A stretch of 64,000 nucleotides of DNA from Flavihumibacter petaseus NBRC 106054 (GTDB taxonomy: Bacteria; Bacteroidota; Bacteroidia; Chitinophagales; Chitinophagaceae): NCBI RefSeq assembly GCF_000974785.1, contig NZ_BBWV01000001.1, positions 1,178,001 through 1,242,000 of the forward strand, read 5' to 3'. Below the pieces are notes generated by a model, which ran no database searches, had not been told where the DNA came from, and worked only from the letters and a program-made list of their open reading frames with translations. A program made the translations under genes and the position numbers. This document shows positions 1 through 64,000 of the stretch, piece by piece; the first letter of the stretch is position 1; each line of letters starts with the position of its first letter.

Positions 1-361
1 TAGATGGTGCATAACCATAAAATCGAACGCGATTCAAAGATTCAGCAAAAACCGTTTCCACAACATAGCCCTTATACCTCGTCAAAAAAAATATATCCAC
101 CTGGCAATCCAAAATGAGCGTAACCTCGCGAATTTCACCCTTGTATCGCCAAATCTTCACAACCGGTAAACTTTCGATAATCTTCTGTATCAACGATTCA
201 TCAGCATCCAGAATACCAATATCAATGTCAGGATCATGAGAAATAAATTTAGCACCCCTCACAAACCCCAAGCATGTCCCGCCTATAACAAACCAATCCG
301 GTACAATAGGATCCAACATTTCTCTAACCCTATTGACAGAACTTCTCAAAATACTATTCAT
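1..361 (-). CDS. LicD-like transferase, partial (3' end outside window)
   Basis: An open frame starts with ATG at 361 and runs off the left edge after 120 codons without a stop. The N-terminal part has GGTCLGFVRG followed by HDPDIDIGI. This is the Gly-Gly plus Asp-x-Asp signature of LicD/fukutin-type nucleotidyltransferase-fold proteins, which usually transfer phosphocholine or a related phospho-group to a glycan. It follows the mini HTH gene and glycosyltransferase on the same strand in the AT-rich island. A role in decorating a sugar or peptide product is therefore inferred, not shown. The C-terminal half is not visible, so the substrate and intactness cannot be judged. A minimal nucleotidyltransferase-fold protein is the alternative. 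Confidence 0.7.
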   Translation of the reverse strand, partial: MNSILRSSVNRVREMLDPIVPDWFVIGGTCLGFVRGAKFISHDPDIDIGILDADESLIQKIIESLPVVKIWRYKGEIREVTLILDCQVDIFFLTRYKGYVVETVFAESLNRVRFYGYAPS

Positions 362-484
362 TCTTTATCACAATTATGATGCTTCCAGTGTAAAGACACC
401 TATTCTCAAATCGGTTGTAAAATCAACTTGACGAATTCTATCACGTTACCCATATTATACCGGCAACTGTCCACCAACTTTCAA

Positions 485-724
485 TCAAGAAACACCAGAC
501 TTCACAAAACCACAAATAAAATACCCTTCTTCCTCATAATAATAACAATTTCGAGATCTACAATACCTAATAACTGCACCCAGTTGTTTCAGAAAGGCAA
601 TGTAGATATATAGCGTTCGCTCAGAAATCGCAAGTTTTTTCGCCAACTGCTTTGGTGTACCAGTAGATTTTGTCCGAATCAAGAAATCCAATCTAACTAT
701 CCTATGAATAACCTTTTGTGACAT
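485..724 (-). CDS. Mini HTH protein (79 aa), paralogue of the one at 11519-11749
   Basis: This small protein carries an HTH of the DeoR/HTH_11 type, seen as LIRTKSTGTPKQLAKKL followed by a second helix with TLYIYIAFLKQLGA and a basic, Tyr-rich tail. The start at 724 (MSQKVIHRI) is chosen over an upstream ATG at 775. From 724 it aligns end to end with the 76-aa paralogue at 11519-11749, and it no longer overlaps the glycosyltransferase. Such tiny HTH proteins are often seen beside Bacteroidota peptide-natural-product loci. A DNA-binding regulatory role is likely. There is no ligand domain, so what it senses is unknown. Confidence 0.75.
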   Translation of the reverse strand: MSQKVIHRIVRLDFLIRTKSTGTPKQLAKKLAISERTLYIYIAFLKQLGAVIRYCRSRNCYYYEEEGYFICGFVKSGVS

Positions 725-752
725 ACGAGGAAATATGTTAGAAACCCTATAG

Positions 753-2009
753 TCATTTTTCAATAAGACGGTCAATCAACTGCAAATAAGAATCTCCCAT
801 AAGCTGACTTGTGAACAAACTCCTAGCCCTAGTGATGCCCGTATCAGTAAGGCGTTTTGAAAGGTTACTATCCTTCAATAGCCGGTCAATACGTACAGTA
901 ATCTCTACGGGCTTCAACGTACGCTCACCCTTGTCATCGTGAGAAACGGGTATCATCAAACAATCAATCCCGTCGTCAAACATCTCCTGCAAACCATCTA
1001 CAGCTGAAACGACTAATGGTATTGACCAAAACCGCATTTCAATAGCACTAAAACTGCACTGCTCCATTAAGGATGGCAATACACCAACATCTGCAATAGC
1101 ATACCATTTCTGCAGAAGTTCCCGAGAAATCTTATCAGTAAGAACAATTCGACTCCAAACTGGCTCAGCGCTCCGCAGCACTTCTCCCAAACTACCCATC
1201 CCAATCAATACCAATCTACTATCCGGCCAATCTTTCAAAAGAGACCTAAAAGCTTCAACAAGAAAAAAGACACCCTTATTAGCGACTACTCGACCCGAAA
1301 ACAATACAATCTTCTCCCTTTCACCAATCCCAAATTCCTTTCTGATTGCAATCTTATCATACTTTACAAATTCCGGTTCTGCAATTCCATTGTATACAAT
1401 ATTCAATTTTTCTTCATCAACCCCTAATACACCTTTAAAGAATTCCTTTGCACAATTCGTAACTGTAACTACACCATCTGCAGCCTCAACCATTGCAAGC
1501 TGGTACTCCGTCTTAAAAAATGCCTCTGGGCAAAAAGATACATTTCTGTCTTTCCATTCTTGTGCAAAAACCGAATCTTCTACCTTAATGCAATCTTTCC
1601 AAGACCATCCATGATGAACATAAACTACAGTGCATTTAAAGAAATCCTTTACCTGTTTCACCAGGCTCAATTCTGAAATAGAGTTAAACAAAAAAACCAA
1701 ATTCTCTTTCGTTGCCAGTATTGGATAAATTACTTGGAGAATTCTTTTCCCAAGGACAGTTGTAATGTTATCAACACTGGCAGAAAGGAATAAACCATTG
1801 CCTGGACATGGAATATGTACGTAGTGCAGCCGGTCATTGTCAAATCTCTTTACTTCAGGATATTTGCGGCATTCTGTAACAATAATCGTTACCTCAATGT
1901 CCTCCTGCCTGCCAAAAATCGCCAATAATTCATCAGTATGGGCCCCTAGTCCGAAAAATCCTTGCATTTGATCGCTACAGAACAAAACAATGTTCTTCAT
2001 CGTTTTCAT
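753..2009 (-). CDS. GT4-type glycosyltransferase resembling the GG-Bacteroidales peptide-system family
   Basis: This 418-aa protein has a two-Rossmann GT-B layout. The N-terminal acceptor half runs to about residue 215. The donor half contains LFSGRVVANKGV, a GMGSLG turn, and the E-x7-E region PSLMEQCSFSAIEMRFWSIP typical of GT4. The EQCS...IEM form recalls, from memory, the glycosyltransferase family described with GG-Bacteroidales peptide maturation systems (TIGR04157). It lies 83 bases after the LanC-like gene on the same strand. I infer that it glycosylates either the cysteine-rich peptide of this locus or a surface glycan. ATG 2009 is used; ATG 2000 is equally possible. Confidence 0.82.
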   Translation of the reverse strand: MKTMKNIVLFCSDQMQGFFGLGAHTDELLAIFGRQEDIEVTIIVTECRKYPEVKRFDNDRLHYVHIPCPGNGLFLSASVDNITTVLGKRILQVIYPILATKENLVFLFNSISELSLVKQVKDFFKCTVVYVHHGWSWKDCIKVEDSVFAQEWKDRNVSFCPEAFFKTEYQLAMVEAADGVVTVTNCAKEFFKGVLGVDEEKLNIVYNGIAEPEFVKYDKIAIRKEFGIGEREKIVLFSGRVVANKGVFFLVEAFRSLLKDWPDSRLVLIGMGSLGEVLRSAEPVWSRIVLTDKISRELLQKWYAIADVGVLPSLMEQCSFSAIEMRFWSIPLVVSAVDGLQEMFDDGIDCLMIPVSHDDKGERTLKPVEITVRIDRLLKDSNLSKRLTDTGITRARSLFTSQLMGDSYLQLIDRLIEK

Positions 2010-2092
2010 ACCATTTATCTAATTTGAAATAGTAAGTCGAAATGATACCAGTACATACCCCCAAATTCAAAACTCGAACCAATTTTTTATTG

Positions 2093-3178
2093 TCAATTAA
2101 CGACTCCAATTAACGGAAGCCATTCGAATCGCCCTCTTTCCATAGAAATCAACGGCAGAGCAACTCTACAAACTCCTCGATCAAGACCTATTGGAACACA
2201 TCTCTCCGATTCAGAAAATGGAAACAATCTTGGCAAAGCATTTTCCTTCAAACTACCATGTAAGGATTGCCTCAATTCAGAACTAAGTACGTTCGCTTCC
2301 AAAATATTGTTATCGTTACCGATAAAGTACAACCATAAACTAGCAAATCCGATGTCGCTGAATGGAATGCTTCCAACCTTTGTCGCTGCGATAGCAATCC
2401 ACTTTTCAAAAGAAGCAAGAATCTCCTGATAACTCAAAAAACTACCATCAAAGCGGCAACACCTGAATAACACAAAATAGCACTCCAGCTGCTCCCATGA
2501 AAACAAAGACCTTCTTAAATGAGAAAAACAATGACCCAAAATAGAATTAAGTAGTGTCTTTGCCGGTGACTCACACCAATCAATTTTCGCAACCTGTAAC
2601 AAAAAAAGGCAAACGCCTGGTAATCCAGTAAATATTCCCATCACAGGTAAAACGCTAGTTTGATAGCACCTTCCGATTTGCTCCACACTTAAACTGACGG
2701 CCTCTCTATACTTTAATCTGTCAGTCTCCCTTAACGTATATTTGGAATTATACCTAAATAGAAAATAGAGACCCAAACCAGCAACTCCATTAACGATACT
2801 AATGTCCTTTGTTCCATTCACGCGAAGTGCATCCAATATAAAGTTTTCACTCTCCCCCAAAATTTCAGCAATATCGTCTTGCAAGAATCCTTGATCCCCC
2901 AATAATTCAAGCAAAGCACCAAATCCAGAAACTCCACATCCATATGACACTGGCGTATATCTACCAACTTGCGAAATAATCTCCTCAATAAATGAAAATG
3001 CTAAACCTCCGTAGTAGTCAACCGGCAAATCACCACTTAGGCAATATTTATACAATACAACAGCTCCTTTCCCATTAAAAAACCCGATATTTTCATTAAA
3101 ACTTGAATTAAGTAGCAAGTAATTTGAAATCCTGGAAATAACGTCGTCACCTTGTCCAATCAGTTTCATGACCAACAT
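2093..3178 (-). CDS. LanC-like protein without visible zinc ligands
   Basis: This 361-aa protein is built of repeated Gly-rich helical turns. They read SYGCGVSGFGALLELL, IVNGVAGLGLYFLF and MGIFTGLPGVCLFLL, the alpha/alpha toroid pattern of lanthionine cyclases. LanC enzymes bind zinc with two Cys and one His in WCYG and CHG motifs. I see neither; the nearest Cys contexts are DWCESP and GVCRV. It is also somewhat shorter than the usual ~400 residues. No LanB dehydratase is in the window. It may be a scaffold or a cyclase relic rather than an active enzyme. It sits between the thioredoxin-like and glycosyltransferase genes on one strand. Confidence 0.65.
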   Translation of the reverse strand: MLVMKLIGQGDDVISRISNYLLLNSSFNENIGFFNGKGAVVLYKYCLSGDLPVDYYGGLAFSFIEEIISQVGRYTPVSYGCGVSGFGALLELLGDQGFLQDDIAEILGESENFILDALRVNGTKDISIVNGVAGLGLYFLFRYNSKYTLRETDRLKYREAVSLSVEQIGRCYQTSVLPVMGIFTGLPGVCLFLLQVAKIDWCESPAKTLLNSILGHCFSHLRRSLFSWEQLECYFVLFRCCRFDGSFLSYQEILASFEKWIAIAATKVGSIPFSDIGFASLWLYFIGNDNNILEANVLSSELRQSLHGSLKENALPRLFPFSESERCVPIGLDRGVCRVALPLISMERGRFEWLPLIGVVN

Positions 3179-3265
3179 CTTTTATAGCTCTCCTCCAAAA
3201 ATATTTTAACCAAGAACCACCATTAAGAATCTCTAAGAGGAAGCAATTACAAAATCGCAATACCA

Positions 3266-3895
3266 TCATAAAGTATTAACATAAGTAGCGATGTAAGACT
3301 CAAATCTGCTATCAGGAATAAAAAATGAAGTAGCTGCAGCATTAGGATTTAACACGAATACATAAGAATTATTATCCTTTTCAACTCCATAGGGCATATC
3401 ACCTTTCTTAACCCAAAATACCGGAAAATCAACCTCAGATATCTTCCTCCATTTCAAATAAGAATCATAGTTAGAAAAATCTACCAAAACTATAGTCTCA
3501 TAGTCTCTCTCAATTCCCTTATTACTCTTAATTAAACTAACAACCTTATCTGCACATTGATTACACCCAATCTCTGTATACCTGATAATTAACTTTCGCT
3601 TGTTTCCAGTAGCCAACTCACTAAGTCTAAAAGGCTGCTGCCTTTTCCCATCTTTCAGGTGATAGGCCAGAACTTTCTCTAGCGTCACAGCCCGATTTCC
3701 TTCTTTAAATGCAAGGTCAATTTGTTGTGTTACATATTGAAGTTTGAAATTAACATAATTCATGCTGTCCTTTAGTTCGACATTAGAACGCTTCAACATC
3801 GCATTGGTCCTTATTAGTTGGCTATAGTAAAATATCACAACTCCGCAAAAAACAACTAAAAGAAAAGAGAAAACAATATGATTTATTCTTTTCAT
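3266..3895 (-). CDS. Membrane-anchored thioredoxin-like protein (CNQC)
   Basis: This 209-aa protein has an uncleaved-looking hydrophobic segment at about residues 7-25 and a short helical linker. A thioredoxin-like domain follows, with CNQC at residues 111-114 (IRYTEIGCNQCADKV). A predicted topology puts the domain in the periplasm. Its ATG overlaps the stop of the beta-propeller gene by 4 bases, so the two are translationally coupled. Because the first gene of the operon encodes a secreted peptide with six cysteines, I infer that it oxidises, reduces or isomerises those cysteines. CNQC is not the common CGPC, and the canonical cis-Pro is not obvious by eye. Confidence 0.75.
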   Translation of the reverse strand: MKRINHIVFSFLLVVFCGVVIFYYSQLIRTNAMLKRSNVELKDSMNYVNFKLQYVTQQIDLAFKEGNRAVTLEKVLAYHLKDGKRQQPFRLSELATGNKRKLIIRYTEIGCNQCADKVVSLIKSNKGIERDYETIVLVDFSNYDSYLKWRKISEVDFPVFWVKKGDMPYGVEKDNNSYVFVLNPNAAATSFFIPDSRFESYIATYVNTL

Positions 3896-5082
3896 TTGAA
3901 TTTTACTTTTACTAGGTAGTTTACATCAAGGTCCTGATTCAAATAACCACTTAAAGTGTTGCTTCTACTCACCATATCCTTCAGATCTATTCCATTTACG
4001 ACTCCAATGTATTCATCAGTCACCTTATCATAAGCCTCCAAAGTAGGAAGCGTCAATCCGAATTTGGTTGATACAGTAAACGTTTTAGTATTGGCGACAA
4101 CCTTACCCTGCTGTTTGTTATAAAGGGTAAAAAATGTATCTCCAAACTCCCCTTTGCTATCCCGGGAAACAAAATATATATACTTTTCGTTCTCAATCCA
4201 ACGCCCATTTAATCTTGCATACTTCTTTAAAAAGGCAGCCTTTTCGTTAGGTGTTGTATGAGGGTCTTTATACTTTTCCAAATGTTCTCTGACAATTGGC
4301 AATACATCTTCTGGTAAATTATCTCTCTCGTATGCAACTTTATACCTAACAGTCGCACCCTGAGTAGAAATATCGTAAACGGAATTGTTATACGATTCAA
4401 AAAATCTCAACGTGTCATTATATGGAAAATAATGGTTACTAAATGTCAGCCAGGGGACACCTTCAAAAATGCGTTCAAAAGTATTGTCAACCCCAGTTAA
4501 ATCAAGCTGCTCATTCAAAATTCCTATATGAAACAGTTTGCCCTTATACGGCGCGTTAAATTGATTGAAATCAGCATATCCCGCATAAGATTTGGTACCT
4601 GGAATATCCCTAATGCTTGAAAAGTGATAAAACTCTGATCCTTTCGTGACTGAAAAATGGGCCAACGACGAATCAAACGTATATATCTTAAACTGAGCAT
4701 AATCATAAACCTGCAAATTTCCATCTCCATTTACCCAACAATCATGAATATTCAGTGCATCATTAGGCCCATCACCATTTTTCATAACAACCCTTTGAAA
4801 TTTCCCGGCACTATCAAATAGCAATAGCTTTGACCCCCTCCTGTCATACGCTATATAATTCCCTTTAAATGGTATCAATTTAAAAACACCAACCATGAAA
4901 TTCCCTTGCTCTTCACTTAAAGGAATAATTCGGACATCTTGTATAAATTCAGAAAGATCGAATTTGTCTACAAGAACATTATTGTCAACGAGTATCTTTG
5001 TGTAGGTAAGACTCTCGACCGGACTATCCTGACAGGATAGTAACAAAGCAAAAATAAAATAGGCAAACGTACTTTTAACCAT
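3892..5082 (-). CDS. 6-bladed beta-propeller lipoprotein
   Basis: This 396-aa protein has a short signal peptide ending in LLLSC, giving a lipidated Cys at about residue 17. The mature part shows the periodic blade pattern of Bacteroidota 6-bladed beta-propeller (TolB-like/BF3164-type) lipoproteins: strand repeats such as YIAYDRRGSKLLLFDSAGKF and LQVYDYAQFKIYTFDSS. Relatives frequently neighbour NVEALA-type peptide genes, which fits the gene upstream. It is likely on the periplasmic or outer-membrane lipid face. Its binding partner is unknown; peptide recognition is a guess from context. It is separated from the peptide gene by a strong hairpin at 5109-5147. Confidence 0.82.
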   Translation of the reverse strand: MVKSTFAYFIFALLLSCQDSPVESLTYTKILVDNNVLVDKFDLSEFIQDVRIIPLSEEQGNFMVGVFKLIPFKGNYIAYDRRGSKLLLFDSAGKFQRVVMKNGDGPNDALNIHDCWVNGDGNLQVYDYAQFKIYTFDSSLAHFSVTKGSEFYHFSSIRDIPGTKSYAGYADFNQFNAPYKGKLFHIGILNEQLDLTGVDNTFERIFEGVPWLTFSNHYFPYNDTLRFFESYNNSVYDISTQGATVRYKVAYERDNLPEDVLPIVREHLEKYKDPHTTPNEKAAFLKKYARLNGRWIENEKYIYFVSRDSKGEFGDTFFTLYNKQQGKVVANTKTFTVSTKFGLTLPTLEAYDKVTDEYIGVVNGIDLKDMVSRSNTLSGYLNQDLDVNYLVKVKFK

Positions 5083-5108
5083 AACGAAAATTATCTACAT
5101 AGGGTTTA

Positions 5109-5147
5109 AAGGAGGAGACAACATCCAGAAAGTTGCGTCTCCTCCTT
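5109..5147 (-). other. Intercistronic hairpin after the peptide gene
   Basis: A perfect 11-bp inverted repeat, AAGGAGGAGAC (5109-5119) with GTCTCCTCCTT (5137-5147), lies between the peptide stop (5155) and the propeller ATG (5082). On the transcribed strand it is followed only by TTT and then AAA, not a long U-tract. It may act as a leaky terminator or an mRNA-stabilising hairpin. Either would make the peptide more abundant than its downstream proteins. Confidence 0.7.
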
Positions 5148-5154
5148 GGAATTA

Positions 5155-5439
5155 CTATTTAGGCACACAATTTCTGGATGAAAATGTGCCGAAGCAAGAA
5201 ACGCCAGTACAATTGTATGGAGCGCCGTAAACTCCAGTAAAATTGCAATAGGTCCATTGCCCCACGCCCGCCCCACACTCCAACGTAACTAGCTGGTAAC
5301 AACCCATTCCACCGCCGCCTCCGCCTGTGGTAGTCTGAGCCATCGACTCCAATGAAAATGTGTTTAAAAGTCCAACAGACATAGCCATGACGCCAGCTGT
5401 CATAGTAATCTTCCTGAGAGATTTCTTTTGAGCATTCAT
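5155..5439 (-). CDS. Secreted six-cysteine peptide precursor, NVEALA-like
   Basis: This 94-aa precursor has a basic N-terminus (MNAQKKSLRK) and a hydrophobic stretch at about residues 11-29. SLESMA at 29-34 would suit signal peptidase cleavage after Ala34. The spacing small/hydrophobic-Glu-x-hydrophobic-Ala resembles the NVEALA motif of Bacteroides secreted peptides. The mature part starts QTTT, then six glycines (39-44), then a core with Cys at 47, 55, 65, 77, 82 and 91 and many Gly, Thr and Tyr residues. An even Cys number suits three disulfides. A TAnnTTTG box lies about 55 bases upstream. It is the first gene of the operon. No homologue is recognised with certainty, and the activity is unknown. 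Confidence 0.72.
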   Translation of the reverse strand: MNAQKKSLRKITMTAGVMAMSVGLLNTFSLESMAQTTTGGGGGGMGCYQLVTLECGAGVGQWTYCNFTGVYGAPYNCTGVSCFGTFSSRNCVPK

Positions 5440-5751
5440 AACTGTGATTAGTTAATTAAAAAATGTTCCAATTCCATTAATTGAAACGAACCTGCCAAAA
5501 CTAATGACCTTTAGTCCGACCATGCAGGACGCAGAAGATTAATTAAATCTGCTCCAAAATTAGCAGGTTGTTTCCCCTAAAAATCGAAAACGAAAACGGT
5601 CATGAAAGGAAATTACAATAGGCGTCCGGCCACACCGGACGGAACACTTTAAACTGGAAATATTTCATTTATTGCGACGAATATAACAAGCCAATACACA
5701 ACAACATTCGTCCATATCATTTTCAATCCATTACATCCTGGTTAAAACAAT
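5440..5751. promoter_or_regulatory. Divergent promoter region of the peptide operon and the RND operon
   Basis: This 312-base AT-rich gap separates the peptide gene (minus) and the adaptor gene (plus). On the minus strand two exact Bacteroidota -7 boxes are visible: TAGTTTTG at 5503-5496 and TAATTTTG at 5562-5555. Neither has a clear TTTG -33 box. The nearer one predicts a 5' UTR of about 50 bases. No exact TAnnTTTG box was found for the plus-strand adaptor gene. No ORF worth calling lies here. Confidence 0.6.
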
Positions 5752-6927
5752 ATGAACATAAACACTTTAGTCAAAGGAGAATATCTTCCAATTCTTTGGA
5801 TTTGCAACCTAAAACGGAGGCCCTCCGTTCACTTGCCATATTCGTTCATACTGATATGCTGGACATTCCTGCTAACCTCATGCGTTGACAGCCCAGAAAG
5901 CAGCCTGGCAAAAGAAATAAACATAAAAAAGGACAAGATCGAACCCATTAAGGTATCAGTAGCAACTAGTCGGCTGGGCCAGTTTCAGTATATCATTAAT
6001 TCAAATGGAAAAGTCAAAGCTCAAAATGAACAAATTGTATCAACAGAGATTAATGGAAAACTGGTCTCATCCAAGGCAAAGACTGGAAAATTTTTTTCCA
6101 CTGGAAGTATCATAGCCGAAATTGAAACGACTCCCATTCAACTAAGGCTTGAAAAAGCGAAACTCTCATTGTTTAACAATCAGAAGGAATACGAGAGCCA
6201 GCTTCTTGGGTATGAATACCTGCTCAAGGGTAAAACTGAGAGTGAAGCCGAAGCCATCAGGACCAAACTAAGAATTAGCTCTGGTGTATCTGCAACAGAA
6301 CTTGAAATCCGAGAGATTCAATATGAACTGAATAAGGCTATAATACGAGCACCGTTTAACGGAGTACTGTCAGATGTAAAAATCCAAGGGGGAGAAACAC
6401 TAAAATCAGAACAAGAGCTATTCCACATTTATGACAACAATAACCTATTCCTAGAAGTGAATGTGCTGGAATCTGACGTTATCCTGCTCAAATCTGGTAT
6501 GCCTGCCGAAGTATCCCCAATTTCCTCTTCAGAAAACAGGTTTACGGCAATAATAGATGAAATAGATCCTTACATCGCAGAAAACGGCATGGCAAATGTC
6601 AAACTAAAAATAGGCAAACCTATCGGCAGGTTTGACAGAATAGTACTATACCCAGGTATGAATTGTTCTGCTATGATCAAAATTCCAATGGGTCAGTCCA
6701 TCCTGGTGCCAAAAGACGCCATAGCTATGCGAAATGGTATCCCTGTGGTCTTTTCTCTAGAAAGCGGAAAAGCCAAATGGCATAATGTAAAAGTCGGGCG
6801 TGATAACGGAATAGAAGCAGAAATAATTAATGGCCTGCAAAAAGGAATGAAAATTATTACGACCAATAATCTACAACTGGCACACGATGCACCCGTTGAA
6901 CAAAACGACTCAACGCATGAAAAGTAA
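5752..6927 (+). CDS. RND efflux periplasmic adaptor lipoprotein (HlyD/MFP family)
   Basis: This 391-aa membrane-fusion protein has a long N-terminus, then a hydrophobic signal ending LLTSC with a lipid-acceptor Cys at 44. The mature part has the biotinyl-lipoyl half-motifs (EINGKLVSSKAKTG and IIRAPFNGVLSDVKIQGGE) flanking an alpha-hairpin, then beta-barrel and membrane-proximal domains (LVPKDAIAM). It should bridge the RND pump to the outer-membrane channel. The pump gene starts 40 bases downstream on the same strand. The start could be later than 5752, because 20 residues precede the basic n-region KRR, but no alternative ATG is available in frame. Confidence 0.92.
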   Translation: MNINTLVKGEYLPILWICNLKRRPSVHLPYSFILICWTFLLTSCVDSPESSLAKEINIKKDKIEPIKVSVATSRLGQFQYIINSNGKVKAQNEQIVSTEINGKLVSSKAKTGKFFSTGSIIAEIETTPIQLRLEKAKLSLFNNQKEYESQLLGYEYLLKGKTESEAEAIRTKLRISSGVSATELEIREIQYELNKAIIRAPFNGVLSDVKIQGGETLKSEQELFHIYDNNNLFLEVNVLESDVILLKSGMPAEVSPISSSENRFTAIIDEIDPYIAENGMANVKLKIGKPIGRFDRIVLYPGMNCSAMIKIPMGQSILVPKDAIAMRNGIPVVFSLESGKAKWHNVKVGRDNGIEAEIINGLQKGMKIITTNNLQLAHDAPVEQNDSTHEK

Positions 6928-6967
6928 GAATATAATCATCAGCTATTAAGCCGGAGAATTCCAATTT

Positions 6968-9900
6968 ATGACCAAGTACCTTATCAAGCGTCCAATAGGA
7001 ATATTGCTCAGCTTTATTGTTGTCATCATCTTTGGACTAGCATCACTCTGGAAAATACCAGTATCACTTCTACCAAATATTGACGTTCCTCGTATTGTAA
7101 TTCTGGTCCACTATCCAAATACGGCTGCATTCAACCTGGAACAGAATATTATCAGGCCAATTAGAGAAAGTCTAGGAACCATTAGCCATATTGAAAAGAT
7201 AGAAAGTCGCTCGGCAAATCATTATGGCATTGTTACCCTAATATTTGAGTATGGGACAAAAATGAACCTTGCCTATATTGAATCTAACGAAAAACTAGAT
7301 CAACTATCGAGTAGTTTCCCCAGGGACATGCAACGTCCAATTATAATTAGGACCAACACTTCTGATATACCAATTATTAGAGTCCAGGTTACCCCAAAAT
7401 CCCAATCAGAATATCTTGGCGTATCAGAACTATCGGAAAAAATATTAAGAAAAAGACTGGAACAAGTGGAAGGTGTTTCCGTCGTAGATATTAGTGGACA
7501 ACAACATGGAGTGATAACAGTCACGCCTTACCTGGAAAAGATAATCGCGCTTAATCTAGACGAAGATGATTTAACTAGAACAATTCAAAATGCCAACAAA
7601 GATCTAGGAGGCATGAGTGTTAGAGATGGTCAGTATCGCTACTTCATTAAAGTAACCAATGCGTTGGAATCAGCAGACAACATAGCACGGCTACCAATTA
7701 CTACCAAAAATGGAACTGTACTGCAATTACAACAGATCGCAAAAATAAGCTGGATTTCAGAGAAACCTACAGGCTTTCATTTATTTAACAATAAAGAAGG
7801 CTTGGTACTAACTATCCAAAAACAGCCGGATAGCCGCATGAATGAATTAGTTCCCAAAATTAAAGAACAAGTACGGCAATTCACAAAAGACTACCCAAAT
7901 ATTGACTTTTCGCTTAGCCAGGATCAATCATTCCTACTTGAAGCGGGAATTTCAAACTTATATCAGGATTTGATCTACGGAGGCATACTCACAATCCTGC
8001 TACTATTCTTATTCTTAGGGAATTGGGTTTCACCATTTCTCATGAGTATAAGCATACCAACATCTTTGATAATTACTTTCATATTCTTCTATCTATTTGA
8101 CATCTCCTTTAACATCATTTCATTGTCCGGACTAGCATTGGGAATCGGGATGCTAATTGACAATTCAATAGTCGTAATTGATAGTATAAGTAGAAAAAGG
8201 AAAAATGGAATGACTGCTATTGATAGTGCAATAAACGGAACAAATGAAGTAATCGTTCCTGTAATAAGTCAGGTACTTACTACAGTAGCCGTCTATTTAC
8301 CATTAATTCTTCTAAGCGGAGTAGGAGGAGCACTTGTATTCGACCAAAGCATAGCATTAACAATATCATTGTGCGTTTCATTATTGGTCGCTTTCATTCT
8401 GGTACCGATATTATACAAGCAAATATCAAATAACAACGCCAGTAATCAAAACGACGATTCAGTATTCTACAAATATGTTTCAGTCGCATATCACAAAATG
8501 ATTGATCATATACTTCGCCATAATAAAATATACTTACTAATTACCATATCACTAATGCCTATTGGAATATTCATTCTTGCAAAAATGCCAGTTAACGGAC
8601 TTCCAAAAATTGAACGGAAGGAAAGCATGATCCACATAGACTGGAATTCGCCAATCGACGCAAATGAAAATTTGATCAGAACAAAATCACTTTTGAGAGA
8701 AATCCAAGGAGGTTGTAATGTAACTGAAGCCGAAATCGGCATACAACAATTTACCATCCAGCAAGAAAAATCTGCAGTACTGAATACCGAACTCTACTAT
8801 GCTTGCGATACCGAATCAGAAAAAACCAAAATGGATCAGACCGTAAGGAACTGGATTGAAAATTACTATCCGAACGCCTTTTATCAAATCCTGGATGCAC
8901 CCAACGCATTTACTCAACTATTTTCTACCAGTGCCCCATTTCTGGAAGCGCGCTTTAAACCAATATTAAACCAGGGAGGGGAAGGAGCTTGGAAAAATTT
9001 ACAGCATGTGATTGATTCCATTAAAAATAAATCTTTCAAACTAGGTGACGAATTCCAAAAGGAGATCATGGTGGACTTAATACTACATGATCAGAAAATG
9101 GCTCTTTACGGGGTAACCAAGGAGCAAATAGAAACTAAACTTCATGAATTGTTTGGCAACTATACCATAACAAATATTAAAAGATTTGGAGAAATAAGAT
9201 CAATCCTCTTAAAAACTAACCAAAACCAAATATCGAATCAGCTCGCCACAGTGATTCAGGGAAATAACAATGCTTACTATCCACTAAACCAGTTCATTAC
9301 GATTTCCTATTCGAGTACCCCAAAGTATTACACATCAGACAAGTCGGGTCAATACAAATCCATCAACTTCGGTGAAGAAACTTTCGATCCCGAAATGTTG
9401 CAAAAACAAATAAAAAAATATGCACTTGATTCAGGTTACAATGTTCAATTCGTCGGACGATATATAGATGGCAAAAAACATAGTCAACGATTATGGTATA
9501 TCTTCTTCATAGTACTGATATTACTCTATACCATCCTTGTTATTCAATACGAGAATCTCATACAACCATTCCTAGTGATGCTTACAATCCCTTTAGGAAT
9601 AACAGGCGGCGCTATTACACTCTGGCTGGCGGGTGGCACACTGGATATTATGGCAATTATTGGATTTGTAGTAATTCTGGGCCTTATCGTTGACGACCCA
9701 ATTCTAAAGATAGATACACTAAACAAACTAGAAAACAAGTATCTGGCGCAAGGCTTAAGGCACGATAAGGATCTACTATATAAGATGATCCACGAAGCCG
9801 GAGACCTTTGCCTAAAGCCGCTTCTAATGGTTTCACTTACAACAAGTATAGCCTTAGTTCCCGTACTATTTGTTGGCGGCATTGGTAATGATATGCAAAA

Positions 9901-10012
9901 ACCGTTGGCTATAGTGATCATCGGCGGGTTGACTGTGGGCACCTTCTTCACCACCTGGTTTATCCCCTTGGCATATTGGTATTTCACAAAATGGAAGAAT
10001 AAAATTAAATGA
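6968..10012 (+). CDS. RND (AcrB-like) efflux permease
   Basis: This 1014-aa inner-membrane pump has the RND plan: TM1 (RPIGILLSFIVVIIFGLASL), a large porter loop, TM2-6, a second loop and TM7-12. The TM4 relay reads GMLIDNSIVVID, with Asp398 then Asn399. The TM10 counterpart reads LIVDDPILKID, with Asp909 and Asp910. This is the Bacteroidota type with one TM4 aspartate rather than the AcrB Asp-Asp pair. The TolC gene overlaps its stop by 4 bases. It should take substrate from the periplasm or outer leaflet. The context suggests the Sec-exported peptide as substrate, but drug efflux cannot be excluded. Confidence 0.95.
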   Translation: MTKYLIKRPIGILLSFIVVIIFGLASLWKIPVSLLPNIDVPRIVILVHYPNTAAFNLEQNIIRPIRESLGTISHIEKIESRSANHYGIVTLIFEYGTKMNLAYIESNEKLDQLSSSFPRDMQRPIIIRTNTSDIPIIRVQVTPKSQSEYLGVSELSEKILRKRLEQVEGVSVVDISGQQHGVITVTPYLEKIIALNLDEDDLTRTIQNANKDLGGMSVRDGQYRYFIKVTNALESADNIARLPITTKNGTVLQLQQIAKISWISEKPTGFHLFNNKEGLVLTIQKQPDSRMNELVPKIKEQVRQFTKDYPNIDFSLSQDQSFLLEAGISNLYQDLIYGGILTILLLFLFLGNWVSPFLMSISIPTSLIITFIFFYLFDISFNIISLSGLALGIGMLIDNSIVVIDSISRKRKNGMTAIDSAINGTNEVIVPVISQVLTTVAVYLPLILLSGVGGALVFDQSIALTISLCVSLLVAFILVPILYKQISNNNASNQNDDSVFYKYVSVAYHKMIDHILRHNKIYLLITISLMPIGIFILAKMPVNGLPKIERKESMIHIDWNSPIDANENLIRTKSLLREIQGGCNVTEAEIGIQQFTIQQEKSAVLNTELYYACDTESEKTKMDQTVRNWIENYYPNAFYQILDAPNAFTQLFSTSAPFLEARFKPILNQGGEGAWKNLQHVIDSIKNKSFKLGDEFQKEIMVDLILHDQKMALYGVTKEQIETKLHELFGNYTITNIKRFGEIRSILLKTNQNQISNQLATVIQGNNNAYYPLNQFITISYSSTPKYYTSDKSGQYKSINFGEETFDPEMLQKQIKKYALDSGYNVQFVGRYIDGKKHSQRLWYIFFIVLILLYTILVIQYENLIQPFLVMLTIPLGITGGAITLWLAGGTLDIMAIIGFVVILGLIVDDPILKIDTLNKLENKYLAQGLRHDKDLLYKMIHEAGDLCLKPLLMVSLTTSIALVPVLFVGGIGNDMQKPLAIVIIGGLTVGTFFTTWFIPLAYWYFTKWKNKIK

Positions 10013-11481
10013 TGAAACAATATTTAGTTCTCATATCCACTACTCTACATTTTGTTGCCGCCAGTGCCCAAAATGTACAACTTTCACTCGATGACGTAAT
10101 CAAAATTGCACAATCGAGTTCAATGAAATTTAAGCTAACAGAAACCCAAAAACAGATAAGCTACTACCAATTCCAAAGCTATAAAAGTGAATACAAACCG
10201 CAAATCACTTTCTATGGAAACGCACCAGCCTATAATAAAGAATACCTTGCTGTTCGCCAACCGGACGGTACAATAAAATTTCAAGCAATAAGCCAAACAA
10301 ACTCCAACTTTGGTTTAGGCCTAAGTCAGAAAATCGCCCTCACTGGTGGTGAGGTTTCGGTTAACACTGATCTAACCAGGTTTGATGACTTTCAGTCAAA
10401 AGAAAAACAATTCAATGCCACCCCCATCTACATACGCTTAACACAACCCCTATTTGCATTTAATGAGCTTCGATGGAAAAAACGGATTGAACCACTAAAA
10501 TTTGAAGAATCGAAAAGGATATACATTGAACAGATGGAAGAAATCGCAAGAACATCTGTCAACCTTTTTTTTTCAGTATTAAACGCGCAAACTAACATCA
10601 ATATAGCCTCGTCCAATCTGCAAGCTGCAGAATTGAATTATGAAACAGAAAATAAACGAATCAAATTAGGAACCACAACTGAAGACAAAATACTTCAATT
10701 AGAGATGCAAGTGTTGTTAAGTCAACAAAACCTAGAAAAAGCTAAATATGATCTTGAAACTTCAAATCTGAACCTGAAAACATTTTCTGGCTTGAACAAT
10801 AATAACACCTACGAATTGCTAATTCCTGACAATGTCACATTCTTTTCAGTAAATGCTGAATCAGCAATAGAATATGCAAGAACCAATCGATCCGCCTTTA
10901 TTACATTCGAACGAAGAAAGCAGGAAGCCCAGCGAGATATGGCCGAAGCAAAAGCCGACAAGCAACAAGTACTATTGACAGCAAGCCTTGGATATAACAA
11001 TACAGGCGAAAACATAGGTCAAACATATCATGATCCAAAAGATCAACGAAGGCTAAATATCGGATTTAACATTCCTGTAGTAGACTGGGGGCGTAGAAAA
11101 GCAAGATTTAACACTGCATCGGCATTAGAAAAGTTCACAATATTCAATAATGAATCAGAAGAAAACATCCTGGTTCAGGAGATAATTACGCAAGCAAAAA
11201 GTATAGAACTTTTAAGAAGAAACATCGCCCTGTCTAAAACTTCTGATTCTGTTTCCCAACGGCGATATGCAATCGCAACCAAACTCTATCAAGTTGGAAA
11301 GCTATCAATCACTGATCTGAGTTTGGCACAAATAGAAAAAGACAACGCTAAAAGGAGCTACATAGATGCTCTCAGACAATTTTGGGATAGCTACTATTTG
11401 ATGAGAAAATTAACGCTATTTGATTTTGAAACAAATACCCCATTGTACAATGACAACCAAAATTCTTTACAGAGTAAATGA
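10009..11481 (+). CDS. TolC-family outer membrane efflux channel
   Basis: This 490-aa protein has a signal peptide (MMKQYLVLIS...AASA) and two repeats of the outer-membrane efflux protein fold. Its long Gln/Lys/Glu-rich coiled-coil helices are visible at LQAAELNYETENKRIKLGTT and its C-terminal counterpart QRRYAIATKLYQVGKLSITD. It overlaps the permease stop (ATGA), so adaptor, pump and channel form a complete tripartite exporter. The sequence is Asn- and Lys-rich like its island neighbours. Confidence 0.94.
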   Translation: MMKQYLVLISTTLHFVAASAQNVQLSLDDVIKIAQSSSMKFKLTETQKQISYYQFQSYKSEYKPQITFYGNAPAYNKEYLAVRQPDGTIKFQAISQTNSNFGLGLSQKIALTGGEVSVNTDLTRFDDFQSKEKQFNATPIYIRLTQPLFAFNELRWKKRIEPLKFEESKRIYIEQMEEIARTSVNLFFSVLNAQTNINIASSNLQAAELNYETENKRIKLGTTTEDKILQLEMQVLLSQQNLEKAKYDLETSNLNLKTFSGLNNNNTYELLIPDNVTFFSVNAESAIEYARTNRSAFITFERRKQEAQRDMAEAKADKQQVLLTASLGYNNTGENIGQTYHDPKDQRRLNIGFNIPVVDWGRRKARFNTASALEKFTIFNNESEENILVQEIITQAKSIELLRRNIALSKTSDSVSQRRYAIATKLYQVGKLSITDLSLAQIEKDNAKRSYIDALRQFWDSYYLMRKLTLFDFETNTPLYNDNQNSLQSK

Positions 11482-11518
11482 ATCGCCAGGATACAATCCT
11501 TACAACCATTCTGAAAAT

Positions 11519-11749
11519 TCAACTCGCTTTAAAATTGAAGTGAAATTTTCCTTCGACCTCGTAGTAAAAACTATTTCGACGTCTACAAAATGAAATTGGC
11601 GCACCCATTGACTTCAAAAGTCCAATGTATTCATACAGTGTGCTTCGTGAAATATTCAATTTATTAGCAAGATCTTGTGGCGTGCCCGTGGACTTAGTCC
11701 GAATTAAATTGTCCAATCGATCTAAGCGGTCAATTACATGCTTTGCCAT
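11519..11749 (-). CDS. Mini HTH protein (76 aa), paralogue of the one at 485-724
   Basis: This protein contains LIRTKSTGTPQDLANKL and a second helix region TLYEYIGLLKSMGAPI, followed by a short basic/Tyr tail. Identity to the protein at 485-724 is clear over the full length. It lies on the strand opposite its neighbours, convergent with the TolC gene and divergent from the second RND gene. It is therefore well placed to control the promoter region 11750-11916. It has no effector domain. It is probably a local regulator, although it could be a leftover of a duplicated peptide module. Confidence 0.75.
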   Translation of the reverse strand: MAKHVIDRLDRLDNLIRTKSTGTPQDLANKLNISRSTLYEYIGLLKSMGAPISFCRRRNSFYYEVEGKFHFNFKAS

Positions 11750-11820
11750 TATTTCCGAATTGAATTATAGGAAGGTTTATGACACCAAACTATTAAAATT
11801 TGAGAGTAAATCAATCATTA

Positions 11821-11836
11821 ATGCAAACGTTTGCGT
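11821..11836. promoter_or_regulatory. LacI/PurR-like operator palindrome upstream of the second RND gene
   Basis: The perfect 12-bp palindrome GCAAACGTTTGC (11823-11834) has a further matching outer pair. It resembles LacI-family operators such as the PurR site. It lies between the divergent HTH gene and the RND gene. A weak -7 candidate, CAACTTTG, follows at 11859-11866. No LacI-family gene is in the window, so the regulator is unknown. Confidence 0.5.
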
Positions 11837-11916
11837 GATGAGAGGCAGAGAAATAAAACAACTTTGATCCGTCGTTTCCCGACTTAACGCAATGATAACA
11901 CAAGGCCAGAACTGAA

Positions 11917-14900
11917 ATGAGACAGAATAGCTACAACTTCCAGATTGACACTATAACACCGTTCCGGATAGTCACCCTCATTATCACTTTAATGGTTTCC
12001 AGTATCCTAATTATACCAAAACTGGATTTCGAGTCAAAAACCGAAAGTAACATTAACGAGTTCCAGATCTCCTTTGGGATTCCCAACTATAGTGAATTCG
12101 AAATTGAGCAACAGGCCACCTCCATATTGGAGACAGCCTTTTCTCAACTATCCGGTATTGAAAAGATAAAATCCTCATCGGGAAATGGCTATGGAACAAT
12201 CGCGATAAAATTCTCGAAAGGCACCGATATGGAATTCAAGAAATTCGAATTAACCTCGATGCTAAGGAGGATTTATAAGAATCTACCTCCGGAAACCACA
12301 TACCCAATTATCAATGGAGGTGCTGATAACAATGAAAAAGAATTTCCTGTTTTAGTTTACAACATTCAAGCACCCTTACAAACATCAGAACTAAAAAAAC
12401 AGGCTGAATCAATTTTCAGAAAAACGCTGGCGGGCGTAGATGGTATTAAATCAATCACCGTTTCAGGTTCTGAAAATAAAAGTCTTAGTATTAAGTATAA
12501 CATAGAAAAGTGCCGAGCCTGGAAAATTCAACCTGCGCTACTCAAAACTACATTAGATGCGTACCTCAACTCAAATTACATCGGTACTGTTAGTAGCACT
12601 GCCGGTGAAGAATTCTTTGTACGAATCCCTTCGACAGTTCATACTATAGGCGAAATCGGTCAAATTCAGATTCCATCAAACTCCAACACAACAATTCATC
12701 TAAGCGACATTGCACAAATTAATCTTGAAGAACAAAACGCTAAATCCTTTTTCAGAATAAACGGAAAGAATTCTCTTAATATATCGATCTATATACAAAG
12801 CAGCTTCAATAGGTTTCTATTGGCAAATGAAATCAAAAATACTATCAGGAAATCAGCTCCTCAACTATCAAATAGTTTCAATTTAGCTATATCATATGAT
12901 GACACTGCACATTTGTCCGACGATCTACAAAAAAACATTAAACTCCTTTTCTGGTCCTGCGGGATCATAATAATCCTGATACTAGCTTTTTACAAAGATT
13001 TTAGAACTAGGCTGGTGCTATTTTCAAGCATAATAGCAAATGTTCTACTTTCTGTACTGCTCACCTCCATAGCCCGTATAGAAGTTAACTCATTTACGAT
13101 AATTGCTCTAGGATTTTCAATTCTCCTAGGAGTGGAGCATACAATTGAAATGTCAAAATATTGCCTTAGGGAAAAGAAGAAATGGGGATACTGGGCCTTC
13201 TCTGGCGCGTTGCTTGCACTCGCAATACCGCTGTACCTGGTATCAAAATTAACAGTCACCAGAAATATCAACTTAAGTAATTTCTGCTTTGGAATTGCTC
13301 TGGTATTGTCATCTTCATTCATCGTTTCCATAGTATTAGTTCCCAATCTATATTCACTATTCTCCAATAATTTAAGCAGTAATCCAGCTGCAAACAATCG
13401 CATTCATAAAAACAAAACGTTAATCAGTAAGTCATACCTAAACTTGTATTATAGAGCAATTGAAACAATAGCAAATAAAAGAAAGATAGTTTTGACTATA
13501 CTCATTCTAATATTCGGACTTCCATTGTTTATGATCCCTACCAAATGGGAAGGTGATAGATGGTACCACAACGTTTTCACCCATACACTCGGTAGTGAAT
13601 TCTACCAGAAACAAATTCGTCCAACTGCCGATATATGGCTTGGCGGTATTTTAGGACTATTTGAGAGAGAGATTAGGGAAAAGGCCAATTACAGAAACTT
13701 AGATGAAACTAGACTTTATGTAAGAGCAGAATTGCCATTTGGAAATACAGTTGACCAAATGAATGGAATTCTAACTCAAATAGAAGAGTATTTATCTACT
13801 GAACAGGGAATTAACAGGTTTACGACACGCATACTTTCAGCTCAGAATGGAAATATTGAAATTAGTTTCCAAGAAGGATTTGACAGGAACAACTTTCCAC
13901 ATTTGATAAAATCACGACTCATCAATCGTTCCCTCAACTGGAATGGAGTCAAATGGAATATTTATGGAGTAGGTAAGGGATTTAGTAACGATGACGGTGG
14001 AGCTATTCCCAACTTTCAAATACTGCTTAAGGGGTATGACTTCAATGAATTGGAAAAACAAGCGATAAAACTAGGTGACAAATTAAGAAAATATAGACGA
14101 ATCCAAAATATCAATACAAATGAACTTGCCGACTACGGCCAAAGGCAAACCTGGGAGTACAAATTACAAATGGATAATAACAAAATGGCTCTATTCGGGA
14201 CCAATAAGCACAATGTTGTACAATTAATAGATGAAATAAGTAAACAGACAAACACTTATCAATATGTAATCCTGAATAATCAATTTTATCCGGTCCTGCT
14301 AAAAGAAAACAATGCCTCCATGTTTTCAAATTTCAATCTATTGAACGATCCTTTAGCCCTAAAATCAAATTCGCTCATAAGACTCAAAGATTTTAGTCAA
14401 TTGGAATTACAACTAGGCCCGAGCACTATTTACAAGGAAGACCGACAATACATCCGTATTGTAAGCTTCGAATACATGGGCTCTGGTGATATCGGAAATA
14501 GCATCCTAAAATTAAGTATTGCCGATGCCAATCGCGAGATGCCAACAGGATTTACTGCAACAAACAATATGGAAATCTGGAAAAATAAAGAACCACAAAA
14601 ACAAGTCCTCTATATATTGTTCGGATTGATTTCAATCTACTTTGTTTGTGGAATTCTTTTTGAGGACTTGACAAAGCCATTCGTAATTATAGGAATGATA
14701 CCAACTTCTTTAATAGGAGTTTACTTGAGCTTCTATTTTGGAAATGTTACGCTCGACCAAAGCAACCAGGCCGCCTATGTCATTGTGAGCATATTTGCAA
14801 TCCGTTCCGCGATTCTAATATTAACTGATGTTAGCAAGTCCTTTAGGATAAGACCTAAAGCTAACCAAAACCTGCTGTTGATTAAATCTGTAGCCACTCA

Positions 14901-15084
14901 CTTTCCTACATTTCTCTTCATTTTTATCGTGGTGTCTTGCGGACTACTACCATTCATTTTTGAAGGCCCAAACAAGATCTCTTTCTTTTCACTAATCGAA
15001 GGAATTTTAGGTGGACTGATTTTCTGTTTCTTAGGAACATTTGTTATTCTACCTGTCTATTTGTGGAACACAAAGCAACTTTGA
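11917..15084 (+). CDS. RND permease-like protein with altered proton-relay residues
   Basis: This 1055-aa protein has the RND topology: TM1 at about residues 17-38, porter loop, TM2-6, porter loop, TM7-12. At the TM4 relay it reads LLGVEHTIEMSK, with Glu407 and His408 where pumps have Asp-Asp or Asp-Asn. At TM10 it reads AIRSAILIL, with Arg963 where AcrB has the relay lysine. It is diverged from the pump at 6968-10012 and has no adaptor or channel of its own. It could be a partner subunit in a heterotrimer, as in MdtBC, or a pump with different coupling. Its separate divergent promoter region suggests independent control. Confidence 0.85.
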   Translation: MRQNSYNFQIDTITPFRIVTLIITLMVSSILIIPKLDFESKTESNINEFQISFGIPNYSEFEIEQQATSILETAFSQLSGIEKIKSSSGNGYGTIAIKFSKGTDMEFKKFELTSMLRRIYKNLPPETTYPIINGGADNNEKEFPVLVYNIQAPLQTSELKKQAESIFRKTLAGVDGIKSITVSGSENKSLSIKYNIEKCRAWKIQPALLKTTLDAYLNSNYIGTVSSTAGEEFFVRIPSTVHTIGEIGQIQIPSNSNTTIHLSDIAQINLEEQNAKSFFRINGKNSLNISIYIQSSFNRFLLANEIKNTIRKSAPQLSNSFNLAISYDDTAHLSDDLQKNIKLLFWSCGIIIILILAFYKDFRTRLVLFSSIIANVLLSVLLTSIARIEVNSFTIIALGFSILLGVEHTIEMSKYCLREKKKWGYWAFSGALLALAIPLYLVSKLTVTRNINLSNFCFGIALVLSSSFIVSIVLVPNLYSLFSNNLSSNPAANNRIHKNKTLISKSYLNLYYRAIETIANKRKIVLTILILIFGLPLFMIPTKWEGDRWYHNVFTHTLGSEFYQKQIRPTADIWLGGILGLFEREIREKANYRNLDETRLYVRAELPFGNTVDQMNGILTQIEEYLSTEQGINRFTTRILSAQNGNIEISFQEGFDRNNFPHLIKSRLINRSLNWNGVKWNIYGVGKGFSNDDGGAIPNFQILLKGYDFNELEKQAIKLGDKLRKYRRIQNINTNELADYGQRQTWEYKLQMDNNKMALFGTNKHNVVQLIDEISKQTNTYQYVILNNQFYPVLLKENNASMFSNFNLLNDPLALKSNSLIRLKDFSQLELQLGPSTIYKEDRQYIRIVSFEYMGSGDIGNSILKLSIADANREMPTGFTATNNMEIWKNKEPQKQVLYILFGLISIYFVCGILFEDLTKPFVIIGMIPTSLIGVYLSFYFGNVTLDQSNQAAYVIVSIFAIRSAILILTDVSKSFRIRPKANQNLLLIKSVATHFPTFLFIFIVVSCGLLPFIFEGPNKISFFSLIEGILGGLIFCFLGTFVILPVYLWNTKQL

Positions 15085-15498
15085 ACCTTGTCGTCGTAAC
15101 CATGAAACAATAATTCCAGTTCCATTCACTGTAACGCTATAATCAGAAATGGGAAGAGCTGGACATTAATCTGCGGCATTGCAACCACTATTTAATAATA
15201 ATTGGAAATCAGGGAACCGCTTGCCCGCTCGGAGTTTGTCGACGGCCGATTTAAACTAATGCGTAACTGTATGGAATAAACTCTTGACTATTAATCTGAT
15301 TTCTACAAATAATACGACTGCGATCTGAAAAGAATCTTATTCCAATTTAGGAATAGGTGGACAAAACCCGTAAAACAAACTGTAATTCAACCAACGGGAT
15401 CAAAACGAAAGAAACTAACTCAGAAACGATAAATCGTTTGCCAGCAATGCCTTTACAAGGGTTTCAAGTCGTTTAGCACTCATTTATTATTATGTAAG
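15085..15498. other. Gene-free AT-rich segment between the island and tRNA-Arg
   Basis: These 414 bases carry no convincing ORF on either strand; the longest start near the tRNA is 22 codons (15483-15415, minus). There is no visible terminator after the RND gene. The AT-rich composition continues up to the tRNA 3' end and stops there. This is what the end of an integrated element without its integrase would look like. Confidence 0.5.
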
Positions 15499-15570
15499 TA
15501 GCCCCGACAGGAATCGAACCTGTATCTAAAGTTTAGGAAACTTCTATTCTATCCATTGAACTACGGGGCC
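15499..15570 (-). tRNA. tRNA-Arg (anticodon CCT)
   Basis: The 72-base minus-strand sequence folds as a tRNA. It has a 7-bp acceptor stem (GGCCCCG with CGGGGCT, first pair G-U) and a D-stem GTTC/GAAT with one wobble. The anticodon stem GAAGT/ACTTT carries loop TTCCTAA, giving anticodon CCT. The T-arm is CAGGT TCGATTC CTGTC, and the discriminator is A. CCA is not encoded. Its 3' end faces the AT-rich island. Confidence 0.95.
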
Positions 15571-15710
15571 ATGGAAAGCGGTCTCGAAAGTGAAGCCACC
15601 TTTCCGGGGCTGCAAAAATAGTGGATTTCACCTTTCCCTGCGCCCGTCAAAAGAACAATTGCCCGCAGAACGCAACAAAGTACTAGCTTAACAGCCCATA
15701 ATGCTTCTAT

Positions 15711-16181
15711 ATGAAATGTTTTGTTCTTGCCGCTGCGCTCGCACTCGGCTGTTTTTTCACCCATTCCCCCGTCATGGCACAACAAAAAGCCGGTAAAAAT
15801 ATCCGGATCAACCACGTCGCGCTCTATGTAACCAACCTCGCCAAAAGCACCACTTTTTATAAGGAAGTTGTCGGCCTCGATACCATTCCCGAGCCCTTCC
15901 ACGACGGAAAACATACCTGGTTCTCCATCGGTGATAAAGCCCATCTCCACCTCATCGAAGGCCGCCACCAACCCACGGAAGGCGAAAAAAACACCCACCT
16001 CTGCTTCAGCACCGGCAACCTTGATGCCCTGATCACCACCCTCACCAGCCGCAAGATCGCCTATGAAAACTGGGCGGGACAAACCGGCAGTGTCACCAAA
16101 AGGGTGGACGGTATCCGCCAGATCTGGTTCCGTGACCCCGACGGCTACTGGATCGAAGCCAATGACGATTTTCAGCCCTAA
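15711..16181 (+). CDS. VOC-family (glyoxalase-fold) protein, secreted
   Basis: This 156-aa protein has a signal peptide ending near PVMAQQ, so it is probably periplasmic. One VOC domain follows. INHVALYVTNLAKSTTFYKE begins the first beta-alpha-beta-beta-beta module, and THLCF and YWIEAND carry the usual metal-ligand positions of the second. The pattern His...Glu...His...Glu is consistent with a metal site. The reaction is unknown; lactoylglutathione lyase-like or dioxygenase-like activity is possible. It is the first core gene beyond the tRNA. Confidence 0.87.
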   Translation: MKCFVLAAALALGCFFTHSPVMAQQKAGKNIRINHVALYVTNLAKSTTFYKEVVGLDTIPEPFHDGKHTWFSIGDKAHLHLIEGRHQPTEGEKNTHLCFSTGNLDALITTLTSRKIAYENWAGQTGSVTKRVDGIRQIWFRDPDGYWIEANDDFQP

Positions 16182-16231
16182 AGGAGCTTTCCCGGCTATA
16201 CCCGAATACCCGGCAGGTGGGTGGAAATCAC

Positions 16232-16239
16232 TACCTTTG
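16232..16239 (+). promoter_or_regulatory. -7 box TACCTTTG for the TPR protein gene
   Basis: This exact TAnnTTTG match lies 17 bases before ATG 16257 and downstream of a competing ATG at 16221. It decides the start at 16257 and implies a leader of only about 12 bases. No clear TTG -33 box was seen. Confidence 0.6.
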
Positions 16240-16256
16240 CCGCCATTTCATCGACT

Positions 16257-16907
16257 ATGAAGTTTTACAATATCGTCATCCGCCACCGCCTCCTGATCGG
16301 CATCGCTTTCCTGGTGCTCGCCATCGTCACCAATATCTACGGCGGTTTCTGGCCTGCCTTCCTGCCCTACCTGGTCGGCGTCATCCTGATCTTCGGACAT
16401 TTCTTCTTTGGCCCCATGCGCCTGATCCAGGAGCATATGGAATCCGGCGATATGGACGGTGCTGAGAAAGTGCTGTCTTCCATCAAATACCCCAACCTGC
16501 TGTATAAACCCATCCGTTCCGTCTATTTCACGCTGAAAGGCAACATCGCCATGATGAAGCAGGATTTCGACGGCGCTGAAAAAATGATGAAGAAAGGCCT
16601 TGAACTGGGCATGCCCATGAAAGAAGCCGAAGGTGCCAGCCTCCTGCAAATGGGCATGATCGCCATGCAGAAAAGCGACATCAAAAGCGCAGAAAACTAT
16701 ATCCGTTCTGCTCTCCGCAAAGGACTGCCCGACAAGGAAAACGAATCAGCCGCCTACCTCCAAATGTGCTCTATCATGATGACCAAAAGGGAATTCCGCG
16801 CAGCAAAAGACTTCTTCCGCAAAGCAAAGGCGCTGAAGCCTGCAACACCCGAGATCGTCAGCCAGATCAAACAGATCGAAAAATACATCCAACGCATGCC
16901 CGGGTAG
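16257..16907 (+). CDS. Membrane-anchored TPR-repeat protein
   Basis: This 216-aa protein has two closely spaced N-terminal membrane segments (LIGIAFLVLAIVTNIYGG and LPYLVGVILIFGHFFFG). Tetratricopeptide-like helix pairs fill the rest (GNIAMMKQDFDGAEKMMKKG, GMIAMQKSDIKSAENYIRSA, SIMMTKREFRAAKDFFRKA). The TPRs are predicted to be cytosolic and to serve protein-protein contacts. The partner is unknown. The start at 16257 is chosen because of the -7 box just upstream. A short stem with a T-run at 16991-17020 may end its transcript. Confidence 0.8.
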   Translation: MKFYNIVIRHRLLIGIAFLVLAIVTNIYGGFWPAFLPYLVGVILIFGHFFFGPMRLIQEHMESGDMDGAEKVLSSIKYPNLLYKPIRSVYFTLKGNIAMMKQDFDGAEKMMKKGLELGMPMKEAEGASLLQMGMIAMQKSDIKSAENYIRSALRKGLPDKENESAAYLQMCSIMMTKREFRAAKDFFRKAKALKPATPEIVSQIKQIEKYIQRMPG

Positions 16908-17212
16908 AAAAGCTCGCAAAGTAATTTTTGTTTCACGCCAAGCACGCAATGGTGCAAAGACGCAAAGGATTGAATTTCAAATAAATGTAGAAGCCCTGGA
17001 GTAGTTTACGGGGCTTTTGTATAGCCATTATTAGCTCAATTATAACTCAGGTTTTCGGTTGGTTTTGGGAGTTTTCTGGGCTCTTTCTGGGCTCATCCTC
17101 CGTTATTAAACGGAAGATGGGCAGAGAATGCGCCGACTAAGCATCCAGAAACAGCCGAAAATCCGACCTGGCAAAGAGTCCCAACTGTAGTAAAACTGAA
17201 ATTTCACCGGAC
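16908..17212. other. Intergenic region with an ACGCAAAG-type repeat and a terminator
   Basis: About 305 bases separate the TPR gene and the convergent SRPBCC gene. At 16933-16970 there are repeated units related to ACGCAAAG (ACGCCAAG, ACGCAATG, TGCAAAG, ACGCAAAGG), a low-complexity intergenic repeat. At 16991-17020 a 6-bp stem AAGCCC/GGGCTT is followed by TTTTG, a modest terminator for the plus-strand gene. At 17081-17096 TCTGGGCTCTTTCTGGGCTC contains a short direct repeat. I see no convincing gene. Confidence 0.5.
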
Positions 17213-17734
17213 TTAATCGCTGGCTGAAATGGCCCCTGGATGGGCATCTGGAAACAGAAGCCTTTCCACCGCCTCCCGCCGGAACGTAAAAATGGTTTTC
17301 AGCTGCCCGCGAACCAGCCATCCGCCGGCAAGATCACCCACAACACCAAATGGAAGCTGATAATCAACGATATCTGTCATTTCTACGCCTCCGGCAACAG
17401 CTTTAAAATGATGCTGATGCCGCCACAACCGGTAAGGACCCCTCTCCTGTTCATCCACAAAATGCCGGTAAGCAGAATCGCCGTCCGGATCGGATCCAGC
17501 TTCTACAATTGATATGACCGTCGTCCACCGCACCGGCCACCCGAAGAGTGGCCTTAACCGGTAATCGATCCGCTGACCCGGAAAGATCGGATCATCAGTC
17601 AGATCCGTCAACACTTCGAAGCGCATCCCGGGTGGAGTAATCCTTGCCAGGTTCAGGGGATTTATGAAAAAAGACCAGGCCTGGTCCATAGGAACAGGCA
17701 AATACTGCTGGTAATGAAGGCGGTGTACAGCCAT
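17213..17734 (-). CDS. SRPBCC (START-like) ligand-binding protein
   Basis: This 173-aa protein starts with the coenzyme Q-binding/START-like pattern RLHYQQYLPVPMDQAWSFF, then NPLNLARITPPGMRF. Beta strands ending in VDYQLPFGVVG and a long C-terminal helix follow. Members of this superfamily form a helix-grip cavity for hydrophobic ligands; the ITPP motif occurs in a subgroup of cell-division-inhibitor-like SRPBCC proteins. No catalytic residue can be assigned. The C-terminal 20 residues after RRE are not obviously part of the fold. It is divergent from the lipoprotein gene at 17764. Confidence 0.82.
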   Translation of the reverse strand: MAVHRLHYQQYLPVPMDQAWSFFINPLNLARITPPGMRFEVLTDLTDDPIFPGQRIDYRLRPLFGWPVRWTTVISIVEAGSDPDGDSAYRHFVDEQERGPYRLWRHQHHFKAVAGGVEMTDIVDYQLPFGVVGDLAGGWLVRGQLKTIFTFRREAVERLLFPDAHPGAISASD

Positions 17735-17739
17735 TTTGC

Positions 17740-17747
17740 TAAGTTTG
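17740..17747 (+). promoter_or_regulatory. -7 box TAAGTTTG for the Ig-like lipoprotein gene
   Basis: This exact TAnnTTTG match ends 16 bases before ATG 17764. A TTG codon at 17752 would fall at or before the expected transcription start, so 17764 is taken as the start codon. Confidence 0.6.
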
Positions 17748-17763
17748 CAACTTGAAAAATTAC

Positions 17764-19188
17764 ATGCGCTCCCGTTGGTTTATCATTCTCTTCCTGCTTT
17801 CCAGCTCAATCCTGGCTGCCGTGCTGCTGGAAGGCTGTGCGAATATCGTACCCCCGCTGGGTGGACCCCGTGACTCCCTGCCGCCACGCATCGTTGCTAT
17901 TCACCCCGCAGATTCCACCCTCCATTTCAATGAAAAGAAAATTGAAATGAGCTTTGATGAATATGTAACCCTGGAAAACGCACTACAGAACGTACTGGTG
18001 ACGCCTACCCCAAAGGTCAATCCAATCGTCGAGTCACGGCTGAAAACAGTTACTGTCAGGATAAAAGATACGCTTGAAGCCAATACCACCTATGTGATCG
18101 ACTTCGGCAAAGCGATCCGCGACGTGAACGAAGGTAACCCGCTTAAAAACTACCGCTATATATTTTCAACCGGTAACTATTTTGATTCCCTCGAATTCCG
18201 GGGAAGGGTGCAACTGGCGGAAACAGGAAAAACAGACAGTACCCTGATTGTGATGCTGCACCGTGACTTTACTGATTCTGCCGTATTCAAGGAAAAACCC
18301 CGGTATTATACCAGGGTGGATACAACAGGCGCCTTTCATTTTCAGAATCTTGCTCCAGGCACCTATGCCGTTTATGCCGTGAAAGACGAGGGCGGCAGCC
18401 TCCGGTATATGAACCCCGAAACACTTTTTGCATTTGCAGATCAGCCGGTAGCCATCAACGGTGCCACTCAGCCGATGACCCTGTATGCCTATGCTGAACC
18501 AGCGCCGGTAAAGGCACCCAAAGCCCCGTCCACTACTACAACACCTAAAAAAAAGAAGGATGACGAAGTGGAAGACAAACGGCTGCGCATGATCAATAGC
18601 CTCGAAGCCGGGGCACAGGACGTGCTGAAACCCCTCACACTCACTTTCCCCGACCCGCTGAAGTCTTTTGATTCCACCAAACTGATACTGACAGATAAAG
18701 CATTCAAACCACTACCCTATACCATCACCCGCGATACCACCAATAAAATATTCACACTCGCCTATACCTGGCCACTCGACCAGGAATTCCATCTCATCAG
18801 CGAAAAAGACATGGCCGCGGACAGCCTGGGCAAAAGCACCCTCAAAACGGATACGGTGAATTTCCGCACCATGAAGGAATCTGATTATGGCAGCATCCGT
18901 TTCCGCTTCAATAATGTAGATACAGCCAGGCACCCGGTTCTGCAGTTGTTACAGAACGGTAAAGTAATGTACCATTACCCGATAACCGGGAAGGAATTAA
19001 TGATCCGACGTTTCCGGCCGGCTGAATTCGAAATGAATGTATTGTACGATGATAATGGAAACGGCAGATGGGACTATGGTATATTTTTTGGTCCCACCCG
19101 CCGTCAACCGGAAATCGTTATGGCCATTCCCCGCAAGCTGACTATAAAGGGCAACTGGGATAATGAAGCCGAAATCACGCTCAAATAA
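17764..19188 (+). CDS. Ig-like (SbsA/Big_5 type) lipoprotein
   Basis: This 474-aa protein has a signal peptide ending LLEGC, giving a lipid-anchored Cys. An N-terminal Ig-like domain follows (GGPRDSLPPRIVAIHPADST, FDEYVTLENAL), of the kind often annotated Ig-like/Big_5 in Bacteroidota. After it come a carboxypeptidase-regulatory-like strand region (GAFHFQNLAPGTYAVYAVKD), a Pro/Lys-rich linker (APKAPSTTTTPKKKKD) and further beta-rich repeats. It is likely an outer-membrane or periplasmic lipoprotein of unknown role. The ATG at 17764 gives a compact n-region MRSRW. Confidence 0.85.
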   Translation: MRSRWFIILFLLSSSILAAVLLEGCANIVPPLGGPRDSLPPRIVAIHPADSTLHFNEKKIEMSFDEYVTLENALQNVLVTPTPKVNPIVESRLKTVTVRIKDTLEANTTYVIDFGKAIRDVNEGNPLKNYRYIFSTGNYFDSLEFRGRVQLAETGKTDSTLIVMLHRDFTDSAVFKEKPRYYTRVDTTGAFHFQNLAPGTYAVYAVKDEGGSLRYMNPETLFAFADQPVAINGATQPMTLYAYAEPAPVKAPKAPSTTTTPKKKKDDEVEDKRLRMINSLEAGAQDVLKPLTLTFPDPLKSFDSTKLILTDKAFKPLPYTITRDTTNKIFTLAYTWPLDQEFHLISEKDMAADSLGKSTLKTDTVNFRTMKESDYGSIRFRFNNVDTARHPVLQLLQNGKVMYHYPITGKELMIRRFRPAEFEMNVLYDDNGNGRWDYGIFFGPTRRQPEIVMAIPRKLTIKGNWDNEAEITLK

Positions 19189-19190
19189 CT

Positions 19191-20447
19191 TTATTGCCCT
19201 TTCCGGAAACGGTAGTTGAGCTGCAGATTGAGCGTACGTGGTGACATTTCAAGCTTGCTGTAATTGGAGAAATCTCCCAGGATGCTGTAATTGAGTCCCG
19301 CTTCATACCGTTTGTTGATCACCACACCCGCTCTCACCAGCACTTGTTGCCAGGTACTTTCAAAGTCATAATACGGATCAAATACAGTAGTCTTGTCAAG
19401 ATCCTTTTCATACGATACCATTTTGTTTTCAGGATAACCCGAAAAATTCATGCTGTATCCACCACCTATAAATACCCGCAGATTCGGATAGGCGATAATA
19501 TGGTACACAGCACTAAGGGTCAACCGCAGGTTGTTCATCCGCAAAGTATAGGTATTGTCTTTTGCAGTTGCCAGGGATGACTTTTCTGTTGAACCTTTTC
19601 CGTTCGAAGCAAACTGAAAATAGGAAGCTTCCAGTCGCATTTCTAATCGCTGATTGCTCCGTGCAGTCGCAAAATCCAGTCCTGCCTGGATAGAAGGACG
19701 CAACGTCGCATCAAAACTCATGTTCTTCAATTTCGGATCAACACTGGATGTCATGGTCAGGGTGTTCAGCATAGCACCTCCCCCGGCATAAAATGTAATC
19801 AGCTTCTTCTTTTCTTTCTCAGGTTCAGCGGCCGTTTTGTTCGGGGAGCCATTTGCTTTGATAAAGAATTTTGTCAGGCTGGTTTCTGAATACTGCAAAC
19901 GGGAAGGATCCGGACCGTTTTCATCACCAAACTGCATTTGTTTGGCCTTCAGCTGCTCCCGGAATTCATTGGTCACGTAGAAATTCAGGGTACTGTCGTT
20001 CTGGGTAACAATGTATTTCAGCTCAACGGGTTGCTCATCTTCCACACCAAAGAAGAACATTTTTTTCTCCATCTCCAGCGCATAGAGATTCCATTTACCG
20101 GCTACCAGCTGGCGAAGAAAAACAGTGTCTGTCACCAACGTATCGACAAAGCCGATGCGGAATTCATCATAATTAACCGGGCGGGTCGAACGGGTAATAA
20201 TATGCCGCTCGTAATGATCAGCACCCTGAATGTTGATCGTCCGAATGTCCGATACCCCGTAATTCACAGGCTGACCGGAATTCCTGAAGAGAATCTTCCG
20301 GGGATTTTTTGTCCAGTCCTGGTTGTCTATTTCACCTCTGAGTGTATCTCCGCCAAGCTTAACAACATAACCCGGCACAAAATTCTTCTGCGCAATCGCT
20401 GGCAGGCACGTTGCGAACAGCAACGCTGGAAGCAGTAATCTTTTCAT
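19191..20447 (-). CDS. Outer-membrane beta-barrel paralogue 3 of 3
   Basis: This 418-aa protein has a signal peptide ending near AIAQ, then the shared motif KNFVPGYVVKLGGDTLRGEI. An N-terminal beta domain carries ITRSTRP. A Lys/Glu-rich linker follows near residue 205 (AAEPEKEKKK), and then a C-terminal barrel of amphipathic strands ending in RTLNLQLNYRF plus four extra residues (RKGQ). It is the last of three tandem copies transcribed together, with only 8 bases between it and the preceding copy. Function is unknown. The C-terminal part resembles porin-family or PorT-like barrels. Confidence 0.8.
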   Translation of the reverse strand: MKRLLLPALLFATCLPAIAQKNFVPGYVVKLGGDTLRGEIDNQDWTKNPRKILFRNSGQPVNYGVSDIRTINIQGADHYERHIITRSTRPVNYDEFRIGFVDTLVTDTVFLRQLVAGKWNLYALEMEKKMFFFGVEDEQPVELKYIVTQNDSTLNFYVTNEFREQLKAKQMQFGDENGPDPSRLQYSETSLTKFFIKANGSPNKTAAEPEKEKKKLITFYAGGGAMLNTLTMTSSVDPKLKNMSFDATLRPSIQAGLDFATARSNQRLEMRLEASYFQFASNGKGSTEKSSLATAKDNTYTLRMNNLRLTLSAVYHIIAYPNLRVFIGGGYSMNFSGYPENKMVSYEKDLDKTTVFDPYYDFESTWQQVLVRAGVVINKRYEAGLNYSILGDFSNYSKLEMSPRTLNLQLNYRFRKGQ

Positions 20448-20455
20448 GTACAGTA

Positions 20456-21712
20456 TTAAAAGCGATAGTTTACCTGGAGATTGAGTATCCGTGGTTTTAC
20501 GGTGATTGCCGGATAGCTGCTGAAACTTCCCAGCACGCCATAGTTCAGATCGATCATGTATCGGTCAAGCACCTGGACGCCGCCCCGAAGAAGGAGCTGT
20601 CCCCACGCTTTTTCAAAATCAAGGAAAGGATCTTTAACGCTGGTATAGTCATTATCCTGCCGGTATCTGACCATCTTGTTTTCCTTATAGGATGATAGGT
20701 TCATAGAATACCCTCCTCCCAGGTAGGCACGGAATGCAGGTTGACGAACAATATGATACAACAGGCTAAGAGACGGTCTTACATTGGCCATTTTAAGGCT
20801 GTAATCATACTGGGATGTATGTCCCAACAGGTCTTTCTCCGTTTCACCACTACCGGAAGCGTTGAAGTTATAGTACATGATTTCCGCCCGCAATACCCAA
20901 CGCTGCAGTTTCCGGGCGCTGCCAATCTCCACACCTGCCTGTACGCTGTAACTCACCGAGCCTTTAATATTGTCGAGTTCACGAATCGCTTCAACATCAT
21001 CAGCCTCAAGTGCCAGGGAATTAGCCACCATACCAATCCCGCCAAAAAAACGGGTCAGCTTTATTTTATCCTGAACCAGCTGGTTGCCATTCCCCCCGTT
21101 TTCTCCGTTGAGTAATTCGAAGAATCGTTTCATCGAGCTTTCCCGGTAGTCGAGAGAACTAAGCTTTCTCTCCAGCTGATCATTCTGTTTACCGGCAGTA
21201 ACAAGTCTGGCATTCAGCTGGTCCCGGAAATAATTGCGGTAATAGATGCCGGAGGCATTGTCATCCAGTGCCACGACGTAGCTCAATTCTGTAAGCGGCT
21301 CATTTCCGACCTGATAATACAAAAGAAGTTTGTCAACGTAACCGGCATAAAGATTCCACTGGCCCCTCACTACCTGGCGCAGCAAAAGGGTATCCGTCAC
21401 TGTTGTGTCGGAATACGACTGGCGCAGTTGATCGTATTCCACAGGTCGGGTAGAGCGGGTTACAATCTCCCGGACATACACATCACCATTGGTCATGCCA
21501 AAGCCCTTCAGTTCAGCAATTTCATACTGGGTAATACTGCCGCCTGCCTGAAATTCAATCTTCCGGGGACTGCGGCTCCAACCCTGGTCATTGACGTCGC
21601 CCCGGAGCGTATCGCCCTGTTGATTGATGATATATCCGGGAACAAAATTCTTCTGGGAAAAAGCCGGGATACCGGCCATGAGGCACAGTAAGGGCAGGAT
21701 AAGTTTTTTCAT
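20456..21712 (-). CDS. Outer-membrane beta-barrel paralogue 2 of 3
   Basis: This 418-aa protein has a signal peptide ending AFSQ, KNFVPGYIINQQGDTLRGDV, then VTRSTRP. A barrel domain ends in RILNLQVNYRF with the terminal Phe expected of an outer-membrane protein. Domain order and length match its neighbours, with a shorter Gly/Asn-rich linker (NGENGGNGNQ). Together with the flanking copies it looks like an amplified family with diverging surface loops. No enzymatic motif was seen. It shares the upstream string TTCAAACCT with the first copy. Confidence 0.8.
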   Translation of the reverse strand: MKKLILPLLCLMAGIPAFSQKNFVPGYIINQQGDTLRGDVNDQGWSRSPRKIEFQAGGSITQYEIAELKGFGMTNGDVYVREIVTRSTRPVEYDQLRQSYSDTTVTDTLLLRQVVRGQWNLYAGYVDKLLLYYQVGNEPLTELSYVVALDDNASGIYYRNYFRDQLNARLVTAGKQNDQLERKLSSLDYRESSMKRFFELLNGENGGNGNQLVQDKIKLTRFFGGIGMVANSLALEADDVEAIRELDNIKGSVSYSVQAGVEIGSARKLQRWVLRAEIMYYNFNASGSGETEKDLLGHTSQYDYSLKMANVRPSLSLLYHIVRQPAFRAYLGGGYSMNLSSYKENKMVRYRQDNDYTSVKDPFLDFEKAWGQLLLRGGVQVLDRYMIDLNYGVLGSFSSYPAITVKPRILNLQVNYRF

Positions 21713-21753
21713 TGATTAGGTTTGAATAAGGGCGCAATAATAAATAATTATGA

Positions 21754-23013
21754 TCAGAAGCGGTAATTAAACTGGAATTGAAGCATCCTGGGAACAAAAG
21801 CAGTGTTGACGTATTCTGAAAAAGTGTCTGCAAACTGGTATTTCACCTGTACGTCGGCGTGCTCCTTGATTGTAGCACCGGCCACAGCGCTGAATGACAG
21901 CCACGTATTTTTAAAGCCGAAATAATCATCCTCTCTCCGGCTTCCATTAACGCTGGAGGTCGTCATGTAATTTTCCTTGTAGCTGGTCAGGTTAAGTGCT
22001 ATTCCGGGACCCAGGTATACTTTGCAATTTGGATATCTCAACACCTGGTAAAAAGCCTGTAAAGAAGGTTGAAATATGTTCATTTTCAGGTTGTAGCTAT
22101 ATTCATATGCCGGAACGGTAAAGATTGGGCCTGCTGAATCGGAAGCTTTTGCTGAAAACTGTTGCCATGCCAGTTCAAGCCGGAACACGAACCCTCCGAG
22201 ACCGACGGGATCATTGAACTCGACGCCGCCCTGGAAGACGGGACTTACCGTTTTTGCGAACTGAAGATCGCCCAGGGGCACGTCACCCTCATTGCCTCCT
22301 TTGATGTCAAAGCTGTTTACAGCAAGTCCCGCTCCGAGGTAGGGATACAAAAATTTTTTCTTCTTTTTTGCGCGTTCAACACTTTTTACCGTCAGCCCCT
22401 TTGACCTGTTAACGTCATCCACAAAACGCACCAGCTCGGATTCCGTATACTCCATCTTTGGAAGTTTACGGCCAAGCCGGGGATCAAGTCCCTCTTCTAC
22501 CAATGCGCCATTCAACTGATCACGGAAATAGTTCCGCTCCTCATAATACTGTCCGTCTTCCTTAAGATCCACCACATACCTGAGTTCATCAATGGAACCA
22601 TCTTTGCGTTGCAGATAGAATTGCACCTTGGTCACATTCAACTGATAAAGTTTCCAGTCGCCATCTGAAATTTTCTGTAAGAAAACAGTGTCGGTCAGAA
22701 CGGTGTCGATATATTGTTTTCCCCGCAGCAGATGGATATCAGTTGGACGGGTGGTGCGGGTGATCACCTGCCTCACATATGCAGCATCTTCACCGGCACC
22801 AAATGCGGCAATATCTTTAATGCCATAAATGCTGGTATTTCCGGCCGATTCGAAAGTGACTGTTTTCGGCGTATGTACCCATAGCTGGCGGTCGACTTTA
22901 CCTTCGATTCTTTCCCCCGAATTGTTGATGATAAAACCGGGAACAAAATTCTTCTGGGAAAAAACCGGGACACTGGCCATAAGGCACAACGAAGGAAGGA
23001 TGAATTTTTTCAT
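21754..23013 (-). CDS. Outer-membrane beta-barrel paralogue 1 of 3
   Basis: This 419-aa protein is the promoter-proximal copy. The signal peptide ends VFSQ, followed by KNFVPGFIINNSGERIEGKV and ITRTTRP. A basic linker (VERAKKKKKFLYPY) leads to barrel strands ending in RMLQFQFNYRF. It is the most diverged of the three at the N-terminal domain. The 41-base gap to copy 2 has no terminator, so one transcript is likely. No exact -7 box was found upstream. The family is probably lineage-specific, and no function is proposed. Confidence 0.8.
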   Translation of the reverse strand: MKKFILPSLCLMASVPVFSQKNFVPGFIINNSGERIEGKVDRQLWVHTPKTVTFESAGNTSIYGIKDIAAFGAGEDAAYVRQVITRTTRPTDIHLLRGKQYIDTVLTDTVFLQKISDGDWKLYQLNVTKVQFYLQRKDGSIDELRYVVDLKEDGQYYEERNYFRDQLNGALVEEGLDPRLGRKLPKMEYTESELVRFVDDVNRSKGLTVKSVERAKKKKKFLYPYLGAGLAVNSFDIKGGNEGDVPLGDLQFAKTVSPVFQGGVEFNDPVGLGGFVFRLELAWQQFSAKASDSAGPIFTVPAYEYSYNLKMNIFQPSLQAFYQVLRYPNCKVYLGPGIALNLTSYKENYMTTSSVNGSRREDDYFGFKNTWLSFSAVAGATIKEHADVQVKYQFADTFSEYVNTAFVPRMLQFQFNYRF

Positions 23014-23156
23014 TGATCAGGTTTGAATCAGGAGTTGTATTGGAAAATTAAACGCAGCAACTATCAGTAAGCCGATCGTTTGCTATTTCATTGCATTGGA
23101 ACGTAATAAATTCAGGAGGAATATGCAGGATACGTGAAAAACGAAGGTGTAAGGTC

Positions 23157-23185
23157 CGCCCCGACAGGTAGGGGCAATGATTTTT
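23157..23185 (+). terminator. Orphan terminator-like hairpin upstream of recR
   Basis: GCCCC and GGGGC form a 5-bp stem with loop GACAGGTA, followed by AATGA and a run of eight T on the plus strand. No plus-strand gene precedes it: the barrel operon is transcribed away. It could end a small unannotated transcript, or it may simply be a structured part of the barrel operon's 5' region. Confidence 0.4.
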
Positions 23186-23251
23186 TTTCATGGTTAAGGT
23201 GTAAAGCAGGGGTAAAATAAGTCAAATTCAGGTAAAAAGCGATAGTTGGCC

Positions 23252-23259
23252 TAACTTTG
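23252..23259 (+). promoter_or_regulatory. -7 box TAACTTTG for recR
   Basis: This exact TAnnTTTG match ends only 4 bases before the recR ATG at 23264. If it is used, the mRNA is leaderless or nearly so. Confidence 0.55.
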
Positions 23260-23263
23260 AAGG

Positions 23264-23878
23264 ATGCAACTACCTTCTGCCCTGCTGGAACAGGCGGTAA
23301 GTGAATTCTCCAAATTACCCGGCATCGGAAGAAAAACCGCTCTTCGCCTGGTCTTGCACCTCCTCAAACAGGATACTGAAAAGGTGGAACAGTTCACGGA
23401 AGCCGTTATACGCATGCGAAAAGAAACGCATTTGTGTCAGCGTTGTTTCAATATTGCCGACCAGCAACTTTGCAGTATCTGCTCCGACATGCATCGCAAG
23501 CAGGACCTCATCTGCGTAGTGGAGAATATCCGCGACGTGATCGCCATTGAAAACACGCAGCAATTCAGCGGTACCTATCATGTATTGGGTGGTGTTATTT
23601 CGCCACTTGACGGTGTTGGTCCCGACCAGCTGCAAATCGACAGGCTTTTGCGCAGAACGGTGGAAGAACCGGTAGCCGAACTGATTTTCGCGTTAAGCCC
23701 TACTATCCAGGGAGATACCACGATCTATTACATACAGAAAAAACTGCAACCGACCACTATACGGTTCACAACCATTGCCAGGGGTATCGCCTTCGGCGGC
23801 GAACTCGAATACGCTGATGAAATGACGCTTGCGCGCAGCCTCCAGCACCGGATGCCGGTGGAGCAGTTGCGGATGTAG
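23264..23878 (+). CDS. recR: Recombination protein RecR
   Basis: This 204-aa protein has the usual RecR length and order. A helix-hairpin-helix (SKLPGIGRKTALRLVLHLL) comes first, then a four-Cys zinc finger (CQRCFNIADQQLCSIC). The Toprim domain (ICVVENIRDVIAIENT, then GGVISPLDGVGPDQL) and a C-terminal Walker-B-like segment follow. It acts with RecF/RecO in loading RecA at gaps. It stands alone between the barrel operon and metH. The near-leaderless promoter is described separately. Confidence 0.97.
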   Translation: MQLPSALLEQAVSEFSKLPGIGRKTALRLVLHLLKQDTEKVEQFTEAVIRMRKETHLCQRCFNIADQQLCSICSDMHRKQDLICVVENIRDVIAIENTQQFSGTYHVLGGVISPLDGVGPDQLQIDRLLRRTVEEPVAELIFALSPTIQGDTTIYYIQKKLQPTTIRFTTIARGIAFGGELEYADEMTLARSLQHRMPVEQLRM

Positions 23879-23891
23879 CAGCGGAAATCCT

Positions 23892-24044
23892 TATATTTGC
23901 AGCTTCGCAGGTGGATTTGTTTATTGTTCGGCCTGCGCTGGCAACCTGCCGGCATATTAAAACTGAACTAATAAATGTATAACCAGCCAACTACGGTTTC
24001 CCACATTTATTGGTGCAGTTTCATCACTATTGAAAAGGAATGGT
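23892..24044 (+). promoter_or_regulatory. Promoter and structured leader of metH (possible riboswitch)
   Basis: TATATTTG at 23892-23899 is a good -7 box and implies a leader of about 140 bases. In the leader, CGCAGGT (23906-23912) can pair with CCTGCG (23932-23937) or, exclusively, with ACCTGC (23944-23949). A long hairpin follows: AAACTG/CAGTTT outside and AATAAATGT/ACATTTATT inside. The words AGGTGGA and GGCAACC recall SAM-I riboswitch cores, and ACCTGCCGGC recalls the B12 box, but neither full consensus is present. Confidence 0.45.
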
Positions 24045-25061
24045 ATGAAAAATATCCGCAAGGAACTCGAAAAGCGCATACTCATCATCGACGGTGCCAT
24101 GGGTACCATGATCCAGCGCTATAAACTACAGGAAGCAGATTATCGCGGTGAACGGTTTGCCGCCTGGCCCTCAGACCTGAAGGGCAACAATGACCTGCTT
24201 TCACTGACCCGGCCAGACATTGTCGACGCCATCCACCGCGAATACCTCGAAGCCGGTGCTGATATTATCGAAACGAATACGTTTAATGCGCAGCGCATCA
24301 GCCTGGCAGACTACAATATGGAGCCTCTGGCCAGGGAAATAAATGTCGCTGCAGCGCAAATTGCGCGCAAAGCCGCTGATGACTTCACAGTTGCCAACCC
24401 GGCAAAACCCCGCTTTGTCGCCGGCGCAATCGGACCATTGAACAAAACCCTCAGCATTTCACCTGACGTCAACAACCCGGGCAGCCGCGGGCTCACCTGG
24501 GATGAGGCAGTAGAAGCCTATACAGAACAGGTTGACGGACTGGTAACGGGCGGTGTTGACCTGCTGCTGATCGAAACCATTTTCGACACACTCAACGCCA
24601 AGGCAGCCATTTTTGCCATCAAACAATATTTTACAACAACCAGCAGGCCTGAACTGCCGATCATGATCAGCGGCACCATTACGGATGCTTCCGGCCGTAC
24701 CCTCAGCGGCCAGACGCTGGAGGCATTTTACATTTCAGTAATGCATGCAGCACCGCTCAGTATCGGACTCAACTGCGCCCTTGGTGCTGCAGAGATGCGC
24801 AGCCACATCGCGGAATTGAGTCAGATTGCAGCATGTTACACTTCTGCTTATCCCAATGCCGGCCTGCCGAATGCAATGGGGGAATATGACGAACAGCCGG
24901 AACAAACGGCCCACTTCCTGGAAGACTGGGCAAAAGAAGGATGGGTGAATATCGTCGGTGGTTGCTGCGGCACCACGCCTGACCATATCCGCCATATCGC
25001 AGAACATGTAAGTACCTTTACCCCCCGGCCATTACCTGAAACAGAAACCGAACTAGCCTGA
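24045..25061 (+). CDS. metH: Methionine synthase, homocysteine-binding subunit (split MetH N-terminus)
   Basis: This 338-aa protein is the homocysteine S-methyltransferase barrel of MetH. It shows the N-terminal motif [10 protein letters not shown] and the zinc ligands as NCALGA (about residue 242) and [10 protein letters not shown] (about 305). In E. coli this module is part of a single ~1200-aa enzyme. Here it ends after the barrel, and the rest is encoded by the next gene. Its TGA overlaps the next ATG by one base (TGATG). The start at 24045 follows AAAAGGA; a TTG at 24030 is rejected. The separate-subunit arrangement is known in Bacteroidota. Confidence 0.93.
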
Positions 25062-27754
25062 TGACCAAGATCGCTCCATACCTTCGCCTGTCCGGGCTGG
25101 AATCACTGGTGGTCCGCCCGGAAGCCAACTTCCTGAATGTCGGCGAAAGGACCAACGTTACCGGCTCGAAGAAATTCGCGCGGCTGATCCGCGAAAACAA
25201 TTACGAAGAAGCACTTTCTGTGGCCCGCCAGCAAGTGGAGAACGGCGCACAGATTCTTGACGTGAACATGGACGATGCGCTGCTCGATGGCGTAAAAGCC
25301 ATGACTACTTTCCTCAATTACCTGCAGAGCGAGCCCGATATTGCGCGGATTCCCATCATGATCGACTCCTCAAAATTCGAGATCATCGAGGCCGGATTGA
25401 AATGCGTGCAGGGAAAATGCATCGTGAACTCCATCTCTATGAAAGAGGGAGAAGAAAAATTCATCAGGGAAGCGCGCATCTGCAAACTTTTCGGCGCTGC
25501 CGTGGTGGTGATGGCCTTCGACGAAAAGGGACAGGCAGATACTTTCCAGCGCAGGATCGATATCTGTTCCCGCGCATATGACATCCTTGTGAACCAGGTT
25601 GGCTTTCTGCCGCAGGACATCATCTTTGATCCGAACATCTTTGCGGTAGCAACAGGTCTGGAAGAACACAATAACTATGCTGTCGATTTCATCGAAGCAA
25701 CGCGGGTGATTAAAACGAGAATGCCGCTGGTAAAAGTGAGTGGCGGCGTGAGCAATCTCTCCTTTTCCTTCCGGGGCAATGACCATGTGCGGGAAGCGAT
25801 GCACAGCGTATTCCTTTTCTATGCGATCAAAGCAGGAATGGACATGGGCATCGTGAATGCCGGACAACTGGTAGTATACGATGAGATTGAACCCGCGCTG
25901 CGGCAGCTTTGCGAAGATGTGATCTTCAACCGCAATAACGATAACAACGAGGCGACTGAAAAGCTCATTGCTTTCGCTGAAACAGTGAAAGCAAAGGGCA
26001 AGGAACAGGTAAAGGATGAAAGCTGGCGCAGGGAGCCGGTGGAAACGCGGCTCACCCATGCCCTGATCAACGGCATTACTGATTATATCGACCAGGATAC
26101 AGAAGAAGCGCGGCAGAAATATCCGCGGCCGCTGGATGTTATCGAGGGCCCGTTGATGGACGGCATGAATGTGGTGGGAGACCTGTTTGGTGCTGGCAAG
26201 ATGTTTCTTCCCCAGGTGGTAAAGAGTGCCCGGGTAATGAAAAAAAGCGTTGCCTGGCTGACACCCTATATTGAAGAAGAAAAGAAAAATAATCCAAATG
26301 CTCAGCAGGGTTCCGCATCACGAATCCTGCTGGCCACCGTGAAAGGTGACGTACATGATATCGGCAAGAATATCGTGGGCGTGGTACTGGGTTGTAACGG
26401 ATACGACATTATCGATCTTGGCGTAATGGTTCCTGCAGACAAAATCCTGGATACCGCCCAGAAAGAAAAGGTTGACATTATCGGCCTCAGTGGCCTTATT
26501 ACGCCCTCCCTGGATGAAATGGTGAACGTTGCACATGAAATGAAACGACGGGGAATGGAACAACCACTGCTGATCGGAGGCGCCACCACGAGCCGCATGC
26601 ATACTGCGGTTAAGATCGCCCCCCAATATGGTAATGGCGTGGTTCATGTGCTGGATGCGTCCCGCAGCGTTACCGTTGCCGGTTCATTGCTGAGTGCTGA
26701 ACAGAAACCGAAATTTCTCAATGATACCAGCAGTGAATATGAAAAACTGCGCGATGATTTCAACCGGAAACGAACCATCAAGCAATACCTGCCGTTTGAA
26801 CAGGCCCAGCAAAATAAGGTAGCGATCGACTGGAAACAATATCATCCGGTAAAGCCCTCATTCCTCGGCACACAACAGGTGGAGCTGAATGACCTGTCGG
26901 TACTGGTCCCCTACATTGACTGGAGTCCCTTCTTTATTGCCTGGGAACTGGGAGGAAAATTTCCAGACCTTCTTCAGGATGCCGTAATCGGGAAAGAAGC
27001 CACCAAACTATTCAACGACGCAAAGGACCTGCTGCAAAAAGTAGTGATGGAAAAATGGCTGACAGGCAAGGGCGTTGTGGGCTTCTGGAAAGCGCAGACC
27101 AATGGCCGTGATACGATTGAGCTGGAAACTGCCGAAGGAAAAGTGACACTGGAAACCTTAAGGCAGCAGATCAAAAAAGCCGCAGGGCAACCGAATTTTT
27201 CGCTCGCAGATTTCATTGCACCGGCAACCAGTGGCGTGGAGGATCACCTCGGTGCCTTCAGTGTTACCATTCAGGGCATTGAAGCACCATTGCAACGATT
27301 CCAGGATGACCAGGACGATTACAACAAGATCATGCTCCAGGCACTTGCAGACCGCCTGGTAGAAGCATTTGCCGAATACCTGCATGAACAGACCAGGAAA
27401 ACCTACTGGGGTTACGCGGATAGCGAGCAATTGAGTAATGAAGCGCTGATCAAAGAAGAGTATATGGGTATTCGCCCGGCGCCGGGATATCCTGCGTGTC
27501 CGGACCACACAGAAAAATACAAGCTGTTTGCCCTGCTGGGAGGCGAAGAGAAAACGGGTATTCACCTGACGGAATCCCTGGCCATGTATCCTGCCGCTTC
27601 GGTATGCGGCTGGTATTTCGCGCATCCGCAGAGCCAGTATTTTGGCGTAGGCAAGATCAAGCCGGATCAGGTGGAAGACTATGCCGCGCGCAAGAAAATG
27701 ACCATAGAAGACATCAGGAAGTGGCTTCGGCCGATCCTGGAAGAAGAAGCATAA
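25061..27754 (+). CDS. metH: Methionine synthase, pterin/cobalamin/activation subunit (split MetH C-terminus)
   Basis: This 897-aa protein begins with the methyl-THF (pterin)-binding barrel ([14 protein letters not shown]). The cobalamin cap and Rossmann domain follow, with the base-off His in [11 protein letters not shown] (about residue 430) and [12 protein letters not shown]. It ends with the SAM-binding activation domain (RPAPGYP at about 805). It completes the reaction begun by the upstream subunit: methyl transfer from 5-methyl-THF via cob(I)alamin to homocysteine. The two genes are translationally coupled. The structured leader upstream of the first gene would regulate both. Confidence 0.95.
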
Positions 27755-27782
27755 CTACTCCAGGATATAAAGTCAAAACGCC

Positions 27783-28109
27783 ATGAACTGGATCATTCTG
27801 TTTATTGCCGGGTTGTTTGAAGTGGGATTTGCGACCTGCCTGGGCAAGGCGCGGGAAACTTCCGGCAGCGCAGCAACAGCCTGGATGGCCGGCTTTTTTG
27901 TCTGTCTCACCATCAGCATGTACCTGCTGTATAAGGCAACGCAAACCCTTCCCATTGGAACTGCCTACGCGGTATGGACCGGCGTGGGTGCCGTAGGTAC
28001 AGTACTGGCAGGGATTTTTCTGTTTAAAGAACCGGTGGAATTCTGGCGGTTGTTTTTTCTGACCACGCTGATCGCATCTATCATCGGGCTGAAATTTGTT
28101 TCGCATTAA
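27783..28109 (+). CDS. sugE: SMR-family guanidinium exporter (Gdx/SugE type)
   Basis: This 108-aa protein has four membrane helices and the conserved Glu in the first (IAGLFEVGFA). GTAYAVWTGVGAVGTVLAGI in helix three is diagnostic of the SugE/Gdx branch rather than EmrE. Family members exchange guanidinium for protons as antiparallel dimers. It lies 28 bases after metH on the same strand and may be cotranscribed. It is convergent with the CPBP gene. No guanidine riboswitch was recognised. Confidence 0.92.
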   Translation: MNWIILFIAGLFEVGFATCLGKARETSGSAATAWMAGFFVCLTISMYLLYKATQTLPIGTAYAVWTGVGAVGTVLAGIFLFKEPVEFWRLFFLTTLIASIIGLKFVSH

Positions 28110-28115
28110 GCGGCC

Positions 28116-28886
28116 CTACATGAAATTCAGTTCGTGCAATTCAAGGTAGCAGGTGGTTGCATTAAAGAAGAAATGTATCAGTACGCCGTACCAGATGGTA
28201 TTGGTGCGCTGGCGGATATAACCCAGAAACAGGGCAAAGGGCAAGAGCCAGAAAAAGGAGATAATACTCATGTGAATGATGGCAAACAACAGCGCTGTTA
28301 CCACTACAGCCTGCCGGTTATGCATGATCTTGAGCAATCCGGCCTGCAATACTCCCCGGTAGGCCAGTTCTTCGGACAAGGCAGGAAAGAAAGCAATCAA
28401 CAGGAACATAGCCGTTTTCGGAAATTGCAGACCGCGGAAAGAGGCATAATAGTATAGTTCGCGGCTGAAAACGCTGCGATTGATCCATTTTACCCCGAAG
28501 TTGACAATCACTGCGCTGATCACGGCTACTGCAACAAGGGCTGCCACCCGCCACCAGGAAAATCTGTTCCAGACCAGCAGGGGTGCAATCAGTTCGCGCA
28601 TACGGTACGCATACCAGGCGGCAACAGCAAATAATACCATATCTACAATGATCAGACCGGTGAGTGTTGCACTCGCCGCCGGCCAGAAGTTGAAAACCAG
28701 GCAGACGATCAGGTTAATGCTGAAAAAGCTGACTACCAGCGTGCGGTATTTATCATAGGCACCCTCCCATTCCTCGCGGGGCACAGTTGGGCTGCCGCAC
28801 TGGTAACACACCGTGGAATCGGGTTCCATCCTGCTGCCGCAATAGGTACAGGTATCTGCTATAGTTTCAGTTTCGCTCATATCCAA
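28116..28886 (-). CDS. Zinc-ribbon plus CPBP intramembrane protease
   Basis: This 256-aa protein starts with a zinc ribbon (CTYCGSRMEPDSTVCYQCG). Several membrane helices follow with the CPBP/Abi motifs: EELAYRG (the Glu-Glu-x-x-x-Arg motif), FAIIHMS (Phe-x-x-x-His) and HFFFNATT (His-x-x-x-Asn). These residues form the metal-dependent intramembrane protease site of the CAAX/CPBP family. The ribbon would sit in the cytosol. Bacterial members are linked to bacteriocin immunity or membrane signalling, but the substrate here is unknown. It lies directly downstream of the LOG-family gene on the same strand (24 bases). Confidence 0.88.
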   Translation of the reverse strand: MDMSETETIADTCTYCGSRMEPDSTVCYQCGSPTVPREEWEGAYDKYRTLVVSFFSINLIVCLVFNFWPAASATLTGLIIVDMVLFAVAAWYAYRMRELIAPLLVWNRFSWWRVAALVAVAVISAVIVNFGVKWINRSVFSRELYYYASFRGLQFPKTAMFLLIAFFPALSEELAYRGVLQAGLLKIMHNRQAVVVTALLFAIIHMSIISFFWLLPFALFLGYIRQRTNTIWYGVLIHFFFNATTCYLELHELNFM

Positions 28887-28910
28887 TTGGACCTCAATTT
28901 AAAGAAAGCT

Positions 28911-29642
28911 TTATTTTTTCTCGAGCAGCCACCAGAGTTTTTTCCGGGGCTTTACAGTATAATTGGTGGTAATGTATTTCCGGATATGTTCAATCGCCTC
29001 GTCAATGCTGTCTGTAAGCAGCACAAGGTCAAGATCGTGCTCTCCTATAGTCTTCTGCTCCACCATGAACCGCATATAGTCCACAAGGGGCTGGTAATAA
29101 GCCTTTCCGATGAGAACGATTGGGAACTGCGTGATAATTCCCGTTTGCACCAGCGTAAGCGTCTCATAGAATTCATCCATCGTTCCGACGCCGCCAGGCA
29201 TAATGATAAAAGCGTAGGAATATTTCACCAGCAATACCTTGCGCACAAAAAAATGCTCAAAAGTGAGCCATTTATGCATATAGGGATTGGCCTGCTGTTC
29301 AAAAGGCAGCTGGATATTGCAACCCACCGAGTAGCCACCGCTTTCAAAAGCACCCCTGTTGGCTGCCTCCATAACACCCGGACCACCTCCGGTCATCGTG
29401 GTAAAGCCTAAACCGGCAATCCTTTTTCCACATTCACGCGCCAATTCATAATAATGATGATCTTCCTTAAACCTTGCTGATCCGAACACCGTTATGCAGG
29501 GACCAACGAAATGCAGGCCGCGGAATCCTTTTATGAATTGCCTGAAAACACGAAAAGCAAAAGCAAGTTCATAGGTTCTTGCTTTGGGGCCATCCAGGTA
29601 AACGTGCTGCTTGGAAGGGATTATAGGAGGAGATGAAGGCAT
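28911..29642 (-). CDS. LOG-family (TIGR00730) nucleotide 5'-monophosphate phosphoribohydrolase-like protein
   Basis: This 243-aa Rossmann-like protein has the family motifs TGGGPGVMEAANRGA and PGGVGTMDEFYE. They match the GGGxxGxM and PGGxGTxxE signatures of the lysine-decarboxylase-like/LOG family. Members release ribose 5-phosphate from AMP or cytokinin monophosphates. Bacterial cellular roles vary and include nucleotide turnover. The catalytic Arg and Glu of the second motif are plausible. It forms a short operon with the CPBP gene and is divergent from xth. Confidence 0.93.
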   Translation of the reverse strand: MPSSPPIIPSKQHVYLDGPKARTYELAFAFRVFRQFIKGFRGLHFVGPCITVFGSARFKEDHHYYELARECGKRIAGLGFTTMTGGGPGVMEAANRGAFESGGYSVGCNIQLPFEQQANPYMHKWLTFEHFFVRKVLLVKYSYAFIIMPGGVGTMDEFYETLTLVQTGIITQFPIVLIGKAYYQPLVDYMRFMVEQKTIGEHDLDLVLLTDSIDEAIEHIRKYITTNYTVKPRKKLWWLLEKK

Positions 29643-29647
29643 TTCAA

Positions 29648-29655
29648 TAAATTTG
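29648..29655 (+). promoter_or_regulatory. -7 box TAAATTTG for xth
   Basis: This exact TAnnTTTG match lies 37 bases before the xth ATG (29692), in the divergent gap to the LOG-family gene. The -33 element is unclear. Confidence 0.5.
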
Positions 29656-29691
29656 ATAACAGGAAAACCAAATTAAAGAAATACCGCTTTC

Positions 29692-30459
29692 ATGAGAATT
29701 ATATCTTATAACGTCAATGGCATACGCGCCGCAATGACAAAAGGTTTAGTGGACTGGCTCAGGACTGATCCGGCCGATGTGATCTGCATCCAGGAAACAA
29801 AAGCGCATAAAGACAACGTCAATCATGCAGCGATCCAGGAGCTGGGTTATCATAATTTCTGGAATTCCGCTGAAAAGAAAGGCTACAGCGGTGTTGCCCT
29901 GTTCAGCCGTACGATGCCCGACAAAGTGGAAATGGGAAACGGTTTTATGCAAAGCGACTCCGAAGGCCGTGTGATCCGCGCAGATTATGGCGACATCACC
30001 CTGATCAATGCCTATTTCCCCTCCGGAACTTCAGGAGATGAACGGCAGACCTATAAATATCAGTGGCTGGAAGAATTTTTCGGTTACACGGAACAGTTAA
30101 GAAAGAGCCGCCCCAACCTGATCGTGTGCGGCGACTGGAATATTGCCCACCGCGAAATAGATATCCATGATCCGAAAGGAAATAAAAATTCATCCGGCTT
30201 TCTCCCCGAAGAACGGGCCTGGATGGACAAATTTCTCGACAGCGGATGGGTGGATACTTTCCGCAAATTCCATGCTGAACCGCATCGTTACAGCTGGTGG
30301 AGCCAGCGATTCCCCTCCGTGCGGCTGAACAACAAAGGCTGGCGGATCGATTACATCAATGTGACGAAGCCCCTGGAGAAAAAACTGGTCAGTGCAGAGA
30401 TCTATCCGGATGTAAAACACAGCGATCACTGTCCCGTATTCCTTGAACTTAAATCCTGA
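29692..30459 (+). CDS. xth: Exodeoxyribonuclease III (AP endonuclease)
   Basis: This 255-aa member of the exonuclease-endonuclease-phosphatase fold carries the expected motifs. They are NVNGIRAA, the metal-binding Glu in IQETKAH, GDWNIAHREIDIHDPKG, and a C-terminal HSDHCPVFLEL with the catalytic His. It cleaves 5' of abasic sites and acts as a 3'-5' exonuclease in base excision repair. DUF4286 follows after 3 bases, so the two are probably one transcript. Confidence 0.96.
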   Translation: MRIISYNVNGIRAAMTKGLVDWLRTDPADVICIQETKAHKDNVNHAAIQELGYHNFWNSAEKKGYSGVALFSRTMPDKVEMGNGFMQSDSEGRVIRADYGDITLINAYFPSGTSGDERQTYKYQWLEEFFGYTEQLRKSRPNLIVCGDWNIAHREIDIHDPKGNKNSSGFLPEERAWMDKFLDSGWVDTFRKFHAEPHRYSWWSQRFPSVRLNNKGWRIDYINVTKPLEKKLVSAEIYPDVKHSDHCPVFLELKS

Positions 30460-30462
30460 CCG

Positions 30463-30768
30463 ATGATACTTTATAATATTACCATCAAGGTAGAGCATTC
30501 TATTGCACAAGACTGGCAAAAGTGGATGCTGTCGAACCATATGCCACAGGTATTGGCTACAGGATGCTTCAACAGCAGCCGGCTGTATCAGTTACTTGAG
30601 GTGGATGATTCTGACGGACTCACTTTCTCGGTACAATACACTGCACCTACGGAAGAACTGTACAACCGTTATATAACGGAATTTGCTGACAGTATGCGTA
30701 AAATAACGCTTGACACCTGGGGGAACCGTTATATTGCCTTCCGTTCCGCCATGCGCCTGGTTCAATAA
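30463..30768 (+). CDS. DUF4286 family protein
   Basis: This 101-aa ferredoxin-like small protein contains MILYNITIKVEHSIAQDW and the central HMPQVLATGCF, the DUF4286 pattern widespread in Bacteroidota. The function is unknown. It sits 3 bases after xth on the same strand, which suggests co-translation. An 8-bp inverted repeat without a T-run (TGAAACAC 30817-30824, GTGTTTCA 30836-30843) follows in the gap before the HU gene. Confidence 0.9.
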   Translation: MILYNITIKVEHSIAQDWQKWMLSNHMPQVLATGCFNSSRLYQLLEVDDSDGLTFSVQYTAPTEELYNRYITEFADSMRKITLDTWGNRYIAFRSAMRLVQ

Positions 30769-30956
30769 TGTGGATAACAAAAAGCAGCAGGGACGGGCAT
30801 TTCAGGGCGTGTGCCGTGAAACACGCCACCATCCAGTGTTTCAACGGAAATTAAACATTACAAAGTAAAAATACGTTCGTTCATTTTCGGCTAAAATGCC
30901 CTGTTGGTGCGGGTTACAGGGAAAAACACAATCGTTAAAAAATGTTTCGAAAAAAT

Positions 30957-30985
30957 TTGTCGGAATCAAAAAGCGTCTATATTTG
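30957..30985 (+). promoter_or_regulatory. Promoter of the HU gene
   Basis: TTTG ends at 30959, followed after 18 bases by TATATTTG at 30978-30985. This is one of the clearest Bacteroidota -33/-7 pairs in the window. It implies transcription from about 30991 and rules out an upstream start at 30904. Confidence 0.8.
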
Positions 30986-31014
30986 TTCTGCTTAAAATTC
31001 TAAAATTTCACACT

Positions 31015-31284
31015 ATGAACAAAGCTGAATTAATCGCCAAAATCGCCGATGATGCTGGCGTTACCAAGACACAGGCAAACGACGCACTGGATTCTTTCAT
31101 CGAGGCTGTAACCAAAACGTTGAAAGGTGGTGGTAAAGTTACCCTGGTTGGTTTTGGAACTTTCTCTGTTTCCAAAAGAGCTGCCCGTAATGGCCGTAAC
31201 CCCCAAACTGGAGCGGTAATCAAAATTAAGGCTAAGAAAGTTGCCCGTTTCAAGGCTGGTAAAGAGCTTTCTTCCAAATTATAA
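31015..31284 (+). CDS. HU-family DNA-binding protein
   Basis: This 89-aa histone-like protein shows the canonical [18 protein letters not shown] start and dimerisation helices. The beta-arm signature is [20 protein letters not shown], with the intercalating Pro. Length is exactly that of HU. It bends and compacts DNA as a dimer. The start at 31015 is fixed by family length and by the promoter at 30957-30985. A near-perfect intrinsic terminator follows. High expression is expected. Confidence 0.97.
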
Positions 31285-31305
31285 CACTGCGCCAACTGCA
31301 TTGAG

Positions 31306-31339
31306 CGGCTGCTGTACTACTACAGCAGCCGTTTTTTTT
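31306..31339 (+). terminator. Intrinsic terminator of the HU gene
   Basis: An 11-bp perfect stem CGGCTGCTGTA/TACAGCAGCCG (31306-31316 and 31321-31331) with loop CTAC is followed by eight T. Confidence 0.95.
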
Positions 31340-31376
31340 CTTATTTTTGCCGCCTAAACCACTTAAAAAACACAAA

Positions 31377-31487
31377 ATGGGAAGAGGAGATAAAAAGACC
31401 AAAAAAGGAAAGATCTTCAAAGGTTCTTTCGGTAAGAGCCGTCCAGCCCGCCCCGCCGCTGCGAAGAAGGCGAAAGCGAAGGCTTAA
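31377..31487 (+). CDS. Small ribosomal protein THX (S31-like), 36 aa
   Basis: This short gene encodes a 36-aa, very basic protein beginning MGRGDKKTKKGKIFKGSFG. That is the THX family of 30S-associated peptides found in Thermus and Bacteroidota. The second half is Ala/Lys-rich (RPARPAAAKKAKAKA). It has its own TATTTTTG -7 box at 31342-31349 right after the HU terminator, and a terminator at 31509-31541. Its size makes it easy to miss. THX fills a cavity in the 30S head. Confidence 0.92.
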   Translation: MGRGDKKTKKGKIFKGSFGKSRPARPAAAKKAKAKA

Positions 31488-31508
31488 TTGCAGTTGTTTT
31501 CTGCTGAT

Positions 31509-31541
31509 AGAGGAAGGGGAGGTTTTCTTTTCCTCTTTTTT
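31509..31541 (+). terminator. Intrinsic terminator of the THX gene
   Basis: A 7-bp stem AGAGGAA/TTCCTCT (31509-31515 and 31530-31536) is followed by TTTTT. It lies just before the convergent pdxH stop. Confidence 0.8.
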
Positions 31542-31552
31542 ATGCCTCCTGG

Positions 31553-32197
31553 TCAGGGTGCCAGTCTTTCCAGCGTCCACCCACCTTCGTCATTGAGGCT
31601 GTATTGCAACCTGTCGTGCAGGCGGCTGGGACGGCCCTGCCAGAATTCTACACTCACATGTTTTACCCGGTAGCCACCCCAATGCGCGGGACGTGGAATT
31701 GCCCCGCCGGCAAATCGCTTCTCCAGGTTCAGCACGTTTGACGACAATACTTCCCTGCCGGGTATCACTTCGCTTTGTGGGGAAGCCCACGCGCCGATCC
31801 TGCTGCTCTCAGGACGACTGTTGAAATAGTCATCACTTTCGGAAGTACTCACTTTTTCCACGATGCCGGTGATACGAACCTGTCTTTCCAGCTCTTTCCA
31901 GAAAAACACCAGGCATGCACGCGGATTCTCCACCAGCTGGATTGCCTTGTAACTATTGTAATTGGTGAAGAATACAAAACCCTTCTCATCAAATCCTTTC
32001 AGAAGAACAATTCTTGCGCTCGGCACGCCATCAGATGAAGCTGTAGCCAGTGTCATCGCATTCACTTCCTCTATGCCACTGTCGATAGCTTCCTGCCACC
32101 ATTTGCTGAACTGGCGGATGGGATCGGCTGCTGCATCTGTTTTATCAAGGGACAACTGCCTGTAGTCTTTCCGGATGGTTGAAATCGTTGCGTCCAT
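31553..32197 (-). CDS. pdxH: Pyridoxamine 5'-phosphate oxidase
   Basis: This 214-aa FMN flavoprotein converts PNP or PMP to pyridoxal 5'-phosphate. Motifs include RIVLLKGFDEKGFVFFTNY for FMN binding and ARACLVFFWKELERQVRI-type segments. At the C-terminus GYRVKHVSVEFWQGRPSRLH leads to RLAP. The start at 32197 (MDATIS) is chosen because TACCTTTG on the same strand at 32219-32212 would overlap the longer start at 32212. The resulting length is typical for PdxH. It is convergent with THX. Confidence 0.95.
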   Translation of the reverse strand: MDATISTIRKDYRQLSLDKTDAAADPIRQFSKWWQEAIDSGIEEVNAMTLATASSDGVPSARIVLLKGFDEKGFVFFTNYNSYKAIQLVENPRACLVFFWKELERQVRITGIVEKVSTSESDDYFNSRPESSRIGAWASPQSEVIPGREVLSSNVLNLEKRFAGGAIPRPAHWGGYRVKHVSVEFWQGRPSRLHDRLQYSLNDEGGWTLERLAP

Positions 32198-32211
32198 GAT
32201 CGTGATTTGCA

Positions 32212-32219
32212 CAAAGGTA
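32212..32219 (-). promoter_or_regulatory. -7 box TACCTTTG for pdxH
   Basis: This exact match on the minus strand lies 14 bases before ATG 32197, again a very short leader. It decides between the two possible pdxH starts. Confidence 0.6.
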
Positions 32220-32228
32220 CACCTTCCC

Positions 32229-34058
32229 CTATCTTCCTGCGCGGAACGAATCTTCCGCTACCCAGCTGTTCCAGATTTTTTGTTGCAGCGCTCCGGGATG
32301 CTTCAGCTTTGTGACTTTCCAGGAGATCTTCATTTCACTGCCGGCGATCAGGGCACGCTGACCGGCCTTCCCCTCGCGGAATGTTTCCAGCCGGATAATA
32401 TCTCCCGCACGCCCGCTGGTGCGTATTGAATCCATTGTATTTGCCGTTGCAGTTGTGCCATTGACCTGAAGTATAACAGTGCCCGGCAGGATACCAGCCT
32501 GCCATGCAGGCGACTCCCATGCAACCTGTGTTACACGAACGCTATCGCGACGGAATTGCGCTTTCATTCCCGTCCACGCACCAGGTACCACAACAGCTGC
32601 CGTATCCACTGCGAGTGCCGAATAACCAAGGTATCTGTTGTAATTCAGTGGTGCTACCGTATACACATAACCGAAAAATTCATCCAGCGGTACACCTGCG
32701 ATCTGCTCCGCGGCCTGCCGGAATTCAGTGTCGGTGAATCCACGGTGCTTTCCTTTATAATATTCCTGGTACAACCGGCGCATCAGGTCATCCAGGCTTT
32801 TTTTGTTATTGGTTGCGTGGCGGATCTTCAGATCAAGCATCCAGGCAAGCAGTGGCCCCTTTTCGTAATAGGAAATTGTTTTATTGATAAGATCGCCCGT
32901 GCGTCCGAATGGACCGTCCGACCAGGTGTCGAAACTCGCCTGGGCCACGGATTGAAATAACTTCCCGGTGCCGTTCTCGTAGTTGCGCAGCATTCCGGCA
33001 AATGATTCAAGCAGGTCGTCAGCGGAGATCAATCCCGCCCGGCGCAGCAAAATTTCATTATAATAAACCGTAATGCCTTCGCTGATCCACAACTGGCTGG
33101 TCCTGCTCCCCTTCCCATAATCAAATGGCCCAAGTTCAACAGGCCGGATGCGTTTTACATTGAAATGATGAAAATATTCGTGTGCGAGAAAGCCCAGCAT
33201 CCTGTTCCGCACAGCTGGTTTTTCATAGCCGTCTCCCGAAAAAGAAACTGCCGTAGAATTCATGTGTTCTATGCCCCCCATGCCGGGACCGATCCCTAGA
33301 AACACGTATTTCTTGTATGGGATATCACCCATCATTTCAACAGCAGCCTCAACAATTCCCTGCAGATCGCTCATCAGCGCACCGCGATCGAAATTGCCCG
33401 GATCTATGGCAAGAAAATAATGCGGAACGCCTCTTACAAAAAACGCAGGAAACGACTCGAGTTGTCCCAGCAGGACCGGGCTATCATAAAGCTGATCAAA
33501 ATCGCCTGCAGTAAGCGTGCCATCGGGAAGGCTGTCCAGCCCGGTTGCCGCCTGCCATCCTTTCGGTACATCAATTTGAACAGCAACCGGATCCTGCAGA
33601 TGATCCTGCCGGTACAGGTAGAGCGCGGTAGGTGCAAGGAAAGCCTGTTTACCATTCAGGAACGCGCTGGCCACAAACTGACGGGTGGCCTTAACCTTGT
33701 ATTGCAGCAGCACTGTACCTGGCGCATTGGCATACACGCGCCAGGTCTGACGGTCAGCTCTTTCCCACCGGAGCGAATCGGTGGTGGTGTATACAGAAGC
33801 CGTGAATTGCTCAATATTTTCAGGGTAATCCATCAGCTGGTAGTACCCGGGCATCCATACCGGGATTTTGAAATCGGTATATCCTGCTTCGATCCTGCAG
33901 GTCATTGATACCCCGATCCGCTGGTCTGAAGTGTCCTGAAGCGATACACGGAACTGAACAGGAGGAGGAACTGCTGCTGAAAGCGTATTGGCTGACAGTA
34001 CCAACACGGTAACGAAGCACAATGTAATGGGCAGAGCCCGAAGGCGAATGGATAACAT
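32229..34058 (-). CDS. M61-family metallopeptidase with PDZ domain, secreted
   Basis: This 609-aa protein has a signal peptide ending near LSAAV, an N-terminal beta domain and a thermolysin-like catalytic domain. The zinc motif is HEYFHHFNVKRIRP at about residue 291, with a downstream Glu in LWISEGITVYY. A PDZ-like domain follows (SPAWQAGILPGTVILQVNG). This is the glycyl-aminopeptidase (M61) family, which acts on N-terminal Gly and Ala and is probably periplasmic here. It ends 31 bases before pdxH's upstream region on the same strand. Confidence 0.93.
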   Translation of the reverse strand: MLSIRLRALPITLCFVTVLVLSANTLSAAVPPPVQFRVSLQDTSDQRIGVSMTCRIEAGYTDFKIPVWMPGYYQLMDYPENIEQFTASVYTTTDSLRWERADRQTWRVYANAPGTVLLQYKVKATRQFVASAFLNGKQAFLAPTALYLYRQDHLQDPVAVQIDVPKGWQAATGLDSLPDGTLTAGDFDQLYDSPVLLGQLESFPAFFVRGVPHYFLAIDPGNFDRGALMSDLQGIVEAAVEMMGDIPYKKYVFLGIGPGMGGIEHMNSTAVSFSGDGYEKPAVRNRMLGFLAHEYFHHFNVKRIRPVELGPFDYGKGSRTSQLWISEGITVYYNEILLRRAGLISADDLLESFAGMLRNYENGTGKLFQSVAQASFDTWSDGPFGRTGDLINKTISYYEKGPLLAWMLDLKIRHATNNKKSLDDLMRRLYQEYYKGKHRGFTDTEFRQAAEQIAGVPLDEFFGYVYTVAPLNYNRYLGYSALAVDTAAVVVPGAWTGMKAQFRRDSVRVTQVAWESPAWQAGILPGTVILQVNGTTATANTMDSIRTSGRAGDIIRLETFREGKAGQRALIAGSEMKISWKVTKLKHPGALQQKIWNSWVAEDSFRAGR

Positions 34059-34126
34059 GCCCTGAAATTACAGCGGCAGTTTGCGGAAGGCCTTACAATG
34101 CTTAGCCGGATTTGACCATTTTTTAT

Positions 34127-35161
34127 CTAGACACCGCTTTCTTCGCGATCTGTACCGGAGGAAAGCTGCGTAGCCTTGGCAAGCAGTTGTTCGATTTCAC
34201 TCAGGCGACGCATCTGGCTGTGCAGTTTATTGTGATGTTCAGCTACCTGCTGAAGATCACGGTTGAGTTCTTCGAGATAGGTCACTTTCTTCTGCAGTTG
34301 CGAGCGCTGGAAATTGGCTTCCCGGTGTTTGTCTTCCAGCTCCGCAATGGTGCGGGTGGCGCGCTGACTTTCTTCCAGGAGGTTGAGGTACTTCATCTTG
34401 AATTCGTCGAATTCCTTTGTCACCTTGAAATAGGTATCCTGCAATTCAGCAAAGCTGGAAGTGTCGCGCTGACTACCGGCAACATGGGCTTCGAGTTTGC
34501 GCATTTTTTCCAGGAGGTCATTGTAATCACCATACACACGTTCGAGGCGTTGCTGCATTTCTGCACCAAGCCTGTTCTGTTGCCGGAGTCCGCGGATCTC
34601 GTTTTCCTTTTCGACCAGCTGGATGCGCATGTCACCCATCTGTTTATTCAGGAGGTCGTTGGCCTGTATCAATTCCAGTTGTTTCTGCTCCATGGCCTTC
34701 AGCGATTCGATCTGCGAAATCAGCTGGTGAACGCGCTGGTTATGCTGCAACATGCTTTGTTGGGCATCCTGCAACTGTTCAAGATAATTGTCGGTCTGCT
34801 TCGTAGGTGATGCGAGTTGTTCAGCCTGGCTCTCCAGCAGCTCTTCTCTTTCTTTCCGTACGGAATCAATTTCTATGGCAAGAAACTGTTCATTATCGCG
34901 TGCATTCTTAAGCTCGTGCTGCATTTTCGCGAGCTTTTTCTCCATTTCTTCCGTATAGTCGAAGTATTTGAGTTTCCATTCGTCAGCCTCAGGAATAGCA
35001 GATGATTCTGCAGTCTGTTGCATTTGCAGACGGGTATTCTTGCGGGAAGTGAGAAATAAGCTGAGGGCGAAACCAAGAATTATGGCGCCCACCTGGAAGA
35101 TGATTATTTCGGCTAACCCCACGGAGATCCTGATTACCAATAAATTCATTAGCGTCATCAT
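34127..35161 (-). CDS. Membrane-anchored coiled-coil protein
   Basis: This 344-aa protein has one N-terminal membrane helix (IIIFQVGAIILGFALSLFL). About 300 residues of heptad-rich, Glu/Gln/Lys-rich coiled coil follow, with no globular domain seen. The start at 35161 (MMTLMNLL) is preferred over 35254, because the upstream residues look like translated intergenic sequence and would precede the membrane helix unnaturally. A structural or cell-envelope role is possible. No homologous family is recognised with confidence. Confidence 0.72.
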   Translation of the reverse strand: MMTLMNLLVIRISVGLAEIIIFQVGAIILGFALSLFLTSRKNTRLQMQQTAESSAIPEADEWKLKYFDYTEEMEKKLAKMQHELKNARDNEQFLAIEIDSVRKEREELLESQAEQLASPTKQTDNYLEQLQDAQQSMLQHNQRVHQLISQIESLKAMEQKQLELIQANDLLNKQMGDMRIQLVEKENEIRGLRQQNRLGAEMQQRLERVYGDYNDLLEKMRKLEAHVAGSQRDTSSFAELQDTYFKVTKEFDEFKMKYLNLLEESQRATRTIAELEDKHREANFQRSQLQKKVTYLEELNRDLQQVAEHHNKLHSQMRRLSEIEQLLAKATQLSSGTDREESGV

Positions 35162-35284
35162 AATGGTCGGAGTTTTAGGAGCATTTCCTATATACCGGCT
35201 TCCATGGGATCTAGATGGGTCTGCTAATGTAATAAGGAATGCGGAATCCTGCAAGCCAGACGCGGGTTTCGCGTAAAACTACGC

Positions 35285-36010
35285 TTATCCTTTTACCAGT
35301 GTACCCACCTGTTCACCCATAACCACCCGCATCAGATTACCGGGTTTGTTCATATCAAACACGATGATGGGGAGATTGTTTTCCATGCAAAGGGTAAAGG
35401 CGGTCATATCCATCACTTTAAGATTCTTGTTAATGCACTCGCGGAAGGTGATGGTTTCAAATTTGGTCGCGCCGGGGTCTTTTTCCGGATCTGCAGTATA
35501 GATGCCATCTACCCGGGTACCTTTCAGAATGACATCAGCTTTTATCTCGATCGCGCGCAGGGAACCCGCAGTATCGGTCGTGAAATAGGGATTGCCGGTG
35601 CCGGCTCCAAATATAACCACCCGGTGCTTTTCGAGGTGCCGGATCGCCCTGCGGCGGATATAGGGTTCTGCAATCTGTTCCATTTTGATAGCACTCTGCA
35701 ACCGGGTAAAAACCCCGTCCCTTTCCAGCGCAGCCTGAACAGCCATTCCATTGATGACGGTCGCCAGCATGCCCATATAGTCGCCGTGCGCCCGTTCAAT
35801 TCCTGTTTCTGCCTCATTCATGCCCCGGTAGATATTCCCTCCCCCGATCACCAGCGCTACTTCCACCCCTGCTTCTGTCACCGCTTTGATCTCCCTTGCA
35901 TACTGGGCAATGATGGCATGGTTCATCGGTTCATAGCCGTTGCTGCTTTCCTCTCCCATCAATGCTTCTCCAGACAATTTCAGCAAAATCCGTTTGTAAA
36001 CCGGTGTCAT
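35285..36010 (-). CDS. pyrH: UMP kinase
   Basis: This 241-aa amino-acid-kinase-fold enzyme phosphorylates UMP to UDP. The motifs [25 protein letters not shown] and [17 protein letters not shown] are diagnostic. In many bacteria pyrH follows tsf; here tsf lies about 6 kb away, and pyrH is alone, divergent from an ABC transporter gene. No frr is in the window. The ATG at 36010 gives the normal family length. Confidence 0.97.
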
Positions 36011-36067
36011 AGGCTGTTCCGTTTTTCGATGTGGTGCAAAGAAAGGATATTTTTATCTTTCCAGCAT

Positions 36068-36874
36068 ATGGAACCCATTATCCGGATAGAGAACCTCAGC
36101 AAATCCTTTGGCAGCAAAGAGGTTCTCCGCAATATTAATCTTGAGGTATTTCCGGGACAGATCATCGGGTATATCGGACCGAACGGGGCTGGCAAGAGTA
36201 CGACGGTAAAGATCCTGTGCGGACTCATTCCCGATTTTGACGGAACAGTCACCGTGAAAGGGATCGATCTGCGGGCTCAACCGCTTGCCGTTAAAAAATC
36301 GATCGGCTATGTACCGGAGCTGGCGGAACTGTATGAAGTGCTGACTGCCTGGGAATTTCTCGATATGATGGCCGGACTGTACCAGATCCCTTCTGCACAG
36401 GCGCATGAACGTATTCGAAAAATGCTGACTGCCTTCGGGCTGGGTGAGAACATGCACCAGCGTATGGATGCTTTCAGCAAGGGCATGCGGCAGAAAGTGC
36501 TACTGATCTCCGGCCTGTTGCATAATCCCGATATAATCATTCTCGACGAACCGCTCAGCGGCCTGGATGCCAACAGTGTCATTATCGTGAAGGAACTGAT
36601 CAGCCGGCTGGCTGCAGATGGCAAAACCATCTTCTACTGCAGTCATATGATGGATGTTGTGGAGAAAGTGAGCGACAGGATCATTTTGCTCAATGAAGGC
36701 ACTATTGTTGCCGATGGCAGCTTTGAAGCCCTGCAGGCCAGCATGGGCAAAGGAAGCCTGGAACATATTTTTGCTACCCTCACGGCCAGCAGCAATCTCC
36801 ATGAAGCTGCCGGCAACCTTGTGGCAGCCGTAGGCGGAAACCCAGTAACTGCTCCCGATGAACAACGCCACTGA
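36068..36874 (+). CDS. ABC transporter ATP-binding protein
   Basis: This 268-aa protein has Walker A GPNGAGKST, a signature FSKGMRQK, Walker B IIILDEP and an H-loop in FYCSHMMD. The start at 36068 (MEPIIRIENL) matches family N-termini. The open frame extends far upstream only because it is antisense to pyrH. It overlaps the permease gene by 17 bases. The pair resembles ABC-2-type exporters, and the substrate is unknown. The signature FSKGM rather than LSGGQ is common in this subgroup. Confidence 0.94.
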   Translation: MEPIIRIENLSKSFGSKEVLRNINLEVFPGQIIGYIGPNGAGKSTTVKILCGLIPDFDGTVTVKGIDLRAQPLAVKKSIGYVPELAELYEVLTAWEFLDMMAGLYQIPSAQAHERIRKMLTAFGLGENMHQRMDAFSKGMRQKVLLISGLLHNPDIIILDEPLSGLDANSVIIVKELISRLAADGKTIFYCSHMMDVVEKVSDRIILLNEGTIVADGSFEALQASMGKGSLEHIFATLTASSNLHEAAGNLVAAVGGNPVTAPDEQRH

Positions 36875-38570
36875 CAACCGCCCGAAAGCCATGAACGTTA
36901 TCAGCAGGTTCTTCTTCAGGCTGGTATTGCTTCCCCGCAACCTGTACCGGCGATGGGGTATTGATCTGCCGCAACTTGAACTTATCCTTCAGTATAAACT
37001 GACAATGGACGACCGGCGGCCCAATACTTTTCAGCAGACCCGGTCAGCCGGCAAAAAAGGAGGCATCAGCAATGCGACACTCGGTACCATGTTCATGGCG
37101 CTGCTGATGGGATTGCTTTACCTGATCTTCTTCCAGGCTGGCCGCGACAACCTGACGCACCTGTTCTTTTTCTTTACCGCCTTTCTCTTTATGCTCGCAT
37201 CAATGCTCATTACAGATTTTACTTCTGTACTCATAGATGTGCGCGACAACCAGATCATCCTGCCCAAACCTGTAAATGACAGAACCGTCCTGATGGCCAA
37301 GATCCTGCACATTGTAGTTCACCTGAGCCGGCTGGTGCTGCCCATGGCTTTGCCGACACTGATCTTTCTGTTCCTTCAGCAGGGATTCCTGGCAGCAGTT
37401 ACCCTTTTACTGATGATCGCCATCGCCTGCGGCTTCACCATATTCCTCATCAACGGTGCCTACCTGCTGGTATTAAAAATCACGTCAGCAGAAAAGTTCA
37501 AGGCATTCATCTCCTGGTTCCAGATCATATTTGCTATCGTGCTGTATGGTGGTTATCAGCTGGTACCCCGCATGGCAGATATGGAAACTTTCCGCCAGTT
37601 CAGCATAACCGATTACTGGTATGCGCGGCTCCTGCCTCCTTACTGGTTTTCCGGAGGTTGGCTTTTCTGCAATGGAGTGGCCCCCGGCCGTACCTGGCTT
37701 TGGCTATTGCTTTCTTTACTGTCAAGTTTTGGAAGCATCTGGCTCGTGGTAGAGTTCCTGGCGCCCGCCTTTGTACGCAAACTCGCCGGATTGCAGGGCG
37801 GCAGTACCGATACACCGGTAGCTGCAGCGAATCAAAACTACAACCCTGCAGGCCTGGGAGAAAAGATTGCAGGCATCGTTTGTCGCTCAACAATAGAAAA
37901 AGCAGCCTTCCTGTTCAGCTGGAAATGGACGGCCCGCAGCCGCGAATTCAAAATGCGTGTTTACCCGACTTTTGGATATGTAATGGTCTGGTTTGCGCTG
38001 ACATTTTACAAAAGCTTTACCGGAAATACCATCCCCCATAAATTGTTGCCGGTGTTCCTCGGACTCATCTACTTCAGCTCCTTCATCCTGTTCAACGCAC
38101 TGCAGTATATGAACCACACGGATCAGTATAAGGCCGCCTGGGTCTTTTATGTTAGTCCCGTAGACCGGCCGGGCCAGCTGGTAATGGGCAACTACAAAAG
38201 CATGCTCTTCAAATTCTACCTGCCGATCGCAGCAGCACTGCTGATCGCAGGTGGTATTTTACTGGGACCATCTGCCTTGCCGAATCTCCTCCTCGCCCTC
38301 ACCAACCTGCTGGTGATCAGCGGACTGGTCGTGATCCTGCAGCACAGGAAGTTGCCTGCGTCAATGCCGCCATCCATTGAAAACAAGGGTGGCGCCTTTC
38401 TGCGTGCCATGGGTCTGTTGCTGATCTGCGGCATTGTTGCCGGCGGCCATTTCCTGCTGTACCGTTTTCACCTAGTCATCCTTTCTCTGAATGTGCTGAG
38501 CATTGTTGCCGTGGTGGTCATCTTTCAGCAGATCAGGAATACAGACTGGCGGTCGATGAAAACAGCCTGA
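36858..38570 (+). CDS. ABC transporter permease
   Basis: This 570-aa polytopic membrane protein begins with a cytosolic N-terminus (MNNATDNRPKAMNV; ATG 36891 is an alternative start). About ten to twelve hydrophobic segments follow, including LFFFFTAFLFMLASMLI and LLILLCGIVAGG-like helices near the C-terminus. Its start overlaps the ATPase gene by 17 bases, so translation is coupled. It is the membrane partner of that ATPase. No substrate can be inferred. It is convergent with the DUF4249 gene, with 2 bases between them. Confidence 0.87.
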   Translation: MNNATDNRPKAMNVISRFFFRLVLLPRNLYRRWGIDLPQLELILQYKLTMDDRRPNTFQQTRSAGKKGGISNATLGTMFMALLMGLLYLIFFQAGRDNLTHLFFFFTAFLFMLASMLITDFTSVLIDVRDNQIILPKPVNDRTVLMAKILHIVVHLSRLVLPMALPTLIFLFLQQGFLAAVTLLLMIAIACGFTIFLINGAYLLVLKITSAEKFKAFISWFQIIFAIVLYGGYQLVPRMADMETFRQFSITDYWYARLLPPYWFSGGWLFCNGVAPGRTWLWLLLSLLSSFGSIWLVVEFLAPAFVRKLAGLQGGSTDTPVAAANQNYNPAGLGEKIAGIVCRSTIEKAAFLFSWKWTARSREFKMRVYPTFGYVMVWFALTFYKSFTGNTIPHKLLPVFLGLIYFSSFILFNALQYMNHTDQYKAAWVFYVSPVDRPGQLVMGNYKSMLFKFYLPIAAALLIAGGILLGPSALPNLLLALTNLLVISGLVVILQHRKLPASMPPSIENKGGAFLRAMGLLLICGIVAGGHFLLYRFHLVILSLNVLSIVAVVVIFQQIRNTDWRSMKTA

Positions 38571-38572
38571 GA

Positions 38573-39364
38573 TCAGGGTATTATGATCGATTTCGTGCTT
38601 ACCGAATAGGCGCTGAAATAACCCAGCGCTCCTCCCTGGATATTGGTCACCGGGTTGGACGGTGTAGGCCCCTGGTTTTCTCCCGTGGCGCCCATCAGCA
38701 GCGTGTACCAGTATTTGTACGCAGGCTCGTCGATGCACAACAGGTCAACCTGAACATCATCACCCTGCCTGAGGTCGCCGTCAGGATTCATCATTTCCCA
38801 GGAAATGGTTTTCCCGTCACTGAGCTCATCATTCTGAATAAAGATCTTTTTTACCTGTTCCTGGTTGGCATACTGAACCAGCCGGTAGTAATTGGCCTGT
38901 CCTGCCGGATCGTTAAAATATGGCCGAACCGTCTTTTGCATGCCGTCGCCATAATTCATTTCCGTCACATCCAGGGAATCCAGTGGCACAAGCGTTGCCG
39001 GCATGGTGGATGATGCGGTGAATTGCTGACCATTGACCGTAACCGAGAGGTGATAGGTTTTTCCGGGCGCTCCTGTAAATGCAGCGGTCTGATAAATGCC
39101 CTGATCGCCTTCAGCCAGCGGCCAGGTGTTGCCGTTATCATCGGAAATGGTTACCGCAGCGCCACTGACACCAATAAAATTGTTGTTGTCGTCAATCGCC
39201 TTGGTGGTGGAAATCCGGACTTCGGGTTCACGGTCTGCCTGGTTGGAAATAGTTCCCTCAATAACCAGTTTGGTAGCTGCTGTGTCGGTATCAACATGGA
39301 TCACCTTTTCGCAGGAAGTGGCGAAAGCAAGCAGTGACAGGTAAAATATAAAAGATGGTTTCAT
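38573..39364 (-). CDS. DUF4249 lipoprotein
   Basis: This 263-aa protein has a signal peptide ending FATSC, giving a lipid-anchored Cys at 18. CEKVIHVD and TKLVIEGTISNQ follow, then Ig-like strands (GAAVTISDDNGNTWPLAEGD), the pattern of DUF4249. These proteins are usually encoded right after a TonB-dependent receptor, as here, 8 bases after the receptor stop. It is probably a surface or periplasmic accessory of that receptor. Confidence 0.93.
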   Translation of the reverse strand: MKPSFIFYLSLLAFATSCEKVIHVDTDTAATKLVIEGTISNQADREPEVRISTTKAIDDNNNFIGVSGAAVTISDDNGNTWPLAEGDQGIYQTAAFTGAPGKTYHLSVTVNGQQFTASSTMPATLVPLDSLDVTEMNYGDGMQKTVRPYFNDPAGQANYYRLVQYANQEQVKKIFIQNDELSDGKTISWEMMNPDGDLRQGDDVQVDLLCIDEPAYKYWYTLLMGATGENQGPTPSNPVTNIQGGALGYFSAYSVSTKSIIIP

Positions 39365-39372
39365 GATTGTAG

Positions 39373-41724
39373 TCAGAATTTGAAGTTGTAGGAAATGGAG
39401 GGCACCCAGCGGAAAAGACTGATCTGTACAGCTTCTGTTTTACTGGGATCATCTTTGTTGTCCTGGAAATTGATCATGTAGGCGTTCTCGCGGCCATAGG
39501 CATTGTATAGTCCGAATGCCAGCTCGTGATGCCATTTCTTCCGTGGTGCCAGTTGTACGGTAGCTGCAAGATCAAGACGATGGTAAGCCGGCATGCGGTA
39601 GCCATTCCGGTTGGTATAGTAATACACGGTTTGTTCGCCGACTGTATATTTTCCGTTCGGGAAAGTCACTGCGTCTCCGGTGTAATACACCCAGTTGGCG
39701 GACAACACCCATTTTTTATTCAGCTGGTACATGGCAACAACAGCAATATCATGGGTACGGTCCTGGCGGGCGCGATACCAGTCGTTGTTATTGATGCCAT
39801 CAATTTTTCTTTCCGTTTTGGATAGCGTATAACTTACCCAGCCCGTGAGTTTGCCCGTCTTCTTCCGGAACATCCATTCCAGACCGTAAGCCCTGCCCTT
39901 TCCGTACAGCAGCTGTGTTTCGACGCTCTGGTTGCTGTAGATGTCAGCACCGTCGCGATAGTCGATCAGGTTCTGCATGTCTTTATAATAAGCCTCCACG
40001 GTGATCTCGTACCGGTTGCCGGGCAGGTTTCTGTAATAGCCAACGGAAAATTGGTCGGCGATCTCGGGTTGGATGATATTGTTGCTGCTCAGCCATTTGT
40101 CGGTTGGCTGGCTGCTGGTACTATTGCTCAGCAGGTGCATATTCTGAACGTTCCGCACGTAAGAAGCTTTGACTGAAGAAAGTGAACTGAACTGATAGCC
40201 AAGTGCCAGCCGTGGCTCGAGGTTCCAGTAGGTTTTCACCACATCTCCTTTAGCATAGGTAAGGGTGTCTTTTACCTTTCCGTCTTCATCCAGGGTATAG
40301 AAATCGCCGCCGCCGAGAACATTGAATACAGAAAGGCGGGCACCATAGGTGAGCGAGAATTTATCAGAGATTTTCCAGTTGTCAGATGCATACAGCGCTG
40401 ACTCAAGCGAATAGCGCCGCTGGTGTACACGGTTGTTGATGCTGGATGATTCCGATGCATGGATCTCACCCGGCCGGATATTGTGGTAAGTACTGGTCCA
40501 TCCGAAACGGACATTATGATTATTGCCGGCATTCAACTGGTAATCCTGTTTGATATTCCAGTCGCGGATCTGTGAAAAGAGGCTGATATCATTTGCGCCA
40601 CTTTTGACGCTGACCTCATAGTTGTAATTGCTGAAAATGACGGAAGTATTGGCAAAGAGCCTGCTGTTAAAAATATGGTTCCATCGCAGTGTACCAGTGC
40701 CGTTGCCCCAGAACAGACCGAACTGATCGGTAAACGTCAGCTTGTCCTGTCCGAAATACCCGCTGAGGTAGATCCGGTCCTTTTCGCCGATCTCATAATT
40801 GAGTTTGGCGTTAAGGTCGTAGAAACCCATTTTGCTCCGGCGAACGTTACTGTCTGGCGAGAGTTTCATGAAAAGGTCGGCATAAGTTCGCCTGCCCGTG
40901 ATCAGGTAAGAAGAGCGGTCTTTCTGAATCGGGCCTTCGACGTTGAGCTTCGCGGAGATTACGCCGATACCGCCGCTTATTTCCTGTTCCTGGTTGTTGC
41001 CCTCATTCATTTTGATATCGATCACGGAGGAGAGGCGTCCGCCATATTGTGCGGGCATGCCCCCCTTGAAGAGGGTCAGGTCTTTGATGGCGTCGGAATT
41101 GAAGGTGGAGAAAAAGCCTAGCATGTGAGAGGCGTTGTAAACGTTCGCCTCATCCAGCAGGATCTGGTTCTGATCGGTGCTTCCGCCCCGCACAAAAAAA
41201 CCGGCATTTCCTTCCCCGGCTGATTTTATTCCGGGCAACAGCTGAACGGTTTTCATAACATCCTTCTCGCCGAATAGCACCGGAATGTTCTTGATTTCAC
41301 GCACACTGAGTTTTTCCACGCCTGTTTGCGCACCACTGACTGCGCGCCCTTTGGAGCTCGCCTTTACCACCACCTCTTCGAGGTTGGCTGATTCGTTGTT
41401 CAGGAAAAGCGGAAGGCGGATGTTTTTGTTGAGATCGATCACCATAGTATCGGTCTTCTTGCCGATTGCAGAAGCTTCGAGTACATATGTTCCGGCCGGA
41501 AGGGTAACGGAATAGAATCCGTATTCATTGGAGGCGGTACCGGCCGCATTGCCACCAGGTTCCTGGGGGCGAAGCCGGATGGAAGCCCCGATGATGGTTT
41601 CACCGGATTGGCGGGCTTTGATAATGCCACTGAGAATGTATCGTTGCTGCGCGTAACCTTGCACGCCCGGCAGCATAACAACACAGGTCAAACAGACCAA
41701 CAGGATAAAGCGGTTATTCAGCAT
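39373..41724 (-). CDS. TonB-dependent receptor with carboxypeptidase-regulatory domain
   Basis: This 783-aa protein has a signal peptide (MLNNRFILLVCLTCVV...YAQ) and an N-terminal carboxypeptidase-regulatory-like domain (YILSGIIKARQSGETIIGAS). A plug follows (GEKDVMKTVQLLPGI, GFFVRGGSTDQNQILLDE), then a 22-strand-type barrel ending in SYNFKF. The start at 41724 is preferred; the extension to 41841 lacks signal-peptide features. There is no SusD partner; instead DUF4249 follows. It imports an unknown substrate across the outer membrane using TonB energy. Confidence 0.93.
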   Translation of the reverse strand: MLNNRFILLVCLTCVVMLPGVQGYAQQRYILSGIIKARQSGETIIGASIRLRPQEPGGNAAGTASNEYGFYSVTLPAGTYVLEASAIGKKTDTMVIDLNKNIRLPLFLNNESANLEEVVVKASSKGRAVSGAQTGVEKLSVREIKNIPVLFGEKDVMKTVQLLPGIKSAGEGNAGFFVRGGSTDQNQILLDEANVYNASHMLGFFSTFNSDAIKDLTLFKGGMPAQYGGRLSSVIDIKMNEGNNQEQEISGGIGVISAKLNVEGPIQKDRSSYLITGRRTYADLFMKLSPDSNVRRSKMGFYDLNAKLNYEIGEKDRIYLSGYFGQDKLTFTDQFGLFWGNGTGTLRWNHIFNSRLFANTSVIFSNYNYEVSVKSGANDISLFSQIRDWNIKQDYQLNAGNNHNVRFGWTSTYHNIRPGEIHASESSSINNRVHQRRYSLESALYASDNWKISDKFSLTYGARLSVFNVLGGGDFYTLDEDGKVKDTLTYAKGDVVKTYWNLEPRLALGYQFSSLSSVKASYVRNVQNMHLLSNSTSSQPTDKWLSSNNIIQPEIADQFSVGYYRNLPGNRYEITVEAYYKDMQNLIDYRDGADIYSNQSVETQLLYGKGRAYGLEWMFRKKTGKLTGWVSYTLSKTERKIDGINNNDWYRARQDRTHDIAVVAMYQLNKKWVLSANWVYYTGDAVTFPNGKYTVGEQTVYYYTNRNGYRMPAYHRLDLAATVQLAPRKKWHHELAFGLYNAYGRENAYMINFQDNKDDPSKTEAVQISLFRWVPSISYNFKF

Positions 41725-41845
41725 GGTTAGGTTTTCAGGGCTGCAATTTCTGCATTGACACTGTACTTCAATGAAATGCAATGTTAAAGTCGGGGAATGT
41801 TCCGATGAATGGCGGAAATCAGGGGATGAGCAGGGAAACACTAGA

Positions 41846-41875
41846 TAAAAACAAAACCCTCCGCGAGGGAGGGTT
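41846..41875 (-). terminator. Intrinsic terminator of the rplM-rpsI-rpsB-tsf operon
   Basis: On the minus strand AACCCTCC/GGAGGGTT form an 8-bp stem (41875-41868 with 41862-41855) with loop CTCGC, followed by TTGTTTTTA. It lies 25 bases after the tsf stop. Confidence 0.9.
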
Positions 41876-41899
41876 CTGCTTCATTTATCCATTCAAAAA

Positions 41900-42739
41900 T
41901 TATCCCAGCGCTACACGCTTGAATTCAGTGATTTTCAAATCGCTGCTAACAGACTTCAGGTAATCAGCAACACTGATACCGGCGTCTTTTACGAATGGCT
42001 GCGCAAGAAGTGTATTCTCCTTGAAGAAGGCATTCAGTTTACCACCTGCGATCTTTTCGATCATTTCAGCAGGCTTGCCAGCCATTTTCGGATCGGCAGC
42101 TACCTGGTCAGTAATAATCGCTTTTTCACGGGCAACAACATCAGCAGGAACGGCGTCAGCATCGATCGCAACGGGATTCATGGCAGCAATTTGCATGGCC
42201 ACGTCTTTACCCGCCTCCAGAGCTTCTTTGGTCATCCCAACCAGCACGCCCATACGGTTCGCGCCATGGATGTAAGAGGCCACGTAGTCTGCGTCAACGC
42301 GCTCGAATTTGGAGATACCGATCTTCTCACCGATAGAAGCGAGCTTGTCGTTAACCAGGTCAGCGATCTTTTGACCGTTGATGGTAACGTTATTGAGTTC
42401 TTCAGCACTTTTCACGTTGCTCTGAACTGCGGCGTCAATGATGCTTTGCGCGAAAGCAACGAAGTCGGCGTTCTTGCTCACGAAGTCAGTTTCACAGCTT
42501 ACGCAGAGCGCAATGCCTGTTTTGTTGTCGGCGGTAGTTTTTGCAAGTACCACCCCTTCTTTTGCTTCACGGTCGCTGCGGAGTGCGGCAACTTTAGCAC
42601 CTTTCTTCCGCAACCAGTCGATAGCTGCTTCGAAATCACCGTTGTTCTCGGTCAGTGCTTTGCGGCAGTCCATCATACCAGCACCAGTTGCCTGGCGAAG
42701 TTTGTTGATATCCGCAGCAGTAATTGTAGCTGTTGACAT
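41900..42739 (-). CDS. tsf: Elongation factor Ts
   Basis: This 279-aa nucleotide-exchange factor for EF-Tu shows the N-terminal UBA-like signature ITAADINKLRQATGAGMMDC and ENNGDFEAAIDWLRKKG. The core domains follow, with CETDFVSKN. The start at 42739 (MSTATI) fits the family. It is last in the ribosomal operon, 93 bases after rpsB, and is followed by a strong terminator. It is not followed by pyrH. Confidence 0.98.
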   Translation of the reverse strand: MSTATITAADINKLRQATGAGMMDCRKALTENNGDFEAAIDWLRKKGAKVAALRSDREAKEGVVLAKTTADNKTGIALCVSCETDFVSKNADFVAFAQSIIDAAVQSNVKSAEELNNVTINGQKIADLVNDKLASIGEKIGISKFERVDADYVASYIHGANRMGVLVGMTKEALEAGKDVAMQIAAMNPVAIDADAVPADVVAREKAIITDQVAADPKMAGKPAEMIEKIAGGKLNAFFKENTLLAQPFVKDAGISVADYLKSVSSDLKITEFKRVALG

Positions 42740-42832
42740 ATGTAGAGTTTTGAAAACCTCCGGGTGTTGCACAACGAATCCGTTATGCAACACCCGAAGT
42801 ATTTTGACTATTGAATTTCTGATACCTGACGA

Positions 42833-43714
42833 TTAGCGTGCGCCGGTGCGCTTGGGGCTGCTCGGAACCCGACGCTTTGCCTGTCCGCCGGGACCAGCAT
42901 TGCGGGGTGCACCACCGCCACGGCCACCACGGCCACCTTCAGCCTGTGCTTCAGCTTCCATACGGGCAGCGCGCTTTTCGTTGTCATCGTTGGACTCTTC
43001 AACATCTTCGTCTTTCGCAGCTTGTCTTTCAGCAAGACCTTCAGCGATAGCAGCTGTGATGTATTCCACGATGATGGCGATGCTCTTGGTAGCGTCGTCG
43101 TTGGCAGGAATGGGGAAGTCAACCTTGTTGGGATCGCAGTTGGTATCCACCATACCGAAAGTAGTAATGCCGAGGCGTTTTGCTTCAGACAGTGCGATAT
43201 GCTCGTGACCGATGTCAACGATGAACAGTGCGGCAGGGATACGGCCAAGCTGAGCGATACCACCCAGAACTTTTTCCATTTTTTCCTTGTCGCGGCTCAG
43301 CGTCAGACGCTCTTTCTTGGTAATGTTTTCGAAAGTACCATCGTTCAGCATTTTCTCGATGCTCTGCATCTTCTTCACGCTCTTGCGAACGGTGTTGAAG
43401 TTGGTGAGCATACCACCCAGCCAGCGCTCAGTAACATAGGGCATGTTTACACGCTGTGCGCATTGGGTGGCAATTTCTTTTGCCTGCTTCTTGGTACCCA
43501 CGAACATGATCTTCTTACCACTGCGGGCAATCTGCTTCAGGGCAGCGGAAGCTTCCTGCAGACTTTCAGTGGTTTTATTCAGATCAATGATGTGAATGCC
43601 TTTCTTCTCAGCGAAGATATAGGGCAACATCTTGGGGTTCCACTTCTTCTTCAGGTGACCGAAGTGTACGCCTGCTTCAAGCAATTGTTGCTGTAGAGAA
43701 GTATTTGTTTCCAT
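42833..43714 (-). CDS. rpsB: 30S ribosomal protein S2 with Arg/Gly-rich tail
   Basis: This 293-aa protein has the S2 fold and signatures ([49 protein letters not shown]). E. coli S2 is 241 aa. Here the extra ~50 residues form an acidic stretch ([13 protein letters not shown]) followed by a low-complexity Gly/Arg/Pro tail. The operon order rplM-rpsI-rpsB-tsf is typical of Bacteroidota. A repeat-rich spacer separates it from rpsI. Confidence 0.98.
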
Positions 43715-43730
43715 CTATTATTGTTATAAG

Positions 43731-43805
43731 TTGAGGTTTGAGGTCTGAAGCTTGTTGTATGGCGCTTGAATCAACTTCAAACCCCAAACCCCAAACCTCA
43801 AACCC
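43731..43805. repeat. Heptad TTTGAGG/CCTCAAA intergenic inverted repeat
   Basis: In the rpsI-rpsB spacer, TTGAGGTTTGAGGTCTGAAG (43731-43750) faces a run of CAAACCC/CAAACCT heptads (43775-43805). Together they can form an imperfect hairpin. The same heptads recur at 49831-49876 and 50093-50173, so they are a dispersed family. Confidence 0.8.
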
Positions 43806-43818
43806 TTTACTAAAATTG

Positions 43819-44208
43819 TTAACGTTTGCTGAATTGGAAGCTGCGACGGGCTTTTTTGCGTCCGGGCTTTTTCCTTTCAACTCCGCGGGGATCACGGGTC
43901 AGGAATCCTGCAGCCTTCAATACGGGGCGGAACTCAGCGTTCACTTCCAGCAACGCACGGGCGATGCCGAGTTTGGCTGCTTCTGCCTGTCCTTTTACAC
44001 CACCACCGGTAGCATTGATAACAATGTCGAACTTATCGGTAGCATCAATCGCCTTCAGGGGAGCTTCCACCTGGTTCTGCAGATAAACAAGCGGGAAATA
44101 CACTTTGTAGTCCTTGTCGTTAATGGTGATCTTGCCATCACCTTTGCTGAGGAACACGCGGGTAACCGCTTCCTTACGACGACCTAATCCATTTTTTTGC
44201 TTTTCCAT
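43819..44208 (-). CDS. rpsI: 30S ribosomal protein S9
   Basis: This 129-aa protein has the motifs GLGRRKEAVTRVFLSKGDGK and GGGVKGQAEAAKLGIARAL, with the conserved basic C-terminus KKPGRKKARRSFQFSKR whose terminal Arg reaches the P site. It follows rplM by 25 bases in the ribosomal operon. Length is normal. Confidence 0.98.
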   Translation of the reverse strand: MEKQKNGLGRRKEAVTRVFLSKGDGKITINDKDYKVYFPLVYLQNQVEAPLKAIDATDKFDIVINATGGGVKGQAEAAKLGIARALLEVNAEFRPVLKAAGFLTRDPRGVERKKPGRKKARRSFQFSKR

Positions 44209-44233
44209 TTATTTGGAATTAGTTCTTTAAAAT

Positions 44234-44677
44234 TTAGAATTTCAGTTCTTTGGGTTGTTGCGCTGCATGGGGATGTGTCGCATCATTGTACACGAAAAGC
44301 TTCTTGTACATCTTGCGGCCCAGCCTGTTCTTCGGCAACATGCCTTTAACTGCACGCTCGATCACCACTTCCGGACGACGCTTCAGCAGGTCTTTAGCTA
44401 CTTCTTCCTTACGGCCACCGGGGTATCCGCTGAAATTCTCATAAACCTTCTGCTCCAGTTTGTTCCCTGTGAACTGAACCTTTTCGGCATTGATCACGAT
44501 GATGAAATCACCACAATCAACGTGGGGAGTGTAATACGCTTTGTTCTTCCCACGCAAAATGGCCGCGATTCTGGCGCACATGCGACCTACGGTTTGATTG
44601 GTACCATCAACAACGTACCAATTACGTTGCACGGTAGCCTCGTTCGCATGTTTGGTGGTGAAATGTAATTTGCTCAT
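44234..44677 (-). CDS. rplM: 50S ribosomal protein L13
   Basis: This 147-aa protein has NWYVVDGTNQTVGRMCARIA, YYTPHVDCGDFIIVINAEKV and the C-terminal KGMLPKNRLGRKMYKKL, all diagnostic of L13. It is first in the operon. Its promoter lies 64 bases upstream, and the leader contains a possible small hairpin (CCGACC/GGTTGG) that could serve autoregulation. Confidence 0.98.
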   Translation of the reverse strand: MSKLHFTTKHANEATVQRNWYVVDGTNQTVGRMCARIAAILRGKNKAYYTPHVDCGDFIIVINAEKVQFTGNKLEQKVYENFSGYPGGRKEEVAKDLLKRRPEVVIERAVKGMLPKNRLGRKMYKKLFVYNDATHPHAAQQPKELKF

Positions 44678-44740
44678 TTAGTTTAATTTAGTCCGCCGCC
44701 GCCAACCCGGTGGTCGGAAATGAAAAAATAAATCGGAGCG

Positions 44741-44772
44741 CAAAGGTAGCTAAGCCCACCTATACCAACCAA
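44741..44772 (-). promoter_or_regulatory. Promoter of the rplM operon
   Basis: On the minus strand TACCTTTG (44748-44741) is an exact -7 box, with TTGG (from 44772) 21 bases upstream. It predicts a leader of about 58 bases before the L13 ATG. Confidence 0.75.
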
Positions 44773-44851
44773 GGAATTGGAAGGCATTTTTCACAGCTGG
44801 CTTTGCAATCTGTTGATTATCAATAAAAATATTTACAAGTAATTTTCATCG

Positions 44852-45463
44852 ATGGCAAATTTGAATCTCAACCGGCAGGATTTTGGCCGCCCCCAGGATG
44901 TTGGCAATGTATTGACCCGCGAGGAAACACTGGCCTTACTGGAAGAATGGGTTCCCAATGAACGCCTCCGGCTCCACATGCTGCAGGTAGGCGCAGTGAT
45001 GAAAGCCTGGGCCCTCGAAAAAGAAGAACTACCTGAAAAAGAAGCCCATAAATGGTGGGTGGCCGGTGTACTGCATGACGCGGACTGGGAAAAATATCCC
45101 GAAGCACACTGCCGGATCATCATCGAAGAATTGGAAACCAGGCGGATCGATCCGACGATCATCCGCACCATCGCCAGCCATGGCCCCCGGTATTTCGGTG
45201 TCGAGCCGCACAGCAAAATGGAACTCATGATCTACGTGTTCGATGAACTTTCAGGATTTGTTCATGCCGCTGCACTGATCCGCCCGGACCGGTACCAGGG
45301 GCTGGAAATCAAATCCGTACTGAAAAAACTGAAAACTCCCTCCTTCGCCGCCCAGGTGGACCGCACCGATATTGAAGACGCGCTTAGCCGGGCCTCCCTG
45401 GATCTCGAAGCAGTTGTCCCTTTTGTCATCCGGCACCAGCAGCATGTTACGCTGGCGGGCTGA
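44852..45463 (+). CDS. HD-domain metal-dependent hydrolase
   Basis: This 203-aa protein shows an HD-superfamily core: an early His (RLHMLQVG), the His-Asp pair in GVLHDADWEKYPE, then IASHGPRY and a distal Asp in VFDELSGFV. These would bind one or two metal ions for phosphohydrolysis. The subgroup is that of YfbR/HDIG-like single-domain proteins. The nucleotide substrate is unknown. It is convergent with the NrtR-like gene, with 6 bases between them. Confidence 0.88.
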   Translation: MANLNLNRQDFGRPQDVGNVLTREETLALLEEWVPNERLRLHMLQVGAVMKAWALEKEELPEKEAHKWWVAGVLHDADWEKYPEAHCRIIIEELETRRIDPTIIRTIASHGPRYFGVEPHSKMELMIYVFDELSGFVHAAALIRPDRYQGLEIKSVLKKLKTPSFAAQVDRTDIEDALSRASLDLEAVVPFVIRHQQHVTLAG

Positions 45464-45469
45464 TTCAGC

Positions 45470-46177
45470 CTAGCGGGCGAGCGCTTTGGGCTTGCGGGTG
45501 AATTTGGCAGCATTGAAACGGTAGAGCTTACCCGGACGGTGGGGTACGTCCTGCTCCAGCTCGTCGAGATCTACCAGCCAGTCCATCATAAAAAATTTCT
45601 TTCTGAAATTCCGGCGGTCCAGCCTGGTATTGAGGATTGCCTCATACACACACTGAAGTTCACGGAGGGAGAATTTTTTCGGGAGAAGATTGAATACAAC
45701 CGGATGATCATCCACTTTTTCGCGCAATCGCTCATGACAAGCGTGCAGGATGGTCAGGTGGTCAAAAGCCATATCGTGAATATCATTCACCGGATGCCAG
45801 TGCAGGTCGTTCTCCGCAAGGGTTAACTGCACATCCCGCACATTGACCAGTGAAAAATAAGTTGTCGTGATTACCCTGCCCGCCGGATGCCGGTCCACCG
45901 CCCCGAATGTCTGCACCTGTTCCAGGTAAACATCCCCGAGGCCGGTTCGCTCCCGCAGGATGCGGTAGGAAGCCGAATCCAGATCCTCGTCCGGCCTTAC
46001 CAGGTCACCGAGCAACGACAACTTTCCCCTGTATTCCTTGATGTTACAATTGATGACCAGCACTTTCAACTCACCGTCTTCAAATCCGAATATCACGCAG
46101 TCGACTGAAAGCGCAATCCTGAAATAGTCTTTATCACTTAATTCTCCGAAATGACTGAAACGCGAAATCTGCTTCAT
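45470..46177 (-). CDS. NrtR-like regulator (degenerate Nudix plus winged HTH)
   Basis: This 235-aa protein has an N-terminal Nudix-fold domain (CVIFGFEDGELKVLVINCNI). Its Nudix box is GDLVRPDEDLDSASYRILRE and lacks the catalytic REUxEE glutamates. A C-terminal winged-helix region follows (FSLRELQCVYEAILNTRLDR). This matches NrtR/AraR-type repressors that use the Nudix fold to sense ADP-ribose or sugars. In Bacteroidota such regulators often control sugar use, but none is adjacent. The start at 46177 is chosen because a -7 box at 46205-46212 overlaps the longer start. Confidence 0.85.
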   Translation of the reverse strand: MKQISRFSHFGELSDKDYFRIALSVDCVIFGFEDGELKVLVINCNIKEYRGKLSLLGDLVRPDEDLDSASYRILRERTGLGDVYLEQVQTFGAVDRHPAGRVITTTYFSLVNVRDVQLTLAENDLHWHPVNDIHDMAFDHLTILHACHERLREKVDDHPVVFNLLPKKFSLRELQCVYEAILNTRLDRRNFRKKFFMMDWLVDLDELEQDVPHRPGKLYRFNAAKFTRKPKALAR

Positions 46178-46204
46178 ATGGCAATGCGGCTGGTTATTGC
46201 GGAA

Positions 46205-46212
46205 CAAAATTA
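46205..46212 (-). promoter_or_regulatory. -7 box TAATTTTG for the NrtR-like gene
   Basis: This exact match on the minus strand lies 27 bases before ATG 46177. It overlaps the alternative ATG at 46207, which is therefore rejected. Confidence 0.55.
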
Positions 46213-46282
46213 CCGGAATTCAGTATCGTTTGTTCAATACCGGTAGCAATCACTCACAATCGTTAATGTGTTTAAATTACAC

Positions 46283-46305
46283 AATTTGGATGGTGAGTCC
46301 AAATT
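46283..46305. promoter_or_regulatory. Inverted repeat between the NrtR-like gene and ligA
   Basis: The perfect 8-bp arms AATTTGGA (46283-46290) and TCCAAATT (46298-46305) have a 7-base spacer. It lies in the divergent gap and could be an operator for the neighbouring regulator. The evidence is only the symmetry. Confidence 0.35.
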
Positions 46306-46356
46306 TTACAGGGGTTAATCTGCGGGGCCATTAGCTTTACAGCAGAAATTCCTGGC

Positions 46357-48447
46357 ATGTATACACCTGAAACTACCCGCGAATGGCAGAACGCCACCAG
46401 TACCCTGCTAAAGAAAACCGGCCACCCCGATGTGGCCGACGTCACGCTGCTCCGCGACGTGCTCCGCTTTCATGAATACCGGTACTATGTGCTGGACGAG
46501 CCGCTGCTGGCTGACGAGGAATATGACCGGCTGTTCAAATCGCTGGAAGCTATTGAAAAGGCCCATCCGGATCTTATCCGCCCCGACTCCCCTACCCAAA
46601 GGGTCGCCAATGGACTGAACCCTTCCTTTCCTACCGTCAGTCACCTGGTTCCGATGTTGTCGCTGGATAATTCCTATAATGCTGAAGACCTGATCGACTG
46701 GGACCGACGGGTGCGTGAAGGATCGGGTGAAAAGGAAGTGGAATATTGTGTGGAACCGAAATTCGACGGAGCGAGTATTTCGCTGATCTATGAAGATGAC
46801 CTGCTGTTGAGGGGTGCTACCCGGGGAGATGGCGTGCAGGGGGATGACATTACCACCAATATCCGGCAAATCCGTTCCGTGCCTCTGTCAGCACGGTTCT
46901 CGGATTACGGCGTGCAGCAGATTGAAATCAGGGGTGAAGTACTGATGACCAAAAAGAATTTCAAGGCGTTCAACGCAAAACTCGCCGAACAGAACCTGCC
47001 ACCCCTGGCCAATCCGCGCAATGCCGCCTCAGGCTCTTTGCGGATTAAGGATCCCGCTGAAGTAAAACGCCGCAACCTGGAAGCCTTCCTCTATAATGTG
47101 AGTTATCATACCGATAATGGACAACCGAATAAGGCACTCGACACCCATGCCGGAACATTGAAAATGCTGTGGGACCTCGGCTTCAGGAGCCCGGAGAAGG
47201 AAAAGCGCCTGATCAGGGGAATCGATGGCGTCGTTGCCTACTGTGCAGCATTCGAAGCCGGGCGCGATGACCTGCCCTACGAGATAGATGGCATGGTGAT
47301 CAAAGTGAATGACCTGGAAATTCAGGACAAGCTGGGCATGACAACCCATCACCCGAGGTGGGCCATTGCTTTCAAATTCAAGGCGCGCCAGGCAACGAGT
47401 AAGCTGCGGGCAGTTGAATTCCAGGTGGGCCGTACCGGTGCCATAACGCCGGTAGCGAAAATCGACCCGGTTCCGATCGGCGGGGTAACGGTGGGCTCCA
47501 TCAGCCTGTTCAATGAAGATGTGATCAGGGAGAAGGACCTGATGATCGGCGACTCCGTGCTGGTGGAAAGGGCCGGAGATGTGATCCCCTATATTGTTAA
47601 GTCACTCGCAGAAGCCCGTAACGGTCAGGAACAGCCGATCACCTTTCCCGATATATGTCCGCAATGTTCCTCAAAGCTCTTTAAAGAACCCGGCGAGGCA
47701 GTGTGGCGCTGTATCAATATTGATTGCCCCGCGCAGGTGGTAGAGCGGATCATTCACTTCGTGTCGAAAGACGCGATGGATATCAAAAGTTTCGGCGAAG
47801 CCAATGTGCGGAAGTTTTACGAACTGGGCTTTCTCACCGATGTTCCGTCCATCTACCAGCTGCCTTTTGACAAGATCCGGGCGCTGGAGGGTTTCGGTCA
47901 GAAATCCATCACCAACCTCGAGGCCGCTATCGAAGCTTCCAAGAAACAGCCCTTACACCGGTTGCTCTTTGGCCTGGGGATCCGGTTTGTGGGGGAAACG
48001 ACTGCAAAAACGCTTGCCCAGCAGGTGGACCACCTGACTGACCTGGCCGGATACAGCGTGGAAGAGTTGCAACAATTTGAAGATATCGGCATCAAAGTAG
48101 CTACCAGTATTTACCAGTTCTTTCACAATGCCGACAACCTGGAATTACTGAATCGCCTGGAAGCCATAGGGTTAAATCTCCGTAGCGAAAAACGGGGCCA
48201 GCTGACCGACGGCGCGCTGTCTGGTCTGACCTTCCTCTTCACGGGAACGCTTAACCGATTAAAGCGCTCGGATGCAGAAGAAATGGTGGAAGCGAAGGGC
48301 GGGAAGCTACTCGGCAGCGTGAGCAGCAAGCTGAATTATCTGGTGGTTGGAGACGACGCCGGATCGAAATTGGAGAAGGCCAAAAAGATCCCCCTGATCC
48401 ATATTATTTCGGAGGAAGAATTTTTGAAATTGATCGGGAATGCCTAG
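46357..48447 (+). CDS. ligA: NAD-dependent DNA ligase LigA
   Basis: This 696-aa enzyme has domain Ia (YYVLDEPLLADEEYDRLF) and the adenylated Lys in VEPKFDGASISL. The OB fold, a four-Cys zinc finger (CPQCSSKLF...WRCINIDCPAQ), helix-hairpin-helix repeats (ALEGFGQKSITNL) and a C-terminal BRCT domain (LTFLFTGTLNRLKR) follow. It seals nicks in replication and repair. All motifs look intact. The motif usually reads KxDG followed by Leu or Val; here it is KFDGAS. Confidence 0.98.
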   Translation: MYTPETTREWQNATSTLLKKTGHPDVADVTLLRDVLRFHEYRYYVLDEPLLADEEYDRLFKSLEAIEKAHPDLIRPDSPTQRVANGLNPSFPTVSHLVPMLSLDNSYNAEDLIDWDRRVREGSGEKEVEYCVEPKFDGASISLIYEDDLLLRGATRGDGVQGDDITTNIRQIRSVPLSARFSDYGVQQIEIRGEVLMTKKNFKAFNAKLAEQNLPPLANPRNAASGSLRIKDPAEVKRRNLEAFLYNVSYHTDNGQPNKALDTHAGTLKMLWDLGFRSPEKEKRLIRGIDGVVAYCAAFEAGRDDLPYEIDGMVIKVNDLEIQDKLGMTTHHPRWAIAFKFKARQATSKLRAVEFQVGRTGAITPVAKIDPVPIGGVTVGSISLFNEDVIREKDLMIGDSVLVERAGDVIPYIVKSLAEARNGQEQPITFPDICPQCSSKLFKEPGEAVWRCINIDCPAQVVERIIHFVSKDAMDIKSFGEANVRKFYELGFLTDVPSIYQLPFDKIRALEGFGQKSITNLEAAIEASKKQPLHRLLFGLGIRFVGETTAKTLAQQVDHLTDLAGYSVEELQQFEDIGIKVATSIYQFFHNADNLELLNRLEAIGLNLRSEKRGQLTDGALSGLTFLFTGTLNRLKRSDAEEMVEAKGGKLLGSVSSKLNYLVVGDDAGSKLEKAKKIPLIHIISEEEFLKLIGNA

Positions 48448-48500
48448 TCGCATAATAGTTTTAGTGCATATCTTTTCGTAACTTTAGAAAAAAGGGTACG

Positions 48501-49064
48501 ATGATCAAATCATTAACAGGCGAAACATGGAAGCCTTTGCAGTTTCCGGGATGGAAACATCTTCGCAAGCAATATGCATTGTCATCAATGGGGCGTGTAG
48601 CCAGCTATGGCGAATCAGTCAATGAGGATGGAAAGTTGTTGAACGGATCGCTCACTACCGGCTATAAAACACTGAACCTGCATCGTCCGGGTAACAATGG
48701 TACCTTGTATATTCACCGCGAAATCGCAAGGCTGTTTTTGAAGAAGCCATCTCCCAAGCATCGTTATGTGATTCATCTGAATCACAACAAGACAGACAAT
48801 TCTGTCAAAAACCTCAAATGGGCCACACTGGAAGAAATGATCCAGCACCAGCAGGAGAGTCCGGCAAAAGTTGCGTACAAAAAGGTGCAGGCCAACCGCG
48901 CCAAGGGTTTGAAGTTGAATGCCACGCAGGTGAAAAACATCAAGAAAACTTTGAACAGTAAGAAGCGGACCCTGACTATCCGGCAACTGGCGGAAAAGTA
49001 TGGCGTGAGTGAGATGACGATGTATCGCATCAAGAGTGGAGAGAACTGGGCAAAGGTCAAATAG
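48501..49064 (+). CDS. NUMOD4/HNH endonuclease-like protein with C-terminal HTH
   Basis: This 187-aa protein has three homing-endonuclease-type modules. They are a NUMOD4 motif (WKPLQFPGWKHL, YALSSMGRVASYG), an HNH core (YVIHLNHNKTDNSVKNLKWAT) and a C-terminal HTH (LTIRQLAEKYGVSEMTMYRI). Usual homes are phages, introns and inteins. Here it is a free-standing gene between ligA and DUF2461, with its own terminator. No intron or intein was seen in ligA. It may be a domesticated or mobile nuclease. The HNH histidine-asparagine pattern appears intact. Confidence 0.88.
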   Translation: MIKSLTGETWKPLQFPGWKHLRKQYALSSMGRVASYGESVNEDGKLLNGSLTTGYKTLNLHRPGNNGTLYIHREIARLFLKKPSPKHRYVIHLNHNKTDNSVKNLKWATLEEMIQHQQESPAKVAYKKVQANRAKGLKLNATQVKNIKKTLNSKKRTLTIRQLAEKYGVSEMTMYRIKSGENWAKVK

Positions 49065-49083
49065 CCAAAAACCAAAAACATTA

Positions 49084-49115
49084 AAGAACCGTGGCACCCC
49101 AACGGTTCTTTTTTT
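49084..49115 (+). terminator. Intrinsic terminator of the HNH gene
   Basis: A 9-bp perfect stem AAGAACCGT/ACGGTTCTT (49084-49092 and 49102-49110) is followed by TTTTT. Confidence 0.93.
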
Positions 49116-49122
49116 GTCCCCC

Positions 49123-49130
49123 TACCTTTG
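49123..49130 (+). promoter_or_regulatory. -7 box TACCTTTG for the DUF2461 gene
   Basis: This exact TAnnTTTG match lies just after the HNH terminator and 30 bases before ATG 49160. Confidence 0.6.
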
Positions 49131-49159
49131 TAATCCTTTTCACGATTTAAACCGTTCAC

Positions 49160-49825
49160 ATGATCACAGCTGAAACGCTCAGTTTTTTGCGCGCGTTAAA
49201 GAAGAACAATGACAAGACCTGGTTTGATACCAACCGAAAAAAATATGAAGCAGCCAAAAAGAATATGGAAGCACTGGTGAACGAAGTGATCGCCCTGCAC
49301 GGCAAGGCCGACCCGTCAATTGCCGGTCTTACTGCCAGGGAATGCCTTTTCAGGATCAACCGGGATATCCGGTTTGCCAAAGACAAGTCACCTTACAAGA
49401 CCAATTTCGGCGCCAGCATCAATGCTGATGGCCGCAAGGCCATGACACCGGGATACTACCTGCACCTGGAGCCGGGCAAAAGTTTTGCCGGTGGCGGACT
49501 GTATCAGCCGGCGCCCGCTGATCTCCGTAAAGTGCGGCAGGAAATTGATTATCACCCGGAAGAATTCCGGAAACTGATAGAGGCAAAATCATTCAAATCC
49601 ACCTTTGGAACACTCGACCAGTCCGCCGATGTCAGGCTTACCAGGGTGCCACAGGGCTTCGACAAAGAAAGCGAAGCTGCACCCTACCTGATGTACAGGA
49701 GCTATATCGCCATGCAACCCTTAACGGATGAACTGCTGCAATCACCAAAGGCTGCGAAAACTATTGCAGCGAACTTCGCAGCACTGCAGCCCCTGCTTGA
49801 TTTCCTGAGAAGGAATATGGAATAG
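49160..49825 (+). CDS. DUF2461 family protein
   Basis: This 221-aa protein has TLSFLRALKKNNDKTWFDTNR at the start. FRINRDIRFAKDKSPYKTNF and YYLHLEPGKSFAGGGLYQP follow, the hallmark of the DUF2461/TIGR02453 family. Function is unknown. The region downstream holds dispersed repeats and then the convergent asd gene. Confidence 0.94.
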   Translation: MITAETLSFLRALKKNNDKTWFDTNRKKYEAAKKNMEALVNEVIALHGKADPSIAGLTARECLFRINRDIRFAKDKSPYKTNFGASINADGRKAMTPGYYLHLEPGKSFAGGGLYQPAPADLRKVRQEIDYHPEEFRKLIEAKSFKSTFGTLDQSADVRLTRVPQGFDKESEAAPYLMYRSYIAMQPLTDELLQSPKAAKTIAANFAALQPLLDFLRRNME

Positions 49826-49830
49826 GAAAA

Positions 49831-49876
49831 GTTTGAGGTTTGGGGGTTTGAGGTTTGAGGTTGGGTTTTAGGTTGG
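49831..49876. repeat. Heptad repeat, left arm of a ~45-bp inverted pair
   Basis: A run of TTTGAGG, TTTGGGGG, TTTGAGG, TTTGAGG-type units starts 5 bases after the DUF2461 stop. It is the inverted counterpart of 50121-50173 (reverse complement matches with few changes). Confidence 0.85.
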
Positions 49877-50092
49877 CATCAGGGTCAGCTTCAAACTACA
49901 AATCGAACACACCAATCCGGCAATGGTGTAAAAAAGGGCCGAAGCCCCTTATAGCAGATTTAGTTTACGACACATTCAACCTGCTATGATGATGGTTCAT
50001 ATTTTACCGGACAGCCAATTTAACTCAGCGCACAAAAATTCATTCTTAGGAGCATTGTGGCTAATGCCAACTGTAATCAGAAGGCGGATCAA

Positions 50093-50173
50093 CTGAGGTT
50101 TGAAGTTGGCACGACGGTTAACGTCAAACCCCAAACCCAACTTCAAACCTCAAACCCCCAAACTCCAAACCTT
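50093..50173. repeat. Heptad repeat, right arm, with its own perfect 15-bp hairpin
   Basis: GAGGTTTGAAGTTGG (50095-50109) and its exact reverse complement (50137-50151) form a hairpin. The following CAAACCT/CAAACCCCC units pair with the arm at 49831-49876. It lies just beyond the asd stop codon. Confidence 0.85.
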
Positions 50174-50179
50174 CTTCAA

Positions 50180-51181
50180 TCACTTCACACCATTCAGCAA
50201 ATGCTTCTCCATCAGGTATTCCGCTATCTGCACCGCATTGGTAGCGGCACCTTTCCGGAGATTGTCGCTCACGATCCAGCAATTGAGTGTATTCGGTTGT
50301 GATTCATCCCGGCGAAGACGGCCCACAAACACTTCATCCTTCTCATGCGCATCTTTCGGCATCGGATACTGAGCATTTGCAGGATCATCCACCACCACCA
50401 CACCCGGTGACGCAGCCAGCAATTTTTTTACTTCGTCCAGGTCATAATCGTGCTCGAATTCCACGTTTACGCTCTCACTGTGACCACCCATTACAGGAAT
50501 GCGGACGGTTGTGCTCGTTACCCGGATAGTATCATCACGCATGATCTTCCTGGTCTCATTCACCATCTTCATCTCCTCCTTGGTATAACCATTGTCGAGG
50601 AACACATCAATCTGAGGGATCGCATTCATGTCGATCGGGTACTTATAAGCCATTTCACCTTCCTTCCCTTCTCTTTCATTCATCAACTGTGTCACTGCCT
50701 TCACGCCTGTACCCGTAACACTCTGATAGGTAGAAACAACGATCCGCTTAATGCCATATTTTTTGTGAAGCGGGTTCAAAGCCACCACCATCTGGATCGT
50801 GGAGCAATTGGGATTGGCAATCACTTTGTCACCTGCGGTCAGAATATCAGCATTGATTTCGGGAACTACCAGCGGTTTGGCAGGATCCATTCTCCATGCG
50901 GAAGAATTATCGATAACGGTAATCCCTGCTGCAGCAAACTGCGGTGCCCATTCAAGCGATGTGCTGCCACCTGCAGAAAATAAAGCGACTGCAGGTTTTG
51001 CTGCAATTGCATCCGTCATGCTCACCACCTTGTATGGCTTTCCCTTAAAGATCACTTCTTTCCCTACTGATCTTTCAGAGGCTACGGGAACCAGTTCGGT
51101 CACGGGAAAATTCCTTTCCTCGAGTACCTGCAACATTTTAGTGCCTACAAGTCCGGTGGCACCAACGACTGCAACTTTCAT
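50180..51181 (-). CDS. asd: Aspartate-semialdehyde dehydrogenase
   Basis: This 333-aa NADP-dependent enzyme of the aspartate pathway supplies Lys, Thr, Met and Ile synthesis. It has the Rossmann start KVAVVGATGLVGTKML, the catalytic Cys in ANPNCSTIQMV and the active-site segment VRIPVMGGHSESV. No TAnnTTTG box lies between the ATG and the terminator at 51204-51230. Transcription should therefore read through that terminator from the upstream promoter. This is the basis of the attenuation hypothesis. Confidence 0.97.
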   Translation of the reverse strand: MKVAVVGATGLVGTKMLQVLEERNFPVTELVPVASERSVGKEVIFKGKPYKVVSMTDAIAAKPAVALFSAGGSTSLEWAPQFAAAGITVIDNSSAWRMDPAKPLVVPEINADILTAGDKVIANPNCSTIQMVVALNPLHKKYGIKRIVVSTYQSVTGTGVKAVTQLMNEREGKEGEMAYKYPIDMNAIPQIDVFLDNGYTKEEMKMVNETRKIMRDDTIRVTSTTVRIPVMGGHSESVNVEFEHDYDLDEVKKLLAASPGVVVVDDPANAQYPMPKDAHEKDEVFVGRLRRDESQPNTLNCWIVSDNLRKGAATNAVQIAEYLMEKHLLNGVK

Positions 51182-51203
51182 GTTTTGTTGTTCACTTTTG
51201 ATT

Positions 51204-51230
51204 AAAAAAAAACCTTCCCATCTGGGAAGG
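51204..51230 (-). terminator. Terminator in the asd leader (attenuator candidate)
   Basis: On the minus strand CCTTCCCA/TGGGAAGG (51230-51223 with 51220-51213) form an 8-bp stem followed by nine T (51212-51204). It lies between the leader ORF stop (51260) and the asd ATG (51181). GGAAGG in the leader ORF (51272-51267) can instead pair with its first arm. Confidence 0.85.
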
Positions 51231-51259
51231 CTGTTTATTTTTTGAACATATACAAACGA

Positions 51260-51322
51260 TTACACACCTTCCTGTTGTGGGAACTGTTTCTTAATCTTCG
51301 TAGTATGTTTCATCATTGTCAT
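51260..51322 (-). CDS. Putative asd leader peptide (up to 20 aa, Thr/Lys/Ile codons)
   Basis: A short ORF starts at ATG 51322, 51316 or 51313 and ends at TAA 51262-51260. The shortest form reads MKHTTKIKKQFPQQEGV. It thus has Thr-Thr-Lys-Ile-Lys-Lys in a row, all end products of the pathway that asd serves. Directly after these codons lie TTCCC (51283-51279), GGAAGG (51272-51267) and the terminator. This is the 1-2-3-4 order of classical ribosome-mediated attenuators. A promoter lies just upstream. Translation of so short an ORF is inferred from this arrangement, and the 1:2 stem is only about 4 bp. Confidence 0.5.
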   Translation of the reverse strand: MTMMKHTTKIKKQFPQQEGV

Positions 51323-51328
51323 GGATCG

Positions 51329-51360
51329 CGAAAATACAGCACCGGGTTTTTTCACCCAAA
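51329..51360 (-). promoter_or_regulatory. Promoter of the asd leader
   Basis: On the minus strand TTTG (51360-51357) is followed after 20 bases by TATTTTCG (51336-51329), a one-base variant of TAnnTTTG. The same TATTTTCG variant precedes the PfkB gene. Transcription from about 51323 would cover the leader ORF from ATG 51316 or 51313. Confidence 0.6.
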
Positions 51361-51408
51361 AAAATATTTCAGCTTGACACTGCAAAGTGGCCTTTGTATT
51401 TTTCAGCC

Positions 51409-53049
51409 ATGTGGAAAAGGATATTGTGCGGAGGGATGCTTCTGTGCTCCCAAACGTTGTACGGACAAGCATTTCAGCTGGTTATCACCGAATTGCTTCC
51501 CGATCCGGAACCAGCGATCGGTTTACCTGCTGAAGAATTCATTGAGCTAACAAATGTTAGCGATACCGCGGTCACGCTGGGTGGCTGGAAGATCGGAAAC
51601 AGCAGGGTCGCCGCTATTTTACCAGACAGCATCATACTACCTGCCGGCGGCGTACTGATCTGTTGTAAACAGTCAGCCGCCCCCCTGTTTACCCCTTATG
51701 GGAAAACAGCCGGTCTTTCCCCGTTTCCCGCCATCCGTAATGATGGGGATACCATCTGGTTAAAGTCGCCTGACGGGAAATATGTTCAGGCGATTGCGTA
51801 TGACCCATCCCGTTATGATGGTGCGGGTTCAGGTGGAAGAAGTGTTGAACTTGCCGACTGGAGAATGGCATGTAGCCCTTATGCACCCTGGCAGACAAGC
51901 CAGGCCGCTGCAGGCGGTTCGCCGGGCGTATTTACAACCGGGGATGTGATAAGCTCCCTTGCTGCCAGCGGCTTGCAGTACGCCTTTTTTGAAGGCGATT
52001 CCTGCATCGTGCTGACCTTTGATGATGGCATCGTCACCACAGGACGCATTTCGACAGCGCCCGCACTGTTCTGGCAAACCGTATCTGTGGAAGGCCCGTT
52101 CAGCAACCTGGTCAGGATCACCCTGCAACGGGCGCCGGACAGCAACCAGCTGTATACCATTTCCACGGCAGGCTTTTCGACCTGCCTGTCACAAGATCCC
52201 TCCGGTATCCAGCAAGCCAAATTGGGAAAGCCTGCATTCCGCCCGGAGCAAATCATCATCAATGAAATTCTATTTGACCCGCCCGCGGGTGGCACTGATT
52301 ATATTGAACTGTTTAACAATGGCAACAGGCCAGCAGACCTGAGCGCACTTTATCTTTCTGGCCGTAACAGTCCCGGGGAAATAACTGGCGTGCGCACATT
52401 CAGTACATCGCACCGCTGCCTCTTCCCGGGCGATTACATCGTCATTTCCCCCGATGCCCGCTGGCTTTCCCGGGTGTATGGGATCCGGTTCCCGGGAAAT
52501 ATCTGCCCGGTACCCTCCTTACCCTCCTGGCCAAACGGGGGAGGTCATGCAGTGCTGTTAAGGGCCGACAGTTCAATCATTGACGAAGTACCCTATAACG
52601 CCGGATGGCATCACCCGCTCATCAGCAATCCCGACGGCATTGCCCTGGAAAAGATCCGTTTTGATGGTGATCCGCGAGAAGCGGATTCATGGGCATCGGG
52701 AGTGTCCGCCACTGGCTTCGGTACACCGGGTTATGGTAATGCCCAGTCGGCTGTTGCAGCAGGAAAGCAACATTTTGAAGTGACCGTTATGCCTCCCGAC
52801 TGTCAATTGCGCTATACTTTTGACCGGAACAACATGATCTTCACCATCCGGATTTACGACTGGAATGGCCGGATGGTCAAAACACTGGCCAGGAATGATC
52901 TCTGCGGCATGTCCGGCATTTATCACTGGAATGGCAGAGACGACCGGCAATTGCCGTTACGTCCTGGTCCTTATTTAATAATACTGGAAGCCTTTCATGC
53001 CGACAAAACGGTTATCCGGAGTAGAAAAGCAGTAGGGATTAGCTGGTAA
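51409..53049 (+). CDS. Lamin-tail-domain (LTD) secreted protein
   Basis: This 546-aa protein has a signal peptide (MWKRILCGGMLLCSQTLYGQ) and two lamin-tail-type Ig folds. The first carries LVITELLPDPEPAIGLPAEEFIELTN. The second, near residue 280, carries IIINEILFDPPAGGTDYIELFN. A C-terminal FlgD/Ig-like strand region follows (RIYDWNGRMVKTL). LTD proteins of Bacteroidota are exported and may bind surface polymers or join nucleases; no nuclease domain is present. The ATG at 51409 is used because the upstream extension has no signal-peptide character. A TTGACA-N-TATTTTTC promoter-like pair precedes it. Confidence 0.85.
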   Translation: MWKRILCGGMLLCSQTLYGQAFQLVITELLPDPEPAIGLPAEEFIELTNVSDTAVTLGGWKIGNSRVAAILPDSIILPAGGVLICCKQSAAPLFTPYGKTAGLSPFPAIRNDGDTIWLKSPDGKYVQAIAYDPSRYDGAGSGGRSVELADWRMACSPYAPWQTSQAAAGGSPGVFTTGDVISSLAASGLQYAFFEGDSCIVLTFDDGIVTTGRISTAPALFWQTVSVEGPFSNLVRITLQRAPDSNQLYTISTAGFSTCLSQDPSGIQQAKLGKPAFRPEQIIINEILFDPPAGGTDYIELFNNGNRPADLSALYLSGRNSPGEITGVRTFSTSHRCLFPGDYIVISPDARWLSRVYGIRFPGNICPVPSLPSWPNGGGHAVLLRADSSIIDEVPYNAGWHHPLISNPDGIALEKIRFDGDPREADSWASGVSATGFGTPGYGNAQSAVAAGKQHFEVTVMPPDCQLRYTFDRNNMIFTIRIYDWNGRMVKTLARNDLCGMSGIYHWNGRDDRQLPLRPGPYLIILEAFHADKTVIRSRKAVGISW

Positions 53050-53976
53050 TCAACCTGCCAGGGTAATCTCAAAATTGACAAGGTCAACAAATTGCTGGAT
53101 GCGCTGGTCGATATCCGCAGCAGAAATTTCTTTCATCCGGCTGGTACCAAACTTCTCTACACAGAACGAAGCCAAAGCCGATCCTTTGATAATGGCAGAC
53201 TTCATATTGTCAAAAGATATGTCGCGGGTCGCAGCAAGATGGCCGATAAACCCGCCGGCAAAAGTATCACCGGCACCCGTGGGATCAAATACATCTTCAA
53301 GCGGAAGGGCCGGCGCAAAAAACACCTGGTCTTCATGGAAAAGCAGCGCACCGTGCTCACCTTTTTTAATCACGAGGAAACGGGGGCCCATTTTCCGGAT
53401 CGCTTTGGCGGCTTTTACCAGCGAAAACTCCCCGCTGAGCTGCCTTGCTTCACTGTCATTGACCATCAGCACATCCACTTCCCGGAGCGTCACCAGGAGA
53501 TCATCCATGGCAATATCCATCCAGAAATTCATGGTATCCATCACGATCAGGCGGGGACGTTGCTTCAGTTGCCGGATCACGCTCAGCTGGAGGCTGGGCA
53601 TCAGGTTTCCCAGCATCAGGAATTCCGAGCCCTGGTAGCTGTCCGGTACAACGGGGTTAAAATCAGCGAGCACATTCAACTGGGTATCCAGGGTGTCGCG
53701 GGTATTCATGTCCATGTGATACCGGCCGGCCCAGAAAAAGGACTTCTGTCCCATTTTCCGTTGAACGCCTTCCAGGTGTACACCCCGTCCTGCCAGTGCC
53801 GACAATTCGGATTCAGGAAAATCTTCACCGATTACGGAGATCTGGTTCACCGGCTTCACGAAGTTGGAGGCACTCCAGGCGAGATAAGTTGCTGATCCAC
53901 CAACGATCCGGCCACTTTCTCCAAAAGGCGTTTCTATCGCATCAAAAGCCATAGTTCCCACAACAATCAATGACAT
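53050..53976 (-). CDS. PfkB-family sugar or nucleoside kinase
   Basis: This 308-aa kinase starts MSLIVVGTMAFDAIETPFG and has GGSATYLAWSAS. The PfkB C-terminal signature is DPTGAGDTFAGGFIGHLA, with the catalytic Asp. Substrates of this family include ribose, fructose and adenosine; the sequence alone does not decide. The start at 53976 follows a TATTTTCG box at 54000-53993. An upstream ATG at 54207 lies inside the tetR gene on the other strand and is rejected. Confidence 0.92.
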   Translation of the reverse strand: MSLIVVGTMAFDAIETPFGESGRIVGGSATYLAWSASNFVKPVNQISVIGEDFPESELSALAGRGVHLEGVQRKMGQKSFFWAGRYHMDMNTRDTLDTQLNVLADFNPVVPDSYQGSEFLMLGNLMPSLQLSVIRQLKQRPRLIVMDTMNFWMDIAMDDLLVTLREVDVLMVNDSEARQLSGEFSLVKAAKAIRKMGPRFLVIKKGEHGALLFHEDQVFFAPALPLEDVFDPTGAGDTFAGGFIGHLAATRDISFDNMKSAIIKGSALASFCVEKFGTSRMKEISAADIDQRIQQFVDLVNFEITLAG

Positions 53977-53992
53977 AAGCTGATTTAAGGCG

Positions 53993-54022
53993 CGAAAATA
54001 GGCTTTTTTAGTGCCGGGCCAA
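53993..54022 (-). promoter_or_regulatory. Promoter of the PfkB gene
   Basis: TTG (54022-54020) is followed by 19 bases and then TATTTTCG (54000-53993) on the minus strand. It abuts the palindrome at 54023-54036. Confidence 0.6.
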
Positions 54023-54036
54023 CTAACTGCCGTTCG
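54023..54036. promoter_or_regulatory. Candidate TetR/PaaR operator at the tetR-paaE promoter
   Basis: CTAACTGCCGTTCG is an imperfect palindrome of the form CTAACNNNNGTTNG. It lies between the divergent PfkB and tetR promoters, 4 bases before the tetR -7 box. A second copy, CTAACACCTGTTAG, lies at the paaA promoter (58301-58314). Confidence 0.55.
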
Positions 54037-54040
54037 TTTG

Positions 54041-54048
54041 TATATTTG
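54041..54048 (+). promoter_or_regulatory. -7 box TATATTTG for tetR-paaE
   Basis: This exact match ends 6 bases before ATG 54055, so the tetR mRNA would be leaderless or nearly so. A TTG start at 54046 lies inside this box and is rejected. Confidence 0.6.
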
Positions 54049-54054
54049 AGGGGT

Positions 54055-54645
54055 ATGGCCAAGATCAAGAATAAACACAATGCCACCAAAAAGGAGGTTA
54101 TCGTTGAAGCTGCGACCCGGCTTTTCCGGGAAAAAGGCTTCAAAGCCGCATCCATGCGTGACCTGGCGGAGGCAGTGGGAGTAGAAGCTGCCAGCCTGTA
54201 CAACCATATTCAGTCAAAGGAAGAGTTGTTGCAGGAAATCTGCTTCAAGGTAGCCAATGCCTTCAATCAGCATTGTGAAGAAGTGGAAAACAGTGACCTG
54301 GGCAGCATTCAGAAAGTGGAAGCCATACTCCGGTTCCACATCAGGATGATGTTGGAACAATATGAAATGGTGATCGTAGCCGACCGCGACTGGAAACATC
54401 TTTCCGACCCATATTTGTCCAATTACCACAACCAGCGCAGAACCTACCGTAAAAGACTTGCCGGTATTATTGAAAAGGGTATCGAGAATGCAGAGGTCAA
54501 GCCGGTAGACGCACCCACCGTTGTGCTCATCATGCTTCATGCCGTTAATGGTATCGAAAGCTGGCACCGCAGTAAAGAAAAGATCAGCGCCCGCCAACTG
54601 GAAGAAAATATGGTACTGATTATGATCGATGGCCTAAAAGCGTGA
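54055..54645 (+). CDS. TetR/AcrR-family regulator, probable regulator of the paa genes
   Basis: This 196-aa protein has an N-terminal TetR HTH (TKKEVIVEAATRLFREKGF, SMRDLAEAVGVEAASLYNHI) and an all-alpha C-terminal domain for ligand and dimer contacts. It lies one base before paaE on the same strand. TetR-family PaaR proteins of other bacteria repress paa genes and release DNA on binding phenylacetyl-CoA. By context this is the likely equivalent, with candidate operators at 54023-54036 and 58301-58314. No ligand residues can be confirmed by eye. Confidence 0.88.
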   Translation: MAKIKNKHNATKKEVIVEAATRLFREKGFKAASMRDLAEAVGVEAASLYNHIQSKEELLQEICFKVANAFNQHCEEVENSDLGSIQKVEAILRFHIRMMLEQYEMVIVADRDWKHLSDPYLSNYHNQRRTYRKRLAGIIEKGIENAEVKPVDAPTVVLIMLHAVNGIESWHRSKEKISARQLEENMVLIMIDGLKA

Positions 54646-54646
54646 T

Positions 54647-55729
54647 ATGTCCATTCATTTCCACAAGCTCCGGATCTCCGATATCCGCAAAGAAACAGAT
54701 CAGTGTGTCAGTATCGCCTTAGCAATACCCGAAGACCTGAAAGAAGTTTTTACCTACCGGGCTGGACAAAACATTACGCTGTTGCATGCAGTTGGTGGTG
54801 AAGAATTAAGGCGCTCCTATTCGGTATGCAGCTCGCCACTTGAAAAAGAACTGAGAATCGCTGTCAAGGCGGTTGATGGCGGAAAATTCTCTTCATTTGC
54901 CAATGCACACCTCAGGGTAGGCGACATGATCAGCGCACTCCCACCCACTGGTAAATTCAATACCGATCTTGACGCGGTGAAGTCCCGCTCATACCTGGCG
55001 TTCGCAGCAGGCAGCGGTATAACCCCCATTATTTCACTTGCTAAAACAATTCTGGCAACAGAACCCCGCAGTAACTTTTCCCTGGTCTATGGCAACCGCG
55101 ACCGGACCTCGATCATTTTTCGGGAACAGCTGGAAGCACTCAAGAACAGATTTATGGAACGGTTCCGCATCTTCCATATTCTCAGCCGCGAACAAATGGA
55201 TATTCCATTGCAGCAGGGACATATAGACTCAGAAAAATGTGCGGTGTTGGGCAAACACTGGGTAGACTATCAGACCATTGATCATTTTTTCATCTGTGGA
55301 CCTGAAGCCATGATTTTTGGTGTGCGTGATTTCCTGCTGAATCAGCAGATCCCCCTGCAAAAGATCCATTTTGAACTGTTTCATACACCGGGACAACAGC
55401 CCATGCCTGTAAGCCAGCTTGCACAACCTGCACCGGCTAACGGTGAAGACGCGACCATTCAGGTCAGAATGGATGGTTCCACACTTCAGTTTCCCCTTGC
55501 CTGGTATGGCCCGAGCATTCTCGATGCTGCACTGGCTGCCGGGGCAGACCTCCCCTACGCCTGCAAGGGTGGTGTATGCGCTACATGCCGCGCCAGGCTG
55601 ATTTCCGGGGAAGTATCCATGAACCAGAACTACGCCCTTGATGAAGCGGAAACCGAAGCAGGCTTTATTCTAACCTGCCAGGCACATCCCCGCAGCAAGG
55701 ACGTAGTGGTTGATTTCGATCACCGGTAG
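54647..55729 (+). CDS. paaE: Phenylacetyl-CoA epoxidase reductase subunit PaaE
   Basis: This 360-aa protein is a ferredoxin-NADP reductase plus plant-type 2Fe-2S ferredoxin. The FAD domain has RRSYSVCSSP, the NAD(P) domain AAGSGITPIISLAK, and the C-terminal cluster ligands YACKGGVCATCRA plus a distal Cys in LTCQAHP. It passes electrons from NADPH to the PaaABC(D) oxygenase. It is cotranscribed with tetR but separated from paaABCD by the FtsX-type gene on the other strand. Confidence 0.96.
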   Translation: MSIHFHKLRISDIRKETDQCVSIALAIPEDLKEVFTYRAGQNITLLHAVGGEELRRSYSVCSSPLEKELRIAVKAVDGGKFSSFANAHLRVGDMISALPPTGKFNTDLDAVKSRSYLAFAAGSGITPIISLAKTILATEPRSNFSLVYGNRDRTSIIFREQLEALKNRFMERFRIFHILSREQMDIPLQQGHIDSEKCAVLGKHWVDYQTIDHFFICGPEAMIFGVRDFLLNQQIPLQKIHFELFHTPGQQPMPVSQLAQPAPANGEDATIQVRMDGSTLQFPLAWYGPSILDAALAAGADLPYACKGGVCATCRARLISGEVSMNQNYALDEAETEAGFILTCQAHPRSKDVVVDFDHR

Positions 55730-55738
55730 ACGATCTTC

Positions 55739-58165
55739 CTATTCAGACCGCAATCCCCTGATCGGATTACTTAACGCAGCTTTAATGGATTGAAAACTTA
55801 TCGTTGCCAGTGCAATCAGCAATACGATCAGTGCTGCAAGTCCGAACATCCACCAGGTCAGCGAAATCCGGTAAACATAATCCTGCAGCCATTTTTGCAT
55901 CCCGAACCACGCGATCGGTGAGGCAACGACGATAGCTATTCCCACCAGGATCAAAAAGTCCCTTGACAACAGTCCGTTGATCTGCGCAACAGATGCACCC
56001 AGTACCTTGCGGATACTGATCTCCTTGTTCCGCTGCTCAGCCATGAATGCCGACAAGGCGAAGAGGCCAAGACAGGCGATCACGATTGCCAGCAGTGAAA
56101 AGCTCCCGAAGATCCTTTGCATGCGCTTCACATCAGCATACATCTGTTCAAAATTCTCATCAAGGAAACTGTACCTGATCTGCTGGTTCGGCATAAAACT
56201 GCCCCAGACCGTCTTGATCTGGTCAAGGGCAGCAGACATATCTGCCGTTTTCACTTTTACAGCAATCATGGTCGGACTGGATCCCAGTACAAAACACAAC
56301 GGATCAATACCAGCCCGCATATTTTCAAAATTAAAATCCTCCACCACACCGATGATCCTGTATTTGGTCCAGTTGACAATCACTTTGTCCAACGGATCCT
56401 TCAGTCCCATCTTTTTCACCAGGGCGGCATTTACCACAACCGCCTGCGAATCAGTCGGCATATCCGGTTGGAAATTCCTGCCGGATATCAATTTCATCCC
56501 CAGGGTATTGAGATAGTTATGATCAACCGTCCACACCTGAACAGGAGTACCGATAGCTGTCTGCCGCTGGGTCTCCTCCCAGAAAGTGTTCATATTTCTT
56601 TTCGTATTGCCGACCGGCAGAAAATCGCTGACGGTCACCGACTGTACGGTGGATTGTTTCATCAGCTCTGTTTCAAAACTCTTCACCTGGTTTCCCAGTG
56701 TATTCGTACCCTGGATCATCACGACCCTGTCCTTGTCAAATCCGACCTTTCGGTTCAGTAAAAAATTCGTTTGACTGAAGATCACGATCGTACCGATGAT
56801 CAGGATAATGGAACAGGTGAACTGAAATACCACCAGCACATTGCGCAGCATGGAGCTTTTGCTGCCACGCGCCACATCCCCCTTTAATACGTTTACCGGA
56901 CGGAAAGAGGATAAATAAAGAGACGGGTATAATCCCGCAGCAATACCCGTCAGCAGCGCTCCGCCCACCAATACAGGCAGGAACCAGGGCGATAGCCAGG
57001 GAATAGTAAGTGATTTTTGAGACAACTGGTTAAAATAAGGGATCAGCAACCAGGCAATTACTACGGCGAGCACAAAAGACAGCACACTGTACAATACTGA
57101 CTCTGTCAGGAACTGTGTGATCAGGCTGCTTCGCAACGATCCGACTGCCTTCCGGAGCCCCACTTCACGGGCACGGTTGGCCGATCTTGCAGTAGACAGG
57201 TTGATGAAATTGATACAGGCAAGCATCAGGATAAAAACAGCCACCGATCCGAACAACCACACAAACCGGTTATCACCATGAGACAAAGCATCCTCCACAT
57301 CATGGGTCAGGTGTATGTCCTGCAGCCGTTGTGTTTCCAGCCAGGCCTTTTTCAGAAAATTATCCGCCATCGGCTCTCCGGCTTTCTTCAATTCCGGGAT
57401 CATGTATTGCGTCAGCACAATACCGGTAGCTTTTTTCGCAAAGGCCTTCGGATCGGTTCCCTTTGCCAACCGCACATAGATATCATAGTTGCTGGCCATC
57501 CAGGTATCCTGTTCGCCGTCCCAGAAACTGGTACCCACCATACTGATAAAGTAATCGTACTGCAAATGACTGTTACCCGGAAAATCTTCCATCACACCGG
57601 AGATCCTGATCGGCCTGTTGTCACGGTTATTCAGCACAAGCATTTTGCCCACAGGGTTCTGGCCCGGAAAAAATTTCTCTGCTTTTTTACGGGAGATGAG
57701 CAGAGAGAACGGTTCCCTCAACGCTTTTTTGGGATCGCCTTTAATGATGGGGATATGCAGCAACTCTATGATCTCGGGGTCTGCAAAGCAGAAGCCTTCC
57801 TCATAAAAATTTTCTTTTGTACCGACCTCCCTGATCTGGTTGCTGCCTGCACCATCAAACAGTTTGCTGGGCATTAACCTGCCGGCGAGTTCCACTTCCG
57901 GCATATCCGCCTTTAACGTTCGCGCCATTGGCGCCGGGAAAGAAGTACCCTTATTGAGTTTGGTATCATCATTAAATATCCCGATCATGCGAAATACCCG
58001 ATCGCCGTCCGGATTGGATTTATCATAGCTGAGTTCATGCTGGATGAACAACGCAATGAGCAGGCAGGCGGCAATGCTTAATGCAAATCCACCGATCTTG
58101 ATGGCGGCATACATTTTCTGCTTTTTCAGCTGCCGGATGGCGATTTTCAGGTAGTTCTTTATCAT
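55739..58165 (-). CDS. ABC transporter permease of the MacB/FtsX type
   Basis: This 808-aa protein has two FtsX-like permease units. TM1 (IGGFALSIAACLLIALFI) is followed by a MacB-type periplasmic domain, three membrane helices (VFILMLACINFINLSTA), a second TM and periplasmic unit, and a last three-helix set (LLAIVIACLGLFALSAFMAE). The motif RAREVGLRKAVGS recurs as RNKEISIRKVLGA, confirming an internal duplication. No ATPase is adjacent. Such orphans are abundant in Chitinophagaceae and may export peptides or signal envelope stress. The start at 58165 (MIKNYLKIA) is family-typical. Confidence 0.92.
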   Translation of the reverse strand: MIKNYLKIAIRQLKKQKMYAAIKIGGFALSIAACLLIALFIQHELSYDKSNPDGDRVFRMIGIFNDDTKLNKGTSFPAPMARTLKADMPEVELAGRLMPSKLFDGAGSNQIREVGTKENFYEEGFCFADPEIIELLHIPIIKGDPKKALREPFSLLISRKKAEKFFPGQNPVGKMLVLNNRDNRPIRISGVMEDFPGNSHLQYDYFISMVGTSFWDGEQDTWMASNYDIYVRLAKGTDPKAFAKKATGIVLTQYMIPELKKAGEPMADNFLKKAWLETQRLQDIHLTHDVEDALSHGDNRFVWLFGSVAVFILMLACINFINLSTARSANRAREVGLRKAVGSLRSSLITQFLTESVLYSVLSFVLAVVIAWLLIPYFNQLSQKSLTIPWLSPWFLPVLVGGALLTGIAAGLYPSLYLSSFRPVNVLKGDVARGSKSSMLRNVLVVFQFTCSIILIIGTIVIFSQTNFLLNRKVGFDKDRVVMIQGTNTLGNQVKSFETELMKQSTVQSVTVSDFLPVGNTKRNMNTFWEETQRQTAIGTPVQVWTVDHNYLNTLGMKLISGRNFQPDMPTDSQAVVVNAALVKKMGLKDPLDKVIVNWTKYRIIGVVEDFNFENMRAGIDPLCFVLGSSPTMIAVKVKTADMSAALDQIKTVWGSFMPNQQIRYSFLDENFEQMYADVKRMQRIFGSFSLLAIVIACLGLFALSAFMAEQRNKEISIRKVLGASVAQINGLLSRDFLILVGIAIVVASPIAWFGMQKWLQDYVYRISLTWWMFGLAALIVLLIALATISFQSIKAALSNPIRGLRSE

Positions 58166-58300
58166 GCGGAAATAACCCCAACCGATATGCCAATACATAA
58201 AACGCTGATTATGAGCAGACCGCCAAATCTTTGCCTAACGCCAGTGTCCGAATGCGTACAATAATTGTTCGTTTTTGTCGCTTTGAACTACCGCGAATTA

Positions 58301-58314
58301 CTAACACCTGTTAG
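58301..58314. promoter_or_regulatory. Candidate TetR/PaaR operator upstream of paaA
   Basis: CTAACACCTGTTAG is two perfect 6-bp arms (CTAACA, TGTTAG) with a 2-base spacer. It lies 17 bases before the paaA -7 box, covering the -33 position, as expected for repression. It shares the pattern with 54023-54036. Confidence 0.6.
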
Positions 58315-58331
58315 CTTAAGGCGCAAATTTG

Positions 58332-58339
58332 TACATTTG
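58332..58339 (+). promoter_or_regulatory. -7 box TACATTTG for paaA
   Basis: This exact match ends 4 bases before the paaA ATG at 58344, giving a leaderless or nearly leaderless transcript. Confidence 0.6.
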
Positions 58340-58343
58340 AAAT

Positions 58344-59318
58344 ATGACAGCAGGAAACGCCAATACAGATCCCCAGGAAATATTCGATGATAAGGTTGCC
58401 CGGGAGATCCGTATCGAACCGAAGGACTGGATGCCGGACAAATATCGTCAGACGCTGATCCGCCAGATCTCTCAGCATGCGCACAGTGAGATCGTTGGTA
58501 TGCTGCCTGAAGGAAACTGGATCACGCGTGCTCCTACCCTCCGGCGTAAAGCGACCCTGATCGCCAAAGTGCAGGACGAAGCAGGGCATGGATTGTACCT
58601 CTACAGCGCGGCAGAGACCCTCAATATCAGCCGGGATGAAATGCTTGCCCAGCTGCACAGCGGTAAGGCGAAATATTCTTCCATCTTTAATTATCCTACT
58701 TTGACCTGGGCAGATATCGGCGCTATCGGATGGCTGGTAGACGGCGCCGCAATTATGAACCAGGTGCCGCTTTGCAGGGCGTCATACGGGCCCTATGCCA
58801 GGGCCATGGTGCGCATCTGCAAGGAAGAAAGCTTCCATCAGCGCCAGGGATTTGAGATTCTGCTCACCCTGAGCAGGGGATCGTCGCCGCAGCGGCATAT
58901 GTGCCAGGATGCCATCAACCGGTGGTGGTGGCCCAGTGTGATGATGTTCGGACCTTCCGACGACCAGTCGCCGCATAGTGCGCAGAGCATGGCGTGGAAG
59001 ATCAAAAGATTCAGCAATGACGAACTCCGCCAGAAATTTGTGGATGTGTGTGCGGAACAGGTAAAGTTGCTGGGCATGACCCTGCCGGACAAGGACCTCC
59101 AATGGAACGCCACCACAGAGCATTATGATTTCGGACCCATCAACTGGCAGGAATTCTGGGATGTTGTCAACGGCAACGGTCCCTGCAACCGCGAAAGGCT
59201 GGAAGCCCGTGTAAAAGCGCATGAGGAAGGCCAATGGGTTCGTGATGCTGCGATTGCCTTCGCTGCAAAACAAAATGATTCAATCCGGAAAAAAAATACC
59301 GCAGATGTCGCAGCCTGA
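58344..59318 (+). CDS. paaA: Phenylacetyl-CoA epoxidase catalytic subunit PaaA
   Basis: This 324-aa bacterial multicomponent monooxygenase-type subunit has two Glu-x-x-His iron motifs, in [11 protein letters not shown] and [26 protein letters not shown] is diagnostic of PaaA. It forms the diiron site that converts phenylacetyl-CoA to the ring-1,2-epoxide with PaaB, PaaC and PaaE. It is the first gene of the plus-strand paa operon. paaB overlaps its end by 14 bases. Confidence 0.97.
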
Positions 59319-59607
59319 AACTTCCGCCAGGGAATGGCCGCTTTGGGAAATCTTTATCAGAAGCCGCCAGGGGCTGGACCACAAACATGTGGGCAGCCTG
59401 CATGCAGCTGATGCAGCAATGGCTATAGAAAATGCACGTGACGTGTATACACGACGGATGGAAGGAGTCAGCATCTGGGTGGTGGAAAGCAGGCATATCC
59501 ATGCTTCCAATCCCGAAGAAGCAGAAAGCCTCTATGATCCTGCTACCGATAAAGTTTACCGGCATCCGACCTTCTACGACCTTCCGGATGCGCTCAAACA
59601 TATGTAA
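59305..59607 (+). CDS. paaB: Phenylacetyl-CoA epoxidase subunit PaaB
   Basis: This 100-aa subunit bridges the PaaAC dimers. [20 protein letters not shown] and [10 protein letters not shown] with [10 protein letters not shown] are typical. The start at 59305 (MSQPETS) gives the usual length. Earlier ATGs at 59221 and 59278 lie deeper inside paaA and are less likely. Translation is coupled to paaA. Confidence 0.95.
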
Positions 59608-59610
59608 CCT

Positions 59611-60423
59611 ATGAATGCTGCGTTGCTTTCCTATTCCCTGCACCTCGCCGATACCGCTTTGATTGCCGGTCACCGTAACAGTGAATGGACCGGTCATGGC
59701 CCGATCCTGGAACAGGATATCGCACTTTCCAACATTGCACTCGATCAGATCGGTCAAGCCAGATTCTTTTACCAGTATGCTGCCCGGATCTGCAATACCG
59801 TCCCGACAGCGCAATTGCCCTCCGTCACCGGCACTGAATTTTGTACACCCGTCGCCTCCACCATTGGTGAAGACGACCTTGCCTATTTCCGGGACGCCCG
59901 CGACTACCTGAACCTGTTGCTTGTGGAATTGCCGGATGGCGACTGGGGCCAGACCATCCTGAAACAATTCCTGCTGGCTGCCTACCAGCACTGCCTTTTT
60001 GATAAACTGGCCGGATCATCCGATCCTGACCTGGCAGCAATTGCCGTAAAGTCACTGAAAGAAATTACCTATCACCTGCGCTGGAGCGGAGAATGGGTCA
60101 TCCGGCTGGGTGACGGCACCACCGAAAGCCACGCGCGCATGACAAGGGCCATGGAGCTCCTTTGGCGGTATACCGGAGAACTCTTCCTCAATACACCCTA
60201 TGAAACTGAACTGGCCGCGCAGGGAATAACCGTAGCACCTGAAACAATCAGGCAACCATGGTCCGATAAGGTGCTTCCTGTACTCCAAAGAGCCGGATTG
60301 AACATCCCTGAAGGCCAGTTTCTGTTGCAAACGGGTAAACTAGGGCAACACACTGAGCACCTTGGTTACCTGCTCGCCGAAATGCAATTTCTTCAACGCG
60401 CCTATCCGGGAAATGAATGGTAA
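59611..60423 (+). CDS. paaC: Phenylacetyl-CoA epoxidase structural subunit PaaC
   Basis: This 270-aa ferritin-like subunit is the non-catalytic partner of PaaA. LADTALIAGHRNSEWTGHGP and LEQDIALSNIALDQIGQAR match PaaC. Acidic iron ligands are incomplete, as expected for this subunit. It lies 3 bases after paaB and overlaps paaD by 7 bases. Confidence 0.96.
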   Translation: MNAALLSYSLHLADTALIAGHRNSEWTGHGPILEQDIALSNIALDQIGQARFFYQYAARICNTVPTAQLPSVTGTEFCTPVASTIGEDDLAYFRDARDYLNLLLVELPDGDWGQTILKQFLLAAYQHCLFDKLAGSSDPDLAAIAVKSLKEITYHLRWSGEWVIRLGDGTTESHARMTRAMELLWRYTGELFLNTPYETELAAQGITVAPETIRQPWSDKVLPVLQRAGLNIPEGQFLLQTGKLGQHTEHLGYLLAEMQFLQRAYPGNEW

Positions 60424-60905
60424 ACGAAGCGACGATATGGAAAATCCTGGAAACCATCATGGATCCGGAAGTGCCTGTTTTGTCCATCACCGATCTTGGC
60501 ATTGTTCGTGCCGTAGAAGTGACAGGCGAATCAGTAACGGTAACCATTACACCAACCTACAGTGGTTGCCCGGCCATGGACCGGATCGCATTCCTGGTCA
60601 GGCTGGCGATGCTGGAAGCCGGCTTCAGGGAAGTGACCGTGAAAACCGTATTGTCACCGGCATGGACTACCGCCTGGATGTCTGAAGCGGGAAAAGAAAA
60701 ACTTCTTGCCTATGGCATTGCACCACCGAACCCGGTGCAACAGGTCTGTACCCCCGATTTTTTTCAGCAGGAGGAGGCAGTGGAATGCCCGCATTGCCGG
60801 TCATGGAATACCAGCCGCATCAGTGAATTCGGATCAACTGCCTGCAAGGCATTGTACCGTTGCCTTGATTGCGGAGAACCCTTTGATTATTTTAAATGCC
60901 ATTAG
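60417..60905 (+). CDS. paaD: Phenylacetate pathway iron-sulfur assembly protein PaaD
   Basis: This 162-aa protein has an N-terminal MIP18/DUF59 domain (ILETIMDPEVPVLSITDLGI, YSGCPAMDRI with its Cys) and a C-terminal zinc ribbon (CPHCRSWNT...CLDCGEPFDYF). PaaD is needed for maturation of the epoxidase complex, probably of the PaaE cluster. Its ATG overlaps paaC, and its end is 8 bases before the paaG start used here. Confidence 0.95.
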   Translation: MVNEATIWKILETIMDPEVPVLSITDLGIVRAVEVTGESVTVTITPTYSGCPAMDRIAFLVRLAMLEAGFREVTVKTVLSPAWTTAWMSEAGKEKLLAYGIAPPNPVQQVCTPDFFQQEEAVECPHCRSWNTSRISEFGSTACKALYRCLDCGEPFDYFKCH

Positions 60906-60913
60906 CCAGTAAC

Positions 60914-61687
60914 ATGTCGTCAATCATTTTTCACATTGAAAACCAGACAGGATGGATCACACTGAACCGGCCTGAAAAACTCAATGCTTTTAACCGTGAA
61001 ATGGCGCTGGCCATGCAGGAGGCACTGAACCGCTGTGCAGACAACAGTATTCGTTGTGTGGTGATTACCGGGGCGGGAAAAGGTTTTTCCGCCGGGCAGG
61101 ACCTTGCCGAAGTGACCGATCCGTCGGGACCGGGAATGGCGCGGATTCTTTCCGAACATTTTAACCCGATTGTACTGGCTATTCGCGACCTGAAGAAACC
61201 TGTCCTTGCGGCAGTGAATGGCGTCGCAGCCGGTGCAGGAGCCAATATCGCGCTGGGCTGTGATATCGTTGTCGCCGCAAAATCAGCTTCCTTCATCCAG
61301 GCATTTTCCCGGATCGGGCTCATTCCCGACAGTGGCGGCACCTTCTACCTGCCGAGGCTGGTCGGGCAGCAAAAGGCAGCCGGAATTATGATGCTGGGGG
61401 AAAAGATTTCTGCCACCGATGCTGATCGGATGGGCATGATCTATAAGTCAATCGATGATGAACAGTTTCCGGACACCGTGAGGAAGATTGCCGATGAACT
61501 GGCAGAACTGCCTACACTCGCACTGGCGTATACCAAGAAGGCACTTCAATGGTCCTTTACCCACACCCTGCAGGAGCAACTCATCAATGAAGACAAACTG
61601 CAACAAAGGGCAGCAGTCACAGAAGATTTCAGGGAAGGTGTGGACGCTTTCCTGAAAAAAAGGCCGGCAAAGTTCAAAGGCAGATAA
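60914..61687 (+). CDS. paaG: Ring-1,2-epoxyphenylacetyl-CoA isomerase PaaG
   Basis: This 257-aa crotonase-fold enzyme has ITLNRPEKLNAFN at the N-terminus. The oxyanion-hole regions are AGKGFSAGQDLAEV and AAVNGVAAGAGANIALGCD, and SFIQAFSRIGLIPDSGGTF includes the PaaG-type Asp. It isomerises the epoxide to the oxepin-CoA. PaaG fits better than PaaF because of the DSGGT stretch. The start at 60914 (MSSIIFHI) is used. ATG 60896 would overlap paaD by 10 bases and adds six residues. Confidence 0.9.
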   Translation: MSSIIFHIENQTGWITLNRPEKLNAFNREMALAMQEALNRCADNSIRCVVITGAGKGFSAGQDLAEVTDPSGPGMARILSEHFNPIVLAIRDLKKPVLAAVNGVAAGAGANIALGCDIVVAAKSASFIQAFSRIGLIPDSGGTFYLPRLVGQQKAAGIMMLGEKISATDADRMGMIYKSIDDEQFPDTVRKIADELAELPTLALAYTKKALQWSFTHTLQEQLINEDKLQQRAAVTEDFREGVDAFLKKRPAKFKGR

Positions 61688-61709
61688 TCTAATTCAATAG
61701 CTCAAACAT

Positions 61710-62129
61710 ATGGATACTACTCCTGAACAGGTGGTGCAATACATGATGGAGCTGGATGCATTCAGCAGATGGCTCGGTATAACAGTACTGGAAGTACGGG
61801 AAGGGTACAGCAGGATCACCATGGAAGTAAGACAGGAAATGGTGAACGGCTTTGGCATAGCCCACGGGGGAATAGCCTTCTCGCTCGCAGACAGTGCATT
61901 TGCTTTTGCCTGCAACAACAGGAATAACCTGTCTGTAGCGCTCGACACCAGTATCAGCTTCACAAAGCAGGTGCTTACCGGCGATCAGTTGTTCGCGGAA
62001 GCACGTGAACTTCACAATGGCCGAAGCACCGGGGTGTACCTCATCACCATCACCAACCAACGCCAGGAACTGGTGGCGCATTTCAAAGGAACCTGCTTCC
62101 GCACAGGCAAACCACTCCTAAACAACTAA
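61710..62129 (+). CDS. paaI: Phenylacetate pathway thioesterase PaaI
   Basis: This 139-aa hot-dog-fold thioesterase carries the PaaI signature GFGIAHGGIAFSLADSAFAFA with the catalytic Asp. SISFTKQVLTGDQLFAEA follows. It hydrolyses dead-end CoA thioesters such as hydroxyphenylacetyl-CoA to recycle CoA. It lies 22 bases after paaG in the same operon. Confidence 0.94.
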   Translation: MDTTPEQVVQYMMELDAFSRWLGITVLEVREGYSRITMEVRQEMVNGFGIAHGGIAFSLADSAFAFACNNRNNLSVALDTSISFTKQVLTGDQLFAEARELHNGRSTGVYLITITNQRQELVAHFKGTCFRTGKPLLNN

Positions 62130-62153
62130 ACTCATAAACTTCTAAACAGTTTC

Positions 62154-62747
62154 ATGTTCTACCGCTTCCACCACTTCATCCCCGTTGTACATCCCACTGC
62201 ATTTGTTCACCCCCAGGCAGCAGTAACCGGCAATGTGATCATCGGAAAGGATTGCTATATCGGTCCCGGGGCCGCATTAAGAGGTGACTGGGGCGGAATC
62301 ATACTGGAGGACGGTTGCAATGTGCAGGAAAACTGCACGATCCATATGTTCCCCGGCATTGTCGTTCACCTGGCCGAAGGCGCTCATATTGGCCACGGAG
62401 CCATCATTCATGGCGCCCGGATCGGCCGCAATTGCCTGGTAGGCATGAATGCCGTACTGATGGATCATGTTGAGCTGGGGGAGGAAAGCATCGTTGGTGC
62501 GCTTTCCTTTGTGAAGGAAGGAGAAAAAATTCCGCCGCGAAACCTTTGGGCAGGAAATCCCGCAAGGTTCATCAGGGAGGTCAGTGATGAGATGATCGCC
62601 TGGAAAACCCAAGGAACTGCCTTATACCAGGCGCTGCCTGCAGAAATGCGGGCCAACTGGGAGGCCTGTACGCCGCTGGAATCACTGCCCGAAGACCGCC
62701 AGCCACAGCAAAAAACCTATGAAAGCTGGCATTCAGCAAAAGGATAG
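62154..62747 (+). CDS. paaY: Gamma-carbonic-anhydrase-like hexapeptide protein PaaY
   Basis: This 197-aa protein has a left-handed beta-helix of hexapeptide repeats ([40 protein letters not shown]) with several His in gamma-CA-like positions. A C-terminal helix follows. PaaY has been reported as a thioesterase that clears a shunt product, 2-hydroxycyclohepta-triene-type CoA esters. The position right after paaI supports paaY over a generic gamma-carbonic anhydrase. It is the last paa gene seen here. Confidence 0.9.
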
Positions 62748-62749
62748 GT

Positions 62750-62757
62750 TATCTTCG
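62750..62757 (+). promoter_or_regulatory. -7 box variant TATCTTCG for obgE
   Basis: This is a TAnnTTCG variant, like the boxes before the PfkB gene and the asd leader. It overlaps the very end of paaY and lies 19 bases before TTG 62777. Confidence 0.4.
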
Positions 62758-62776
62758 CATTCTTAAGTTGTATAAT

Positions 62777-63781
62777 TTGTCAGAGAAATCGAACTTTGTA
62801 GATCAGATCAAGGTGTTTTGCAAAAGCGGACACGGAGGGGCAGGCAGTAAACATTTCATGCGGACCAAATTCAACCCGATGGCTGGTCCCGACGGTGGAG
62901 ACGGAGGTCGCGGTGCGCATATTATCATGAGGGGCAACAAGAATCTCTGGACACTCCTTCACTTACGATACCACAAGAATATCCTGGCAGAGAATGGCGA
63001 GAGTGGCAGTGGGAACAATTCCAGTGGCCGTAGTGGTAAAGATATCTATATCGAAGTACCCCTGGGTACCATCGCTTTTGACGAAGCGACTGGAGAAAAG
63101 CAGGCAGAGATCCTGGAAGACGGACAGGAAATCATCCTGATGCGGGGTGGCCGAGGCGGATTAGGCAATGCCCGTTTCGCCACCCCCACCAACCAGGCTC
63201 CCGAACACGCCCAACCGGGCGAACCCGGCGAAGAAGGATTTGTTATCCTTGAACTTAAAGTACTGGCTGACGTTGGTCTTGTCGGATTTCCCAATGCCGG
63301 CAAATCAACCCTGCTCAGTGTGATCACAGCAGCCAAACCTAAAATTGCCGATTACGCATTTACCACGCTGAATCCCCAGCTGGGAATGGTCTCTTACCGG
63401 AACAGTACCTCTTTCTGCGTTGCCGACCTCCCCGGTATTATTGAAGGCGCTGCTGAAGGCAGGGGCCTGGGGCACCGGTTCCTGCGGCATATCGAACGGA
63501 ACTCCATTTTGTTGTTTGTGATCCCCGCGGACAGTAAACACCATCGCGAAGAGTTTGATATCCTGCTGAATGAGCTGAAAGAATACAATGAGGATATGCT
63601 GCAGAAGGATTTTGTGATCGGCATCAGCAAAGCGGATATGCTTGACGAGGAACTAAGGGCAGCCATAGCCGATGAACTGCCACACGAAATTCCACATGTT
63701 TTCTTTTCATCAGTAACACAACAGGGATTGCCGGAATTGAAGGATTTGCTGTGGAAGGTGCTTCACCAGGCCACAGTATGA
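62777..63781 (+). CDS. obgE: GTPase ObgE/CgtA
   Basis: This 334-aa protein has the Gly-rich Obg domain ([33 protein letters not shown]) and a C-terminal G domain. The G1 motif is [10 protein letters not shown]3 is DLPGIIEGA, and G4 is ISKADML. It is involved in 50S maturation and the stringent response. No ATG is suitably placed. TTG 62777 gives MSEKSNFVD, close to family N-termini; TTG 62768 would add three residues. Confidence 0.96.
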
Positions 63782-63782
63782 T

Positions 63783-64000
63783 ATGTATAAATATCCGCTG
63801 ATACGGTTTCTGGCTAATCTCCTGCGCTGTTTCTGGATCTTTTTCCCTTCCCTCCTGTTTATCGTGCTGGCGTTGTTGTGTTTTACGCAACTCTCACAGG
63901 GAAAAGACCTGCTCATCTCCTTCACGGAGACTGCAGGCACTTTCGGCAGCCTCCTGCTGTCGAAGACTATATTTCTCGTCGCCATTATTTTCTGGGTATA
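63783..64000 (+). CDS. Membrane protein of unknown function, partial (3' end outside window)
   Basis: An ATG at 63783, one base after the obgE stop, opens a frame that runs off the right edge (72 codons visible). It starts MYKYPLIRFLANLLRCFWIF. It has one clear hydrophobic segment (FFPSLLFIVLALLCF) and a second starting near the edge (TIFLVAIIFWV). No family is recognised. Tight spacing suggests cotranscription with obgE. Confidence 0.65.
   Translation, partial: MYKYPLIRFLANLLRCFWIFFPSLLFIVLALLCFTQLSQGKDLLISFTETAGTFGSLLLSKTIFLVAIIFWV

What the first reader, a model, noticed from the sequence alone, without database searches (positions are those of the whole stretch)
1..15084. Candidate undescribed peptide maturation and export system on an AT-rich island
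The sequence shows a secreted Cys-rich peptide, a beta-propeller lipoprotein, a membrane-anchored CNQC thioredoxin-like protein, a LanC-like protein, a GT4 glycosyltransferase and a LicD-like protein in one direction. Adaptor, RND pump, TolC channel and a second RND protein lie in the divergent direction. Known Bacteroidota peptide systems (NVEALA-type, GG-Bacteroidales) have some of these parts, but I do not know one with an RND-TolC exporter. My inference is that the peptide is Sec-exported, its cysteines are processed in the periplasm, it may be glycosylated, and it is then expelled by RND-TolC.
Basis: partly seen in the sequence, partly recalled or inferred. Interest (0 to 1): 0.8.

Follow-up and report, generated by a model that had tools for sequence, protein, structure and literature searches.

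The report
Sec-peptide secretion using tandem RND pumps
Many Bacteroidota appear to carry a conserved gene set that sends small cysteine-rich peptides across the inner membrane, processes them in the periplasm and, most likely, pumps them out through a pair of drug-efflux-type (RND) pumps and a TolC-like channel; the locus in this window is a rare, more elaborate version of it.

Summary
In detail: all listed genes are present, on an AT-rich island (37.5% GC against 50.1%) ending at a tRNA-Arg. Generic RND loci rarely have the propeller (1 of 20, 1 of 59). It is not universal: 8 NVEALA genomes had no RND2 match. I read the locus as a member of a broad system: Sec export, periplasmic thiol processing, expulsion by RND1/RND2-adaptor-TolC. 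LanC-like plus GT4 are accessory (2 of 14); LicD-like and kinase genes were found only here. Export itself is inferred. Ten literature searches found no description.

The parts
5155..5439 (-). 94-aa Cys-rich peptide precursor with Sec-type leader ending ...SLESMA|Q (site by eye); 6 Cys in the mature part
   Evidence: no Pfam family at E<=10
3892..5082 (-). 6-bladed beta-propeller lipoprotein (DUF5128, PF17170), directly downstream of the peptide
   Evidence: conserved partner
3266..3895 (-). membrane-anchored thioredoxin-like protein with CNQC (C111, C114)
2093..3178 (-). LanC-like protein (accessory), 39% identical to one in the Pedobacter sp. Hv1 locus
753..2009 (-). GT4 glycosyltransferase (accessory), nearest NCBIfam TIGR04157 (below cut-off), 51% identical to the Pedobacter sp. 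Hv1 one
485..775 (-). short HTH_11 regulator
   Evidence: similar to the HTH beside RND2 in G084
2..361 (-). start of the 550-aa LicD-like protein (whole: L009:16709-18361); function uncertain
5752..6927 (+). periplasmic adaptor (RND_mfp, above cut-off)
6968..10012 (+). RND1 permease; D398, D910 and a basic residue at 950 in 30 of 30 aligned RND1 proteins, itself included
10009..11481 (+). TolC-type outer membrane factor (OEP)
11519..11749 (-). short HTH regulator
11917..15084 (+). RND2 permease, a separate subfamily usually paired with RND1; no acidic residue at the TM10 position where RND1 has D910
15498..15570 (-). tRNA-Arg (CCT) at the island edge, a variable site in the genus

Best explanation
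The locus is a member of a widespread Bacteroidota peptide-secretion system. A small precursor with a conserved leader crosses the inner membrane by Sec and is cut by a signal peptidase (a signal peptidase I gene sits in several NVEALA versions). In the periplasm its cysteines are handled by a membrane-anchored CxxC thioredoxin-like protein and/or a DUF1573 protein, and it is held or guided by the propeller lipoprotein encoded next to it. An RND tripartite machine (RND1 with partner RND2, adaptor, TolC-type channel) takes it from the periplasm and expels it. In this genome a LanC-like protein and a GT4 enzyme, and perhaps the LicD-like, nucleotidyltransferase and kinase genes, may add a cytoplasmic modification first. 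Shown: gene content, conserved linkage, pairing of RND1 with RND2, variable cores behind conserved leaders. Inferred: peptide as pump substrate, the thiol chemistry and its direction, the role of the propeller, any glycan or phospho-group, and the peptide's final role (signal or antagonist).
For: Close loci: peptide directly upstream of a propeller in 14 of 14 (12 of 14 by the filter; L064 and L142 exceed its length limit and were read); thiol or DUF1573 protein, adaptor, RND1 and RND2 in 14 of 14 (the models were built mostly from these loci, so this counts presence, not a blind test). Propeller model in loci not used to build it: 15 of 20 remote RND2 loci, against 1 of 20 generic RND loci of the same family and 1 of 59 others. 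RND1 orthologs are a discrete group: 11 loci at 47-59% identity, all others listed at 31% or less. Tree of 110 RNDs: RND2 30 of 30 one clade (1.0), RND1 without the most remote loci 24 of 24 one clade (1.0), all 60 apart from 50 generic ones (0.89). NVEALA and RND2: each in 25 of 121 genomes, both in 17, p=2.8e-9; counting only NVEALA over Pfam's cut-off, 12 of 18, p=4e-6. Both on one contig in 10 of 17, all 4.3-14.5 kb apart, 9 of 10 on one strand. NVEALA-propeller ... signal peptidase, TPR protein, adaptor, RND1, OMF, RND2 in one direction in L265 and L267. Leaders 0.61-0.89 identical, cores 0.29, in three paralogue sets.
Against: No experiment shows export. 8 of 25 NVEALA genomes have no RND2 match, and in the 7 of these whose NVEALA region I fetched (two on contigs of 6.1 kb or less) no RND1 or RND2 appeared, so NVEALA does not always go with this pump. 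8 of 25 RND2 genomes have no NVEALA match; in those 8 loci the filter gave a peptide candidate in 2, one of which looks spurious. Of 13 remote RND2 loci 5 lack a propeller hit and 4 a peptide candidate (some of the other 9 look spurious); the thiol/DUF1573 models ring in only 5 of 13 and 1 of 7 remote loci (against 0 of 20 and 1 of 59 controls). The peptide filter is weak: candidates in 6 of 20 and 29 of 59 control loci. The window peptide matches no family, and the window RND2 has E instead of D in TM4. 3 of the 10 co-located NVEALA matches are below Pfam's cut-off.
Confidence: 0.6

Rival explanations
1. The RND pump exports something other than the peptide (a lipid, glycan or small metabolite), and the peptide with its propeller acts in the periplasm or outer membrane as a regulator or structural element.
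For: RND pumps mostly move small amphiphiles (recalled). Some RND2 loci show no peptide candidate, and some NVEALA loci lie in genomes without an RND2 match.
Against: Peptides come in several paralogues with conserved leaders and unrelated cores, which fits diversified cargo better than a fixed subunit; up to 20 NVEALA matches per genome against one RND2 match.
Confidence: 0.2
2. The pump is an immunity or self-clearance device: the peptides are antibacterial, leave by another route, and RND1/RND2-TolC removes them from the periplasm of the producer.
For: In the NVEALA loci read, a propeller-type lipoprotein follows almost every peptide, as in toxin-immunity pairs. RND pumps can extrude antimicrobial peptides (PMC8277102, passages).
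Against: No other peptide exporter was seen among the island genes (ORF lists read by eye; Pfam or NCBIfam on 15 of the proteins); the pump is the trans-envelope machine found with the peptides in all 14 close loci.
Confidence: 0.12
3. A lanthipeptide or GG-leader RiPP cluster: LanC and GT4 make a modified peptide in the cytoplasm and the RND genes are incidental.
For: LanC-like and a TIGR04157-like GT4 are present; of six distant LanC-like relatives in the family, about four sit beside what look like peptidase-ABC genes (read by eye).
Against: No dehydratase and no peptidase-ABC gene seen among the island genes (by eye and Pfam); LanC match covers profile 35-180 of 350; the LanC profile rings only in this genome among 198 of the class at E<=1e-15 and in 2 of 14 close loci, while RND and propeller are in all 14.
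Confidence: 0.03

Closest known systems
NVEALA peptide loci of Bacteroidota (PF14055)
   Same: Sec-type leader and short, variable, often Cys-rich core; propeller lipoprotein after the peptide; in many genomes tandem RND1/RND2 with adaptor and OMF
   Different: The window peptide does not match PF14055; no signal peptidase or TPR model hit in window 1-17000; LanC, GT4 and LicD-like genes added. No paper in the library names NVEALA
E. coli heat-stable enterotoxin II secretion by MacAB-TolC
   Same: Sec export, cleavage and disulfide formation in the periplasm, then expulsion through a tripartite TolC machine (PMC8277102, passages)
   Different: MacB is an ABC transporter with many substrates; here two RND permeases, dedicated by linkage only
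MdtABC and other RND tripartite pumps
   Same: RND permease, adaptor, OMF; two permeases in one system, MdtBC being a reported heterotrimer (PMC8277102, passages)
   Different: RND1 and RND2 form their own clade and are tied to peptides and propellers
Peptidase-ABC (PCAT) exported RiPPs of Bacteroidales
   Same: Dedicated export of small ribosomal peptides
   Different: Those use GG leaders and C39-ABC transporters; the survey PMC10352776 has no occurrence of RND, NVEALA or propeller in its main text (passages)

Membership tests
NVEALA family (PF14055) | Match to the Pfam model | tested here: not met
   Window peptide: 0 Pfam families at E<=10. The leader end SLESMA resembles NVEALA by eye only
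NVEALA-type locus | Propeller lipoprotein directly after a Sec peptide | tested here: met
   Window. NVEALA loci L227-L231: 10 of 11 peptide genes followed at once by a lipoprotein with a propeller match (one match only 12 bits), the eleventh after a 206-aa gene
NVEALA-type locus | Linked tandem RND1/RND2, adaptor, OMF (frequent, not universal) | tested here: met
   Window. NVEALA; absent in 8 of 25 NVEALA genomes
NVEALA-type locus | Locus-encoded signal peptidase I and TPR genes (seen in several) | tested here: not met
   No SPASE, TPRLP or TPRMEM model hit in window 1-17000; models not run on L009
HAE-type RND tripartite pump | Full-length ACR_tran permease with adaptor and OEP channel | tested here: met
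   RND1: ACR_tran 1-1020 of 1021, 523.6 bits; HlyD/RND_mfp adaptor; OEP
Lanthipeptide system | Dehydratase plus complete LanC cyclase | tested here: not met
   No dehydratase seen among the island genes; LanC-like match to profile 35-180 of 350 only
GG-leader/PCAT RiPP system | C39 peptidase-ABC exporter | tested here: not met
   None seen among the island genes
LicD phosphotransferase | Match over the curated cut-off | tested here: inconclusive
   17.8-21.3 bits against 22.6; fold model unusable, pLDDT 41
Peptide exporter | Pump-dependent release of the peptide | not testable with these tools
   Needs deletion and mass spectrometry

The most novel reading that the evidence does not exclude
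Bacteroidota possess a dedicated two-step secretion system for ribosomal peptides in which a heteromeric RND1/RND2 pump, not an ABC transporter, expels Sec-delivered, thiol-processed peptides through TolC, with propeller lipoproteins as cognate chaperones or immunity partners; NVEALA peptides are one of its largest cargo classes.
Probability: 0.45. Interest if true: 0.92.

Novelty: new variant of a known kind. Interest (0 to 1): 0.8.

Why it matters
NVEALA peptides reach 20 matches in one genome of the family sampled and no paper found here gives them a function or an exporter. Linking many of them, and unrelated Cys-rich peptides of other Bacteroidota, to one tandem-RND machine gives a concrete knock-out target and predicts a large uncharacterised secretome. 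It would extend RND pumps from drug efflux to dedicated secretion of ribosomal peptides.

Tried and rejected
LanC-like protein as a marker of the system: 7 of 244 family genomes at E<=1e-3, this one and six weak matches in other contexts, and only this genome among 198 of the class at E<=1e-15; dropped as core.

Fold of the LicD-like protein: pLDDT 41 without an alignment, so no fold search was made. Scanning 25 peptides against Pfam at E<=10: only weak hits (DUF6520 in 2 of 25, best 0.0092). A first, stricter peptide filter missed the window peptide itself and was replaced. A repeat of the tRNA region in L009 or elsewhere in the island was looked for and not found.

Literature: ten searches, seen as listings, gave no paper on this system; one search was for the MacAB analogue. 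NVEALA alone gave 0 papers. Only PMC8277102 and PMC10352776 were opened, as passages.

Rows dropped before counts: RND proteins under 950 aa (the pieces in L072, parts in L062, L064, L202 and one 885-aa RND2 in L207); 10 of 69 control loci under 12 kb; for the tree every third of L073-L141. In one search, 3 of 4 Niastella, 4 of 6 G697 and 3 of 5 G802 peptides were used.
Full report
What is there. The window lies at G000:C22:1178001-1242000 of a 5.69-Mb genome. Two gene sets diverge from a 312-bp gap between 5439 and 5752. On the minus strand: peptide, propeller, CNQC protein, LanC-like, GT4, HTH, then, mostly beyond the window, a 550-aa LicD-like protein and a nucleotidyltransferase; a kinase of the choline-kinase family lies convergently. 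On the plus strand: adaptor, RND1, OMF, then RND2 after a short opposed HTH. Propeller/CNQC and RND1/OMF overlap by 4 bp, as in operons. GC is 37.5% here and 50.1% beyond the tRNA-Arg. Of 11 genus genomes searched, this one included, 10 keep sequence from the right flank. In the five others whose tRNA-Arg region I fetched, the TPR gene near the tRNA is kept (83-86% identity), while the other side matches no left-flank gene of this genome and the genes next to the tRNA differ by eye. So this is a variable site, and the island was probably gained horizontally.

Is the linkage conserved? In 244 family genomes 69 have an RND2 match at E<=1e-20, but only four (this one, G162, G084, G209) score over 400 bits, the rest 91 or less. 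RND1 orthologs occur in 3 of 298 order genomes at E<=1e-200, this one included. The named-genome scan kept 80 of 198 relatives: 11 at 47-59% identity, all others listed at 31% or less; three of the 11 are the contigs of G084, G162 and G209. With G386, G398 and the window that makes 14 close loci. Each has a propeller, a CxxC or DUF1573 protein, an adaptor, RND1 and RND2 (14 of 14). Caveats: the models were built mostly from these loci; in C. sedimenti RND1 and RND2 are in pieces; in L062 and L064 RND2 runs off the locus; the Niastella adaptor is short (228 aa). An OMF was found in 13 of 14 (in L063 only a piece at the locus edge; none in the Niastella stretch). A Sec-leader Cys-containing peptide gene sits directly upstream of a propeller in all 14, by reading. 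In the 13 others the genes from peptide to RND1 lie on one strand. Paraflavitalea has peptide-propeller-DUF1573-adaptor-RND1-OMF with RND2 divergent. Pedobacter sp. Hv1 has two peptides-propeller-DUF1573-LanC-GT-GT4-GT-adaptor-RND1-OMF with RND2 divergent, so LanC and GT4 belong with the system there too.

Control. Outside the close loci the propeller model rings in 8 of 13 and 7 of 7 remote RND2 loci, against 1 of 20 generic RND loci of the same family and 1 of 59 other RND loci (those of 69 that are at least 12 kb long). The thiol/DUF1573 models ring in 5 of 13 and 1 of 7, against 0 of 20 and 1 of 59: they reach remote loci poorly. The second peptide filter finds candidates in 12 of 14, 9 of 13 and 5 of 7 system loci against 6 of 20 and 29 of 59 controls; those of the 20 look spurious by eye, those of the 59 were counted only. 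The filter alone is a weak discriminator; the argument rests on position and propeller linkage.

How wide? The RND2 profile rings in 66 of 395 phylum genomes at E<=1e-100. Of 33 RND2 loci examined outside the close set (5 of them chosen because they also have NVEALA), 30 also hold RND1; the misses are L201, cut by a contig end, L214 and L256. In the tree of 110 RND proteins, RND2 is one clade (30 of 30, support 1.0), RND1 without the most remote loci is one clade (24 of 24, 1.0), and RND1 plus RND2 separate from 50 generic RNDs (0.89), while RND1 as a whole is not separated from RND2. The pair may stem from one old duplication (inference).

The NVEALA link. PF14055 rings in 2 of 149 class genomes, G697 and G802, and both already had the RND2 system. 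In 121 genomes of the family of G697, NVEALA is in 25 (18 over Pfam's cut-off), RND2 in 25, both in 17, where about 5 are expected (hypergeometric 2.8e-9); with the 18 over the cut-off, 12 have RND2 (expected 3.7, p=4e-6). Related genomes are not independent, so these figures overstate. In 10 of the 17 both lie on one contig, always 4.3-14.5 kb apart, 9 of 10 on one strand (7 of the 10 NVEALA matches over the cut-off); in 7 they lie on different contigs. L265 and L267 read NVEALA-propeller ... signal peptidase I, TPR protein, adaptor, RND1, OMF, RND2 in one direction. Against: 8 NVEALA genomes have no RND2 match, and the 7 NVEALA regions fetched from these show propellers or signal peptidase in several but no RND1 or RND2; L259 has adaptor and OMF hits instead. 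8 RND2 genomes have no NVEALA match, and the filter gave a peptide candidate in 2 of those 8 loci. So NVEALA and tandem RND are strongly but not strictly coupled.

Peptides. Leaders are conserved and cores are not: 0.77 against 0.29 in Niastella, 0.61 against 0.29 and 0.89 against 0.29 in two NVEALA sets, but only 0.43 against 0.31 for window, Pedobacter and Paraflavitalea (chosen members, and 0.29 is near what short global alignments give anyway). BLAST matches of the window peptide to the Pedobacter ones span 33-35 aa at 46-52%, which the alignment places at the leader. Cargo differs widely: C. solisilvae and C. varians peptides look alike and carry CBM_14 in the one tested.

Thiol protein. 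C114 is invariant and C111 nearly so among 16 sequences, itself included. The model (pLDDT 72, pTM 0.54) has one long N-terminal helix and a domain that matches ResA, TlpA and DsbE-type structures (best E 2.1e-6, TM 0.70 by target). ResA/TlpA types are often reductants (recalled), so it could reduce rather than form disulfides; direction is open.

Pump. RND1 keeps Asp398 (TM4), Asp910 (TM10) and a basic residue at 950 in 30 of 30 aligned proteins. RND2 has no acidic residue at the matching TM10 position in 30 of 30 and the TM4 Asp in 28 of 30, the window being one exception (columns read by eye; helix names recalled). One reading is that RND1 is energised and RND2 a partner; MdtBC is the known two-permease precedent (PMC8277102, passages).

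Comparison. The route Sec - periplasmic disulfide - TolC is that reported for E. coli enterotoxin II with MacAB (PMC8277102, passages), there with an ABC pump. The same review names RND-type export of lipodepsipeptides in Pseudomonas syringae and says that RiPPs are primarily exported by ABC systems bypassing Sec. A RiPP survey of Bacteroidales finds peptidase-ABC exporters and has none of the words RND, NVEALA or propeller in its main text. I therefore rate the system a new variant: known parts and a known route, with a different engine and an unassigned cargo family.

Noticed in passing
L065:5646-7171; L071:6349-7176: Secreted peptides of two Chitinophaga species in this system look like CBM_14 (peritrophin-type chitin-binding) proteins; Pfam confirms it for the one tested (L065:6280-6669).
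   Followed up: partly
L050:1064-1297, L202:3983-4195, L048:107-385: Peptides from three genomes of two families share, by eye, a core pattern of the kind C...G.V.G..N.C..G...C, so some cargo classes may be widespread.
   Followed up: partly
L202:6562-6768 and L200:8695-8976: Core stretch GNAEGTKxCC shared by peptides of two different families, hinting at transfer or strong constraint.
   Followed up: no
L210:657-1142, L212:18649-19128, L213:877-1335: Small membrane proteins with a CGCFG motif, MauE-like by recall, near the peptides: a possible redox partner for the thiol proteins.
   Followed up: no
L228:4834-5724, L229:2264-3136, L231:4292-5179: A signal peptidase I gene (TIGR02227 over cut-off in the one tested, L228) sits in NVEALA loci, possibly dedicated to the NVEALA leader.
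   Followed up: partly
L258-L264: NVEALA loci of genomes without an RND2 match: propellers and signal peptidase in several but no RND1/RND2 in the stretch; L259 has adaptor and OMF hits. They may use another exporter.
   Followed up: partly
L009:14962-16607: Choline-kinase-family kinase (best NCBIfam GntI, below cut-off) and nucleotidyltransferase beside the LicD-like gene: together they could make and transfer a phospho-alcohol group.
   Followed up: partly
window 15498-15570; L245-L249: tRNA-Arg with different neighbours in five genus genomes; one (L248) has a gene next to it that looks like a serine recombinase.
   Followed up: partly
L072:1-3117 and 9968-13202: RND1 and RND2 of Chitinophaga sedimenti are broken into pieces: decay or assembly error.
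   Followed up: no
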